Shown here: piece by piece, positions 1 through 64,000 of the stretch
How positions within the stretch are numbered: position 1 is the stretch's first letter
Layout of the letters: every line of letters starts with the position of its first letter
Origin: Paramacrobiotus metropolitanus
Taxonomy: Eukaryota; Tardigrada; Eutardigrada; Parachela; Macrobiotidae
Assembly (NCBI RefSeq): GCF_019649055.1
Contig: NW_026570278.1
Coordinates: forward strand, 806,001-870,000
Direction: 5' to 3'
Length of the DNA: 64,000 nt
Notes under the pieces: model-generated
What the model saw: only the letters and a program-made list of their open reading frames with translations
What the model was told of the DNA's origin: nothing
The model's database searches: none
Made by a program: the position numbers and the translations under genes

Positions 1-204
1 ATTGAGAATTTCACCAGCCTATTCTCTGATGGGACGGCCAAGGTCCAATGGTCCTTTGGAAGGCTGATCCCTTATTTACGAAAGATGATCCCGGCCATTG
101 TTAATGATCTGGAGAACGTACAAACGTACCCACTTTATCACGAGGATCTTAACTTTCTGATCACCAAGTGCATCAATACTAGGCAATTGTCCTTAAATTA
201 TTAA
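1..204 (+). CDS. 3' end of an unrecognised protein-coding gene (cut by window edge)
   Basis: Frame 1 is open from the first base for 67 codons and stops at TAA 202-204. It has no ATG that would make it a complete gene, so it looks like a last exon or the tail of a long one. The composition is protein-like: mixed charged and hydrophobic residues, ending in the residues NTRQLSLNY. I recognise no domain. The part before the window would be needed to name it. Followed directly by non-coding DNA with short direct repeats. Confidence 0.5.
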   Translation: MENFTSLFSDGTAKVQWSFGRLIPYLRKMIPAIVNDLENVQTYPLYHEDLNFLITKCINTRQLSLNY

Positions 205-775
205 ACACGTTTTTCCGTACCAAAGATTGGTGGCGTAGACCGCACTGTGCACATCTGTCAGCCACCAGGGTTACGAGTACACCATATTGTGTTACGAGTA
301 CAAACCATACTGTGTTACGAGTACAAACAAAAAAACTCGTACAAACGGTGACTCGTTGCTGCTGTGAGCCATGGCTGCACTCAAATGGGCACGCTTCGAC
401 CGTAGCAATAGCCATAGCCGTATCCTTTGGTCTTGGACCGAATGACGGTCCGAATCGTCATCAGCTGCGGTTTCAAAGCTACGGCACGGTCAATGCAGAG
501 CTGGCATTGACCGTAGAAAAGACAAAATACGGTCGTCCTTTTTCTCCATCTGCCTTCGCAATCATATACAGTTTTATACATCTACCTACAGGGAGTAAAG
601 TCTTGAAATTTTCAGAAAAGTTTGAAGATATTTCTCAAAAATGTAATTATTAATCGTTTTCTGTTTTTAAAATGGTTTCACAGAAAATCGTCTGGTGATC
701 ACGCAAGCGACCATTTTAGCGCAACAAATCAGTACTATGTACAAATCGCATCATGCCCGCTCCGCGTCCGATTAC
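205..775. other. Intergenic stretch with short direct repeats and a small hairpin
   Basis: No gene recognised. The decamer TTACGAGTAC occurs three times at about 271, 292 and 314 as a short degenerate direct repeat of roughly 21 bp. An 11 bp inverted repeat (ACGGTCAATGC at 486-496, its complement at 504-514) can form a hairpin. Open frames here (for example 312-653) show no domain and no splice logic. Confidence 0.5.
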
Positions 776-1598
776 TTCGGCCGCGTTACATTTCGGCCGC
801 ACAGGTTCACTTCGGCCAACGTTCATTTCGGCCGTGGCTCATTTCGCTCGTTTCGGCCAATGGATGTTTCGGCCATCATAGCTTTTCTTGGGTTTCCTAC
901 GTTTTCTAGGTTTTTCCTAAATTTCCTTATGTACCGTATTCTTATGGGTTTTTTAGGTTTCTTAGGTTTTCTTAGATTTTTTAGGGTTGCTTAGGTTTCT
1001 CAGGTTTCATTAGGTTTCTTAGGTTTCTTAGGTTTCCTTAGGTTTCTTTGTTTTCTTAGGTTTCTTATGTTTCTCAGGTGTCCTTAGGTTTCTTTGGTAT
1101 CTTTGGCCTTCTTAGGTCATCTTGGATTTATTATGATTTCTTCGGTATTCTTTGGTTTTAGTATGTTTTCATATGTATTTTTAGGTTATCCTTAGGTTAT
1201 TTAGGATGTAAAGATTTAATCTCGGTTTGTGTTTTTCCCAAGGTGTGGTACGGTTAGGTTTGCAGTACTCTCCCGTGACGGCAGACGTCGTGACTTCGCA
1301 TAATCGGCTTTATGATGGTCGACGTTGTGGTAATCAGAGCAATCGGGCGAGGGAGACGTGATCGTGAGATTCGTGACAGTAACACTACAAAAACTGTTAA
1401 AACAAATTGTTCGTGCAGAATAAAATTGAAACAGAACAAAATGCTGCGTATAACGATAACTTGGCTAGTTACATGGTGCTGATTAAAAGTTTTGGTAAAC
1501 CATATTTACGTCGAAATGTACTATACCCGATGTGAATTACGGTCGAAATAAACGACGGCCGAAATGAGCGCGGCCGAAAATGAAATGAAAACGGCCGA
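776..1598. mobile_element. Putative non-autonomous element bounded by inverted TTCGGCC clusters
   Basis: Six copies of TTCGGCC, spaced 16-20 bp, lie at 776-874. The complementary motif GGCCGAA recurs at 1557-1598 (three copies plus a variant at 1541). The two clusters are in opposite orientation and enclose about 700 bp of AT-rich DNA with no gene. Iterated subterminal motifs in inverted orientation are typical of DNA transposon ends, where a transposase would bind. No clear target-site duplication was found, so the ends are approximate. Confidence 0.45.
905..1110 (+). repeat. Degenerate TTAGGTTTC-type short tandem repeat
   Basis: A run of imperfect 8-12 bp units with core TTAGGTTT(C) fills about 200 bp, strongest at 945-1070, and fades out on both sides. 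It contains TTAGG, the common arthropod telomere unit, but the period is irregular and the array is internal, so it is a degenerate microsatellite rather than telomere. Confidence 0.6.
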
Positions 1599-1605
1599 AG
1601 TGATC

Positions 1606-2436
1606 GGTAGCCACTGATTTTAGGTTTGTAACAAAAACAAATCCAAGACAACCTTTCGCTTTGTCTTGGTGCCCCGTTAGCAGCTTTCGGTCGCAACATA
1701 CTGAAATTTTTGGACAGCAGACTTGGGAACTAACACGGTCTTCATAATCTCTCGTTTCGTATAAATTTATTTGGCGCAAATCAAAAATTAATGAAAAAAT
1801 TCCCTTCTGCAATATTCCGCATCGTTCTACCTGACATCCCATCTGATTTTTCTGCTTTTCAATTTACTTTTAATTAAAAGTCCTTTTTTCGCATACCGGG
1901 AAAGACCGACCTTTATGCTAACTCTTAGGTCATTATTGCGACAGTAAGGTAAATTCAAAGGGCTTTTGTGCAAAGACTTTGCCAACCCCAGTTTTTAGGC
2001 AGCTTTGACGTACTGCACTTTGTAGACCGAAGGTTTTGCATGACTGTAAATTTTGGGGGAAGCGGTTTTTCCCGAATGTGAATTACGGGGGCGGACGGTT
2101 TTGCTGGAGAGCGTGTACTGGAGATGGGGATACTTATGTATTTATATGTTGACCCATTTGTCTAACATCGACCCATTTGTCCCATTTAGAAATTAGACCC
2201 ATTATTAGCTACATAACTTGCAGTGAAAACGGTGTCGGACAAAAAGTTACTGATTTCAAATCGTTCAACTGATAAAATGGTAGCATCGCGAATGCTGAAG
2301 AAACAAGATTGTTCGCTTACACCAGTAATCTTTTGTACCAAACGCAGCGCGAAAAATTTTTGAAAAAAAAATAAACACGCGCAAATAAACACAGATATAA
2401 GGGCGCGCAAGATTCAAGAATAAATCGCAACAGAAG
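1606..2436. other. Gene-free stretch downstream of the protease gene
   Basis: Nothing recognised beyond short random frames. It is AT-rich and would contain the 3' UTR of the minus strand protease that ends at 2437. Confidence 0.4.
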
Positions 2437-4898
2437 TTAAAGGCTAAGCATTTGCATGCGCTCTACTCTTGTCGCGGCTTGTCTGCGGTTAATAGATACA
2501 GAACAAGATCTCCGAATTTTAACCATTAATAAAGAAATTACTGCAAGTAGGAAAATTGTCCCAATAACGAGAAAATAAATGGGTTCCACGGATTCTTTGT
2601 CGCCTTTTAGAAATGAAGTGGCTGGCTCGTTTTCTGGTGCTATCTCATAGGAGCTGTTCAGTTCGTTGAGACCCACGGTATCCCGTACCCAGTTATTAAT
2701 GGCGGCCAGCTGGTTATCCACATATTCTGCCGGATAATCTTCAACCATGCACAAGCTGGAAAAATTATTGAAAAGTCAATTCGTAATAGCTATTTTGCAT
2801 TGCATTATAGCATACATACTTTTTTGAAAATGTAGCGAATGCATAGAAACGATCATCCTCCGCCTTGCAGATCAAAGGGTCTCCACTGTCTCCAGAATAT
2901 GGTCCTGCATCCTTTTTTATTGCACACGCTTGGCCTTGACGCAGTCCACGGCTTTCACAGTACGTAGAGTTTTTCTTTTCTACTCCGCCTAAGTAGTGGA
3001 GTTTTGCGGTAGGGGTTCTGATCAACCACCAATAAGCTTCGTCAGATGAATTTGGAGGTAGAGAATCACTGAATTCGTTTTCAGGAATGTTTTCGTCAGA
3101 TTCTACCCCGTAGCAAACTGTCACGCCCCATCCCCATTACCAAGCATTTTTTTGGGTATTTAATTCCTAAGCCTTGCCTTGGAAACCGCATTGGAGCCAC
3201 ATCCTCGTTAAATTTGATTTCCTGCATCAACAAAGCATGGATTACCTTCGTGCAGCAATTAACACTTGCATTTACATTCTGCGAATTGCTGACTAAAGAT
3301 TTCAATAATGTACGATACAAGCCTGTCGTCGACAGGCTTGTATCGTACACTATTGAGCATGTAAATTTTACAGGTAGAGCGATATCAGCGCGAAGTTGGC
3401 GCTATAATGTTGGCCACTACAATACGTTTACAGCAACGCCTAAATCCGCTCCGCCGATAGATTGTCCCATATAGTGAACCGACCGTGTTCTAGCCACCTT
3501 CCGCTAGGGCCGGCTAGGCAATTACTGTAGAGTAACCCTGCACTTAACAGCTTTTTCGTACGATATGAGCTGTACGGCACTGTAGTACTAAGAAACGTTC
3601 AGCTGGCTCAGAGCCGACTGCACTGCACTCACATGTGCTGTAGTCTCAGGCAGCACATGTGAATGGTGAATGTGCTCGGACAGCGTACGTCTCTCTGAGC
3701 TGTAAAAAAAATTGTCAAGTGCAGGGTTACTCTACAGTACTCTGGCCGCTAGATGAAGTCGCTCCACACAGTTGGTTTACGAGAAATTACCTTGCAAAAG
3801 CGTATATTGCGTGTGCATTTGTGAATACGAGCAGAACACACATTTGCAGGTGCTACTTTCCCGTACACCAATTCTGTGGAGTTACTACATCTGGCGGCTA
3901 CAGTATAATTAAACTCATTAACATATCTGGCGTGCGCAAAGCCACCAGCCAGCCAAATGCATGCATGTTACATTAAACTGTGTGGCGCGCTGCAATAAAT
4001 GGATTTATGTGTAACCCGTAAATTTCTAAGGTTCGCTGTATTTGCGAATGCTCAGTTTGTCGACAGGATGGTATGCACAACGGTAATGCTAAGTAATGAA
4101 ATTAAATTTGCTGTTGTCGATAGTAGTAGTGGTAGTGGAAATGCTGCTAGGGGGCATAATATTATGTGAGATTTATCGGATCATCAGTATCCTAACCGCT
4201 CCCACTAGTACCAGTAGCATTTCCCTATGTGCAATAATAAAAACGATGACGATCCATAAACGATGACGAAAATTTTGCGTGGTAGTGTGGTACCCGTTTC
4301 GTAATCTGTGGTCAGTAATGTTGAAACCATCTGATGTTTCTGCTTACTTACTTTTCTCGTCTTCAGCAGGCAGATGTCGTACACTCTATTAGGTTTTATG
4401 GTGACAGGGTCTTTGTAAAGTGGATGCTGCAGCACATTTTCCAGTTTCATTATGTGTGCTCTTGGGTAGCTGTTTCTTTTCAGATTCCAGGCACCCACTA
4501 AAATGCTGCACCAGGACATGCCATGTTCGGGTGGCAAACATTTGGTACAGCAGTGGGCGGCAGTGACTATCCACCAGGGAGTAATCTACAAATAACAAAT
4601 TTTCCGGTAGGGAAAGGTAGTGTTTTTCCGCTAAAGACAGGCTTGGCCGCACCATCCATCACCTTTCGTTGACCAGAAATCTCGAATTACATCTCAGTTA
4701 CAGTACATAAATATTATTGCTCACAATGTATCCAGCGCACGCGTAATTCTTCCAACCAGTGACATTGCTGTACAATACAGCTGCCATATAGGGATTTTGG
4801 TGGATTTCTGCTTCCGTTCCATTGTATATCGAAAAGGCACTTGGGAAAAACGCCAAACGAAAAACAATAATTAGGAAGCAATTTTGCAGCTTGGTCAT
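2437..4898 (-). CDS. Membrane-anchored trypsin-like serine protease (frameshift in exon 3)
   Basis: Four exons on the minus strand: 4898-4707, 4585-4352, 3221-2820 and 2755-2437, with introns of 121, 1130 and 64 bp. The ATG at 4898 opens a signal peptide (MTKLQNCFLIIVFRLAFF...), so I prefer it to the in-frame ATG at 4946. The S1 triad is visible: His in TAAHC (exon 2), Asp in VYDICLLK (end of exon 2), Ser in GDSGDPL (exon 3). The usual GDSGG is changed to GDSGD. By position, residue 189 looks like Gly and Cys191 is replaced by Tyr, so trypsin specificity is doubtful. Exon 4 adds a stalk, a transmembrane helix (about YFLVIGTIFLLAVISLLMV) and a short basic tail, giving a type I membrane protease of about 380 aa. 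Near 3130-3140 the frame shifts by one base, just before the WGWG motif. Exon 3 keeps correct phase only if one base is removed, so this is an indel, either a mutation or an assembly error. Confidence 0.8.
3303..3355. repeat. 53 bp palindrome with 26 bp arms
   Basis: The left arm 3303-3328 and right arm 3330-3355 are reverse complements with one mismatch, around a single central T (core GCCTGTCGTCGACAGGC). It lies in the third intron of the protease gene, 80 bp upstream of exon 3. It can extrude as a cruciform or fold as an RNA hairpin. No terminal motif or TSD marks it as a transposon. Confidence 0.85.
3523..3739. mobile_element. 217 bp MITE with 23 bp perfect terminal inverted repeats and TA ends
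   Basis: 3523-3545 (TACTGTAGAGTAACCCTGCA...) is exactly repeated in inverse at 3717-3739. The outermost TA on both sides fits a TA target duplication, as for Tc1/mariner-type elements. The interior has no coding capacity but holds a further inverted motif (CACATGTG...). It is inserted in intron 3 of the serine protease gene. Confidence 0.75.
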
Positions 4899-5019
4899 AA
4901 TGCGGAGGTGCAAACGTTTCAGCAAAGGACAATATGCCGTTCCCACTTTCGAACCTTTTAACTGTAATCAACCGTTTCAGCAACAGAATTCAGAGGCAAA
5001 TATATTGCATGCAGCGAGA

Positions 5020-5460
5020 ATAGAAACTCCCCATTATACGTGTTGGCACTGTTTATCGCTGCTGCGAACAATGAACCCAAATGAAAACACTTGTAAAATG
5101 TATTTATCGGTCTGGTTTCGAGCTGTAAAATAAACGTGTGAACTGTACGTGCTTTCAAATTTTAGCGATTGAGAAGAAATCGTAAATAATAAAAGCGAGC
5201 AAAAGCCCATACATCGGCAGGTGATCTCCCCAATTTATACTTGTAGTTGTTGGCATTGTTTATCGCTTCTGCGAACAATGAACCCAGACGAAATCGCTTA
5301 TGATATTTATCGGTCTGGCTTTGAGCTGTAAAATGAGCGTATAAAGTAACCGTACGCCTGTACGTGTTTTCAAACATTAGCGATCGAGAATAAATCATAA
5401 ATAATAAAGGCCTGCAAAAGACTGTACACAGTAAATAAGTCAGGTGATCATAAATTATAA
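5020..5460. repeat. Tandem duplication (about 205 and 230 bp) upstream of the protease start
   Basis: Copy 1 (about 5020-5226) and copy 2 (about 5227-5460) share blocks such as TTTATCGCT(G/T)CTGCGAACAA, TATTTATCGGTCTGG and TTTTAGCGATTGAGAA-like runs, with scattered substitutions. The pair begins about 120 bp upstream of the protease ATG, where a minus strand promoter is expected. Each copy has a TATAA-like sequence on the minus strand (near 5030 and 5237). A duplicated promoter region is plausible but unproven. Confidence 0.6.
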
Positions 5461-7580
5461 TGTTTAAACTTTGACCGTCTGATGTAAATGTCATTTGCAT
5501 GCAACTTATTGCTACCTTCTGCAATTATTTAATAATCAATACCTTATTACATTTCCGACGGATTGAAAACCGATCATGTGATGTCACACGTTCGAGCCAA
5601 TTGTCGAACCTGATACCCGTTAAGCCCGTTAAGGACAAACGCTGGGCCAATGGTTAACAATTTAGTCGTCGAAAGCACAAAAGCTTCGTCCGTATTGATT
5701 AGAAACGCTTTTGTGCACTAGATTTGGCATTTTTAGTACATATCTGTCACGAGTACGACTGACAGAAGTGCATTTTGTATGGACAGTCATACTGTGATGT
5801 TGTTTGCAATGGCCAGAAAGTATCATTTAATTATTAATGCGTTAAATGTACTTTGATCTCATAAAACAATCAATAAAATGTTGACCGACAGTTTGTCTGT
5901 GAGTGCTTTTGAGTTGAAGGCGTGTTCCTTCATCGTTCATATTTTTGCAACAGAAATCACTGTTGAGTGCCTGAAAGGGAAGAATACCTTGTAAATGAAT
6001 TAATTAGTATCAGCTTGCATGGCTAGCAGCCCTGGAATATCTTGTCTGGAAAGTGTTCTCTAGAAAATCTTCTTAGCTGGACATGGGTGCCCTTAGTTAG
6101 CTTGAACGAGTTTACATAAAGATCAACATAGCTGAACGATTGGGTTAGCGTCGTATGTGACCGGCAAAAATGTCCCCCCTGTCCCCCCGGACATTTTTTT
6201 CGTGTCCCCCCTGCCACCATCACCAAAATGGTAACCCTTTAGCCATAATGGTGACATGGGGGACCTTTTACGGAAACCTGATTTTCAGGTCAATCGGTCA
6301 CCTTAGAAAAACAGCCACCAGCGCTACCAAAGCGTTACCAGTCAAAAATAACAGCGAAAGTTGTTTACTGAAAGGATATCATTGCGGCAATGAAACTTGT
6401 CGTGTCCGGCTTGGGTGACATTATTGCCGGAGTGAATTACTCGGTGTCCGGTATGGGAACATATTATAGACTCTTTCTGTTATGATTAATAAACGTTTTC
6501 ATTTGATTGGTTAACTCATAAATGTTTATTGATTTGTATTCTGTAGTCGTTTTCAAATGAATTCCGGCACACTAGTGAGTGCACTTGGCAGGCACTAGTC
6601 AGCACAGAATACATTATGCTATACATTAATTGTAAATCTAAATTAAAGAGTACTGCACATTGGAATATAAATCATATTATGAACAGTCTCTACGGAATAC
6701 AAGAGATTGTCACTTGAAGCCAAATTAGCTGAAAATCGTATATTTTTATTAGGCTCTGAAAAAATTACAATCACAAACAGTACAACAAAGTTTCCATGTG
6801 CAGTGTCCTGTTGTTGTTATGGCCTACATATTCCTAGTTGCGTGGAAGCTTGATGCACCTCTATTCAAGCTGGAATGGGATAGATGCACACAATAGTGTC
6901 TCTGTTATGTCTTCCGGTACAACAATGGCCCGGCAGGATGGTTTATGCAGTCCGGAAGAAAAGTTTACGCATCAAAGGTGCCGCCGGCAGAAAGTTTTGC
7001 TCGATCCAGCGGAAGGTTTACGGAGCATAAACCTTTCTGCCGGATTTCAGCGGAAAGGTTTATGCGGCTCCCTTTATTGTACAGCATTACATTAACCCGT
7101 AAAATTTCTTCCGGTTGTAAGCGCGTATCCGAAGCCCCTTGTAATAACCGGCACAAAAGTAAGGGAAAGCCGTAGCCGAGCACGTTATGTTTCATCTTCG
7201 TGGTAAATTTTCGGAAAAGAAAACAGTAAAAAAAGATCAAACATAATGATGTTGCTCAACAAAGTCTTTTAGTTCGCGCGTTTTTTCCAGGCCTGCTAGG
7301 AAATTCGCGAATTTTTCAGTAATACAGTTAGATTGCAAATTAGTCGTTGGGTGTTTCGCCTCGAAACTGCTTAAAAATATGATGATTCATGGATTTTTGT
7401 TCGTTATAGTGCGCCCCTCAATAGCCGCTGCAAAGGACAATAGAAGCCCTCTCCGTAAATGAAGCCCCCCCCCCTTAAGGTGGTTCGAAAATTATAAGCT
7501 CCTCGAAATAGAAGCCCTGGGCTTTAATAAAATGCACGAAAAAATGAAATTCCTGAGCACCGGAAGGTCCGGTACCTACC
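5461..7580. other. Gene-free region with short inverted repeats
   Basis: No gene recognised. 6170-6260 contains C-rich direct and inverted repeats. 6960-7075 contains several copies of a CGGCAGAAAGGTTTA-like motif in both orientations, which can fold. Open frames of 66-91 codons here follow these repeats and show no domain. Confidence 0.4.
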
Positions 7581-8184
7581 CGTAAAGACACTTAAGTGGG
7601 CCACTATGATAAGTGAATGGGCAACATACAGAGTAGACGACTGAAAAACCTGTTACCAGCCTCGCATGGCGGACACATTCAGTTTTTTTCCGAATTTTGA
7701 TGAAGAAGTCTTCGCAGAATTGCTGCGGAAGACTGAAGTTAAAACAATGTGGTGTAGAACTATCGTCAGACAAATTCACGAGCAATCTGTAGGGCACATG
7801 CGAAGAAATACGGTATGTCTTCACTAAAATACGGAAATGCGGAAATCACTAAAGAAAGCGGTTGTTTTAATAAACACAGCCGCATACTGCAGACGCATCT
7901 GCAGCCGCACAAGTGCGGTAGTTGTATGGATATTATTGCGTAGTTCAGTGGCTTCGGTGGAGTGGCTTACCTGTTTCGTCACTGTTTTTTTACAACTCAA
8001 ATAACTAAAAAACGGTTCAACATTTTTCAAAACTTTCAAGTACTCTAAAAAGAGCAGGATCTCGTGAAACTGCCAAATCAAAAAACAGGATTAAAAAGGG
8101 TTGGGAGAGAAATAACTGAAGGTGGGCCACTTAAGTGTATGGTGCCCATTCACTTATCAGGTGGCCCATTTAAGTGTCTTTACG
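7581..8184. mobile_element. 604 bp MITE with about 47 bp imperfect terminal inverted repeats
   Basis: The left end 7581-7628 (CGTAAAGACACTTAAGTGGG...) is mirrored at 8138-8184 with few mismatches. Both ends also carry TGATAAGTGAATGGGCA. Just inside the right repeat, at 8121-8139, a second GTGGGCCACTTAAGTGTA occurs. There is no transposase frame. No clear target-site duplication could be read, so the superfamily is not assigned. Confidence 0.75.
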
Positions 8185-8944
8185 AATAGCATTTGTCATG
8201 TACATAATTTTTACGCCCTTGCCAATAAAACACATTGAAATATAATATCTCCTCGGGGCGTTCCAGCTTTTGAAGACCAGGGCTTATAATTCGATTTTTA
8301 CGGTAAAGGTCTTCGCGAAGGGAAGATAGAATTGTACCATGTTTTTGAAATAATTTGTCGGTAAATTGACAGGTTCAATAGTAACACGATGTACTCTTAT
8401 ATGTAGTATGGCCAGTGCATAATTCCGGTCAGTTTCAATTCTCTGTTCTCTGCTACTGTGCCATTAAACAGATCTTCCAAAGCCGGTTAACCGGAGCTCC
8501 AATAATTCCTGTGCTGGTCGCTTTGCAGTCATCAGCCAACTTTCGGCTGACTTTACGACGATCCATCGATCGATCGATTGCTGCACAGCACTCTTCTGCA
8601 TCCTTCTCCCTGCACACGTGGTCAACAAGCTGATTTTCAGGAGGCGGATAATGTAGGGCACCGTCCACAAATTCTGTATGTACATAGAATCGATCCACAT
8701 CAACTCTCACGGTTATACACTATCCCACACTTCGCCGCATTGATTCATGGAATTTAAACACAATATTTCCCCTTTACAATACCGTCAAAACGACAACGTC
8801 GAACGTCCGTTTATGTAAAGAATTCTAGCAAAAGCAGCTTTGATTAATGCTTTTACAAATCTTTTAGTAGTGAGAACATACTCGTAATTATTCGACAGTG
8901 CAGGTTTGTTCTAATTTTACTGCGCGTACTTTTTCCATACTGCG
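8185..8944. other. Gene-free stretch, probably 5' flank of the serpin gene
   Basis: No domain in any frame. It must contain the serpin promoter and possibly an unrecognised first exon with a signal peptide, because the serpin frame below starts without one. Confidence 0.35.
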
Positions 8945-10920
8945 ATGTTCTGTTGTTGGCAAACTCCCGAGGCCGAATGCCCTCTCGACCGCGAGCGCCA
9001 GTACCCTTGGGACCACCATTACAGTCCATACCGTAAAGACTACGCGAAACTGGCGCATAACTTATATACGAAATATTTGGCCCGGCACAGTGGCTTCAGT
9101 CGGAATACGGTGGTATCCCCGTTGTGCGCTGAAATAGCGCTGCTCATGCTGCATGCCGGCGCTGACGATAAGGCAAAAAAGGAGATTGCCGAATTGTTGG
9201 GTGTGGATCCGCTGGACCTCACGGAGAGACTGTGCTCTGACCAATCCAATCTGAAGATGACAGAAGACGAGGACTGCGATCCTGATCACCCTTATGGTAT
9301 TGGTTTTATAGTTATAGATGCTCCTGCAGCATCACTTCACAGGATTTCTTTCTTTCTTGGGTTTGCTAAGATTAAAAAGCGAAGTTTTTTGTAGACATGT
9401 ATCAGCCTGTCGACAAGTTAATCAAATGTAAATATCTTGAGTACCACTCCATAAAATGTATAATACAAAGACATACAAGCATTTTTACCAATACGCGCCG
9501 CGCGTTACAAACACTTGGCATGGCTGTTGTCTAAAGAGAGCAAAACATTCGAATACGCCCGTATTTTTTAAACAAGAATACCCGTAATCCCCAGGTGACT
9601 GGACAAGAGCCGGTGCAGTAATGAACGATCTAACTGCGCAGAGGAATTTGCTTTGGGCGACCAGTTGGCCATCACAGTGAGCGCCAGCATCGCGTAATTA
9701 TGACTGTATCTAAGTTCCTTTATTTGCTGATTTGTTGACTAACTTTTTTTGCTGCTATTCACCGCTGGCGCTGTAGTACCGGCACACTTCCGGAAAACGA
9801 TTTTCTGTTTGGCTTTAATTTGGGATATTTTAGGAAAAAATGAAAACTTCCGTCTGTATTTGGCCAACGCGATACTGTTGTCGGAAGGTACTGACTGCGC
9901 CCAGGAGTTCGAGAAATTAAATATTAACTCGGATTTGCTGCCGCTGACGGTCACTACCGACAAGGAAAGCGTTACAGCGTTCATACGCGAACACACACTG
10001 GGACATGCCCACGACGTAGGACTGTCGCGTTGCGCACCGCAATATCCAACACTGATCAGCACACTGCATCTCCGCTCCAACTGGTACCGGCCCTTCAAGG
10101 GCGAGCGCACCTTTAAGATGCAGTTTGTCACTCCCGACGGTCGTCGCGTGGAAGTCGACGCGATACACGGGATTCGCAAAATCCCCTGCTGGGTACCCGA
10201 GGGGATGGGCGGAGCCAAATTCTTGCAAATGCTTTTTGAAGAAGATGGTAGTTGGAGCGCACTGTTCGTAATGCCGGGAGCCGCGCGGCAGACGTGGCGC
10301 GGCCCGACAAAACCGCAGACAATGAGCGAACTGATTAATCTTCTGACACCAGCGAGACTGGCTGGGGCTATTCGGCAAATGCTCTTCCACAAAGTCAACG
10401 AAGTGACGGTACAGATACCGAAATTTTTTGTGGAGCGGAATGTGGAAATGCAGGATATTTTGTGCGAAATGGGAGTGCGGACGCCGCTGAAATGCGGCTC
10501 TGATCAACCGGGTTCCAACGTAAACAGTATAATGCAGCACATTAGATTCGGTATGGACACTGCTCAGAACCGAAATGCCGGTTCTTTCAATCAGCGTTCT
10601 AAGCAATAAAATAAGATTGCATGGAATCAATGCTCTAAGAAACTTATGGAACATAAGAGCCTGTTTTACTGTTCTGAGAAATCAAGCAAACCTAAAATTT
10701 TCTGGCAAGTATTTAAATTCGTTTTCCAGGCATAGATGAACGCGGAGTAGGCAACGCGTTGCCCGAAAAAACTACTCGACCGATCCTGGATACCATGGAA
10801 ATTTGCGCCGTTTGGCACGCCGAGTTCGTTGCCAATAATCCGTTCATCTTCCTGGTTTATCACCACTTCACCGGCCATATCGCCTACATGGGACATATTG
10901 CCGATCCGGCAGCCATTTAG
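8945..10920 (+). CDS. Serpin (serine protease inhibitor family), three exons
   Basis: Exons 8945-9296, 9834-10550 and 10730-10920 join in phase through introns of 537 and 179 bp (GTATTGG...TTTTAG; GTATGGA...TTCCAG), giving 419 aa. Serpin signatures in order: NTVVSPLCAEIALLMLHAGA (helix B), ANAILLSEG, STLHLRSNWYRPF (strand 3A/4C region), and near the C-terminus NPFIFLVYHHFTGHIAYMG. The reactive loop follows the second intron: DERGVGNALPEKTTRPI. The hinge has Glu-Arg-Gly but Val where inhibitory serpins have Thr or Ser at P14, and the Ala-rich stretch is weak. The protein may therefore be a poor or non-inhibitory serpin. The start (MFCCWQT) is not a signal peptide, and the frame is open 30 nt further upstream, so an upstream exon is possible. 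Confidence 0.85.
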
Positions 10921-12119
10921 TGCTGAAAGCGTTAATTAATAATACTAATCAATTATTCAATTAATTACATCAACTAATCGATTAGTCAGCAATATCTTCA
11001 GGTTTATTAGTTTTTGCGCGGGTATTGTGTTAATGACAATGCTGTGACGCATTCTATCGTTTCCCTTTCTTTATTTTTCACTTCGAATTCGAGAATCACT
11101 TGTCGATTTTTGGACAATTTCTGCATGATTTTCAAGATAAGTAAATAATTGCAGTTTTCCCTAACTTTCTCCGAAACTTTAATTGTAACGATTATTTATT
11201 CAACAACAATCATATTTTCCAGGAAAATTTTCGGTCAATGACCGAAAATTTTCCTGGAAAATATGATAAAGTGGACATCCACAGAATCCACAGACATCCA
11301 CAGAATGTAGCAATGTTTCCAAATTCTCCACAATCGCAGTGCACAAATCTATCAGAACTATTTCGATGCTAAATTATTGCTGGTTAATTATACAAAAAAT
11401 GTTCCACAATTACAGAATACATGTAATTTAACACAACATTTGAATAGTTTTCGAAATTACAACGCGTAATGATTTAAGAAACAACTGGGCAATTTTTTTT
11501 TCCATAAAACGTTTGATAATTCGGACAGTATTCGGATAATCGCCGTGATTTTTGGGAATAAACACCCGACGGATTACAGTGATTAATAATTTGGCGAGAA
11601 CCGCGAAACAACGACGACGAGTTTAACACTAATGGTTTACTGAAAGTTTTACTCTCGTGTGTATGTTGTTTATTCTAGTTTTTATTACGATTTTGTCGTG
11701 ATAACGTACCAGCCCGCGGGCGCAGAAATGCATTCTCTGCTTTAAAGAAAATTTCGCGCTAAATTACTCCGTTTATTGGCAAAAGCTTTCAAGACATTTC
11801 TCGCTTTTAGTTATTCATCGTATTTGCGTCAAGCTTTGAAAGAAATTTTAAAAAGGCTATTAGAGGTACGGGGACACAAGTGCAATCATGGGATTTCACA
11901 TTTGAAGGGTTATTCGTATCGAGTCTGCCGTAGCGGGACAATACAGCGTACTGCAGCTCTTGATTTTTGTCATTTCTTGAACCAACGCTGTAACTTTCTC
12001 GCATTTAATTGCGTAAATGTCCTCGCTTTACAAACAACTTGAACAAAAAAAAAACAAAAAACTTGAACACTTTTAATTTCTGTGCGTTAAGAGTACGTAA
12101 CGCAGATCGTTCAGTGCGC
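10921..12119. other. AT-rich gene-free region
   Basis: Apart from the 55 bp palindrome at 11211-11265 (listed separately) I see only AT-rich sequence and short frames without domains. Confidence 0.4.
11211..11265. repeat. 55 bp perfect palindrome, 27 bp arms
   Basis: Arm 11211-11237 (CATATTTTCCAGGAAAATTT...) and arm 11239-11265 are exact reverse complements separated by one A. Within each arm there is a smaller inverted GGAAAATTTTCC-like run. No coding or transposon signature is attached. Confidence 0.9.
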
Positions 12120-12925
12120 ATACTTCGCTTCGTCCATTATTTTAATCAGTACCACTTTAGGGATCAATATATTAATCACTTTTACTGCATAGATGCAGGC
12201 CCGTAGCGAGACCCCAGTGCAGTTTTCAAAACACTACTCCTCCTACAGTTTCCATCCGATATTTTTTCCGAATACACCATTGAACTCAGCGTAAAATTCT
12301 GAACAAGATGATTGCGGCCGATTTTTGAAATTCGTTTCCTCCCCCCCCCCAAAAGTTGACATCACCGGGCGGTCGCCAATGCGACAGCCTATATTTTGGG
12401 GTTTCCCCCCTGACCACCCCAAACGAATAAGAGTGTCGAGTTTACTTGTTTACGGAAGAAAAAATACAGTTTTTAACATCAAATGGTTTTGGGGCGTTTG
12501 GCGCAGTCAGGGGGAAAACCCCCGAAAATATGTTGTTGCATGTCTGACCGCCCCTGGTAGTCGGATTTGGGAAGAATCGAATTTCGAAATTCGGTTCCAA
12601 TCATTTTGTTCAGAATTTTACGCAGAGTTCAATGGTGTATTCAGAAAGGATATCGGATGGAAACTGTAGGAGGAGTAGTGTTTCGAAAACTGCACTGGGG
12701 TCTCGCTACGGGCCTGCATAGATGCAGTGCTGGTCTTGCTGCATAGATTGCATCACTGATAAACTGCATAGGCTGCATGGACTGAATGGTAATGCATAGA
12801 CTGCATTTGAGTCAGCCGTGGTTGTTTATGTAGCCGCCCGCCACAGAGGCTGTCAATTCATTAAAGTGATTAATATATTGATCCCTAAAGCGGTACTGAT
12901 TAAAATAATGGGCAAAGCGAAGTAT
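12120..12925. mobile_element. Outer MITE with about 63 bp terminal inverted repeats, split by a hAT MITE
   Basis: Left arm 12120-12182 (ATACTTCGCTTCGTCCATTA...) matches the inverse of 12864-12925 with a few mismatches, including ATCAGTACC and AGGGATCAATATATTAATCA. Removing the inner hAT element (12196-12716 plus one TSD copy) leaves an element of about 277 bp. TA at both ends could be its target duplication. No coding capacity. Confidence 0.75.
12196..12716. mobile_element. 521 bp hAT-type MITE with long inverted repeats and 8 bp TSD
   Basis: It starts CAGGCCCGTAGCGAGACCCC and ends with the exact inverse at 12716. The inverted repeats extend about 115 bp (12196-12310 and about 12602-12716) with few mismatches. 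The direct repeat CATAGATG flanks it at 12188-12195 and 12717-12724. CAG...CTG termini and an 8 bp duplication are hAT hallmarks. The interior is GC-rich with a C10 run (12342-12351) and no transposase. Confidence 0.9.
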
Positions 12926-15900
12926 ACATCCCATGCATTCGAATAATGCACATGAGTGGTTTATAAAGATTTAAAATAAATTTTAAAATCGGGATTCCAT
13001 GTCGGTCATTGGTGGGCACCATTATGATAAAGGGCTGTTATTCTGGAAATGGTAGGATAAAGGACGAGAAAATCATCCAGAGAGAAATTCAAGCCGAGGG
13101 ATCTTTACAACTGGTCACTCGTATGCATTTCGCAGATGCTTGCATTTGCATCAAAGGTCATGCATTATTAACGTAAAATATTGATATAAAAAATGGGCTA
13201 CTTTCTAATGGCCCGAAACAAAACAGCATCCAGTAACAGCCGATAGCGTCACAGCGGTTAAACTGTGGTGACATGCTAGCGTCACTTCCGTTACGGGTAA
13301 AAATCAAGAGCTGCAGCACCACTTTAAACCGGCTGTTTCACGCCAGCCAATAATGATAATACAGGCAGTTAGGCACTGACTGTGGTGACGTCATAGCGGT
13401 CAGCTGAGCGATGTCAGACTGTTACTTCCGTAACCAACTTCCGTATCAAACCTTCGTAACGAGTTTCCGTCGCGGGCAGAATTCAACCAATGCATAGGTC
13501 TTGCATATAAAGTACCTCCGCTACGCTCTGTTCGATAAGTCTGGAAATGTCATAAGCAATGCCGATTGCGGCCGGGATGGAACTGGTTCTTACGTTTTCA
13601 ATCTAGCTAATTCACAAATGATATAATATCTGTACAATAATTATCAGCGTTGTCGCGGGAGAGCGTTTACTGTGACTGTGCAGGTACCGGCACTGGTACT
13701 GGTGACTGAATAACGCGTTTAATATGAATATAATCATGCACTTAGCAGCTCATATCATTGTTCGTTGTTTTATTAGTTATTAAAAGATAAATTTATTATT
13801 ACTATCTTTAATTAACTAATACCATCTTAGCTAATATTATATTATTAGTACTATCTTTTATTAATTAATTTATTAATTAATAAAAGATAAAAGAAGGAGT
13901 GTACCTCACAGGATGCCCACGCTGGCACAGTCCCTCTTGACCTTGTCCAGGAAATGTTATCTACGCAGTACGCACTAGCTTCTAAATGTGCTACGCGTAG
14001 TTTTGGCCAGTTAATGCGAGCCATACCTTCGACGCACAAAAAACGCGTGCAGTGGAGCTAAAATCGATATTTCCACTGATATACCAGCTGTTTTCGTATG
14101 CCGCTGCAGTATGCGCCATAACAAGTTTTCCCATAATAACACGCAGAGCTTGAATGTCTACCCAATTCAACGTTTGGTCATTTACTAAACTAAACAGTAA
14201 ACTACCACACATAGGATTTGGTAGAAATCATCCGTACACTACGAGTCGCCGGTGGTATCCAACAGTGCTTCGTGCACATACATGTGCTAATGTGAATATA
14301 TGGACAAATTTTCCAACGACGTCCGGCATATTGCGTAGCTGATGCGTCCGCCATATTGCGTAGCTGCTGACTGAGCCCGAGGAACTTACAGTTATTACTG
14401 ATATCGAGTTAGTTCCTGGCACTGTTTCGACGAGCGGAGGAATAAACACCATGTCGACCACTTCAGCTTGCTCTGATCACATAGATCAGTTCCAACGCCT
14501 CTCTGAGCGATTCCCGTTCCAGCTTATCTTCAAGGCATTTTTTCCATTGTTACAATGACACGCGCTGCAACATTTATTCCGGGTGATTTTGGAAACTACG
14601 GTATAATGTGCCAGCAGAATCGTTGGTATGAGTAAGTTGTTCAGATTGACTAACCGGTTTATAAAATTTAATCGTGGTGAGAAAGCATCGGTAAATCGCT
14701 TGCTCGGCGGCGGTGTCTACAGTACTGGCCGTGCGTAGGAGCTGAAGTCAGTCTAAGTAGCTGCGGTCTTTTTAGGCCGGGTGATGCGGAACACGCCAAA
14801 CGAAGTCAGTGCAATACTTGACGTATTTCAGGTATTGCTATTACAACACGGAAGTGCAGTAATACATCTTTGTCCTCGCCGTGCAAGCTTGGCCTTGCAC
14901 TGTGTTCTCAAGAACCGGTTGCTGCGCGCGGAAGCTTGCAGAATGAAATAAATAAATATTTATTCATTCCCTGACGCGCGTGTGATCGGTTAACTGACGT
15001 ATGTTAGCAGTTGCTGTAGTCAGTATCAAGCAGTTAACCAAGTGAACGCGGATGTACATAGTGTTAAAGATACCGGAAATGGCGTAAATATAAATATCTT
15101 TGGAATGAGCATGCCGATCAAGAGCTGGTAACGACCTTGTAATAGACCTGTAAAATGACGTAATATGTAATAAATTCAGCAAAATCCAGAATTTGCCAAA
15201 TGCGCAGACCGAGCGCTCACTTCCTCTGGACAAGGCACTGGTCACTCATTTTGTACAAGCTTGTCGACAAATTATGGGCGCATAAAGACAGCGAGAAATG
15301 CACAGTTGTAAACTACGCCAAAATCCATACAACGGCGCGCCATGCCACATTTTTTACGCATTACTTGAATGAGGCATAGTTGGTGTACGTCAAATATCGT
15401 TTTATCCACATTCGCCAACTTTCTTTTGCTGTTATTAATCTTAATATACTTCCTGCGGAAAATAGAATATTACTGCATCTGTTCCTTGAATTTATTATTA
15501 TTGCGATGACTGTATTGTAGCGGCCATAGTTGATCGTTCAGTATTGCGCGTAATGTGCACTGCTTGTGCGTTCCTCGATGAGCTTGTACGTTCAAACGAT
15601 AGTGAACTCCAGTATATCACACCACAGAAAATACTCCTGTTTCGCTATTCGTTGTTGGCATCAAAGAGAACAGGAATATTAGTGCATGCGTTATCGGTTG
15701 CACCAATGTCGTGGCTCTTCGCTATGGCTCTGCGATCCCGAGATAACATGATAATTAGATAATAGTGTAAGATAATATGATAATGTATAATATTTTGTTG
15801 CCAGTATTTGAACAGCATTTTTTTCTGAATTTTAAAATTTTCTCCAGCAACGGATAGTCAGCACCACTACTGTATCTGTCGCATAAGGGTCTCCAGCCAC

Positions 15901-16606
15901 TAACTAAAGAAGCAAAAGTGGCATTTATTGTCCCAACTCGACAAAAGTGACCAATCTTATGTAATGCAGCATTGTGCTCACAATTGCCAAGGACTCTAAA
16001 AATCACTGGATTTAAGCTGACCTTATGAGAGAATATTCATGGCCTCTTGAACCGGGGAGCCGGTGGTCATACATCTCGACAACTAACACCGCACTGTTTT
16101 TAGCAACCACTTTTGTTAGCAACTGATGTCATCTGGGCAAGGAATCTGGCGAAGATGATTCAGCAGTTCATAATATAGGATGCCGCTTGCAAGTGGCAAC
16201 TGCAGAGTGCAGACTCATACTGTGTGCCTGGGTCGCCCATAGAGTGAAGCAGTCAAGTATATGGTTTTGGCGAGGAATTAATACGGAGTAGCATCTCGTT
16301 GTGCTCTGCGCGAACAATGAAATGAATGATACAATTAAACGGGCCTGTATAGTAAAGCCTCTTAGTGCAAGAGCGCAAACCCGATAACTTATCCAGCATA
16401 AATGGCATGCATTGTAAGTCGCAGTGAAAAGTAATCTTTGCTTAACACATGTCACATTGTGCATGTTTTATATTAAAAGATGCCCAGACATATGTGTAAA
16501 GTGATAATCATTCTCCACTTTTCAACATTATTCTCCACTTTTCTTTTTTTTTGATTGGCGTAATGCTTCAGGACTGTGACATTTATTTTAGACTTGTAGA
16601 ATAGCA
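12926..16606. other. Long region without a confident gene
   Basis: 13770-13890 is AT-rich and self-complementary (TTAATTAATTTATTAATTAA). At about 14370-14558 the + strand has an open frame of over 60 codons ending at a stop near 14556 (contains TVITDIELVPGTVSTSGG). On the opposite strand 14212-13991 is also open (contains VIMGKLVMAHTAAAYENSWY). Either could be an exon; neither has a recognisable domain. A 21 bp near repeat (CCATATTGCGTAGCTG) occurs around 14326-14366. Nothing else identified. Confidence 0.3.
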
Positions 16607-18113
16607 ATGGATTATGGGAGGGTCCTTCTTTTTACCCTGAGAGTGGGATTCTTCTACTTCCTTAAGAGTTCATCGGCCCAATATCAGTGTAAGTTAGAAC
16701 TTTAAAGGGTTGATTTACTGAACTTTTAAACTTATTACCGATTGATCACTCGGCTTATTTGTTTAGCGAGTTTTAAAAATATTTTGCTGTTACTTGTAGC
16801 TTTTAATTTGGAGAACAAATGCAACGGCAGTTTGACACTATATTGTCCAGAGTACTTCGATGGCCGACCGGGCACATTCCGCTATACCTATATCAGCAGG
16901 ATGCCACGGGGACTGTGTTATTTCGACGTTACACTGGATTCCTTTTGTCTAGATCGGGGAGTTTTGTTTGCATTTTATTTCAACATCAGGTACCAGAAGA
17001 TATTCGACCCATCTTAGTAAATTATGATCGAGTATCAAGTTGTAACCCACAGTTTGCTGACGTTGTTTAGAAGCTTGAACCTTCCTTCTGGTGACTATCT
17101 CCAAATCTACGACAAAACTATACCGCGTTTCCCTCTAAAACACTTAACCGGAAACCAGACCGCACTTTTCAACCCTGCATCGGTGGCGCAAGCACTGACA
17201 TCGTACACGAGGAAGCCATCCATAGCACTGGAGTACTATCGCAGCTTATCATCCGCTACCAGTGCCCATAATGCGCTTGTCGATTTCGTTATCCTTGAAG
17301 GTATAGAAAGACAATTGTAAATCGGTATTACCATGAAAGACAGTGAGTCAGCAGCTGCTGTGCAACGCTGTATCCTTACAGTGCTTCAGTAAGTTGCTGT
17401 TTCGTATATGAATATCTTTTCTAGATACCGCCTCAGCAATGAATGCCCACTGTGCAGCGTTATCGGGATACGTGGATACATTCTATCTTTGTCACACTTT
17501 CGGATCCGTGGATCGTGTGAACTGCCCATCCAATTTTGTTCCCTCGGTGACGGGACTCAATCCAGCTTACGGACGCCAATGCGACAACCAGTCCACGACT
17601 TCATGGAACTGGGATTCGACCTCCACACCACTAGCAGGAACTTGGAATACGACCCTTACTCAACCGCCTGTTACTGCCGTTCCCGTGAACACAACCACCT
17701 TTCGGCCGCCGATCACTGCCGCTCCAGTTGAAGTTCCATTTTATCTTCTGAATCCGTTGAATATTACGTGTCGCCTCGGACGAGTGAATCTCCCGACACT
17801 TGATTTGGATCTGGAGGACGCAATGACTACCGTGTTTGACGGCGACAACACCCTCAACTGCCGTGTAATACTCCACGATCTGCATTCGTGGATTGTGGCG
17901 AAAGCCGGTGAAGCCCGACAGAAGCGAGCGTCGTTTTACGAGCCGATTAGAGTGGAGTGTTCCCGGGGACATTTGACCGTGTCCAGTGTGGACCCCGGCA
18001 CAGCAGAGTCAACGGGGATGATCTTCCGCACCGGTGCATCCAAGAAGTGTATGGACACATACAGAGAATTTTTGGATTATGTAACGGGCTTTGCGGGAAA
18101 TTATGACATATAG
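16607..18113 (+). CDS. Secreted CUB-like domain protein with a Thr/Pro-rich linker
   Basis: Four exons: 16607-16688, 16800-16989, 17071-17300 and 17425-18113 (introns 111, 81 and 124 bp, all in phase), 396 aa. Exon 1 encodes a signal peptide (MDYGRVLLFTLRVGFFYFLK). An alternative acceptor at 16767 also keeps frame. Exons 2-3 resemble a CUB domain: paired Cys near the start, then FYFNIRSLNLPSGDYLQIYD, the usual 'sGDyLqIyD' block, and a closing FVILE strand. Exon 4 opens with a Cys-containing segment and then a Thr/Pro-rich, probably glycosylated linker (TTLTQPPVTAVPVNTTTF). It ends in a second folded region with conserved-looking Cys (NITCRLG, LNCRVIL, RVECSRG, KKCMDTY). RQKR near its middle could be a furin site. 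The exact family of the C-terminal half is unknown. Confidence 0.7.
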
Positions 18114-18606
18114 TCTAGTGGGATTCCTGGATTGTAGTGGTTTTCTGTGATACCGTACTGCTCCCCAAATATTAAGTGGCTGGGAAATTCGATGATAAAT
18201 ATTAACTTTCTCATATTACTCTTCCAAGACGCAAACTGTAAATTTAAAACTGGCGACTATTTTACTTTGCCACAGGCTTTACAGTATGTATACGATTCAA
18301 TGACGTGAGTTACAATATTGTTTACGGGCTTGAAATGGTGTTTCCTTCTTGCAAGAAGGGTGCGCTTGGGTTTAAACTCTGATAAAGTCCAAGCACTGCC
18401 TACTTTGAAGTATAGAAATGGTATAATAAATTTTTATTGAACGAATACAACGCACAAAATCAGTCCTGAAAATAACCATTGCATAGCGTTAGCACACAGC
18501 AAGTAAAAATTGCTTTATTGATAGAGCATTGAACCAAGCTGAAGCAATCGGCATTCGTATTAAGTATAGTGGTGTTCTGTCGTAATTTGGTCGATAGCCG
18601 TTAGAT
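18114..18606. other. Intergenic
   Basis: No gene, repeat or RNA seen. It contains AATAAATTTTTATTGA near 18425, which could end transcripts from either side. Confidence 0.4.
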
Positions 18607-19143
18607 TCATTCCGTTAAAATCCGCCACGCTCCAGGTGTTGCCATCGCGATTTGGGACATAATATATCGCAATTTTAATTCAAACCCAACGAGTACATGG
18701 TTTAAGAAACAGCTAGTAAACAAGAGCTCATTAAACATTTCCGCTCTGCGGTGCCCAAAACAGAGGCGGTGTTGACATAATACCTTGCCCACAAATTCTT
18801 TCCGCGAAGGACTGCGACAACAGAAAGAGAGTCGGCCAATTTCTGGCCCTGGCGACGCTTGCGGTTTAACCAATCGCATACGCTGATACGGTACGTCCCG
18901 GGCAGTTGCTTCGTGATGACGGTACTGTCGGCAAAAGCTCCAGCGTAGTCGTTATAAATCAGTTTACAATTAGCCCTTGTTTTCTGCAGTGCATCCGTGG
19001 CACACTCTGTCCGTCCGATATTTCAGCAGCCAGGAACTGACTTGGAAACGTAAAGATCGCGACAAAAAGACCTTCTTTTCCATTTCGATCTGGCCTGATG
19101 AGAACAGCGTTGAGGCTAATCAAGCAAGTGACACTGTCTCGCA
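18607..19143 (-). pseudogene. Fragment of an unrecognised Cys-containing secreted-type protein
   Basis: On the minus strand an acceptor-like TTATTAG precedes 19143. The frame then reads protein-like (SVTCLISLNAVLIRPDRNGK) to about 19020 and continues in a different frame (CKLIYNDYAGAFADSTV ... GTYRISVCDWLNRKRRQG) to a stop near 18713. The change of frame inside continuous coding-like sequence suggests a frameshift. I recognise no family. A weakly similar segment lies on the same strand at 36324-36036, on the other side of the giant palindrome, so both may be parts of one gene. Confidence 0.35.
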
Positions 19144-19400
19144 CTAATAATGACTGTCGGTATGGTTGTGATTTTCGCTTTAGACGATTTAGAGTAATAC
19201 TATTCTTTTTGTTGTTTGGCTTTGTGTCTTGTGCATGACGCGCTGTATGCCCGTTTAAGCTAGGGTAACTCTGCGATATATTGCATCAGGCAAAGTGTAC
19301 GTATTTCTGCTGTTTAACGGAGGGTGGTGACTTGACTAGCCGTACCACATTGGATGTTCTTCGTGAATAATAATATTATGTGCTATTGCCGAATTGTACC
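19144..19400. other. Left flank of the giant foldback element
   Basis: No feature recognised. It includes the unduplicated target DNA left of the insertion. Confidence 0.4.
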
Positions 19401-19408
19401 CGGCTTGG
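19401..19408 (+). repeat. Left 8 bp target-site duplication (CGGCTTGG)
   Basis: CGGCTTGG immediately precedes the left arm terminus GGGTCGGCCAAC. The same octamer follows the right arm terminus at 35960-35967. Because the ends are G/C runs, a 9 bp reading (CCGGCTTGG with termini one base shorter) is equally possible. Confidence 0.7.
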
Positions 19409-21712
19409 GGGTCGGCCAACTTTGCCTTTGCCGTCCATTTGCCTTTGCCGCTTCAGTTTGCCGTTTTCAACTTTACCTTTACCTTTGCCGTCGGAAAAGC
19501 CGTTAGGGTTCCAATTTGCCGTTTCAGAACGCTGTCTGTAAAAGCCTTTGCCGTTTGAAAAACGAATTACCGTTAGCACATTGCCATTTCTTAACTTTTT
19601 TTGTGCGTTTCCGGTTTCACGGTTTTCCAAAATTATTCTAGGTATCTACGTTATGTGCACAGTCCGCGAAAGCTTTAAAGCTTTCGGTATTTTGTTTCTG
19701 TATACACCGCCATAATTAAGTTTCAAGAACAATGGTATAACAATGGTAGAACAATGGTGCAACAATGGTATAACATTGTACTGTACCAATACATACAGCA
19801 TAATCATTACCGTAGTCCAGAAAATGATTAAGTTAATGTTATCAGCACACCAGCAAGGTTATCCACACACTTCTAAGTTTACAACGTTAGATTGAAAAAT
19901 AATGATTTTCGTGAATCGGCGCAGATGATTAAGCTGATTACCTTACAGCAGCAAACGGACCCCCGCTGAGCGCCGACTGCAGTTGACCACTGCAGTTTGG
20001 GCGTCCAGCGGGTAACTAACGGATAACTGCAGTTAGTAAGTCCAGGGAACACTGCAAGACGTAACTGTGCACGCTACAATGCAACAGCATTTGAACCGTA
20101 TTTCACCGTTATAGTTTGTTAGTAGATCAAAAATAGAATTTTTATTTTAATTTAACAAATAATTAAATTAAATTAGGAAAATATATTTTCGATTAAATTA
20201 ATTATTAAATAATAATAAAATTAAATTATTTAATTAATTAATAATTAATTAAATTAATTTGATTAATTAATGGAATTAACTTGATCAACAAAATAATTCA
20301 AACTGACATATTTAAAAAAAATATTTGTTTTCAATAAGAGATATTGAGAAAAGATAATTATCAATGGCGTATATTTAATAAGTACAAAAAAGTTCATTCA
20401 TCATACGTGTAGCTAAGAATAAAATAATCCGGTTATGCAATTGGAAACAAATGCTTCAGTGACAATGCAATAAACCGCTAATAATTTGCCAGCTCATCGA
20501 TATACGACGCAATAAATGAAGAGATCACTGAACTGAAAAGCCGCCCTAGCTGCGGGTTTCATAATATGGTATGTCACTTGCAAGGCTGTCCACTGGTCCA
20601 GTTTTATCTGAAAATTTAACATAACAAATGGTTTTAAATATTATCTTTCACGCACCAGACTGAATGATGGAAAAATATTTAACAAAATTACGTACCTGCT
20701 GATAACACATTTGCAGCGATTATTGATATTTTGGCTTTTCACTTCATCTAAAAACTGCTTTTCTTTCTGCTGTCTAACGTAGGCTGTTCGATGAATCGAT
20801 CTGATAGCAACTTCCCGCTAACTTGCATCCGTTTACTGTAGAGTTGCAGATGATATTTACTTGCAACCTAAACACTGTCGATTATCCGAAACATCATTTC
20901 AACGTAATATTTTCCATTATCCATATTTCGAAACAGTTTATCTAGTTTAACTTACATGCGCAACAGGCCACACTCATTGTCAGTGTGCTCGGTAAAGTAG
21001 CACGTGAATCTGGACATGGACTCTGATTTATCGAACAGCGGTTCGAAGTTTTACTAGCGCACAGCGTAATGCTCGTCAGTAAGGATAGACATATAATCTC
21101 GCATGAATACACCATTCCTTAACTGGCGTTCCTTATTGTTGGCGAAGAAGAACTTCTTTGGCTCCCTGGTTTGTCCTCACAAGGTTGGCCGTTTTTTGTC
21201 TTCAGCTTTCTGTTGTAATTTCGGATCTGGTCTGTCCAATGACGCCCGGTTGGAACTATTTGGGGTGGAACAAGTTACTGTAGTTTGACCATGATAGCTT
21301 GACGACTTTTTTGCATCAATTTGGGACACTTAAACATGTTCTCCAGTTTTACAACAGCTTCACCATACAAGTACTGTTGCTGATGACAGAATTCTGCGTT
21401 TTACATTGCCTCCTCAAAGTACCTGTTGGTAGAGTCAATCAGCAGAATACCGCTTGGAATAAGGAAGCAACACACAGAAAGCTGTAAACGCATACTTACT
21501 GTAGTGTAAGTTCAACCAAACTCATGTTAGAAAATAATCCCACTTATATCTTCAGGTAGCGTTTATACAAACAAACTCAAGGTGCACAATATCTTGAAAA
21601 CCTATTTTAACACATCTTGCGTTCGACTATTTTTTTGTCTGTGTTAAGACAGTTTTGCCTCAAGAAAAAACAACCTGGTCTGAATGAAAAACTAAATCGA
21701 TTCAGCTGTGCG

Positions 21713-21720
21713 CTTATATA
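21713..21720 (-). promoter_or_regulatory. TATA box candidate, left arm copy
   Basis: TATATAAG on the minus strand, followed about 28 nt downstream by a TCATTCAG initiator-like sequence. The mirror copy is at 33551-33558. The sequence downstream shows no recognisable gene. Confidence 0.35.
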
Positions 21721-22976
21721 GGTTGCTGCTTAGCAAGACTGGTACTGTGATGCTGCGACATTTCGACACTCCGCCATTCTGTCGCAACCAGAGTAACAGA
21801 CTGTTAATATGTCTGGTAAATAGTAAACTCATTGGCAAGATGGACGCTTGTGCAATTGTCTGAGTAGCAGAGTGTCCGGGTGTTACAGTGTCAGAATGTC
21901 GAAATTGCGCCACGTGAATAAAATCGGCTCCGACGACTCAATAAAAGCGCCATTTGAGATTTTTCAACCGAGAGCATTCTTTTTGCATGGACGTGAATGT
22001 TTAGTGCTCGTAAGTTTTGCAAACGTTGGGAAAGCGATGGTGGAGTTCGCTCCATCTTGCCGATGGAGCGAACTTCACACCGACAGACCCAAGGAAAAAC
22101 ACGGTGAGATGTTTAATTGATTTAAGATACGCGTTTAACTAATTTCAAGACATTTTCTATCAGATGTTTAAAGTGGAAAGGAACTTAAAGGCAACGGCAC
22201 CACAGAAAGAGAATCTGACGGAGAAAGTTAACTTTATTCAATAAATACAGTCCATAATCTCAAACATTACATTTCGCCTTTGAGAAGACTCGTATATGTA
22301 GGAATATGACTGCAGCGCGTGCCCCAGCAACAAGAAGTAAAGGATATCCACAAGAAAAAAAGCCGTTTAACCAACGTCGCTCTAAGAAAACATTTTCGTG
22401 AGCTGCTAAAAAGCCTCTCTGATATCTTTCATGATTTAGCGCCTAGAATGTTGCATTTCCGTTATTAACAATTAATGCTGTGGCTTTGCTGGCATAAACA
22501 TAAAAATTGTCCATTAAGAATTTTATATTGCGTGCTTTCTAAATCGTTTTTATATTTATTAACTATTTTTTCAGCAAGATAGTTTTTTGTAATCATTTAA
22601 TTCTTTCAAAACTACGAATGCCGCTAGCCATCCGATCGATAGCCTGTTATACCCTTCACATAGATATGTCAATGTTTGCATTAGAAATAAATGCGTGGCA
22701 GTCGTCAGCGCACCAATGCCAGGTTGTTGTATGTGTGCATTTTGCTAAGTAATCTTTTCTGAATACTAAGCAGGTACGCTATCATGTACGCACGCTAATA
22801 AGTTCATGCCAAAGAGCGGCGGATCATCTTGACAAATTATTTTTCAACTTTTTTACTTTTACCCATCTGAACAAAAATGAAACTATTAGACCGCTTTTCT
22901 TTTGCTGAATTATCAGTTGCATTTGCTTAATATTATTACGACGATTTTAACTTTCTTGAAACAAATTCGTTAAAAC

Positions 22977-23084
22977 GGATATTGTTTAGTTTAAGCTATG
23001 TATTTTGTAACACAGATAATTTTGTGGAAAGGATATTGTTTAGTTTAAGCTATGTATTTTGTAACACAGATAATTTTGTGGAAA
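22977..23084 (+). repeat. 54 bp tandem duplication found only in the left arm
   Basis: GGATATTGTTTAGTTTAAGC... is present twice in direct repeat (units 22977-23030 and 23031-23084). The corresponding place in the right arm (about 32250-32310) has a single unit. This is a length difference between otherwise almost identical arms. Confidence 0.85.
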
Positions 23085-26000
23085 GATTTTTCATCAACCA
23101 AAAAATACTTTCGATTCATTCAATGAGAATAATTCTTTTTTATTTCCACTTACTCATCTAATAATAAGAGTGTGGATTGAATGAACTCTTTGAATATCTG
23201 GTTCTCCTCTAGAGTATTTGTCCACTTACGTACATTTGAAGCACTTTTCAGGCTTTTCCTATATGATCAACATAGTGCAGCATATATGCTCTTGTCTAAA
23301 AACAAAGCTTTGTAGTTAATAATATTCTTAATGGTAATGAAGGTAACTTTATTGAAGCTAAAATGGTTTACCTTTTTCTTTATCATCAGATAATTGATGG
23401 GTTAATTGTCCCACTGCATTCGTCATTAGGTCCATGGTTGCAGCATGAAACAGTTACCCACATCTACACCGGATTGGTTTTCAAGGCTCAAGGCGAGCCG
23501 ATAATGGAATCTGTACTCTTGGTTACAGTGAAAATGAATGTACTCTGGCATTTGTGTCTTCTTTGACTCGTTAAGAGCTATTAGAAGTCGCTTTTTTAAT
23601 TTTGTCTTGTCCACGGGCATCGGCTAGATATTTTTTCTATTCGGATGCGATCAATTAAATTTAGTTATCCAGTTACTTAGGTATCTATATTAACACCACT
23701 TGCGCTCTACGAGAGAACAATTTTTTTTAACGCAAGGTTTGTTAAGACAGAAATTCATGTAACAAATGACTTGGATAATGCAGTACGAGTGTGTTCCTGG
23801 TCATGCTCACTTTTGTCAAGTACAGTAATTGTTTGGAGAAACACTGATTGAATAAACAGCGTAGTGGGTTTGACTCCCGACTTATATACTTACTTAATGG
23901 TAAACAAATTCATTCTGCGACACCTTGATTTTTTGCCATTCTAATCATGCTTCGGGGCGACACCAATAAAAGTGTAAAATCGGCAAACACTCCTTGTGGC
24001 GGAGTATTAGATCTGTAATTTCAAAGTTAAAAAACAACTGCTTATTGGAATTATTTCACATATCACATATTAAACCTGCGGTTAAAGATTGCTTCGGGTG
24101 GCTAGCCATCAAACAGGTTAGGCCTAAAAAGTACACTGTCAACCGGTTTATTAGCTTGCTTAAATAGTAATGAGTATCAAAAATTTTTGCAAATGTCGCC
24201 ACTGAATCGCAAGTATAAGGTATTGATATAGAGGCTTCCGAAGCGCGCACGGTGCAACGTTGTAATTTCATCTTTTTTAGTTTTTCGGAAGTGTATTGAT
24301 TCAGTACAAAATACAGTTTTGACAAGAACAAAAAGGGGATTGCTGGAGGGTAACACACGCTTTTGCAGTCTTTAATTTTTGTTGTTGCTGATCTCGAGTT
24401 TCGAATGTTCTACGTAGATCATTACCAGTGGGTACTTGATTACGTCAACTTAGTGGTATATTTTAACGATTCATGGATTTGGCAATATAAAACTTGGTCA
24501 AGCACAGGTCACGTTAACACAAATATTTTCACACTTTGTGACTCTTTATAGTACAATTTGGCGATTCTTGCATAATTCTTGTATACAGTTGTGTTAATCG
24601 CTACTAAGATTAACAAAGACCGAACCGAACCGAAACTAAATTTGATACAGGTCACGATTGTATACTAGAGCTGTAAAATTATGAAAATTGAACTCGTAGT
24701 CAGAGAAAAATATTACTTGCAGCATCCGATCTACGTTTCGAGTTACGTTACTAACAGTATCTCTAGTGTTATGAGTTATAACGGGAGTCACGCTATAGTA
24801 AAAAATTCACCGGGTTATTCGTTTTGCGAGTAATTTGTTACATGGGTATCGCTATAGATAAGTCTGAAAATTTACGTTTGAACAATAGAATGCGCTCTTT
24901 GAAATGCCCACAGTAATATCCATTGATTTTTGACAATATAAATCAAAACAATTAGGTACCGTGATTGACAATCTTTTCCATCGCGCTGTAAATCAGGTTT
25001 TCGTTCAAAACCATAGCAAACAACACTGCTACAAACTGCTGTTACGATTTCAATAACAAATCTGTAATACGGTTTACAGTGACATTTGTTCCTGACACTA
25101 GCTGATAACTTCTTTATATTGAACTGTGGAAGTGATATAATTGCAGTTTATAGTCAGCCGTAAGCCACTGAAAATAATTGCACAGCTTATTGCACAAAAC
25201 ACATTCACCCGGAAAACAGTCCATTGTTTTAACTCAAAGAACTTTACCGGCGAAAGTTAACGGCGTTCCAACTAGAACGTCGTTTTATATATGAAAAAGC
25301 GCGACCTGCTTTTGAAATAATTTTGTTAATTTTTAAAAAACTTCTAATAATTCCATCTGTCGTTGAACCTGATTCCTGAAAACTCGTGTCATTGGCCCAT
25401 GGTAATTTTGCTGTGACTATCAAGTCAGTATAAAATTTTTCAAAAACCAATGCTTTTTAATCTTTACCGCTGCTGCCGTTCTCAATAAGTATAGTGCTAC
25501 CTTTTAACCGCTGTGGCTTTTTTAAAGTTGGGTGTTGAGCTGACTACCAAAGCTTGAGGTTAGAAAAAAGTTTGCTAATTTCCCATGCCATGATGCCATA
25601 AAAAACATCACCTTGAACCTTGAATTTCCGGCACTGTTGAGTGACGGCAACATACGGGCTAATTATTCTCTGGAAAATTACTTGCACTAGAACTAGTTAT
25701 TAATATGTTCAGTGAAAATTAACAGCTTTTAGAGCTTCTTTAAAACTTTTTTACAGTTGGGCAGTTAAACAGTCCTTCATGAAGTTATGTTTTTGTCGGC
25801 CAAGTCGTCAATTTTTATTAATGAGCAATTATTAATAATGGGTTTCGAGCTTCGATTTCCTCGCAGAACTGTCTCGAGCGATAATATCAGCATTATTATG
25901 ATAATTATGCAAACAGAAGCCGCTGCCACAGACGCACTATTTTTGCACGTAATGTAAGCCATTATGCAATTCCATGCAGCGGTTATTTCATGCGGATTTG

Positions 26001-27538
26001 GCAGGTTTTTCGGCTTAAATTCGATAGTCTCTCGAAAGATCATTGTAAACGCGACGTGAAGGACAAATAATCGTGGGTGTATAATTCATGCGAACGACAA
26101 GTTATTGTGGATATGCCGTTTGAAAGAAACTTTATGGCTGGCTTGCTTACTTTTCTGCCCTGTAATGTTGATTTGAAATCCTATTTGGTCAAACAAATTA
26201 CTGAGAAATTGTGACTGGACCATAAAAATATAACTATCGAGACCCAAAATAGTGTACGCGCCAAAGTTATGGTGCATGTGCAAACTTATTTAACGGTGTG
26301 AGATGGCCCGCGTGATTGCTGTTATTTCGAAAGTGCGGTTTAAACTTACTGAGTGTACTGGAGCTATTATAATTAGTTACTTTGCGTATGGATTATATTG
26401 TGCAATATGGTTTGTTCGAAAACGTTAATGCCTTACGCCACAAACACCTGGCTGATATGAAGTTGTAGTCAGCTGCTGGTCCTCTCAGATTTTTTCTAAA
26501 TTTAATTTCATTGATCCACTTTGATTCAAAATAAGTATTGCCAAATGAAATATCTTGTCGTCCGATTTATTGTGCCGTTTAAAGCGACATGCAGTAAACT
26601 TGCTGAGGTAATCACGTTTTTATAAAACACACTAGTCGATTTCGTTCGACATTGCATGATTTTCGAAAAAATAAGTACCTAACATTTTCTCAACGCATAT
26701 GCATCTTGGCAAACTTAATTTGATACAGTGCACTTATAGACGTTTCGTTTTTAAAATGTGCCACAACTGCAATGCATGTATGATGTATACTATTTTTTTA
26801 AGCTCAAAATGATTACATCAGCTCCTGCAGCCTTATAAATCGCTTTTCACGTAGAAAAATAAAAAATGAGTAATGTCATCAGCCAACTCTTTCTGACTTT
26901 TTCTTGTTTTTCACTTTCAATAAGGCACATAGCGGTAAATCACATGCTTTCTGCGATTTGTTAAATTCTGGCATGGGCGGAATTTTTGATTGACGGATTT
27001 TATACCTGGTTTATTCAGCGCCTAGGACATCAAGCCATGAATAAATCTAATCCAACTCAAGCAGTTAGTGCGCTGATTTTCGCCGTTTTGCGACTACCGA
27101 TACTGCCTCAACTAACAGGAGCGCTTGTCTCAAAAGATTCTCGTGGAGAGTACGGAGTATGGACATATTACAGTAGCCGTGAGCAACAGCGCAACACTTA
27201 ATGCATTTCCTTGGCACATATTCACAGTTATCTGACAAGAATCTGAATATAAGTACGGATATCATTAACGAATCTCGTTATTTTTAAGCAGTTTACCCTG
27301 CCTTTTTTTCCGCCTTAGCTTAACGATGAAACATTTTGCTTGAGAGCGTATAAAGGCTTATTGCAACACCGCTGAAGAATTTGCGTAATTGTTCTGCAAT
27401 AAGCCTACGGTCTACTCAGATCAGTGAGTAGGCCTGTTGCTGGAATGCTGCTCAGACCAGTAAGGCTCCAGGTCGGACGCGGGGTGTGGGCGCCCCGTGT
27501 TCTTCTATCGACACGGTTGGGGAACCGTAACAGATATG

Positions 27539-27590
27539 GTAAACAATAGGCGACAGGGGCGCTTCGTGCCCTCGGTCGCCTATTGTTTAC
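27539..27590. repeat. Hairpin near the centre of the palindrome (16 bp arms)
   Basis: GTAAACAATAGGCGAC (27539-27554) and its inverse (27575-27590) enclose a GC-rich loop with GGGGCGCTTCGTGCCC. The mirror copy lies at 27762-27813. Nearby AGGCTTATTGCA...TGCAATAAGCCT and CTACTCA...TGAGTAG pairs make this inner 300 bp hairpin-dense and much richer in GC than the rest of the arm. It may be a separate small insertion present in both arms. Confidence 0.8.
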
Positions 27591-27669
27591 GGGACAAGAG
27601 TAAATGTGTCAAGTTTTTCATACGCTTTAAGGCTTTGTTGTGCAACAGTTTTCTTTGACGCTTATGTTT

Positions 27670-27684
27670 GTAACAAATAAACTA
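27670..27684. repeat. Central spacer of the giant palindrome (15 bp)
   Basis: CTTATGTTT (27661-27669) and AAACATAAG (27685-27693) are the innermost paired bases. Only 15 bp (GTAACAAATAAACTA) separate the two 8.3 kb arms. Confidence 0.8.
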
Positions 27685-30600
27685 AAACATAAGCTAAAGA
27701 AAACTCAAGCGCAACAAAGCCTTAGAGCGTATGAAAAACTTGACACATTTACTCTTGTCCTGTAAACAATAGGCGACCGAGGGCGCGAAGCGCCCAGGTC
27801 GCCTATTGTTTACCATATCTGTTACGGTTCCCCAACCGTGTCGATAGAAGAACACGGGGCGCCCACACCCCGCGTCCGACCTGGAGCCTTACTGGTCTGA
27901 GCAGCATTCCAGCAACAGGCCTTCTCACTGATCTGAGTAGACCGTAGGCTTATTGCAGAACAATTACGCAAATTCTTCAGCGGTGTTGCAATAAGCCCTA
28001 TACGCCTCAAGCAAAATGTTTCATCGTTAAGCTAAGGCGGAAAAAAGGCAGGGTAAACTGCTTAAAAATAACGAGATTCGTTAATGATATCCGTACTTAT
28101 ATTCAGATTCTGTCAGATAACTGTGAATATGTGCCAAGGAAATGCATTATGTTGCGCTGTTGCTCACGGCTACTGTAATATGTCCATACTCCGTACTTCC
28201 ACGAGAATCTTTTGAGACAAGCGCCCTGTTAGTTGAGGCAGTATCGGTAGTCGCAAAACGGCGAAAATCAGCGCACTAACTGCTTGAGTTGGATTAGATT
28301 TATTCATGGCTTGATGTCCTAGGCGCTGAATAAACCAGGTATAAAATCCGTCAATCAAAAATTCCGCCCATGCCAGAATTTAACAAATCGCAGAAAGCAT
28401 GTGATTTACCGCTATGTGCCTTATTGAAAGTGAAAAACAAGAAAAAGTCAGAAAGAGTTGGCTGATGACATTACTCATTTTTTATTTTTCTACGTGAAAA
28501 GCGATTTATAAGGCTGCAGGAGCTGATGTAATCATTTTGAGCTTAAAAAAATAGTATACATCATACATGCATTGCAGTTGTGGCACATTTTAAAAACGAA
28601 ACGTCTATAAGTGCACTGTATCAAATTAAGTTTGCCAAGATGCATATGCGTTGAGAAAATGTTAGGTACTTATTTTTTCGAAAATCATGCAATGTCGAAC
28701 GAAATCGACTAGTGTGTTTTATAAAAAACGTGATTACCTCAGCAAGTTTACTGCATGTCGCTTTAAACGGCACAATAAATCGGACGACAAGATATTTCAT
28801 TTGGCAATACTTATTTTGAATCAAAGTGGATCAATGAAATTAAATTTAGAAAAAAATCTGGAGAGGACCAGCAGCTGACTACAACTTCATATCAGCCAGG
28901 TGTTTGTGGCGTAAGGCATTAACGTTTTCGAACAAACCATATTGCACAATATAATCCATACGCAAAGTAACTAATTATAATAGCTCCAGTACACTCAGTA
29001 AGTTTAAACCGCACTTTCGAAATAACAGCAATCACGCGGGCCATCTCACACCGTTAAATAAGTTTGCACATGCACCATAACTTTGGCGCGTACACTATTT
29101 TGGGTCTCGATAGTTATATTTTTATGGTCCAGTCACAATTTCTCAGTAATTTGTTTGACCAAATAGGATTTCAAATCAACATTACAGGGCAGAAAAGTAA
29201 GCAAGCCAGCCATAAAGTTTCTTTCAAACGGCATATCCACAATAACTTGTCGTTCGCATGAATTATACACCCACGATTATTTGTCCTTCACGTCGCGTTT
29301 ACAATGATCTTTCGAGAGACTATCGAATTTGCCGAAAACCTGCCAAATCCGCATGAAATAACCGCTGCATGGAATTGCATAATGGCTTACATTACGTGCA
29401 AAAATAGTGCGTCTGTGGCAGCGGCTTCTGTTTGCATAATTATCATAATAATGCTGATATTATCGCTCGAGACAGTTCTGCGAGGAAATCGAAGCTCGAA
29501 ACCCATTATTAATAATTGCTCATTAATAAAATTGACGACTTGGCCGACAAAAAAACATAACTTCATGAAGGACTGTTTAACTGCCCAACTGTAAAAAGTT
29601 TTAAAGAAGCTCTAAAGCTGTTAATTTTCACTGAACATATTAATAACTAGTTCTAGTGCAAGTAATTTTCCAGAGAATAATTAGCTCATGTTGCCGTCAC
29701 CAACAGTGCCGGAAATTCAAGGTTCAAGGTGATGTTTTTTATGGCATCATGGCATGGGAAATTAGCAAACTTTTTTCTAACCTCAAGCTTTGGTAGTCAG
29801 CTCAACACCCAACTTTAAAAAAGCCACAGCGGTTAAAAGGTAGCACTATACTTATTGAGAACGGCAGCAGCGGTAAAGATTAAAAAGCATTGGTTTTTGA
29901 AAAATTTTATACTGACTTGATAGTCACAGCAAAATTACCATGGGCCAATGACACGAGTTTTCAGGAATCAGGTTCAACGACAGATGGAATTATTAGAAGT
30001 TTTTTAAAAATTAACAAAATTATTTCAAAAGCAGGTCGCGCTTTTTCATATATAAAACGACGTTCTAGTTGGAACGCCGTTAACTTTCGCCGGTAAAGTT
30101 CTTTGAGTTAAAACAATGGACTGTTTTCCGGGTGAATGTGTTTTGTGCAATAAGCTGTGCAATTATTTTCAGTGGCTTACGGCTGACTATAAACTGCAAT
30201 TATATCACTCCACAGTTCAATATAAAGAAGTTATCAGCTAGTGTCAGGAACAAATGTCACTGTAAACCGTATTACAGATTTGTTATTGAAATCGTAACAG
30301 CAGTTTGTAGCAGTGTTGTTTGCTATGGTTTTGAACGAAAACCTGATTTACAGCGCGATGGAAAAGATTGTCAATCACGGTACCTAATTGTTTTGATTTA
30401 TATTGTCAAAAATCAATGGATATTACTGTGGGCATTTCAAAGAGCGCATTCTATTGTTCAAACGTAAATTTTCAGACTTATCTATAGCGATACCCATGTA
30501 ACAAATTACTCGCAAAACGAATAACCCGGTGAATTTTTTACTATAGCGTGACTCCGTTATAACTCATAACACTAGAGATACTGTTAGTAACGTAACTCGA

Positions 30601-33600
30601 AACGTAGATCGGATGCTGCAAGTAATATTTTTCTGACTACGAGTTCAATTTTCATAATTTTACAGCTCTAGTATACAATCGTGACCTGTATCAAATTTAG
30701 TTTCGGTTCGGTTCGGTCTTTGTTAATCTTAGTAGCGATTAACACAACTGTATACAAGAATTATGCAAGAATCGCCAAATTGTACTATAAAGAGTCACAA
30801 AGTGTGAAAATATTTGTGTTAACGTGACCTGTGCTTGACCAAGTTTTATATTGCCAAATCCATGAATCGTTAAAATATACCACTAAGTTGACGTAATCAA
30901 GTACCCACTGGTAATGATCTACGTAGAACATTCGAAACTCGAGATCAGCAACAACAAAAATTAAAGACTGCAAAAGCGTGTGTTACCCTCCAGCAATCCC
31001 TTTTGTTCTTGTCAAAACTGTATTTTGTACTGAATCAATACACTTCCGAAAACTAAAAAGATGAAATTACAACGTTGCACCGTGCGCGCTTCGGAAGCCT
31101 CTATATCAATACCTTATACTTGCGATTCAGTGGCGACATTTGCAAAAAATTTTTGATACTCATTACTATTTAAGCAAGCTAATAAACCGGTTGACAGTGT
31201 ACTTTTTAGGCCTAACCTGTTTGATGGCTAGCCACCCGAAGCAATTCTTTAACCGCAGGTTTAATATGTGATATGTGAAATAATTCCAATAAGCAGTTGT
31301 TTTTAACTTTGAAATTACAGATCTAATACTCCGCCACAAGGAGTGTTTGCCGATTTTACACTTTATTGGTGTCGCCCTGAAGATGATTAGAATGGCAAAA
31401 ATCAAGGTGTCGCAGAATGAATTTGTTTACCATTAAGTAAGTATATAAGTCGGGAGTCAAACCCACTACGCTGTTTATTCAATCAGTGTTTCTCCAAACA
31501 ATTACTGTACTTGACAAAAGTGAGCATGACCAGGAACACACTCGTACTGCATTATCCAAGTCATTTGTTACATGAATTTCTGTCTTAACAAACCTTGCGT
31601 TAAAAAAAATTGTTCTCTCGTAGAGCGCAAGTGGTGTTAATATAGATACCTAAGTAACTGGATAACTAAATTTAATTGATCGCATCCGAATAGAAAAAAT
31701 ATCTAGCCGATGCCCGTGGACAAGACAAAATTAAAAAAGCGACTTCTAATAGCTCTTAACGAGTCAAAGAAGACACAAATGCCAGAGTACATTCATTTTC
31801 ACTCGTAACCAAGAGTACAGATTCCATTATCGGCTCGCCTTGAGCCTTGAAAACCAATCCGGTGTAGATGTGGGTAACTGTTTCATGCTGCAACCATGGA
31901 CCTAATGACGAATGCAGTGGGACAATTAACCCATCAATTATCTGATGATAAAGAAAAAGGTAAACCATTTTAGCTTCAATAAAGTTACCTTCATTACCAT
32001 TAAGAATATTATTAACTACAAAGCTTTGTTTTTTAGACAAGAGCATATATGCTGCACTATGTTGATCATATAGGAAAAGCCTGAAAAGTGCTTCAAATGT
32101 ACGTAAGTGGACAAATACTCTAGAGGAGAACCAGATATTCAAAGAGTTCATTCAATCCACACTCTTATTATTAGATGAGTAAGTGGAAATAAAAAGAATT
32201 ATTCTCATTGAATGAATCGAAAGTATTTTTTTGGTTGATGAAAAATCTTTCCACAAAATTATCTGTGTTACAAAATACATAGCTTAAACTAAACAATATC
32301 CGTTTTAACGAATTTGTTTCAAGAAAGTTAAAATCGTCGTAATAATATTAAGCAAATGCAACTGATAATTCAGCAAAAGAAAAGCGGTCTAATAGTTTCA
32401 TTTTTGTTCAGATGGGTAAAAGTAAAAAAGTTGAAAAATAATTTGTCAAGATGATCCGCCGCTCTTTGGCATGAACTTATTAGCGTGCGTACATGATAGC
32501 GTACCTGCTTAGTATTCAGAAAAGATTACTTAGCAAAATGCACACATACAACAACCTGGCATTGGTGCGCTGACGACTGCCACGCATTTATTTCTAATGC
32601 AAACATTGACATATCTATGTGAAGGGTATAACAGGCTATCGATCGGATGGCTAGCGGCATTCGTAGTTTTGAAAGAATTAAATGATTACAAAAACTATCT
32701 TGCTGAAAAATAGTTAATAAATATAAAAACGATTTAGAAAGCACGCAATATAAAATTCTTAATGGACAATTTTTATGTTTATGCCAGCAAAGCCACAGCA
32801 TTAATTGTTAATAACGGAAATGCAACATTCTAGGCGCTAAATCATGAAAGATATCAGAGAGGCTTTTTAGCAGCTCACGAAAATGTTTTCTTAGAGCGAC
32901 GTTGGTTAAACGGCTTTTTTTCTTGTGGATATCCTTTACTTGTTGCTGGGGCACGCGCTGCAGTCATATTCCTACATATACGAGTCTTCTCAAAGGCGAA
33001 ATGTAATGTTTGAGATTATGGACTGTATTTATTGAATAAAGTTAACTTTCTCCGTCAGATTCTCTTTCTGTGGTGCCGTTGCCTTTAAGTTCCTTTCCAC
33101 TTTAAACATCTGATAGAAAATGTCTTGAAATTAGTTAAACGCGTATCTTAAATCAATTAAACATCTCACCGTGTTTTTCCTTGGTCTGTCGTGTGAAGTT
33201 CGCTCCATCGGCAAGATGGAGCGAACTCCACCATCGCTTTCCCAACGTTTGCAAAACTTACGAGCACTAAACATTCACGTCCATGCAAAAAGAATGCTCT
33301 CGGTTGAAAAATCTCAAATGGCGCTTTTATTGAGTCGTCGGAGCCGATTTTATTCACGTGGCGCAATTTCGACATTCTGACACTGTAACACCCGGACACT
33401 CTGCTACTCAGACAATTGCACAAGCGTCCATCTTGCCAATGAGTTTACTATTTACCAGACATATTAACAGTCTGTTACTCTGGTTGCGACAGAATGGCGG
33501 AGTGTCGAAATGTCGCAGCATCACAGTACCAGTCTTGCTAAGCAGCAACCTATATAAGCGCACAGCTGAATCGATTTAGTTTTTCATTCAGACCAGTTGT

Positions 33601-35959
33601 TTTCCTTGAACGTACTTACAGCTTTTTTACAAAGAAATTGACTGTCAGAAAAAGCAGCCCGTTGCAAGAAAGTTCATCTGAGGCAAAAATGTCTGTCTTA
33701 ACACACCTTGCGTTCGACAATGCGCAAAAAATAGTCGAACGCAAGATGTGTTAAAATAGGTTTTCAAGATATTGTGCACCTTGAGTTTGTTTGTATAAAC
33801 GCTACCTGAAGATATAAGTGGGATTATTTTCTAACATGAGTTTGGTTGAACTTACACTACAGTAAGTATGCGTTTACAGCTTTCTGTGTGTTGCTTCCTT
33901 ATTCCAAGCGGTATTCTGCTGATTGACTCTACCAACAGGTACCTTGAGGAGGCAATGTAAAACGCAGAATTCTGTCATCAGCAACAGTACTTGTATGGTG
34001 AAGCTGTTGTAAAACTGGAGAACATGTTTAAGTGTCCCAAATTGATGCAAAAAAGTCGTCAAGCTATCATGGTCAAACTACAGTAACTTGTTCCACCCCA
34101 AATAGTTCCAACCGGGCGTCATTGGACAGACCAGATCCGAAATTACAACAGAAAGCTGAAGACAAAAAACGGCCAACCTTGTGAGGACAAACCAGGGAGC
34201 CAAAGAAGTTCTTCTTCGCCAACAATAAGGAACGCCAGTTAAGGAATGGTGTATTCATGCGAGATTATATGTCTATCCTTACTGACGAGCATTACGCTGT
34301 GCGCTAGTAAAACTTCGAACCGCTGTTCGATAAATCAGAGTCCATGTCCAGATTCACGTGCTACTTTACCGAGCACACTGACAATGAGTGTGGCCTGTTG
34401 CGCATGTAAGTTAAACTAGATAAACTGTTTCGAAATATGGATAATGGAAAATATTACGTTGAAATGATGTTTCGGATAATCGACAGTGTTTAGGTTGCAA
34501 GTAAATATCATCTGCAACTCTACAGTAAACGGATGCAAGTTAGCGGGAAGTTGCTATCAGATCGATTCATCGAACAGCCTACGTTAGACAGCAGAAAGAA
34601 AAGCAGTTTTTAGATGAAGTGAAAAAGCCAAAATATCAATAATCGCTGCAAATGTGTTATCAGCAGGTACGTAATTTTGTTAAATATTTTTTCCATCATT
34701 CAGTCTGGTGCGTGAAAGATAATATTTAAAACCATTTGTTATGTTAAATTTTTCAGATAAAACTGGACCAGTGGACAGCCTTGCAAGTGACATACCATAT
34801 TATGAAACCCGCAGCTAGGGCGGCTTTTCAGTTCAGTGATCTCTTCATTTATTGCGTCGTATATCGATGAGCTGGCAAATTATTAGCGGTTTATTGCATT
34901 GTCACTGAAGCATTTGTTTCCAATAATTGCATAACCGGATTATTTTATTCTTAGCTACACGTATGATGAATGAACTTTTTTGTACTTATTAAATATACGC
35001 CATTGATAATTATCTTTTCTCAATATCTCTTATTGAAAACAAATATTTTTTTAAATATGTCAGTTTGAATTATTTTGTTGATCAAGTTAATTCCATTAAT
35101 TAATCAAATTAATTTAATTAATTATTAATTAATTAAATAATTTAATTTATTATTATTTAATAATTAATTTAATCGAAAATATATTTTCCTAATTTAATTT
35201 AATTATTTGTTAAATTAAAATAAAAATTCTATTTTTGATCTACTAACAAACTATAACGGTGAAATACGGTTCAAATGCTGTTGCATTGTAGCGTGCACAG
35301 TTACGTCTTGCAGTGTTCCCCTGGACTTACTAACTGCAGTTATCCGTTGGAGTTACCCGCTGGACGCCCAAACTGCAGTGGTCAACTGCAGTCGGCGCTC
35401 AGCGGGGATCCGTTTGCTGCTGTAAGGTAATCAGCTTAATCATCTGCGCCGATTCACGAAAATCATTATTTTTCAATCTAACGTTGTAAACTTAGAAGTG
35501 TGTGGATAACCTTGCTGGTGTGCTGATAACATTAACTTAATCATTTTCTGGACTACGGTAATGATTATGCTGTATATATTGGTACAGTACAATGTTATAC
35601 CATTGTTGCACCATTGTTCTACCATTGTTATACCATTGTTCTTGAAACTTAATTATGGCGGTGTATACAGAAACAAAATACCGAAAGCTTTAAAGCTTTC
35701 GCGGACTGTGCACATAACGTAGATACCTAGAATAATTTTGGAAAACCTTGAAACCGGAAACGCACAAAAAAAGTTAAGAACTGGCAATGTGCTAACGGTA
35801 ATTCGTTTTTCAAACGGCAAAGGCTTTTACAGACAGCGTTCTGAAACGGCAAATTGGAACCCTAACGGCTTTTCCGACGGCAAAGGTAAAGGTAAAGTTG
35901 AAAACGGCAAACTGAAACGGCAAAGGCAAATGGACGGCAAAGGCGAAGTTGGCCGACCC
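27685..35959 (-). repeat. Right arm of the giant inverted repeat
   Basis: Mirror image of the left arm. Differences read directly: a one-base shorter run at about 30208 (GGAGTG against GGAAGTG on the left), a single 54 bp unit, extra sequence of some tens of bp at about 33600-33730, and several substitutions in the outer 240 bp. The minus strand frame 32151-31756 (131 codons) is intact here but broken on the left arm. I recognise no homologue. Confidence 0.85.
33551..33558 (+). promoter_or_regulatory. TATA box candidate, right arm copy
   Basis: TATATAAG, with TCATTCAG about 28 nt downstream. A second candidate is TATATAAG at about 31442, with TCAATCAGTG further down. Both are followed within about 200 bp by TTAACA(A/C)ACCTTGCGTT sequences, at 33696 the start of a hairpin. 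Function unproven. Confidence 0.35.
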
Positions 35960-35967
35960 CGGCTTGG
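35960..35967 (+). repeat. Right 8 bp target-site duplication (CGGCTTGG)
   Basis: Direct copy of 19401-19408, directly after the right arm terminus. Flanking sequence then differs (CGACTCAATAC against the left-side context), as expected for an insertion. Confidence 0.7.
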
Positions 35968-36035
35968 CGACTCAATACACAACCAAAGAATCCATCAATC
36001 AATCAATGCCGCGTACAGATAATAATTCACAAAAT

Positions 36036-36324
36036 TCATCTGCAAATAAATAACTTTTTCTCCGCATACGTTTTCGCAAACTTCCTGTACATTTCCGGTT
36101 TTACGCATTGGGTTAGTTGGTGGCTGTCGACAGTCTGTTGACTTTGTATGGTTAAAAGCGATTGCAGAAAAACCAACGCGTCGCATTTCGTGCAGCTTTC
36201 CGTCAGTGTCAAAGATAAACTGTAGACAAACAAAAAGGGAAATCACTTTTCGTGGCTCAACGTAAACGCAGGTTTTACTTTTTGTAGCACTTTTCCAAGA
36301 ACCTGTTTTCACAAGCTTGTTCAT
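36036..36324 (-). CDS. Possible coding fragment right of the foldback element
   Basis: Minus strand open frame from ATG 36324, with protein-like content (FIFDTDGKLHEMRRVGFSAI, then QEVCENVCGE). An acceptor-like TTTGTTTGTCTACAG sits inside it before TTTATCTTTG, so the 5' part may be intron. The stretch DGK...VGFSAIAF is weakly like DRNGK...LFVAIFTF in the fragment at 19143-18607. Family unknown; exon limits not settled. Confidence 0.3.
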
Positions 36325-36610
36325 TCAAACAACAAGTGAACTGAAGAAACTTCCGGATCGACAGACTCAGCATCTACATATTTCACTGCGAGAACGGCTA
36401 GTTTAAAGACCGGGATTTGATGGCGTAAACAGATATGACTTCCATAGCTGCTCTCTTTACTCAACCATCATCCAGAATGCTCTCGAAAAATTTCGCCGAA
36501 CAAAAGTTAGCGCTATATTAAATGCTGTACAACAAACTGGTTGTTTTTGTTTGAAGTTGTCTGCGATAAGAATTTGCCAGTTTAAGTGACGGTCATCCAC
36601 AAACATCACA

Positions 36611-38422
36611 ATGAACGATACAGCAGATTGTTACATTCCCAGCAACCGGACCACCAACGAATCACTGGCGAATAACTGCACTAGCAACATGACCTTGGAT
36701 TACGAATTTTACAGTTTTAATTCTACGAGTTTTACTTACACAAGGAATACGGTTGATTGGTATCGCATTGTTATGTTGATAGCGTATCCATTCCTTCTGG
36801 CTTGTGCTACCGTCGGCAATGCGATCAACATTGCCGTGCTGATGTCAGCCAAAAAGCGTACCAGCACCAATGTGTTCATGACTACAATCAGTGTCGCCAA
36901 CTTGATAGCGCTGTAAGATCAATGTCGTGTTATTAGCCACGTACAGAATGGGCACTCTAATCATTTTGTACTTTCTCAGGTGGACTAACTTCCCAACATA
37001 TATTTGGGAAGCGCCTGTCTCTCAGGCGTTCTGGTTGGAAGCCCATCATGACGTGGGATTTTGGGTGACAACTGTGATAGCTAATTACCTGCGCGTCGTA
37101 TGCATGGAAATATGCGATTGGTAGGTCATAACTACTCGCGTCCTGCAGAAATCCACCCGTAATGCAGAACCTGGCGTGCTTTACTATGTTGTAAAGAAAA
37201 AGCTGACTAGCCCACATTTTTTCAATGCGTTGGATAAGTCATTACGATATTTTCAGGACTTTAATTGCATTCGCGGGTGGACGACTGTTAGCTTATGTCA
37301 ATCCGTTTGGATTGATCCTGACGCACCCCACGCTGCCAGCCCGACTTACCGTGTGCGGTATCATACTTACTGTTGGCATGGTGACGTCGTATGAGCTGGT
37401 TAACATTTACTGGAAACTTTCCACTTTAAGTTTAACCCCGTCGAGCACTGGCCTTTTGGCACAAATCCAAAACTTTCTCTTTACATACAGAATCGAAGAC
37501 ATGCCGCAATGGTTGTTGCGGTGGGCAACAGTCAAAGGCACTTTCAAGGTCAGACTCAGTAGTTTAGTGCGGATCACACAGATAACATTAGTAGCTTCAG
37601 ATTTCATGTTTACCATACTTTACATTAAAAAAATGCAATGGTTTTCGTATGTAAAGTGAGTGCACGCGTAAACAAATGACATACTTTTTGCACTTACATG
37701 CCTATCAACTCAACTATATATATGGCTTAAACTACAGAGCAGATTTTTGTGGCCTTGGCAGGTTTATAAAACCTTTTCTAAGCTAAATAATTTTAAACGT
37801 TACTGGAATTTCTTGACAATATTACGAACCTGCACGCTACGTGCAGCCATCTCGAACGCCCCTGCTGATGTTAATGAAGTAGTATTTTCAGGCATTTCTC
37901 GTTTTTGGGAAATCTATGCTCTTGCTACTGTTCAGCAGTGTCCTTATTTGCGCCATTCGCCGAGAAAACCGCTCCGCACAAGCTCTTCTGCATTCTGATC
38001 ACACCCGAGACTCTCGCAGCAAGCACACCATCTCACACCATGTTCTGCTGTGGAGCACCATCACCCTCTACGTTGTCACAAATGCTCCCAATCTGCTAGC
38101 CAGTGGTTTCGCGCTGGCCAAGGTGTTTAATTTGCCTTTCACGACAACGGATACCAATTTTAATATTTTACAGCTCATTTGTGATGTCTCATTGATGGCA
38201 AATTATTCGGTGAACTTCTTCGTATATCTGGCTGTCAGCAAGGAGTACCGACAACAAGTGCGCCGGCTGCTGTCAACATGTATGAGATGTGGGAAGGTTG
38301 TATCTCAGTCCACCAAAAGATTAGCCAACCCCATTATATTGTACTCCACGGCGACAACGGTAACGGTCGGCGGCCTGCGCTCTGCCCATGCCCAACCAGG
38401 AACAATCGGCATGCATCCGTAA
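36611..38422 (+). CDS. Class A (rhodopsin-like) GPCR, four exons, probably a peptide receptor
   Basis: Exons 36611-36912, 36980-37120, 37257-37548 and 37892-38422 join in phase (introns 67, 136 and 343 bp), 421 aa. The N-terminus has several N-glycosylation sites (NDT, NRT, NES, NCT, NMT, NST) and no signal peptide. Seven helices can be followed: TM1 (MLIAYPFLLACATVGNAINI), TM2 after STNVFMTTISVANLIAL, TM3 ending ICDWTLIAFAGGRLLAY, TM4 (LTVCGIILTVGMVTSYELV), TM5 (SMLLLLFSSVLICAIRR), TM6 (LLWSTITLYVVTNAPNLLA) and TM7 (LMANYSVNFFVYLAVSKEYR). GN in TM1 and the overall pattern fit FMRFamide-type peptide receptors. Key motifs are altered: Asp2.50 reads Asn, D/ERY reads GRL and NPxxY reads NFFVY, so coupling may be unusual. 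The ligand cannot be inferred. Confidence 0.8.
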
Positions 38423-38487
38423 AGGTAATATTTTAAAACCATTTCGTTATTTTATTAGCCTTAAAATGTCAGTGTACCACTGTGCCA

Positions 38488-38760
38488 CCTCACGGTGGCT
38501 CAGTGGTCAGCCATACGGATAGCAAGCGAGAGGTACGGAGTTCAATCCCAACTCTGGTCGAATATTTTGCGAAAAGGGAGTCGCTGGCTGACCATCTAGA
38601 GGGGATATTCAGCATCAGCGCTGACCGTACTCAGTGGCTTGTACGCTTCTTCGACGCCTGGGCTAAACGAAGCCTCCGAGCACCCTGACTTAGTTCACTC
38701 CCTGGGCTTTCTGGGCACGGTGAAACTTTCGGATATATATTTATATTGTCTCCTAACATC
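38488..38760 (+). repeat. tRNA-derived SINE
   Basis: A pol III A box (TGGCTCAGTGGT, 38496-38507) and B box (AGTTCAATCCC, 38539-38549) lie at tRNA-like spacing. The flanks do not form acceptor or T stems, so this is a tRNA relic and not a tRNA gene. About 200 bp of unrelated body follows, ending in an AT-rich tail (GATATATATTTATATTG, about 38735). End points are approximate. Confidence 0.6.
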
Positions 38761-39187
38761 TTTGAAACCTCTTTGAAAAATAAACCGTAAATAAAATCAA
38801 CAACGATTATAGAGAAGTCATCCACCATATCGGTTAAAAAGCATAGTGTGGGACAAGTTAACTTAACCGCAATCCGTGGATATTATGCCTAACCAGCAAG
38901 CGTAAACGCCAGCCGTCCGGCAATAACTGCGGTAAATGACAAAATCTGCTGTACTACCCTTTTCACACCATGTTAATACCATTTCTGCGCGTTTAACTTT
39001 AATAAGTATCATAATTCCTTAAGTCGCGTACAACATAAGCACCAAGACAAAAACAGCATTTATAACAGAAACACTTCCTCTATGCCCATTACACAAATCG
39101 CGTTTCCCTGTTGTATTTGGTTAAATACTCGCTGCTTAAGAAAACTGTTTCGCCCGTTTCTTGGCCAGTGGAAGTCGCTATACCGTT
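38761..39187. other. Intergenic, with one degenerate CCGTGGAT-family repeat
   Basis: 38864-38935 contains TAACTTAACCG, CCGTGGAT and GCGTAAACGCCAGCCGT, related to the repeat at 42571-42700. No gene seen. Confidence 0.4.
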
Positions 39188-39598
39188 TCCAGCGTTCTCC
39201 ACTAGCTTCTTCGTTCCGCCTCCCCAAGGACCTTAAATTTCAAAGGCTGCAGCAACGAAGTCGTATCTTGGGTGCAGCCAGGCGTGCTCCGCTAGTTTCG
39301 CCCTTTCCGCGAGTTCGGCTGCTGAGCCGACATTCACGGAGGTGCGGTAGATATACGAAGCAGCTAGCGTGTCCACCCAGGCAACATCCACGGCCAACGG
39401 CTTTCCGCGCGCCCACGGTACAAGCGTGATCACATCCAGCCTTTTATCTTTCGCGGAAAGACCTTTTGGCTCCCTTCTTGCAGGAAACCGAACTTTTCTG
39501 TCCACGAGTAATCGCGAAGAATGCTGCCCTAAATTGTTCTTACATTGCATAAACAACGTTAATTGCATGAAAAAAAAGTCTCTCAGATTAGCAGGCAA
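39188..39598 (-). pseudogene. Degenerate retroelement-like ORF fragment
   Basis: The minus strand frame includes KRLDVITLVPWARGKPLAVD, then DTLAASYI and GSAAELAERAKLAEHAW. This pattern resembles the C-terminal region of widespread animal retroelement-associated reading frames ('RPDG..L.PW..GK.L.WD......DT.A.S.....AG.AA..AE..K'). After AAAFEI an in-frame TAA is followed by GPWGGGTKKL, which continues the expected pattern, so the copy is broken by a nonsense change or small indel. It is short and isolated, and surely inactive. Assignment is from memory of the pattern only. Confidence 0.45.
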
Positions 39599-39744
39599 AG
39601 CGACTAATTTCTGAAGAAGTCATTCTAATAAAAGCTGCTTCAACGTGGAAATGAGAGACGAATAGAAAATCGCAAACCAGACTTACCGGTTTTTCGCTGG
39701 ATCCTTGTCGGTGGCATTTCCAGATAAGATTGTAAATGGCACAT

Positions 39745-39900
39745 TCAAATATCACCGCAACATTTCGAATCTTGATTGTGCCGTGCCCACATTCGTCGGT
39801 GAGGGCTGTGCAAACCAGACTGAGCTGCGCTGTAACGGAGTAGCAGCGTGACGGCGGCCAACAACGTGCTGATATCACTCAGAGCAGCGGTTGATGTCAC
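39745..39900 (-). pseudogene. Inverted copy of the TIL-inhibitor first exon, start codon lost
   Basis: The minus strand sequence from 39900 aligns with exon 1 of the + strand TIL gene (41517-41689): (V)TSTAALSDISTLLAAVTLL against MDSTAAIITLLAAVSLL, followed by RYSAAQSG against HYSTAEFG. Where the intact gene has ATG, this copy has GTG, and it carries extra residues and an early stop. No TIL domain was found downstream on this strand. The matching TATA box is kept (40001-40008). It is probably a decayed duplicate. Confidence 0.6.
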
Positions 39901-40400
39901 CAAAAACAGATGAGTTCGGCGAAGATAAGGAAGAGTTGTCAACAGGCTGCACTGCCACATAAATGCGATATCAGTTAACAACACCCACATTCTGCTTCTC
40001 TTTATATACGCGCTTGTCACGTTAATTTTGCAGAGGAATGCAACATCTAGTGCTACTGCCAATCAGCCGGTCAGTGTCACCAATTAGTATTTAATAAACA
40101 TGCGCCTGACACCACCAGGCACCGCGCTTATAATGCTTGTCCGCAGTTTAGATTATACGATTGCCAAGTTGTCCGTTTATTGGAAAAATTAATACAAGCA
40201 AAACATGAGTGCCCCAAGGAAAAGCAACGTCTGCATGAAGAAATGAATCAGGAATGCACGCTAATTAAGCAAACGTTGCCACATAAATAAACACCATACA
40301 CCGATGAACCTGAAAACAGAACGTGACTGCCGTGACATTGTGTACAGTGTGATTACCGGTTTGGTGCGCGTACCAAGAACGTTACGTATCCATTTCACGA
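39870..40400 (-). repeat. Left arm of a head-to-head inverted duplication
   Basis: The reverse complement of this segment matches about 41010-41545. Landmarks: GCACCGCGCTTATAATGC (about 40120) against GCATTATAAGCGTGGTGC (41273); CCCCAAGGAAAAGCAACGTC (40211) against GACGTTGTTTTTCCTTGGGG (about 41180). Similarity is high near the genes and fades toward the centre at about 40700. The arms diverge by substitutions and small indels, so the duplication is not recent. Confidence 0.75.
40001..40008 (-). promoter_or_regulatory. TATA box of the decayed inverted copy
   Basis: TATATAAA on the minus strand, about 100 bp upstream of the lost start at 39900. It sits at the place homologous to 41407-41414. 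Confidence 0.5.
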
Positions 40401-41009
40401 ACAGATCCATTGCGGATGTAGTAATAAGTAATTATGCTTTTTATCAATAAATATAGATGTTTAATGTTCAAAATCATGTTTCTTGACACCAATATTAAAT
40501 TATTCATGCCACTGGCATTGCTTGTTAGAAGATTTTTTCCCTGACGTTGTACAAGCCGCAGGGTTCTGCCGATTTCACTAAGCTGCCTAATTCAGGAGAT
40601 ATTGATATTTCATTTACTGTACTTACTTATGTACGTAGTGTGCGCTAAATACATATTTGTGTACTGATACGAGCCCGTTTCAGAAACTGGTTCTCTTAAA
40701 CAAAAAAATGCCAGTTCACGGCACTCGCTCCCAGTGAGATGTCCCAGTTACAAGTGTGCGTACTGGCGCTTATCGTCGCGTTGTCCCGCGCAAACTTGCG
40801 TTGGGTAGTGCAAGAAAAAAGCCTAGCGTATATTACAAGTATTAACGGGTGTGCGGGACTTTACCAAGTCAACGGCCGATAAATAATTTTACAGACACTT
40901 TAGAAACACAACAATAGGCCGAACCCATTTTGTCTTCCGGGTTCAATTAGCTAGTCAGTGTCACACTATCAATAGTAAACAGGACACATTGCTTATTATA
41001 TCGCGCATT
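40401..41009. other. Centre between the two inverted arms
   Basis: No gene seen. It contains 40443 AATAAATATAGATG and otherwise unremarkable sequence. Confidence 0.4.
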
Positions 41010-41545
41010 GCATGTATTTGGGAATCGGATACAAAACACTGTAATTATGCGCAGCACACCGTCAATCACACAATATTAATTGCACACTGAGCTGTCACCG
41101 GATATATGGTTGTCTTGCATTAACTTAGTGGCAACGTCTGCTTAATTCCCGACACTTTTCACTTAATTCATGGAGCAGACGTTGTTTTTCCTTGGGGCAC
41201 TCGTGCTTTGCTTGTATCAATGTTTTCGATACGCGAAAAATTTGTTAATCGAACAAATTATATGCATGGGCTAGCATTATAAGCGTGGTGCCTGGTGGCG
41301 TCTGGTGTCTGCCTTATTAAATGTTAATTGGTGAGACTGACCGACTGATTGGCAGCAGCACAGAAGTTTCATTCATCGGCAAAGTTAAGGCGACAAACAG
41401 AGCCATTATATAAGGAAATGCAAAGTTACCAGCGCTGTTAACTGATACAACATCTACCTGGCGCTGCATTCTGCTGTCCACACTTTTCCTATCGTCTCAG
41501 AGTTCTCTTGTGTATTATGGATTCGACCGCTGCTATCATAACGCT
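41010..41545 (+). repeat. Right arm of the head-to-head inverted duplication
   Basis: Counterpart of 39870-40400. It includes the promoter and the start of exon 1 of the intact TIL gene. Confidence 0.75.
41407..41414 (+). promoter_or_regulatory. TATA box of the TIL inhibitor gene
   Basis: TATATAAG, 103 bp upstream of ATG 41517, conserved in position in the inverted duplicate. Confidence 0.55.
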
Positions 41546-42985
41546 GCTGGCCGCAGTCTCGCTGTTAGTCCATTACAGCACAGCGGAGTTTGGTGACCAC
41601 GCCGTTGCATCTGGACGCAAAACATTCAACGCTGAACTTGGGAATATGAAGTCCGGGGTTGCCTCCGACAAGAACCCAAGGGAAAACCGGTAAGGCCAAT
41701 TTAGAATTCTAGCTACTTACGTTTCGCCGGTAAAGGAAATTCTAGTGGAATGACCTCCACAGAACCTAGTCAGTTAGGGTGCGAATCTGAGACACCTCGC
41801 TTCACACAGTTAGCATCGTTTATGTCGTGTTAGGACAATTTAATTTAGTCTACTAAAATTACCTTATTGTTGGAAAATAATAAACAAGTTATCATGTCAT
41901 ATGTCAACTGTATCAATACTGTATCATATACTGTATCATTATAGCGCCATCACTCAGAATGTTAAAAATTGTGATAATCAGATGTTGAATACGGCCTGCT
42001 ATTTGTATCGATGCCACTGCCAGGTTTATTTTGATTTTGCATGTGATTCCAAAAGTTGTTAGTTTGATTACGACTTATGATTGTTCATTGTATAGCACTC
42101 TTAAAAATGAAAAGTGTAGAATTTCATCTGCTGACGAACATTTATGAGGTGTAATGGCGAAGCCGTAAACTTTCAATGCAGTCCTTTTATTGTAATCTGG
42201 ATGATGATCAAAAGTTTTAACATGTTAAGTGGTGGCGCTTGCGACCGCCTGCAGTCGGTGGCTGCCCGTGCTGCACGAGCCGGGAACGGTGATCTCGAAT
42301 TTTCGCTACTTTGTTGAGTGATCACTAATACAAAGCCTTTCCATGTATACGCGGAAGTTAGAGGCTTAGAGCGGCAAACAATGTGACCAGGAAAAGGTGC
42401 AGCGGATGCCGGGTCCATTAAGACGAAGACGGCAAATGATTTCAAAACGGCTAGAAAGCTGTATACAGCAGGGTCACAGACAAACATATGCTGAACTGCT
42501 TGACTACGAGAGTTTGAGATAACGCGCAGCTATCGCCAGAACACTGAGCTTAATCCCAACTGCACTAGCGGTTGACTTAACCGTCAACCGTGGATGGTAG
42601 CTCTAACCACCATTCGTAAACGTCAATCGTGGACGATTGAAGCGTGGCAGTATTTGATTGTTGCACACTGCAGCCATCCACGTTTGACGGTTACGCATAT
42701 TGGTTAGGACTACGATTTATGGTTTGCATTTTTTGCAGTTCCTCTGAAACCGACCTCCTACAGACATTGTGGTGTGACGACCCATTAATGACTATTGGCT
42801 GTCGCGAGTGTGAGAAATCATGCGTCAACCCCAACCCGCCGGCGTTATGCGCGTATAATTGCCACTCCACCTGCATCTGCAAAACGGGTCTGTATCGTAC
42901 TTTCCTTCCCTCGCCAACATGCGCGCCGCCAAATGGACCCCTACTCAACAACTGTAAAGTAGCGTCAAGAAAAGTTAAAGGTTAA
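41517..42985 (+). CDS. Secreted TIL-domain (trypsin inhibitor-like) protein
   Basis: Two exons, 41517-41689 and 42739-42985, join in phase through a 1049 bp intron (GTAAGG...TTTTTTGCAG), 139 aa. Exon 1 encodes a signal peptide (MDSTAAIITLLAAVSLLVHY) and a propeptide-like stretch. Exon 2 encodes about 60 residues with ten Cys spaced as in TIL domains: WCDD, IGCRECEKSC, NPNPPALCAYNC, STCICKTGLYR, TCAPPN and NNC. The NPNPPxxC...CxCxxG order is characteristic. TIL proteins usually inhibit secreted proteases; the reactive-site residue lies between the Cys pair around STCIC and cannot be fixed without a structure. It has a TATA promoter and belongs to an inverted duplication whose other copy is decayed. 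Confidence 0.75.
42571..42700. repeat. Degenerate inverted-repeat element (CCGTCAACCGTGGATGG family)
   Basis: AACCGTCAACCGTGGATGG (about 42579-42597) is mirrored by CCATCCACGTTTGACGGTT (about 42674-42692). Between them is a second GTAAACGTCAATCGTGG. It lies in the TIL gene intron. Related copies are at 60517-60802 (best) and 38864-38935 (weak). Confidence 0.6.
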
Positions 42986-43271
42986 ACACCAGATGGCCAC
43001 GGCTACGATACGTGTTGGGATTAAGTGAAGTACGCTGACGATTGTTTAATTTTCCTGATGGTGTTTAATGCTGGCACGGATTATGTCTGATTGCTTTGAC
43101 TGCCTTTGAACAGAAATGGAAATTCAGTTTCCATTTCTGTTCAAAGGCAATCAAAGACATCAGATGACATACTGATGACATCAGATGCTCACGTGTATCT
43201 GTACATGCTGAGTGGTAATCTTGCAGCGCTGTGAACCGCTCCGACAGACGGTCATAATTAAAACTACTTAC
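42986..43271. other. Gene-free stretch containing a quasi-palindrome
   Basis: Holds the palindrome at 43086-43164 (separate entry); otherwise nothing recognised. Confidence 0.4.
43086..43164. repeat. 79 bp quasi-palindrome with about 37 bp arms
   Basis: TCTGATTGCTTTGACTGCCT... (43086-43122) pairs with 43128-43164 around a 5 bp spacer (TTCAG), with a few mismatches. A further GATGACATCAGATG direct repeat follows at 43160-43190. Confidence 0.8.
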
Positions 43272-43361
43272 AGATACATAGCGGGTCATTAATGCAATAC
43301 TCCGCTTGAGAAAAATTGAAATTAATGTCTGTAGCATTGGAGAATTCGGCAAGACAGTCAA
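43272..43361 (-). CDS. Possible 90 bp Cys-rich exon
   Basis: Minus strand segment with a good acceptor (TTCTATCCAG) before 43361 and a consensus donor (GTAAGTAG) after 43272. It reads DCLAEFSNATDINFNFSQ and then AEYCINDPLCI, with regularly spaced Cys as in secreted proteins. It could be downstream of the LRR-like exon at 43799-43617. No further exons found. Confidence 0.3.
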
Positions 43362-43616
43362 CTGGATAGAATAATATCTGGTTTTTTTTCGTTCGAGCAT
43401 TTCCGGAGACGCCAACAAATAAAAGTCAGTTCGCCTTTCTGTAACTCCATTCGCAACGCCATGTTGATTTTTCTCCACATTCGAAAGTCAGCGAAGTCAC
43501 AAGTGCAATGCTGCCTATTTATGTAGATGGTCTACCAAGTGAGACCAACTGACATTGAACGATCAACCGACTGGATTAAAGAGATTTGACTCATTGGTTA
43601 GCACTTTCAGATCTTG

Positions 43617-43799
43617 CTAAGAACTAAACTTTCCGTTTTCCAAATTGAGTATGGTGGTAGTACCGAAAACTAGAATTTGCAGCCTGGGAAACCCGTTAAA
43701 ATCCCTTTTTCTAAGTATCAGTCCAAAACACGATTGCAAATTTAATGTGGCTAAATTACTGAAACCGAACGCTGTTAGCACGGACGTAAAACGGCAGTC
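43617..43799 (-). CDS. Possible leucine-rich-repeat exon
   Basis: Minus strand, acceptor-like TTTTATCTGTGCCAG before 43799. It reads DCRFTSVLTAFGFSNLATLN and later FPRLQILVFG and ILNLENGKFSS, with Leu spacing like LRRs (LxxLxLxxC...F..FPxLQxL). The frame stops at 43617-43619. The upstream part was not identified. Small fragment; family assignment tentative. Confidence 0.3.
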   Translation of the reverse strand, partial: DCRFTSVLTAFGFSNLATLNLQSCFGLILRKRDFNGFPRLQILVFGTTTILNLENGKFSS

Positions 43800-44625
43800 C
43801 TGGCACAGATAAAATGACGCGAAAATGACTTGTCTTCGGATCGGTCGAAAGGTGTCGGGCGCTTTTGCCTTGACCACTGTTCCTATTCATTTGGAAGGAA
43901 AAGCTAAGATGAGATGGGGGAATTATTACTACGAGGCTGCCCTGATCTCTTCCACGCTCGGATCGTCCGTGACAACCGCGATAATCTCCTTCGAACTGGG
44001 AAAGTATCGTTTTTACCCAGTTTGAATGAAATGTGTATACGGATGCATTCGAAGTTATAAATTTAACCAATTTTCACTATGAATGTCATTGTCTTATAAC
44101 GGACTAACACCAGACAGATATTTATTACGCAAGAGTTGTTTTTTTGGTAATTCGACGCTGGATTACCCGTTTGCTCGGCGAAAGTTTTCAAGATATTGCT
44201 GACTTTAGCTACTTTATCGGCAGCTGGAACTAACAGCAAAGTTTTGAATCAATAAATCACTAAAATGATGCTGTTATTGGAGTTTTTTTGTTGCAAAATT
44301 TGTAGAGATTGCTTTTCTCTGTAGAGACGCAAGTTGTGCTCTGGAAAAGTATGTAAACGCTAGTAATGATGAATTTGGAGGCACTTCATACTTACCATCG
44401 GCCTACCGAGCATAAATCGGCTTAGCTTAGAATTTTAGAAATACGAAGGCTTTATCAGATACCTAGCCTGCATTCTTAAACCAATTGCACAGTATACACT
44501 TTAGCGCGGTGATTCCATGCAATACAATGCAAGAAATATCCCCTGAATACCTACTACCGCAATCATGCTCCCGTGACAAGGGCAAGCCGTTAACTGCTAA
44601 TATCGATAGTCATTTTCTAACAAAA
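43800..44625. other. Intergenic
   Basis: No confident gene. The + frame at 43825-44025 has a hydrophobic stretch but no domain or clear splice sites. Confidence 0.35.
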
Positions 44626-45702
44626 TTAATATCGTCCACAAATGCATTTCCCAATGCAGTCATTCTGGCTGCTGGAGGTTGGGTCGTGATGTGTTGCTAC
44701 GTGATCCAGTGAAAGAAGCAGGCTGCGTTGTAAGTCCTCAGCTGTCGGTCTCTTACTGTTGTCCACATTCAAACATGGGCGGATGATACCAGCTAATGCC
44801 GGTGGGAGCTCTTCACTAACGAACGGAACGTAACCAGCCATGATTCGCACGGCAAATTGCTGTTGAGTGGTTTTTGCATCCATCGTAAACGTACCGCTTT
44901 CTCCCAGGAGAGGGTCGGATTTTTTATACTTGCGTATATGAATTCCACAAGAACGATCAAATAAATCATGCATAATACAACCGACACTCCAGATATCTGC
45001 TTTCCGGCTCGGAGCCGGTGGCTGTTCCTGACTTCCCATGTGCATAATCTCGGGTGCCATGTATTTGAGCGTTCCACCAACGTTCATGTCGGCGTGCGTC
45101 TCACTAGCGGTGTTGTTCACCATTACCTCTAGACCGTCCAGGTCGCCGATTACCATCACAGCATGCCGGTCAGCATGATGTTTCAGGAAGATGTTGCCGG
45201 GTTTCAAGTCACCGTGCCTGAGGTGTCGCGCGTGTAAGAATTCCACACCAGTCACGATTTGCAGTGCATAACATAATGCGCTCCCTTGATCTAGAAGCGC
45301 ATGATCGGCCTTTACTCCGAACAACAGCCTCTCCAAGTCGCCGCCTAGTGCGAAGACGTCAAATTTGTCAAATTTGCTTCAACAAGGCATAATGTTCATA
45401 CCTTCGCAAAGATCCATAAGGATTTCCACAGAAAAGCCAGTATTAGTTGAGAAAAAACTGACTCTGTGAAACGCTACCAGATGTGGACATTGTAGGCTAA
45501 GCAGTGTCACCCATCTGTCCCTGGACCGTTCGCTGTTGACTTTCAAATTTTTCACTTTTGTTTCGTCAATGACTTTGACTGCCGCTTCCTCTTCACCGGT
45601 ATAATTCCCGCGATGTACGATTCTGGCTCTGTAGACGTGTCCGTATGATCCTTGACCAAGACTGTTGCGATGCGAATACACATACAGGCAGTCGCTTCCC
45701 AT
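44626..45702 (-). CDS. Divergent Ser/Thr protein kinase
   Basis: Exons 45702-45402 and 45344-44626 with a 57 bp intron (GTATGAAC...CACTAG), in phase, 339 aa and almost wholly a kinase domain. The order is complete: glycine loop LGQGSYGHVYRA, lysine in AAVKVIDE, hinge ILMDLCEGGDLERLL, catalytic loop RHGDLKPGNIF, metal motif IGDLDG (DFG changed to DLD), activation end GTLKYMAPE, and ADIWSVGCIM. HRD reads HGD, but the catalytic Asp, Lys and Asn are kept, so activity is possible. The hinge is created exactly across the splice junction. An acceptor (TTTCCTTTAG) precedes 45721 with the frame open, so an upstream exon is possible and ATG 45702 may be internal. It does not match one named kinase subfamily by eye. 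Confidence 0.8.
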
Positions 45703-45721
45703 GTTGTCCAGAATCTTCCCC

Positions 45722-46260
45722 TAAAGGAAATTGTATTATTTATCCGTCAAACATCCGATAAGCTCCCGATTTAATCAGTTCTGTAATAATTTCTAGCCAG
45801 TGTTCACGGTTAAAAATACAGTCTACGATATTGGTGTCGTCGGACGGTCAGATTCGTAATACTAATTGTTATGTAAGTATGCGTGCACATAGCAGCACAT
45901 GCATCCGCAGCCCGCATGTGTGTGCAAGCCGATAAAGAAAATAAAAATTCATGGGTTTCGCCAAACTGCATACTACGGGGCGCTACGCCACACTGCATTG
46001 GGCATCAGCTGTTCCAAGCCAAATGGCGAAATGGAATATCAGTGTAAACATATTGTCGCATTCATAAAGAATTTTATCTATGCCGGTTCTTAATAAGTTT
46101 TTCAAACATTATTATAATTTGAGGCAATTGTTGTGACAACGATGATAGTGTATTGGCCGTCCCTAAGCGCAGACCCTGCGCTAATTACGCACTTGCTACA
46201 TCCTTTCCGTGTTAAACTTCCGCATCGGCCTGTATGGCAGGTAAAATCTAGCTCATTGTG
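45722..46260. other. Intergenic
   Basis: No gene identified. On the minus strand 45850-45740 a short protein-like frame exists (DCIFNREHWLEIITELIKSG) but lacks a GT donor to join the kinase. Confidence 0.35.
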
Positions 46261-46268
46261 CGCCACCT

Positions 46269-46382
46269 GTAGCCGGCAGAAAGGTGGACGGGTGGATGGT
46301 GGATGTTCAATGAAATCGCATCCACCAATCTGCCGACCTTCGGCAGATTGGTGGATGAGCCATCCACCTTTCTGCCGGCTAC
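46269..46382. repeat. Nested inverted repeat, MITE-like
   Basis: The outer arms GTAGCCGGCAGAAAGGTGGA (46269-46288) and their exact inverse (46363-46382) enclose an inner perfect hairpin (TCCACCAATCTGCCGA, 46321-46336, with its inverse 46340-46355) around CCT. Flanks GGCGCA/TGCGCC-like sequence extend the symmetry. A similar CGGCAGAAAGG motif occurs at 6985-7060. No TSD seen. Confidence 0.7.
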
Positions 46383-46518
46383 ATGCGCCAATCATTATTT
46401 ACTTACATGTTAACAATCGATCAGAAATTTACTAAGAGGGGACGTATTAAAATCGATTCCCCATCAATGCGTACTTGCGGATATAGACCTCCTTGTATAG
46501 CTGACTGATAGTCCGTAG

Positions 46519-46796
46519 CAGACCTGTGCAGTTATTTTTAACTATTTAACGTAACGCGAGTTATTTTTGAGTTATCGAGTTGTAACGTAACTCTGAAGCG
46601 TAACTCGTCTCCCCGAAAACTTAACTCTAGCGTAACTTGCTCAAAAATTGTGTGTATTGTCTATGGTAGCGTAACTCGCTGAATAACTCGAAACTCGGTT
46701 TACTTACATTAATAGCGTAACTCGTAGCGAACTCGCACGCTCCCTGTAACTCCTAACTCTAACTCTGGGTCAGTTTTCCATAACTGCACAGGTCTG
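46519..46796. mobile_element. 278 bp hAT-type MITE with 8 bp TSD
   Basis: Terminal inverted repeats CAGACCTGTGCAGTTAT (46519-46535) and the inverse ending at 46796. Direct repeat GTCCGTAG at 46511-46518 and 46797-46804. The inside consists of many degenerate copies of GTAACTCG/CGAGTTA in both orientations. CAG...CTG ends with an 8 bp duplication fit hAT. Confidence 0.9.
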
Positions 46797-46922
46797 GTCC
46801 GTAGCACGCCGCTCCTCCTTTAACAGTCGCTCCTGCAAAACGAAAATTGCGCATTTCTGTACATAACATATTGAGACAGAGAACAGGTGTGTACACTGAA
46901 TTGCTATCGATCTTTATTACAG

Positions 46923-47345
46923 GGCACTATTCAAACGGCTGGACCAACGACGCTGATTGGCAGGGTTACCCAGTTTCTGCATTGGCGGGCGTGTTCATTA
47001 TGGTGTTTAACATAATCTTCCCGTTAGCAAGTGTATACCACGTACTACCACTATATCACTTTGAAATGAAAAGTGTACAGTACCCTTTTCATTTCAAAGC
47101 GATGACTTTTCTCAACAACTGATCAAGTTGGCTGTACATTGTGAATAACGAATCACCGCACCCGCCACATGTGGCGAGTTACATGATGAATCATGCTGAG
47201 CGCCTCATAGATTAGTAAGGTGAGGTAAGTTCCATTTTGTTCTTCCCTGTCTTTTGAAGTATCGCTGCGATGATTCTTTTTAGAAACGGATGAAATGCAA
47301 GCGTACATGCAATTGCAAGCAAAATTCGATAAGATCGGTTCATAA
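46923..47345 (+). CDS. 3' exons of a small membrane protein (5' part not found)
   Basis: Exon 46923-47072 (acceptor CTTTATTACAG) and exon 47284-47345 (acceptor TTCTTTTTAG) join in phase via a 211 bp intron. The first exon carries HYSNGWTNDADWQGYPVS and a transmembrane-like helix (ALAGVFIMVFNIIFPLASVY). The second ends in DEMQAYMQLQAKFDKIGS and a stop that overlaps AATAAA (47344-47349). The upstream exons, which would need to supply one base of a codon, were not recognised; a hAT MITE sits directly upstream. Two other phase-compatible donors exist in the first exon. Family unknown. Confidence 0.5.
47059..47099 (+). promoter_or_regulatory. Hairpin covering a predicted 5' splice site
   Basis: CTTTGAAATGAAAAG (47059-47073) pairs perfectly with 47085-47099 across an 11 nt loop. 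The GT of the predicted donor is at 47073-47074, exactly at the stem-loop edge, so folding of the pre-mRNA could hide or expose it. Confidence 0.5.
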
Positions 47346-47607
47346 TAAAACTTTTGGGTGCACCTGAATGCATTTAAACTTGCTGAATTTCTTTGCTCTC
47401 ACATCTCGGCAACCCGATGCTACCCCAGAAAAAGGATTTTATGCCTATGCAGTGCAGACAAATCATTTGGTTACCCAGTGCCGAAAACCAAATCCCCAAC
47501 ACTGCTCGAAAGTTCCCATCAATGCACACGTATTTCCTGTGTATGTACGATGGACCGGGTCACTTATCTTAAGAATATCCGTAATGAGTAAAGCCTGATA
47601 ATCAGAG

Positions 47608-47611
47608 GAAC
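47608..47611 (+). repeat. Left 4 bp target-site duplication of the LTR element (GAAC)
   Basis: GAAC directly before TG of the 5' LTR; repeated at 56984-56987 after the 3' LTR. A 4-6 bp TSD is normal for Ty3/gypsy integrases. Confidence 0.85.
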
Positions 47612-48022
47612 TGCTAGCCGCTAAACGCTCATAACGCGTCCCAAGGGGAACCGCTAATGCTAATAACGCGCTGCCAGTCGCGTGTGGATGCGTGGATGCG
47701 CATGACCGGCGCGTGCACCTGTTGTTCATGCTATTGCATAACTAACTTTCATTCTTCATGGGAAGTGTATCGATAGTCTTGGGTGGTATGTTGGAAAGTG
47801 TGATAACTTAGAGGAATGTCCTTGGAAACGCTGTGAACTGTATGCATTGGCATGTGGCTAGACGGTCCCATTTTGTGGTAGTGTGCTTTTGGCGGAAATG
47901 ATGGAATGATTCTGACTTTACGATCGGTGCAGAATACGCTTTACGATATTAAACGACTTAACATTCGTTGTTGGAGTGTATCGTAAAAGGACATTAGACG
48001 TGCTGCGTAGATACGGGTAACA
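47612..48022 (+). repeat. 5' LTR (411 bp)
   Basis: Begins TGCTAGCC, ends GGGTAACA (TG...CA). Base-by-base reading shows no difference from the 3' LTR at 56573-56983, implying very recent insertion. Confidence 0.95.
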
Positions 48023-48025
48023 TAT

Positions 48026-48043
48026 TGGTGCCGAAACCGATTC
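48026..48043 (+). other. Primer-binding site (tRNA complement)
   Basis: TGGTGCCGAAACCGATTC begins 3 nt after the 5' LTR. TGG complements the CCA end of a tRNA. I could not assign the tRNA species. Confidence 0.7.
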
Positions 48044-48326
48044 AGGAAACTTATGAGTTTGGGATTTTAATAATTGCCATTAATTCCTAATACGCGGTAC
48101 GTCTGTTTTCGCTGTGTATACGATACGCAGCAGTGGAAGTTTTCAGTCTAATAATTTTGCGATTTAACCTGTTGATCGTATTCCTGTGTGTTGTGACACA
48201 CTGTGGATTATCATCAGGCCGATTTTGTGGTTTTATCTGCCCCTTATTTCCAACGTTGTCCACAGTCCGGAACGAAACGTGAGTAAATACCTTGCCGTTC
48301 CCGTGATAATTACGTAGGTTGCCAGA

Positions 48327-48707
48327 ATGTCAACAAGTGGAACCACTACATCTACCCACACGCCCACCTACACTTCCCAGCCAATAACGACGGCAACGCA
48401 TACATCATCAAGCACGGGAACCGCGCAACTCCACAGTCCTCGTGAGCTGGCAGCAGAACTGGATACGTTGCACCTAGCCGGACCAGCGCGGATATTGGAG
48501 GTGTTCCAGGGATTGGCGAAAGACGACGTTGTGGCGTGGCTGCGCCGATTCGAGACGATGGCACTGGCGCAGCGCTGGGACGACGAGCGGAAGATAACTC
48601 AAGCATCTATCCTGCTTGCGTCAACTCCGCTATCTGGTGGGACAGAGTCACCGATGACGGCACCCGGCAGCCATACAACACCTGGCGGGAGTTCAAGGCG
48701 GCAATAA
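48327..48707 (+). CDS. gag: Gag N-terminal portion of the LTR element (first frame)
   Basis: ATG 48327 opens a Ser/Thr-rich leader (MSTSGTTTSTHTPTYTSQ) and then a capsid-like helix region (VVAWLRRFETMALAQRWDDE). Around 48610-48640 the capsid similarity leaves this frame and continues in the frame of the long ORF (-1 relative), while this frame runs to a stop at 48707. The switch lies within the capsid domain and no slippery heptamer is visible. An indel (real or sequencing) is therefore more likely than programmed frameshifting. Confidence 0.8.
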   Translation: MSTSGTTTSTHTPTYTSQPITTATHTSSSTGTAQLHSPRELAAELDTLHLAGPARILEVFQGLAKDDVVAWLRRFETMALAQRWDDERKITQASILLASTPLSGGTESPMTAPGSHTTPGGSSRRQ

Positions 48708-51700
48708 CCACGCGCTTTCAAACCGAGGATTACAAGAATCAGCTGAAGATCCAAATCGCGCAACGGAAGCAAAAGCGGGATGAGGCGCTGGAGGATTATT
48801 ATAACGATATTGTGACTTTGTGTTACAGATATGACCGCAGCATGGAGGATGACACTCTAATCTCCAAACTTCGTAACGGACTGCTGCCCGAGTATCTGTC
48901 ACGTGTCGCGCTGTCAAAGGCAAAGACACCGATGTCCTTCCTGTCCGACCTTCAGTGCGTTTCGGAGGCGATCCGTTTGGAGCAGAAGAATCGCGGAAAT
49001 GACGGTCGTGGTGGATCGTCTCACTCCGAATCAAGTGGCGCAGGCGGCGCACAGCACGGCGGCAACCGCTCCAACAAATGGAAGCGGCACGGCAGAGATG
49101 CGGACGGAAGCGGAGACACAACCGGCACCGGAAACAGCGACCACAGTGGTGGCGGCAGTGGCAGCGGATGGCGCGGCGGCAGCGGCGGCAGGTTCAGAGG
49201 CGGTCGCGGAGGTCATGGTGGAAACGGTGGCGCAGGCGGAAGAGGCGGCGCTAGGCCTGTCAGCGGAAAGCGCTGCTATAACTGCGACAGCTCGGATCAC
49301 CTGATTAAAGACTGCCCGAAGAATAAGGCCAAGTTCAGTGGCAATGGACCTGCACAGGCCAAATCGATGATCGTTACCGATACAGCGGAAGTTGGCACTA
49401 CGGAACGGTGCGCAACTGGAAGAAACACCACGATCGGAGCCACAGCTGGGACAGCGGGCAGACGTTTTGAAACAGAAACGTTGTCAGCAATGTCGCCGGC
49501 TGCCGGCGGGTCACCTGGGGGTGTTAATGAGACGGCAAGTATCGGATTCTATGGTTGGAACAGTTTACCGCTACATGATAATGAAGCACACATGTATTAT
49601 GCAATGCATGTTCAAGGTAGCGCAGGGCAACGAGCGTATGTGCGCGCGTGTATGGATGGCGGACGACAACGGGCTGACGAAGGAGCCGCGCATGGAGGCG
49701 CCCGTGGAGGCGCGCATGGAGGCGCGCATGGAGGCGCGCATGGAGACGCGCATGGAGGCGCGCATGGAGGCGCGCATGGAGGCGCGCATGGAGGCGCGCA
49801 TGGAGGCGCACGTGGAGGAGGCGCAATGCGGGCCAACAACCGGTGGGAGCAGCACGTCCAATGCATGCTGGGACCGGCAGCAGCTCAGCTCAGAGGAGGT
49901 CGTCGAGGCGTCCCAAGGGGACACCGCATCCAAGGCCGCGGGATATACAGCGAAGTTGATGGTCACCAGCCAAGTGGCCATCGCGTTGTCCATGTGGTAA
50001 ACGTCTCAATTGGAGAACAACGTCGCAGTGTGTTTGATCGCCTAGGCGCTGTGGATTGGCAACGACACCAAGTCCCGCGACCACGGAAGGCGCTGAAGCG
50101 ACTGCAGGATCACGATGTTGTTGTTCGGGTACGCAACAGGCATATGGTGGATCGGAGTGGTCCCAGTGGATCTGGATACCGGCGCCAAAGTGCCTGGCGC
50201 AGCGACCGGTCAGCATTAGGGACAGCACAGGGATCACCACAGGGGACAGCGCGGAGGCAACCAGTGTCCAGCCGGATCGGACCAACCGGCATATTCAGCC
50301 TTGATGACCCGGACGCTGTTTATGCTGATCGATATCAGCAAGGTCTGCGCATGCAACGTCAAATGGGACACCGTCAGAACCCATGGCAGACGTTTGCTAT
50401 GATGTTCGTGAAGCACCACAGGGCGGAGATGCAGTCAGATACCAAGACGTTTGGACCTGCACAAGAGCCGCTACAGATGTCGGGGTGTGTACCCATAATG
50501 CCCATTCGTATAAACGGACGACCTGCTACTGCATTGGTGGATACCGGTGCCAGCTTGTCAGTGGTCAACATGAGTTTTGTGCGCGGCATGGGATGCGAAG
50601 TGATGCCGGACAGCGTTGAGGTCACCATGGCCGACAACCGCGTAGTGCGCACAACTGGTCGTGTCTTCCTGGAAGTGGAGGTATGTGGGTTGAAGGGAAC
50701 CATACCATTCCAGGTATTCGACGGGTTCAACAGTGGCAAATATGACGCGATGATTGGGTGTAATGTTACTGGTATACCCGGCATATTAGTTGATGTTGCA
50801 AACAACATGTTGCTAGGACCAAGCGACTACGTGTTGACGAAGGGGCTTACCGAAGTGCAACGATCAACGCTCGGACTGTCCATGGAGGAGCAGATGAAGC
50901 GGATGTCCACAATGAAGAGAAGCGGTGGTGCCGGTCAGCCAACGTCCAGCCGTGGTCAACCAGCAGCGGCAAAGGTAACCGGCAAGTTTGGTAACACCGC
51001 TGTGCACCGCAACGGACAACCACAGGGGCAACCGAAGGGGCAAGTTACGACTGCCGCAGCAGCAGCCCCGGCGCAGAAGGAAGCGGCAAGGCTGCAGCCA
51101 AGAATGAAAGCGTTTATGATGGCACTACTTCATCAGCAGACTGGAGGTGGACAAGTCCTTCAGCAGCGCAGACTGGCCGTCGCAATGGACGGTGTCCATG
51201 AATTGGATATGGACAACTGGGACAATTCTTGGCCTAAAGTCCCGATTACGCAATTCGATATTGGTGACGCTCGTACACAGGATAAAGTGGAGGAGTTTTC
51301 GGCCTTCCTGGAACAGTTTTTCGATCTGTTCCATACAGACGACAAGATGATGGGGATGGCCAAAGTGGAGCCATTCAAGATTGTGCTGCAACCCGGCACG
51401 AAACCACGCTACCAAGGTCAGTACCGAAGAACTCCGAAAGAATTCGAAGAGATGGAGCGGCAGATTAAAGACATGTTGGCGAAAGGAGTCATAAGGCGTT
51501 CAAAGAGCAGCTGGTGCTCGCCGTCGATGCTGGTCGACAAGGACCACGGCGCAGCCAAGCGGATGTGCTCTGACATGCGAGGTGTCAACGCGGTTACGGT
51601 AGCCGACCGGTACCCACTCCCCAACGTGGATGACTGTCTGCAGGTGCTCTCCAAGGCCAAGTATATTACCACAATGGATCTGCAGTCAGGTTTCTGGCAG

Positions 51701-54700
51701 ATGCCATTAGCGGAGGAGTCGAAGCCCATTACAGCATTTCAAGCAGCCGGTGGTCTGTACGAGTATAATGTGGTATGCTTCGGTTTACGCAACGCCCCGG
51801 CACACTTCCAGCGGACGATGAATGATGTCCTGCACGGAATGCTGTTCAAGAATATGTTTTGTTTCCTCGACGATGTTGTGTGTGGACACGAAACACTTGA
51901 GGAACACAAAGAAGTCGTCGGAGAGATTTGTACTCGGTTCCGTCGTTACGGATTGATTCTCAAACCCAGTAAGTGCCACTTTTTGAAGTCACGCTGCAAA
52001 GTTTTGGGATTCATTGTCACCCCAGAAGGCATTGAACCAGATCCCGAAAAGGTCACAGCGGTACAGAATTTCCCACGTCCTGTGGCACTGAAAGCGTGCC
52101 GATCTTTCTTGGGCCTCTGCGGGTACTATCGTCGATTCATCAAGGGATTCTCGGCGATAGTGGAGCCGCTGACCCGGCTGACGAAGAAAGACGTTCCATT
52201 CGAGTGGTCCCACGAACAGCAAGCGGCGTTCGACGCGATGCGACAGGCTTTATGCACTGCCCCTGTGTTGGTTCACTTCGACGCTGACCGTGATATTGAA
52301 GTCCATCCAGATGCGTCGGCCTACGCAATCGGAGTTGTCGTAGTCCAAAGAGATGAAGAAGACCGGGAACGTGTGGTAGCGTACGGCAGCCGCAGACTGA
52401 ACAAGGCGGAGTGCAACTATACCACCACTGAACGGGAGTGCCTCGCGATTGTGTACACCTGTGAAAAGTTTCGGTACTATTTACTGGGGCGTCTGGTGAC
52501 TGTGGTAACGGACCACCACAGTCTGTGCTGGCTCATCAATGTCCAAGGGCCAAGTTCCCGCCTTGTACGATGGGCACTCAAGCTGCAGGAATTCGACTTG
52601 CGAATTATCCATAAAGCGGGAAGGATCCACGCCGACGGGGACTGCCTGTCCCGCTATCCTGCGGAGCCACTCCAGTTTAACGCAGTCTTTACGGACGAAA
52701 TCGGTATGGACATTGACATGGAAGCCGAGCAGAAAGAAGATGCGTTTTGCAGCGATATTGTGCAGCGGATGCCACACGAGAAGAATGTACGGAAAACATA
52801 CGTACTCCAGGATGGTATACTGTACAGATGGTGGAAGTCACAGGGGACGAAGCGCATGTCACTAGTGCTGCCAAAGAAGTTGCGGTTTGAAGTCCTGGCT
52901 TTCCTACATGATGACCCGCTGTCCGGTCATCTCGGATTTGACCGAACTTGGGAAAAGGTTAGTAAGCGAGTAACCTTTCCAGATATGCTGAGTTTCGTGA
53001 AGACATACGTTGAGTCATGTGTGAAATGTCAAGCCCGAAACCGTCCCACTGTGAAAGCTGCCGGCCCAATCCAGAGCTTTTGCCCAGATGTGCCGTTCCA
53101 CACGGTGGAGACGGACATCCTCGGACCGCTGCCCCGAACCCGCGCCGGATACAAGTTCATAATTGTTGCCACTGATTTGTTCAGCAAGTGGACATGTGCA
53201 AAGGCGCTGAATGAACAGAATGCGACAAGTGTCGCAAAGTTCCTCCTCTACGATGTCTTTTTGAAGTTTTCGATGCCGGAAAGAGTCCTAAGTGACAGGG
53301 GAACGCCATTCCTGAACAATTTGAGTGCTGAACTGTACGAGTTGCTCAGCATTCACCGCACGACAACGTCAGGATACCGGCCACAGTGTAATGGGACTAC
53401 AGAACGCTTCAACCAGACTCTAGCGCACATGATTGCGAAATATGTGACGCCTACGCAAAAGAATTGGGATGAACTGCTACCTTTTGTTGTTTTTGGATAC
53501 AACACAAGCCGCCATGACAGCACTGGTTATTCCCCGTTTTACATGCTGTATGGGCGCGAGCCGACGCTCCCGGTGGATTTGGCTATCCCAACTGTGAAAG
53601 AGCCATTTGTCCGTAATGTTGCAGACCGGTTAAGAGACGTTCACGCAGAAGCCAATGCCCGGATTGAAGCAAGTCACAACCAGACATGGGCGCGCGACGA
53701 CCACCAGGAAGTGGAGTACTTCCCCGGTGACATTGTCTGGGTGTACTGCCCCGCGGGAGAAGTCGGTAAGGCGAAGAAACTGCTAAGCAGATGGACCGGA
53801 CCGTACCTGGTTCTGCGGCGTACAGGACCAGTGAACTATGAAGTGCACACTCAAGGCCGGAAGCGGCGGAAGACGTTTGTAGTACATGTGTCAAAGTTGA
53901 AAATGTTCAAGGACAGAAACGCCATGTATGATGACCCGGATGAAGACATTCCGACGAAGAAAGCCACCTTCTACATCGGCGATGGGAATGAGTCATCTGA
54001 TGCAGAAGACGTCGGTGGTCAAGAAAATGCTGGCAGCACGCATGGAGGCTGGGAAGAGCCGGTCGGAAGTAATGCGGAAATGGACCACGACGACGGTGGT
54101 GACCAAGAAGTAAGTGGTCAATCAGTTTCCGACGACCAGGAGCTGAACGATACAGTGATCAAAGATGAAGAGGACATTGTGGTCGCGCATGGTGATCGTG
54201 TTGGTAACGAGACCATCGATCACCAGGAGCTGGAAGATGACTTCACTGATGAAACGCGGTACTTCTCAAACGATGAGGAGTTCGGCAGTGACGCCGGTGA
54301 CGGGATGGACGGTGCATACAATGAGGAAACTCACCCAGCTGAAGCCACAGGGGAAGTACAAGGGGAACCGGCAGGCGGAGTGGACATGTATGGTCAACCG
54401 TACAACAATGTTGGACCTGAGCCAGTGGTCGAGACGCGCCGCTCGGGCCGTGCAAACAAAGGAGAACGCACCTCGAAGCGCTACATCGAAGAGTACGGTA
54501 CGTCCTTGGCGTATGACATGAACGGTCATCAGCAGCAGCCGGCCGGTAACCATAACACGTCAACGGTATTTAACTCGCGCATTGAGCCGCAAGCGACGAT
54601 GTCCCGACTATTGTTTATGTCGATGTTGGTGCTCAGCATCGTCAGTGGAAGTTACGGAGTGAAAGTGGACGTCTGCAACTGCAACCAGCCGCAGTATGTG

Positions 54701-56527
54701 GGAGTGGTTAGTTTCCAGCAACTGTTCAACTGCAGAGCACAGAATACAAGCCTAAAGTCTATGCCTGTGAACTTCGACTTGTGGACTCGGAAGCCGGATG
54801 GGAAAACCTTTAAAGGTTATGTATGCCGGCAGTGGGACAATCAGCTACACATCGCGGAGAGTTTTTTGTGGCAGACGGATACCACACGTGACGTTGCACA
54901 TGTGCCCACCAGCGCACAAGACTGTTGGACGATGGTGCAGACTATGAAATGCGGTAACTCACCTATGGTTAAAGCAGGACGCGTATGGAGTTACACCGCT
55001 ACACCAACTGGTCAAGGAAGCTGGAACAGTATAAAAGATTTCACAACCAGAAACTGTGAAATGGAAGAAGTTACCTTAGAACAGAATTGTGACAGTTGCC
55101 CGGTGGTAAGCGTGATTGGAGAAATTAGCCATAAACGTTCCGATGGATACTCAGTACAAGGGCAGCGTACATTCGTATGGAGAGAAGTGGAAGCAGTAAG
55201 GAAGCCATGTGAAGTGAAGAAAATGGCGCAGTGGCAGGGAAGCCTCTACGCCGAAGCGGACGGACTACGATTACGAGACTCAGTTCACCAGCTGGATTTC
55301 ATCCTTGGAAACGTCACAGCGGTGTGCGGTACAGTACGTTCTCAGTTGATTACTATAACGCAACAGCCGGACTTGTTTGTTACACTGTACACTGAAGACA
55401 GGAAGCCGCTGAATATCAGTCAAGCACGGGATCAGCTGAACGGAGTAAAGAAACCGGCGCCCAGCAAATTCAAAAGAAGGAGACCACTGCGCCGCGGCAG
55501 GCGGGATGTTGGTGGTGACAACTTTACTGCACTTGACCTGGACCAAATCCTGCAGCCGCATCTGCAGTTCGAACAAGACATGCAGACTGAATACCTGAAT
55601 GCTGTGGGCGACGCGGTGAATACACTCGACTGCCAAGTGGCCCGTGCGCGCCTGAGTAATGTTTACGCGTTGTCGCGGTTGTCCGGTGCCCTAGCGGCGC
55701 GCGAAATGCAACTTCGGAAATGCCAGTCACTGGAGAGTATGGGAGCGTTTGGTATAATACGCCAGTGTCGTGCAGCAGTAATGGATTTCGAAGTGCACAA
55801 CGGCTCTAAGTGTGGACCACAGCCTCGGAGCGGAAACTTCACAATTGCTACCGACGGTTACACCCTTGCCAGTTACACTGAGTGCTACTGGAAATCTGCG
55901 GTTGTGAACTTCAATGGCAAACCGTACGAAGCAAGAAACGGACAATGGGTGTTGGTGAAACCGGTCAGTAGTGTCAATCACCTGCTCCTGGCGGCACATT
56001 TCAAAGAGTCTACAGACTTGTCGGGATCGGCACTGCAAGCGGTGGTGGAGAAGGACCACTCATTCCAGTTCAGCTTGCTTGGTCAACTTGCCGGCACACT
56101 GGATCAGCATGGTGTTGCTGATGTTGGACAGATTGTGCAAAGTGTGTCGAAGTCCGCGCAAGTGCCAGAACTATTCTACCGAATGAAACTGTGGGAGAGC
56201 ATTGGTGGAAGTATAGCAGGTATACTTATTTCCGCCTGTATACTTGTGTTGTTTTTTAAGTATGGCCGCAAACTGTTTGCGTGCCTACGGAGATGCCCGG
56301 CGCAGGGAGTAGGAAACCGGAAACGGAGATCCGAGCGAGGATCGCGAGCGACGGGAGAAGCGACGACGGACATGGAGGATGGCTGCGGTGCTCGGATGCA
56401 TGGATCCGGAAGCGCCCCTGTGAACCGGGAGGAAGCCTCGAGCGTGGTCGTCAACAAGGACAGTGTGACCTGGAAGAAGGAAACGGACCCGTCACTGCGC
56501 GTCGTGGGATTTCTGCCTGAAGCCTGA
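48536..56527 (+). CDS. gag-pol-env: Gag-Pol-Env fused reading frame of the LTR element (2663 codons)
   Basis: Residue numbers follow the open frame at 48536; the true Gag start is upstream in another frame. Gag capsid part to about residue 170; Gly-rich tract; CCHC knuckle CYNCDSSDHLIKDC (247-260); a long low-complexity linker with GGAH repeats (about 380-430); aspartic protease DTGA at 669; RT with palm motif FLDD at 1110-1113 (Phe where Tyr is usual); RNase H with PDAS (Asp 1259); integrase with an HHCC finger and D,D35E triad (Asp 1527, Asp 1587, Glu 1623, exactly 35 residues apart); a GPY/F-like module RWTGPYLVL; an acidic linker; then an envelope-like protein from Met at 54599. No stop separates pol from env. 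If translated as is, it would be one polyprotein; spliced env mRNA is also possible. Confidence 0.93.
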   Translation: MAAPIRDDGTGAALGRRAEDNSSIYPACVNSAIWWDRVTDDGTRQPYNTWREFKAAITTRFQTEDYKNQLKIQIAQRKQKRDEALEDYYNDIVTLCYRYDRSMEDDTLISKLRNGLLPEYLSRVALSKAKTPMSFLSDLQCVSEAIRLEQKNRGNDGRGGSSHSESSGAGGAQHGGNRSNKWKRHGRDADGSGDTTGTGNSDHSGGGSGSGWRGGSGGRFRGGRGGHGGNGGAGGRGGARPVSGKRCYNCDSSDHLIKDCPKNKAKFSGNGPAQAKSMIVTDTAEVGTTERCATGRNTTIGATAGTAGRRFETETLSAMSPAAGGSPGGVNETASIGFYGWNSLPLHDNEAHMYYAMHVQGSAGQRAYVRACMDGGRQRADEGAAHGGARGGAHGGAHGGAHGDAHGGAHGGAHGGAHGGAHGGARGGGAMRANNRWEQHVQCMLGPAAAQLRGGRRGVPRGHRIQGRGIYSEVDGHQPSGHRVVHVVNVSIGEQRRSVFDRLGAVDWQRHQVPRPRKALKRLQDHDVVVRVRNRHMVDRSGPSGSGYRRQSAWRSDRSALGTAQGSPQGTARRQPVSSRIGPTGIFSLDDPDAVYADRYQQGLRMQRQMGHRQNPWQTFAMMFVKHHRAEMQSDTKTFGPAQEPLQMSGCVPIMPIRINGRPATALVDTGASLSVVNMSFVRGMGCEVMPDSVEVTMADNRVVRTTGRVFLEVEVCGLKGTIPFQVFDGFNSGKYDAMIGCNVTGIPGILVDVANNMLLGPSDYVLTKGLTEVQRSTLGLSMEEQMKRMSTMKRSGGAGQPTSSRGQPAAAKVTGKFGNTAVHRNGQPQGQPKGQVTTAAAAAPAQKEAARLQPRMKAFMMALLHQQTGGGQVLQQRRLAVAMDGVHELDMDNWDNSWPKVPITQFDIGDARTQDKVEEFSAFLEQFFDLFHTDDKMMGMAKVEPFKIVLQPGTKPRYQGQYRRTPKEFEEMERQIKDMLAKGVIRRSKSSWCSPSMLVDKDHGAAKRMCSDMRGVNAVTVADRYPLPNVDDCLQVLSKAKYITTMDLQSGFWQMPLAEESKPITAFQAAGGLYEYNVVCFGLRNAPAHFQRTMNDVLHGMLFKNMFCFLDDVVCGHETLEEHKEVVGEICTRFRRYGLILKPSKCHFLKSRCKVLGFIVTPEGIEPDPEKVTAVQNFPRPVALKACRSFLGLCGYYRRFIKGFSAIVEPLTRLTKKDVPFEWSHEQQAAFDAMRQALCTAPVLVHFDADRDIEVHPDASAYAIGVVVVQRDEEDRERVVAYGSRRLNKAECNYTTTERECLAIVYTCEKFRYYLLGRLVTVVTDHHSLCWLINVQGPSSRLVRWALKLQEFDLRIIHKAGRIHADGDCLSRYPAEPLQFNAVFTDEIGMDIDMEAEQKEDAFCSDIVQRMPHEKNVRKTYVLQDGILYRWWKSQGTKRMSLVLPKKLRFEVLAFLHDDPLSGHLGFDRTWEKVSKRVTFPDMLSFVKTYVESCVKCQARNRPTVKAAGPIQSFCPDVPFHTVETDILGPLPRTRAGYKFIIVATDLFSKWTCAKALNEQNATSVAKFLLYDVFLKFSMPERVLSDRGTPFLNNLSAELYELLSIHRTTTSGYRPQCNGTTERFNQTLAHMIAKYVTPTQKNWDELLPFVVFGYNTSRHDSTGYSPFYMLYGREPTLPVDLAIPTVKEPFVRNVADRLRDVHAEANARIEASHNQTWARDDHQEVEYFPGDIVWVYCPAGEVGKAKKLLSRWTGPYLVLRRTGPVNYEVHTQGRKRRKTFVVHVSKLKMFKDRNAMYDDPDEDIPTKKATFYIGDGNESSDAEDVGGQENAGSTHGGWEEPVGSNAEMDHDDGGDQEVSGQSVSDDQELNDTVIKDEEDIVVAHGDRVGNETIDHQELEDDFTDETRYFSNDEEFGSDAGDGMDGAYNEETHPAEATGEVQGEPAGGVDMYGQPYNNVGPEPVVETRRSGRANKGERTSKRYIEEYGTSLAYDMNGHQQQPAGNHNTSTVFNSRIEPQATMSRLLFMSMLVLSIVSGSYGVKVDVCNCNQPQYVGVVSFQQLFNCRAQNTSLKSMPVNFDLWTRKPDGKTFKGYVCRQWDNQLHIAESFLWQTDTTRDVAHVPTSAQDCWTMVQTMKCGNSPMVKAGRVWSYTATPTGQGSWNSIKDFTTRNCEMEEVTLEQNCDSCPVVSVIGEISHKRSDGYSVQGQRTFVWREVEAVRKPCEVKKMAQWQGSLYAEADGLRLRDSVHQLDFILGNVTAVCGTVRSQLITITQQPDLFVTLYTEDRKPLNISQARDQLNGVKKPAPSKFKRRRPLRRGRRDVGGDNFTALDLDQILQPHLQFEQDMQTEYLNAVGDAVNTLDCQVARARLSNVYALSRLSGALAAREMQLRKCQSLESMGAFGIIRQCRAAVMDFEVHNGSKCGPQPRSGNFTIATDGYTLASYTECYWKSAVVNFNGKPYEARNGQWVLVKPVSSVNHLLLAAHFKESTDLSGSALQAVVEKDHSFQFSLLGQLAGTLDQHGVADVGQIVQSVSKSAQVPELFYRMKLWESIGGSIAGILISACILVLFFKYGRKLFACLRRCPAQGVGNRKRRSERGSRATGEATTDMEDGCGARMHGSGSAPVNREEASSVVVNKDSVTWKKETDPSLRVVGFLPEA
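49684..49818 (+). repeat. 12 bp tandem repeat coding for Gly-Gly-Ala-His
   Basis: About eleven copies of GGCGCGCATGGA with few variants lie inside the Gag-Pol linker. Because 12 is a multiple of 3, all frames stay open over it, on both strands, which creates several long spurious frames (49392-50000 on +, 49826-49524 on -). Confidence 0.9.
54599..56527 (+). CDS. env: Envelope-like glycoprotein region (642 aa, in frame with pol)
   Basis: Met at 54599 starts a signal peptide (MSRLLFMSMLVLSIVSGSYG) and a Cys-rich ectodomain beginning VKVDVCNCNQPQYV. A basic cluster at about residue 296-302 (PLRRGRRD) could be a furin-type cleavage site. Potential N-glycosylation sites follow on both sides. A transmembrane segment lies at about residues 536-558 (SIAGILISACILVLFFKYG), followed by an approximately 85 residue basic, then acidic tail. 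I do not recognise the fusion-protein class: it lacks an obvious match to the insect errantivirus F-type pattern. Origin by capture from a virus is an inference from domain layout only. Confidence 0.75.
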   Translation: MSRLLFMSMLVLSIVSGSYGVKVDVCNCNQPQYVGVVSFQQLFNCRAQNTSLKSMPVNFDLWTRKPDGKTFKGYVCRQWDNQLHIAESFLWQTDTTRDVAHVPTSAQDCWTMVQTMKCGNSPMVKAGRVWSYTATPTGQGSWNSIKDFTTRNCEMEEVTLEQNCDSCPVVSVIGEISHKRSDGYSVQGQRTFVWREVEAVRKPCEVKKMAQWQGSLYAEADGLRLRDSVHQLDFILGNVTAVCGTVRSQLITITQQPDLFVTLYTEDRKPLNISQARDQLNGVKKPAPSKFKRRRPLRRGRRDVGGDNFTALDLDQILQPHLQFEQDMQTEYLNAVGDAVNTLDCQVARARLSNVYALSRLSGALAAREMQLRKCQSLESMGAFGIIRQCRAAVMDFEVHNGSKCGPQPRSGNFTIATDGYTLASYTECYWKSAVVNFNGKPYEARNGQWVLVKPVSSVNHLLLAAHFKESTDLSGSALQAVVEKDHSFQFSLLGQLAGTLDQHGVADVGQIVQSVSKSAQVPELFYRMKLWESIGGSIAGILISACILVLFFKYGRKLFACLRRCPAQGVGNRKRRSERGSRATGEATTDMEDGCGARMHGSGSAPVNREEASSVVVNKDSVTWKKETDPSLRVVGFLPEA

Positions 56528-56559
56528 CCTTCCCTTCCTTTTGGAGGACCAAAAGTCTT

Positions 56560-56570
56560 AAGGAGGGGGA
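56560..56570 (+). other. Polypurine tract
   Basis: AAGGAGGGGGA ends 2 nt before the 3' LTR. This is the expected plus-strand primer site. Confidence 0.85.
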
Positions 56571-56572
56571 TA

Positions 56573-56983
56573 TGCTAGCCGCTAAACGCTCATAACGCGT
56601 CCCAAGGGGAACCGCTAATGCTAATAACGCGCTGCCAGTCGCGTGTGGATGCGTGGATGCGCATGACCGGCGCGTGCACCTGTTGTTCATGCTATTGCAT
56701 AACTAACTTTCATTCTTCATGGGAAGTGTATCGATAGTCTTGGGTGGTATGTTGGAAAGTGTGATAACTTAGAGGAATGTCCTTGGAAACGCTGTGAACT
56801 GTATGCATTGGCATGTGGCTAGACGGTCCCATTTTGTGGTAGTGTGCTTTTGGCGGAAATGATGGAATGATTCTGACTTTACGATCGGTGCAGAATACGC
56901 TTTACGATATTAAACGACTTAACATTCGTTGTTGGAGTGTATCGTAAAAGGACATTAGACGTGCTGCGTAGATACGGGTAACA
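56573..56983 (+). repeat. 3' LTR (411 bp)
   Basis: Apparently identical to the 5' LTR, TG...CA termini, followed by GAAC (TSD, 56984-56987). Confidence 0.95.
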
Positions 56984-56987
56984 GAAC

Positions 56988-57534
56988 GCGTGCCGGAACG
57001 GTAAGCGTTCGTGCTGATATTGCTGGCCGGCAAAGCATTAGTAGCAGTAAATAATTTGGGTGCATGAAACACTGTTGAACGGTGACACTATTCACTATCT
57101 TTTGCCAATATACATATATTATGTGGGGTAAATCATATCTGATTTAGCCACACTTAGCTAAAACCCTGTCTGCCTCAGCATTCCGTTAGTTTTTGGCTTC
57201 GCTGTACCTTTGTGTACTTTGCTAAGGACCAAGCTTTCTCAAGGGTGGCAATATTGACTTTTGCAGTTTGAAAAGATTGGCTTATGTACCGCTCGTGTGG
57301 ATTTATGAGGAAAATATGGGCAGCGACAAGCGAATGAATGTTTGCTTTACGAAGTCGTGATGGGCACCGTACAAGCGTTTCTACCGATAATGAAAATAGC
57401 ACCGTAGTACGTACGAAGTGCAAATAGTCCAAAGATCGATGGTTGCCCGGCACAGCAAAAGTGCGGCTATCATCGAGTCAGCCATAGCTCGCCACCCTAG
57501 TAGCGTTGCTAGCTCTGGCTGTTCAGGGTTGCGT
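56988..57534. other. Intergenic
   Basis: No gene identified; a few short frames without domains. Confidence 0.4.
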
Positions 57535-58377
57535 TCAATGCAATTCAGGTAGGTAGTAATGGCAGTTAGTTACACTTCGGGCTACGCTGAAGTCATAGTA
57601 TTTGCAAAGGTTTTCTACCCGTTCAGTAGAAGCACGAGCATTCTTGCGAACGCAAATCGCCACAACGATGCCGAAGACCAATGCGACACTGCAGGCAATG
57701 GATACCACAGCCGTCTCTCCTGGTGTTAGCATGGGTCCGGCCGTTCTGCAAAGAAAATCACCCTACATCGACTGCAGTCGAGCAATTATACCACAATGTA
57801 ATCCACAAGCAAGGTTTTACGGAGGATTGCGTGGAAAGGTGTCGGGATTGTCAATGTACTGGCTGGCAGTCGGGCTGAGACGTACTGCAATCACCGAGTA
57901 ACTGATAGAGACGACATATTCCATGGAAATGGCGCACCGTAACAGCTGGTGCGCTGCTAGGATCGCTTCATAAGACATTGGTGCAACGCTTGTGCCTGTA
58001 ATAAAATATTGTTATTCAGTGGGTTTGACAGATTGACAGCTGGGTGAACAAGTGCACCCTCGTACACTTTGAACAATTGCGTTTCCCCGCATACTGTACA
58101 GAAACTGGCTTCTTCGCCACAGAGGCTGAAGTGTTATGCAGGAGTATTATAGTTGAGCAAGAAGGTACACAAATATCTCTGAACAGTTCAAAATGCTGGG
58201 CGTAGAACACAGTAACGTGGATAGACTGTTTTCTGCATGCAACGGCGCATACCTGCTTCAGGAAAAGTCCCAATAAAGGCCAACCCGATTTCTTGTGTGT
58301 TTAGCGGTTTGTAATAAGCGCCCTTAAGCAGCCATCCTCGACCCTCAAACACCGCTCCGTCCATTCCGATCAAAAAG
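57535..58377 (-). CDS. Peptidoglycan recognition protein (PGRP)-like fragment with C-terminal transmembrane segment
   Basis: Three exons on the minus strand, 58377-58253, 57995-57821 and 57745-57535, join in phase (introns 257 and 75 bp), 169 residues. Exon 1 reads FLIGMDGAVFEGRGWLLKGA and later EIGLAFIGTFPE, the core of the PGRP/amidase-2 fold. Exon 2 matches its second half (SYEAILAAHQLL, then VIAVRLSPTASQYID). The zinc-binding GHR of amidase PGRPs reads AVR and the later Cys is missing, so enzymatic activity is unlikely. Exon 3 adds a transmembrane helix (AVVSIACSVALVFGIVVAIC) and a short tail. The N-terminal half, with the first zinc His, is not found upstream; an 85 bp tandem array occupies that space. 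It may be truncated, or its first exons may be lost. Confidence 0.6.
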
Positions 58378-58594
58378 CTACAGTACAGCTACTGTTTGAT
58401 AAAGCGAAAACAGCCCAAAAATATGCAAGTATCGACTTATGATCGAATTGGCTGGCGAATAAAGCAAATTACCAGATTCAGATGACAACATGGAGAGTTT
58501 AACCCGTTTAGGGTAACTAAGACATTGCTTCCCTGTACCTTCCCTTAAAAGCGAAAACAAAGATTTCGAATATTTAGACGCTGCAACAGCCTGT

Positions 58595-59450
58595 GATACC
58601 AATGGACCATATGGAACTCTATTGGAACTTATTGGAACTGTTGGAACTACTGTACATCGTTTAATTGCGAACTAACGTGACACCAGTGGAACCTATGGAA
58701 CTCTATTGGAACTTATTGGAACTGTTGGAACTACTTTTACACCGTTCAATTGCGACCTGGTGTGACACCAGTGGAACCTATGGAACTCTATTGGAACTTA
58801 TTGGAACTGTTGGAACTACTTTTACACCGTTCAATTGCGATCTGGTGTGAAACCAGTGGAACCTATGGAACTCTATTGGAACTTATTGGAACTGTTGGAA
58901 CTACTTTTACACCGTTCAGTTGCGACCTGGTGTGACACCAGTGGAACCTATGGAACTCTATTGGAACTTATTGGAACTGTTGGAACTACTTTTACACCGT
59001 TCAATTGCGATCTGGTGTGAAACCAGTGGAACCTATGGAACTCTATTGGAACTTATTGGAACTGTTGGAACTACTGTACATTGTTCAATTGCGCCCTGGT
59101 GTGACACCAGTGGAACCTATGGAACTCTATTGGAACTTATTGGAACTGTTGGAACTACTTTACACCGTTCAATTGCGACCTGGTGTGACACCAGTGGAAC
59201 CTATGGAACTCTATTGGAACTTATTGGAACTGATGGAACTACTGTACATCGTTTAATTGCGCCCTGATGTGACACCTGTGAAACCAATGGAACTCTATTG
59301 GAACTAATTGGAACTGATGGAACTACTGTACATCGTTTAATTGCGACCTAATGTGACACCAGTGGAACCTATGGAACTCTATTGGAACTTATTGGAACTG
59401 TTGGAACTACTGTACATCGTTTAATTCCGACCTGATTTAACATCACTGGA
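58595..59450 (+). repeat. 85 bp tandem repeat, about ten copies, with TTGGAACT sub-repeats
   Basis: The unit contains GTGACACCAGTGGAACCTAT, then TTGGAACTTATTGGAACTG, then ACACCGTTCAATTGCGACCT. Copies start near 58595, 58680, 58765 and so on; one is 84 bp. Inside each unit an approximately 9-10 bp (N)TTGGAACT motif is itself repeated five times. Central copies are nearly identical; outer ones (59270 onward) are degenerate. There are no unique spacers, so it is a minisatellite and not a CRISPR. Confidence 0.95.
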
Positions 59451-59831
59451 ACCTATGGAACCCGTTGGAACTGTTAAAATTTCTGAAACTAACAGCACTG
59501 CGCCCTTTTGTGATACCAAGGGGAAGCATCGAATGCTGTTAGAACTCATTGAAAATAATATCAGTATTTACTAGGTTTCTAATTATGTTTCTAATATTTT
59601 AGTAGCTAACGCTACTAGAAAATACCGGTGATGCTCAAGCTGATATCATTAGGAAAGGTTTTACGACGTTTTATGCCTAATTAAATCGGTAAAATGGGAA
59701 AATACAGAAGCACTGCAGAAAATCAAATCTATAATTTAGAGCATTTTAGCTAAGCATATGAAGAGCTAACTGCAAAAATCGATATTTCATAATTAATCGA
59801 TAATTAATCGATAATTATTAGTAATTAGTTT
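59451..59831. other. AT-rich spacer between the array and the PHD gene
   Basis: Contains ATCGATAATTAATCGATAATTA-like direct repeats (about 59790-59820) just beyond the stop of the minus strand gene; no gene. Confidence 0.4.
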
Positions 59832-62800
59832 TTATCGCTTAGAACAGTACGGACATTTCCAAGGTTTCTGTTTTGGTGGTGGTTTTCCTGATCGGGTAAC
59901 ACGAGGTGACACATACGATGCGCACATATGATGGAACGCATGTTGGCAGACTGTGCAGCGCAACCACGGTTTATCTTTGTTGTCCGGAATAAGAGCCGCA
60001 TGACACTTCCCGCATTTTATGATCTTGTTGGATTCGCTTACATTGGTGTCGTCTTGGCTGAGTTTTCCGAAACGATGATGAATGGCACGTTTTGTAGCTT
60101 CGTGATCATCTGCATTAAACTTCCGTGAGTTTCAGGTCGAAGGTTTATAGTTCTGTACAGTTTGCTTCACTAGCAAGTCATTACGATTCACCTTCAGAAA
60201 CAACGGAAGCGGAAAATGATCGAATTTTGTTTCCTGTGTGGCCTCTATCTGCAGCGTAACGTAACATTAAAAAATTTCGAAGAAACTTAAATACAAGCTC
60301 GATTTATAGTTTCTAGTTAAACTCTACCTTTTACAGTCATTTTCTTTGGAGTGCTGCTAGATAGTGGTGAGAAGTCACTGTCGTTAGCTGGAAGTGACTG
60401 ATCCATGTTAGCATTTTGCGTTCCAGATTCAGTAGCTTCCATGGCGCTGCTTTTGCGCTTTCCCATGCCGCTGGACGTTTGCGAAGCTAAATCCACAATT
60501 AAAAGTACAAGGAGGATTGGTGTTGAGTCGGCAACGAATTTATCGCTTAAAGTTAGACTGATCTCCCAATCCACTGGAGTCTTATTAAGCCGTCAACCGT
60601 GGATGGTTGCCTTTCCTAGCATGCGCAACCGCCAACCGAGGTATGATGGTAGCCAGGTAGCGTCATGTAATATACTGCAGCTGGCATATTACGGAGCTGT
60701 TGATTAGTGCAGCCAATTACGGTTGACGGCCAAGACAGCCTCCAGTGGATTGGGTGTTCATACTAACTTTAGGCGATAAATTCGCTGCAGACTCAACACC
60801 AAGGTGGAGCTGCTGTATCGCAACGAGATTCGCTTCGAATTCAGGACAAGGCCTAAGTGTACACCGGTCTTACCATCCAAATGTGGCCTCGCTTTACATG
60901 TTGCAGCAGCAGGATTACCGGCCAAGCTCACCTCGGGCGCTTCGTCTAAGGAAACTTGCAAAGCACCGACGATACCATCAATCTTTGCAAGTTGCTCTGA
61001 AGTAAAGTGCTCGCGTGGCAAAATTAAGCAACGCCTCCGCACACCCTTCAGATTCACTTGGTGCTGCTTGTCTGCCCAAGCAATCTGGTCAATGCACCAG
61101 CGATTTTGTTGCAACGGGTCCTCTTTTGTTGCATCAAGGAACAAGTCCTTCCGAACAGCCAAACAAAGCACGTCTTCCGCAATATCTTCAAACTTCACCG
61201 AGAGAACGTTCTTAAAAAACGTATTCATCTGAAAGAATATATCGTCAAATTTGTATAATGAATTCGAGAACTAGATAATTAATTTTGTTGTACTGTAGTA
61301 CATAAAGGGCGTTTTATTAGGCATTGCCATCTAAATATAACAAAGTGCAAAGCGTAAGTACACTACTTTACCGTACAGACTAAATCACATTTGTAGTATT
61401 TAGATAAGATTTTTTAGCCTGGTGTCAGTTTCGATAATTTGTGTCACATGTTCTGTGAGCAGTTTACTTGACGAAATACATCGTTGAGCAACTTACCTTT
61501 TCGGCATGAGTTGTCTTGCGTAGTGCTTCTATCAGTTGAGCAAAACTTTCTTTGGCCAAGCAGTTGCTTCGGTCGGGAAGTAAAGATAGCGTTGTACGCG
61601 CGGTCAAACCATTGCGCGGTAAAGTTTGATATGGCGCGGCTTTTGAAATATGCCGTAGCAGGCACTGGAGAGCTTCTTCTTGGTCGTACTCGCAAGCAAC
61701 TTTACGGGCAATCTGCAGAAATATTTAGGAAAAACATAATGGATGCAGAGTCATCTAGCGCTATGGAAATAACGTTGTATAGTACCATATCCCCAACAGA
61801 CGACAGTATAGAGTATAAGGTTGCAATTCGGTGAGTGCAGCTAACCATCCCCGCTGATAATAGTTTTGGTTTGATGATTTCGTATTTGTCATTAACCGCA
61901 TTAGTCAGTTCACGGCATCCTTCTTCGCCAAAATGAAGCAGTTTCCGAACATCTTTGGATGCACGTTGCTGCGCTTGCTCCAGAAGTGTGAAAACAGTGT
62001 TATCGATGTCGGTTATCTCGTTATCCATGGTCAAAATAGCTACCCGACTCAATGTCCGCATTCTGTAAAAATCTCAGGTTTTCGTGCGTGATGGCACAAT
62101 CAAATAGATTACAGAGCTTAAAGAGCGAAATTTATTGAGACTGACTTGTCTTTAGTTGCGGCAGCGATATCATCCAGGCCATCGGAATTCATGGTAAGCG
62201 CACAAGACGAAGTAGGATGCACACCACCGCTGTTTTTGTTGCGATAGTTTAGATATAGTTTTCTTTCGTACACGCATCCAAATATACGTGGCATTAGCTT
62301 AGGAAATGGATTATCGTGGATTATTAAAGGAACGTGCAATTTTGTCCAGCGATCAAGGCCTGCGGAATCAGTTATTTCTCCTAAATTGCAAATGTCTTCC
62401 ATATTTGTCCCGAAAATTGACACGCTCAGATTCAGAAGGAGCGTTTTCCACGTGTCTGGGAGTCCGACTACGATCAAGCTTGGCAAACCTTTGAAGTGCC
62501 TGATCAGGACTCCGTAAAACATGCTGATCCAAGAATGTGCTAAAAATTATTTCCAATATTCAAACTTATACAAATTCAATTTAAAAGTATTTCTGTTTTT
62601 TAGACAACCAATACAAATGATTAAAGTAAATTCTGGTGGACGCGATATCAGTTGATATGGTTACAATAATATCTTTTTATAACAGTGATAAATATTTCAC
62701 TCACCACACATTAGTACGAAGGTGTAGTAGACATCTAATGGCAAATGTTGTCTTATAATGGCAAACAGTCTGGCCTTCTTTTTTCCTTGATAGACCTCGA

Positions 62801-63955
62801 CAGTGCGGGGAATTAAAACGGATGACAAAGGTGTCCACACATATGCACATTTATCGGTGTCGGCTAACACCATTCCACCCTCAAAAGGGACGAAAATTAT
62901 GTCCGGACCAAAAACGAAAGTAACACCGTCTTCTTGCAGTCCCAGGTGCGAAACCGCTTGCCGCTTTAGCGGAATTTCTTTGTCTTCGCATTTCCTGTAA
63001 GAAATGAAAAAACATGCATACATGTGCGTTGCGTCCTCACAATTGGGTGCTTCATTGCGTCCAGTCCTTACATGTATACTAGTACTTCTGTGTAGCTACA
63101 TAATAACATCACAAAAGCACTTGATCCATTATTATTAGTATACTTTCTGTTGTGTTTTTTTATATACAGCTTTCTTATGTAGTTTTTCAATATATTTTAC
63201 GTACTCAATATACCGTTGGTGATACCACTCCCCTAACTTGGCGAGAACCTTGTTGCTCATGTTGGAAAACGCGGACGAGCCGCCTTTGATATGCAGATCC
63301 GAGGAGAAATCTTTAAAATTGTTGCACGACTTGCTACGAATGTAAACCTTCTTGCAAACCAGAATTGGCCGATATACACAAAATATAAGTACCTGATCGT
63401 CTAAAGCTTATAAAAGGCCATTTAGGTTCGCCGCCGTTATCGTTACAGTATCAGTTTTAAAAGTCTGAGGGTTACGGTACGAGCTGCGCTATTCTTGTAT
63501 GTAAACCGAGTTGCAAGTTATAGGGCGAGTTTAAGCTACCGTAGAATCGTAGATACCATACAATAGTGCATATAATATAATAAATAAATCTGTACCTCGT
63601 GCAGCTGTCGTCCTGCAGTTCAAACAGCGTTCCAGATTCTGTTGTTTTTCCTTCCACTTCTGCAATGGGCGTTAACACAAATGCCATAATCCAGTCGTCC
63701 ACTGCTCGTTTTTCCTTCTTTTTAAAATAATAGGTACGACCATCCTTCTCTTTAAACCGGTATTCAGCTGCCGTGAACTGTAATAAAGCGCTACTCTATA
63801 ATCGGCTAAATTCCTGCAGTTATTAGTAGACTGTGCACAAACACGCATAAGCTACTTACACAAAACGAATCTGAAGCCGATTGGTTAGACATTAGAAAGT
63901 ATCTGTAAGCCTGTTCACAGGATGCAAAAGCCAAATTACAAATGCCAGCAACTTC
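59832..63955 (-). CDS. Multi-exon gene with a degenerate P-loop NTPase-like region and PHD-like finger (5' end outside window)
   Basis: Ten exons fit with matching phase at every junction: 63955-63860, 63777-63596, 63333-63214, 62994-62705, 62539-62146, 62062-61846, 61712-61497, 61228-60874, 60486-60335 and 60248-59832 (813 codons). The fifth exon reads FKGLPSLIVVGLPDTWKTLL. This looks like a P-loop (GxxxxGKT) in which the second Gly is Trp, followed by LHVPLIIHDNP, like the beta strand of helicase-type ATPases. Exons before and after are mixed alpha/beta without a named family. The last exon ends in a zinc finger of PHD spacing: KCGKCH, then LRCTVCQHAFHHMC, then KCPYC. In the same exon an in-frame TGA (60134-60132) precedes the finger. 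The sequence on both sides reads as one protein, so it is a nonsense mutation, a base error or a true stop that removes the finger. Exon 8 precedes a Ser/Thr-rich linker (STPKK). Function unknown. Confidence 0.65.
60517..60802. mobile_element. 286 bp MITE with about 85 bp inverted repeats, inside an intron
   Basis: TTGGTGTTGAGTCGGCAACG... from 60517 and its inverse ending at 60802 extend about 85 bp each with scattered mismatches, down to GCCGTCAACCGT/ACGGTTGACGGC. It lies in the intron between exons 8 and 9 of the NTPase/PHD gene. The inner motif CCGTCAACCGTGGATGG is shared with 42571-42700. No TSD recognised. Confidence 0.75.
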
Positions 63956-64000
63956 CTTAATTATTTAATTAGAATGCGTTTGTCAAAAAACTTGCTGTTT

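Follow-up and report, generated by a model that had tools for sequence, protein, structure and literature searches.

In-place inverted duplication as the probable origin of a near-perfect 16.5-kb palindrome built from a foldback element and a nested Maverick fragment

A nearly perfect palindrome of 16.5 kb that is flanked by a short direct repeat raises the question of whether the whole structure reached its site by transposition as one unit, as the original prediction held, or was formed there from components that arrived separately. The palindrome lies in a 64,000-nucleotide stretch of the genome of the tardigrade Paramacrobiotus metropolitanus (C58:806001-870000 in the 170 Mb and 533 contigs that were searched), which is referred to below as the window and whose positions are used throughout. 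Inverted alignment of the assembly bears out the two near-complementary halves of about 8.26 kb, 15 bp apart, with a left arm of 8261 bp (19409-27669) and a right arm of 8275 bp (27685-35959), 16,551 bp overall. The alignment falls into an outer block (19408-21635 against 35960-33726; 99.2% over 2237) and an inner block (21667-27656 against 33603-27696; 98.1% over 6000), and 8118 of the 8375 columns of a gapped arm-to-arm alignment are identical; arms of only 3.6 kb, as listed in a megablast self-comparison, were overturned by this full inverted alignment. The arms are not exact copies, because a 54-bp tandem duplication at 22977 occurs in the left arm alone, and about 90 bp retained in the right arm is missing from the left near 21636-21674. 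The symmetry stops, as originally described, at GGGTCGGCC ends with the octamer CGGCTTGG on both sides, the order at the junctions being CGGCTTGG / GGGTCGGCC ... GGCCGACCC / CGGCTTGG, and at the centre the loop GTAACAAATAAACTA is bounded by 10-bp stems. The central 301 nt are predicted to form a single hairpin of -152 kcal/mol, compared with a mean of -34 for shuffled sequences, so that the symmetry is far beyond chance. The features of the locus are collected in Table 1.

Table 1. Features of the palindromic locus, in window coordinates.
Feature	Position	Strand	Basis
Target-site duplication, left copy CGGCTTGG, 8 bp	19401..19408	.	Junction letters; single copy at empty sites
Foldback 5′ part: inverted-repeat arm to about 19700-19805 (by relative), then part of 5′ spacer	19409..19946	+	84% over 548 columns to C8:446686 (L020)
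Decayed Maverick/Polinton left end: AGCAGC terminus; relative, with broken frame, of one Maverick gene (L055:3500-4060)	19947..22494	+	Homology to C5 copy
Middle segment: no coding signal, dispersed repeat of ~130 bp	22495..27457	+	Genome search
Maverick segment with 52-bp hairpin 27539-27590; in L014 just before protease gene	27458..27604	+	75-77% to L011-L019
Palindrome centre	27660..27694	.	10-bp stem GCTTATGTTT/AAACATAAGC around 15-bp loop 27670-27684
Mirror copy of that Maverick segment, hairpin 27762-27813	27748..27894	-	Alignment, hairpin letters
Mirror copy of middle segment	27895..32781	-	Inverted alignment
Mirror copy of Maverick left end	32782..35421	-	Inverted alignment
Mirror copy of foldback 5′ part	35422..35959	-	Alignments
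Target-site duplication, right copy CGGCTTGG, 8 bp	35960..35967	.	Junction letters; single copy at empty sites

Dispersed repeats match both the left flank (its last ~224 bp) and the right flank, and at three paralogous empty sites, on C7, on C58 (near 904.7 kb) and on C19 (near 1433.4 kb), the matches of the two flanks adjoin with an overlap of exactly 8 bp. The aligned C7 site has one CGGCTTGG, and the C58 and C19 sites each have one CGGTTTGG. Because of this 8-bp overlap at all three sites, the CGGCTTGG repeat is a true target-site duplication. Both flanks also match near each other without abutting at C321 and C136, and matches to just one of the flanks occur in many places. A GGGTCGGCC-ended foldback element was inserted here into a dispersed repeat, creating the 8-bp duplication; this part of the original interpretation stands, whereas movement of the whole palindrome and the lack of a fitting kind of element are not supported.

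The outer ends match a GGGTCGGCC foldback/MITE-like family of the same genome. A 24-base end pattern has 97 genome matches at up to 3 mismatches (57 forward, 40 reverse), and its reversed control has none genome-wide; a 301-bp end query gave at least 45 matches, including the window's two, a lower bound obtained by scoring 40 of 146 candidates. Copies at 24 places found with the 301-bp query were fetched as 25 stretches, 18 of the copies being both-ended and 6 one-ended. Among the 19 both-ended copies, the window copy included, 11 have perfect duplications (nine of 8 bp, two of 9 bp), three have 7/8 matches, one 6/8, one 5/8 and three 3-4/8, the last apparently from a single duplicated segment. 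Other copies of the ends, with 8-9 bp duplications of their own, and empty sites are therefore present, as proposed at the outset, but among the 18 other both-ended copies only the one on C155 is long, with 11,472 bp, a perfect duplication and a reverse-transcriptase ORF; the remaining 17 are short, at 312-1765 bp. In self-comparison of 11 copies, eight (L021, L022, L025, L030, L032, L033, L036 and L039) have arms that are 81-96% alike over 218-394 columns, and L020, L029 and L031 have shorter paired stretches. The inversion is limited to the outer ~220-390 bp in 8 of the 11 relatives, the remaining spacer not being inverted, and the limit of arm symmetry corresponds to window positions ~19700-19730 in L020-L022 and ~19805 in L032 and L033. 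On these sequence characters, the GGGTCGGCC elements are classed as a family of short foldbacks in the style of Mutator/Foldback.

The Tm1 Mutator/Foldback family of root-knot nematodes, as described in PMC3169594, has long inverted repeats, target-site duplications of 8-10 bp and nested insertions, and the GGGTCGGCC family shares with it the foldback/MITE-like form, the long inverted repeats, the duplications (8-9 bp here) and the nesting. By the same account, the 7-bp terminal motifs of Tm1 are asymmetric, whereas the GGGTCGGCC ends are symmetric, and the 14-bp repeat motif of Tm1 was not seen by eye in the arms. In contrast to Tm1 as described there, no transposase is linked to the GGGTCGGCC family. 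None was recognised inside the palindrome, in agreement with the original prediction, and 4 of 39 genome-wide MULE matches lie within 7 kb of a GGGTCGGCC-family end when the lists are compared by hand, three of these four being outside short copies and apparently belonging to a single duplicated stretch.

The foldback portion of the palindrome differs from its relatives in that no complete central spacer of its own lies between the arms; only the 5′ part is present, and it is doubled. The match to L020, the closest foldback, ends at 19946, and the 5′ spacer, which is normally non-palindromic in the family, occurs on both sides of the palindrome. The L020, L022 and L033 versions of the 3′ spacer were sought in 19000-36500, with only 38-bp and 21-bp L033 matches found; the test rests on these three versions because the L021 piece barely reached its spacer.

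About 540 bp inside each palindrome end begins the left end of a Maverick/Polinton, the relative of which is a 19.6-kb element on C5 (C5:2056614-2076193). Identity to this element is 74-82% in blocks across 19947-22494 and reaches 82% over 111 columns just inside the AGCAGC end, which by eye aligns at 19947 with AGTAGT of the C5 copy, the motif being degenerate. The C5 element has AGTAGT ends in the arrangement (AGT)2//(ACT)2 and is flanked by the 6-bp duplication CATAAT, ends and duplication both having been read by eye, and its 10 longer frames gave Pfam matches to integrase (E 3e-15), to PolB in two frames (E 2e-11 and 2e-10), to a BIR domain (E 3e-6) and, below the cut-off, to an A32-type ATPase (E 0.002). 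Because the end motif, the 6-bp duplication and the genes match the description of Mavericks/Polintons in PMC8097293, which includes a protein-primed PolB and adenovirus-like features, the C5 element is assigned to this group.

One Maverick gene of the C5 element has a frame-broken relative in both arms of the window. Matches of C5 frames to the arms are confined to the sequence left of 22500 and a segment at 27.5 kb; elsewhere they are at chance level (best E 0.018), and the PolB, integrase and ATPase frames have no convincing match in the window copy. No Maverick right end was found in the window copy, and there is no 6-bp direct repeat beside the Maverick ends, which are flanked by CCTTAC on the left and GTAAGG on the right, reverse complements of each other. 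Four arm frames gave one Pfam match, below the cut-off (E 0.086), and protein look-ups gave no match for a Maverick gene and one weak match for a kinase ORF. Judged by these sequence matches, the Maverick part of the arms is a fragment and not a full member, and the C5 match inside the terminal repeat indicates that both Maverick ends present are left ends. The Maverick left end directly adjoins the foldback 5′ spacer on both sides. The statement that no described family fits is thus not supported, because the ends belong to a foldback/MITE-like family and the arms carry a Maverick left end. Two other places were considered as further giant copies and rejected, C37 because its two Maverick-like ends share one direction and C191 because an AT-rich stretch alone matches; the 6 kb upstream of a Maverick on C69 has no match to the arm.

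The presence of two left ends could also reflect a defective head-to-head palindromic Maverick genome, formed during extrachromosomal replication and subsequently integrated. Snap-back genomes of adenoviruses are comparable palindromic products. The protein-primed PolB and adenovirus-like features given for Mavericks in PMC8097293 accord with such an origin. However, the mirror symmetry passes beyond the Maverick ends into the foldback spacer, and the 6-bp direct repeat is absent at those ends, so that this origin appears very improbable.

A genome search with the 4.9-kb middle of the arm (22500-27400) found no further copies. Its longest ORF, of 117 aa, is no longer than expected by chance, having been exceeded in 10 of 60 rough dinucleotide shuffles. 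The middle may be host DNA or may derive from a Maverick, as additional or decayed sequence; because it has no detected relative, labelling the entire arm as Maverick is not justified. In L014, one of the loci that match the Maverick segment at 27458-27604, the protease frame that follows this segment is of the adenovirus type (Pfam Peptidase_C5, E 4e-6), and the frame preceding the protease region, which gave no Pfam match, is a putative major capsid gene by position only. The notion that the central repeat is an older inverted pair was rejected, since it is single in the nine 3.1-kb loci L011-L019, several of which are near-identical copies.

The origin favoured here, with a probability of about 0.65, is that a Maverick was inserted into the foldback and that an inverted duplicate of the left half of the nested element, made in place, then took over the position of the right half. 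The GGGTCGGCC foldback would first have entered the dispersed repeat with its 8-bp duplication, and the Maverick would have been inserted into it after ...CCTTAC, at an ambiguous point in L020 that BLAST puts at position 1019 and inspection by eye at about 1061. Breakage of the nested element would then have exposed a 3′ end at 27.66-27.69 kb or close by; by folding onto the short, imperfect inverted repeat, this end could have primed DNA synthesis that ran back over the left half as template. Copying would have continued beyond the end of the Maverick through the 5′ spacer and arm of the foldback, and the copy would finally have rejoined the right side within the foldback 3′ arm, which offers nearly the same sequence in inverted orientation. 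In this way the Maverick right half, itself presumed, and the 3′ spacer would have been replaced, leaving the palindrome in place and the original duplication intact. Copying in the reverse direction, or right-arm strand invasion and subsequent microhomology joining, would yield the same product.

The mirrored 5′ spacer and the reverse-complementary flanks CCTTAC and GTAAGG are expected if a left-side copy replaced the right side and rejoined in the inverted arm of the foldback. Columns 19697 and 19709 tend to separate 5′ from 3′ arms, and the 5′ state of both window arms hints that the rejoining point was further out, although this concerns two columns, and the sides of L036 and L024 were guessed. 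The short inverted repeat of fold-back inversions is present at the centre, as a 10-bp stem and a 15-bp loop, and this is a possible site of fold-back priming. Priming of this kind beside inverted repeats has been documented for yeast (PMC10622511), and the fold-back inversions described in PMC10622511 and PMC10164571 share with the present locus an inverted duplication, a short central inverted repeat and repeat-mediated later steps. The yeast events, as described there, pass through hairpin-capped or dicentric chromosomes, whereas at this locus the copy seems to have been joined back into the same chromosome via the inverted arm of the foldback. Because two ordinary insertions and one inverted duplication explain the main features, transposition of the whole palindrome is not required, and formation in place is the best reading of these features, apart from the 4.9-kb middle and the divergence of the innermost sequence.

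Transposition of the whole 16.5-kb palindrome as one unit, by the mover of the GGGTCGGCC foldbacks, would account for the two intact family ends, the perfect 8-bp duplication and the paralogous empty sites, and the 11.5-kb C155 copy with its perfect duplication provides a precedent. However, the original foldback insertion explains the duplication equally, the C155 copy with its reverse-transcriptase ORF may itself be a nested product, and no second copy of the middle was found, though cut-and-paste movement would leave none. Given the short-foldback ends, the nested Maverick, the mirrored 5′ spacer and the failure to find the middle elsewhere, movement as one unit is not supported and is considered unlikely. 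A more specific version, in which a foldback shell captured half a Maverick and the palindrome then moved as a unit, so that foldback ends carried a very large cargo, is less likely still; if true, virus-like DNA would be mobilised as a palindrome by a transposase whose usual substrates are MITE-like elements.

Differences between the arms are distributed in zones. The outer 540 bp has 5 substitutions and no indels, the next 2552 bp 2 substitutions, 12 indels and 2 mixed events, the next 4900 bp 1 substitution, 29 indels and 5 mixed events, and the inner 240 bp 5 substitution events and no indels; the 30 bp nearest the loop, which contain several blocks of difference between the arms, were excluded from these counts. 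The 7452 bp of the middle zones thus contain 3 clean substitutions, 41 indels (26 of them of 1-2 bases beside a short run) and 7 mixed events, and in Fisher tests on grouped counts they differ from the outer zone (p = 7e-5) and from the inner zone (p = 1.5e-6). These patterns suggest that the middle is near-identical DNA that is poorly polished, probably because short reads map to both arms, and that the ends are truly different DNA; the outer zone may preserve the divergence between the arms of the older foldback.

The greater difference in the outer 540 bp than in the middle would seem to speak against movement as one unit. Later arm-to-arm conversion of the middle, however, would account for the zoning as well or better, and in that case the zoning would be no argument against unit transposition. 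The supposedly copied sequence spans 7672 bp and contains four clean substitutions, two of which, 19792 and 19960, lie in its first 232 bp, a crowding with a chance probability of about 0.005. Divergence in the inner 240 bp also exceeds that of the middle, though no older inverted pair is seen at this place in nine relatives. For these reasons together, the zoning supports the in-place history weakly.

The prevalence of small indels in the middle also bears on a possible assembly artefact, in which the palindrome would come from a chimeric fold-back read or from mis-joining through the inverted arms of the foldback. Artefactual hairpin reads are well known, and the spectrum of the middle is unlike that of an LTR pair in the same window, which has 4 mismatches and 1 gap (p = 8e-4). 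However, the flanks differ on the two sides and the duplication is matched by empty sites, the arms differ by substitutions in the outer and inner zones, and the 54-bp duplication and the ~90 bp are each confined to one arm; a single chimeric read would probably carry far more errors. An artefact is therefore likewise judged unlikely.

A palindromic half-Maverick inside a foldback was not found described in the titles and abstract openings covered by a literature search. If the in-place origin is real, the inverted arms of a foldback and a nested virus-like transposon jointly produced a long near-perfect palindrome that was kept in the chromosome, and foldbacks can lengthen their inverted arms through repair and not transposition. 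A target-site duplication flanking a giant palindrome need not imply that the palindrome moved. What stays unusual is the maintenance of a nearly perfect 16.5-kb palindrome within a chromosome. Rfam and tRNA scans gave nothing informative, and, as a separate observation, matches to chemoreceptors (Srsx and Srw) were found.

The 52-bp hairpin that lies in the left arm of the palindrome, inside the Maverick segment, is conserved ahead of the protease gene in nine Maverick loci of the same genome (L011-L019), and a stretch matching it at the sequence level is present in the 19.6-kb Maverick/Polinton copy on C5. This hairpin is possibly a terminator or processing signal.

Three copies of the palindrome's foldback family (L024, L026 and L027) are alike and have flanks common to all three, and a MULE transposase match lies 4.7-6.1 kb away from each; they look like a single duplicated segment. 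The longer copy on C155 (L034/L035) has the foldback ends of the palindrome and a perfect 8-bp duplication, and contains a reverse-transcriptase ORF and a pair of 287-bp direct repeats (99.7% identity).

The LTRs of the Gypsy-type element, each of 427 bp, are 98.8% identical, and its single open frame of 2663 aa encodes gag, protease, RT, RNase H and integrase, followed by approximately 870 residues without a Pfam match at a cut-off of E 0.01.

Positions of the features, in the window unless a contig is named
Feature	Position	Details
Serpin-like open frames	8945-10609	two frames
Hairpin	27539-27590	52 bp
Inverted repeat pair	40014-41396	280 columns, 78% identity, ~0.8 kb between copies
Gypsy-type LTR retrotransposon	47612-56999	
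Tandem array	58592-59472	84-bp unit, 10.5 copies, 92% matches
Foldback-family copy L034/L035	C155:246179-257650	11.5 kb
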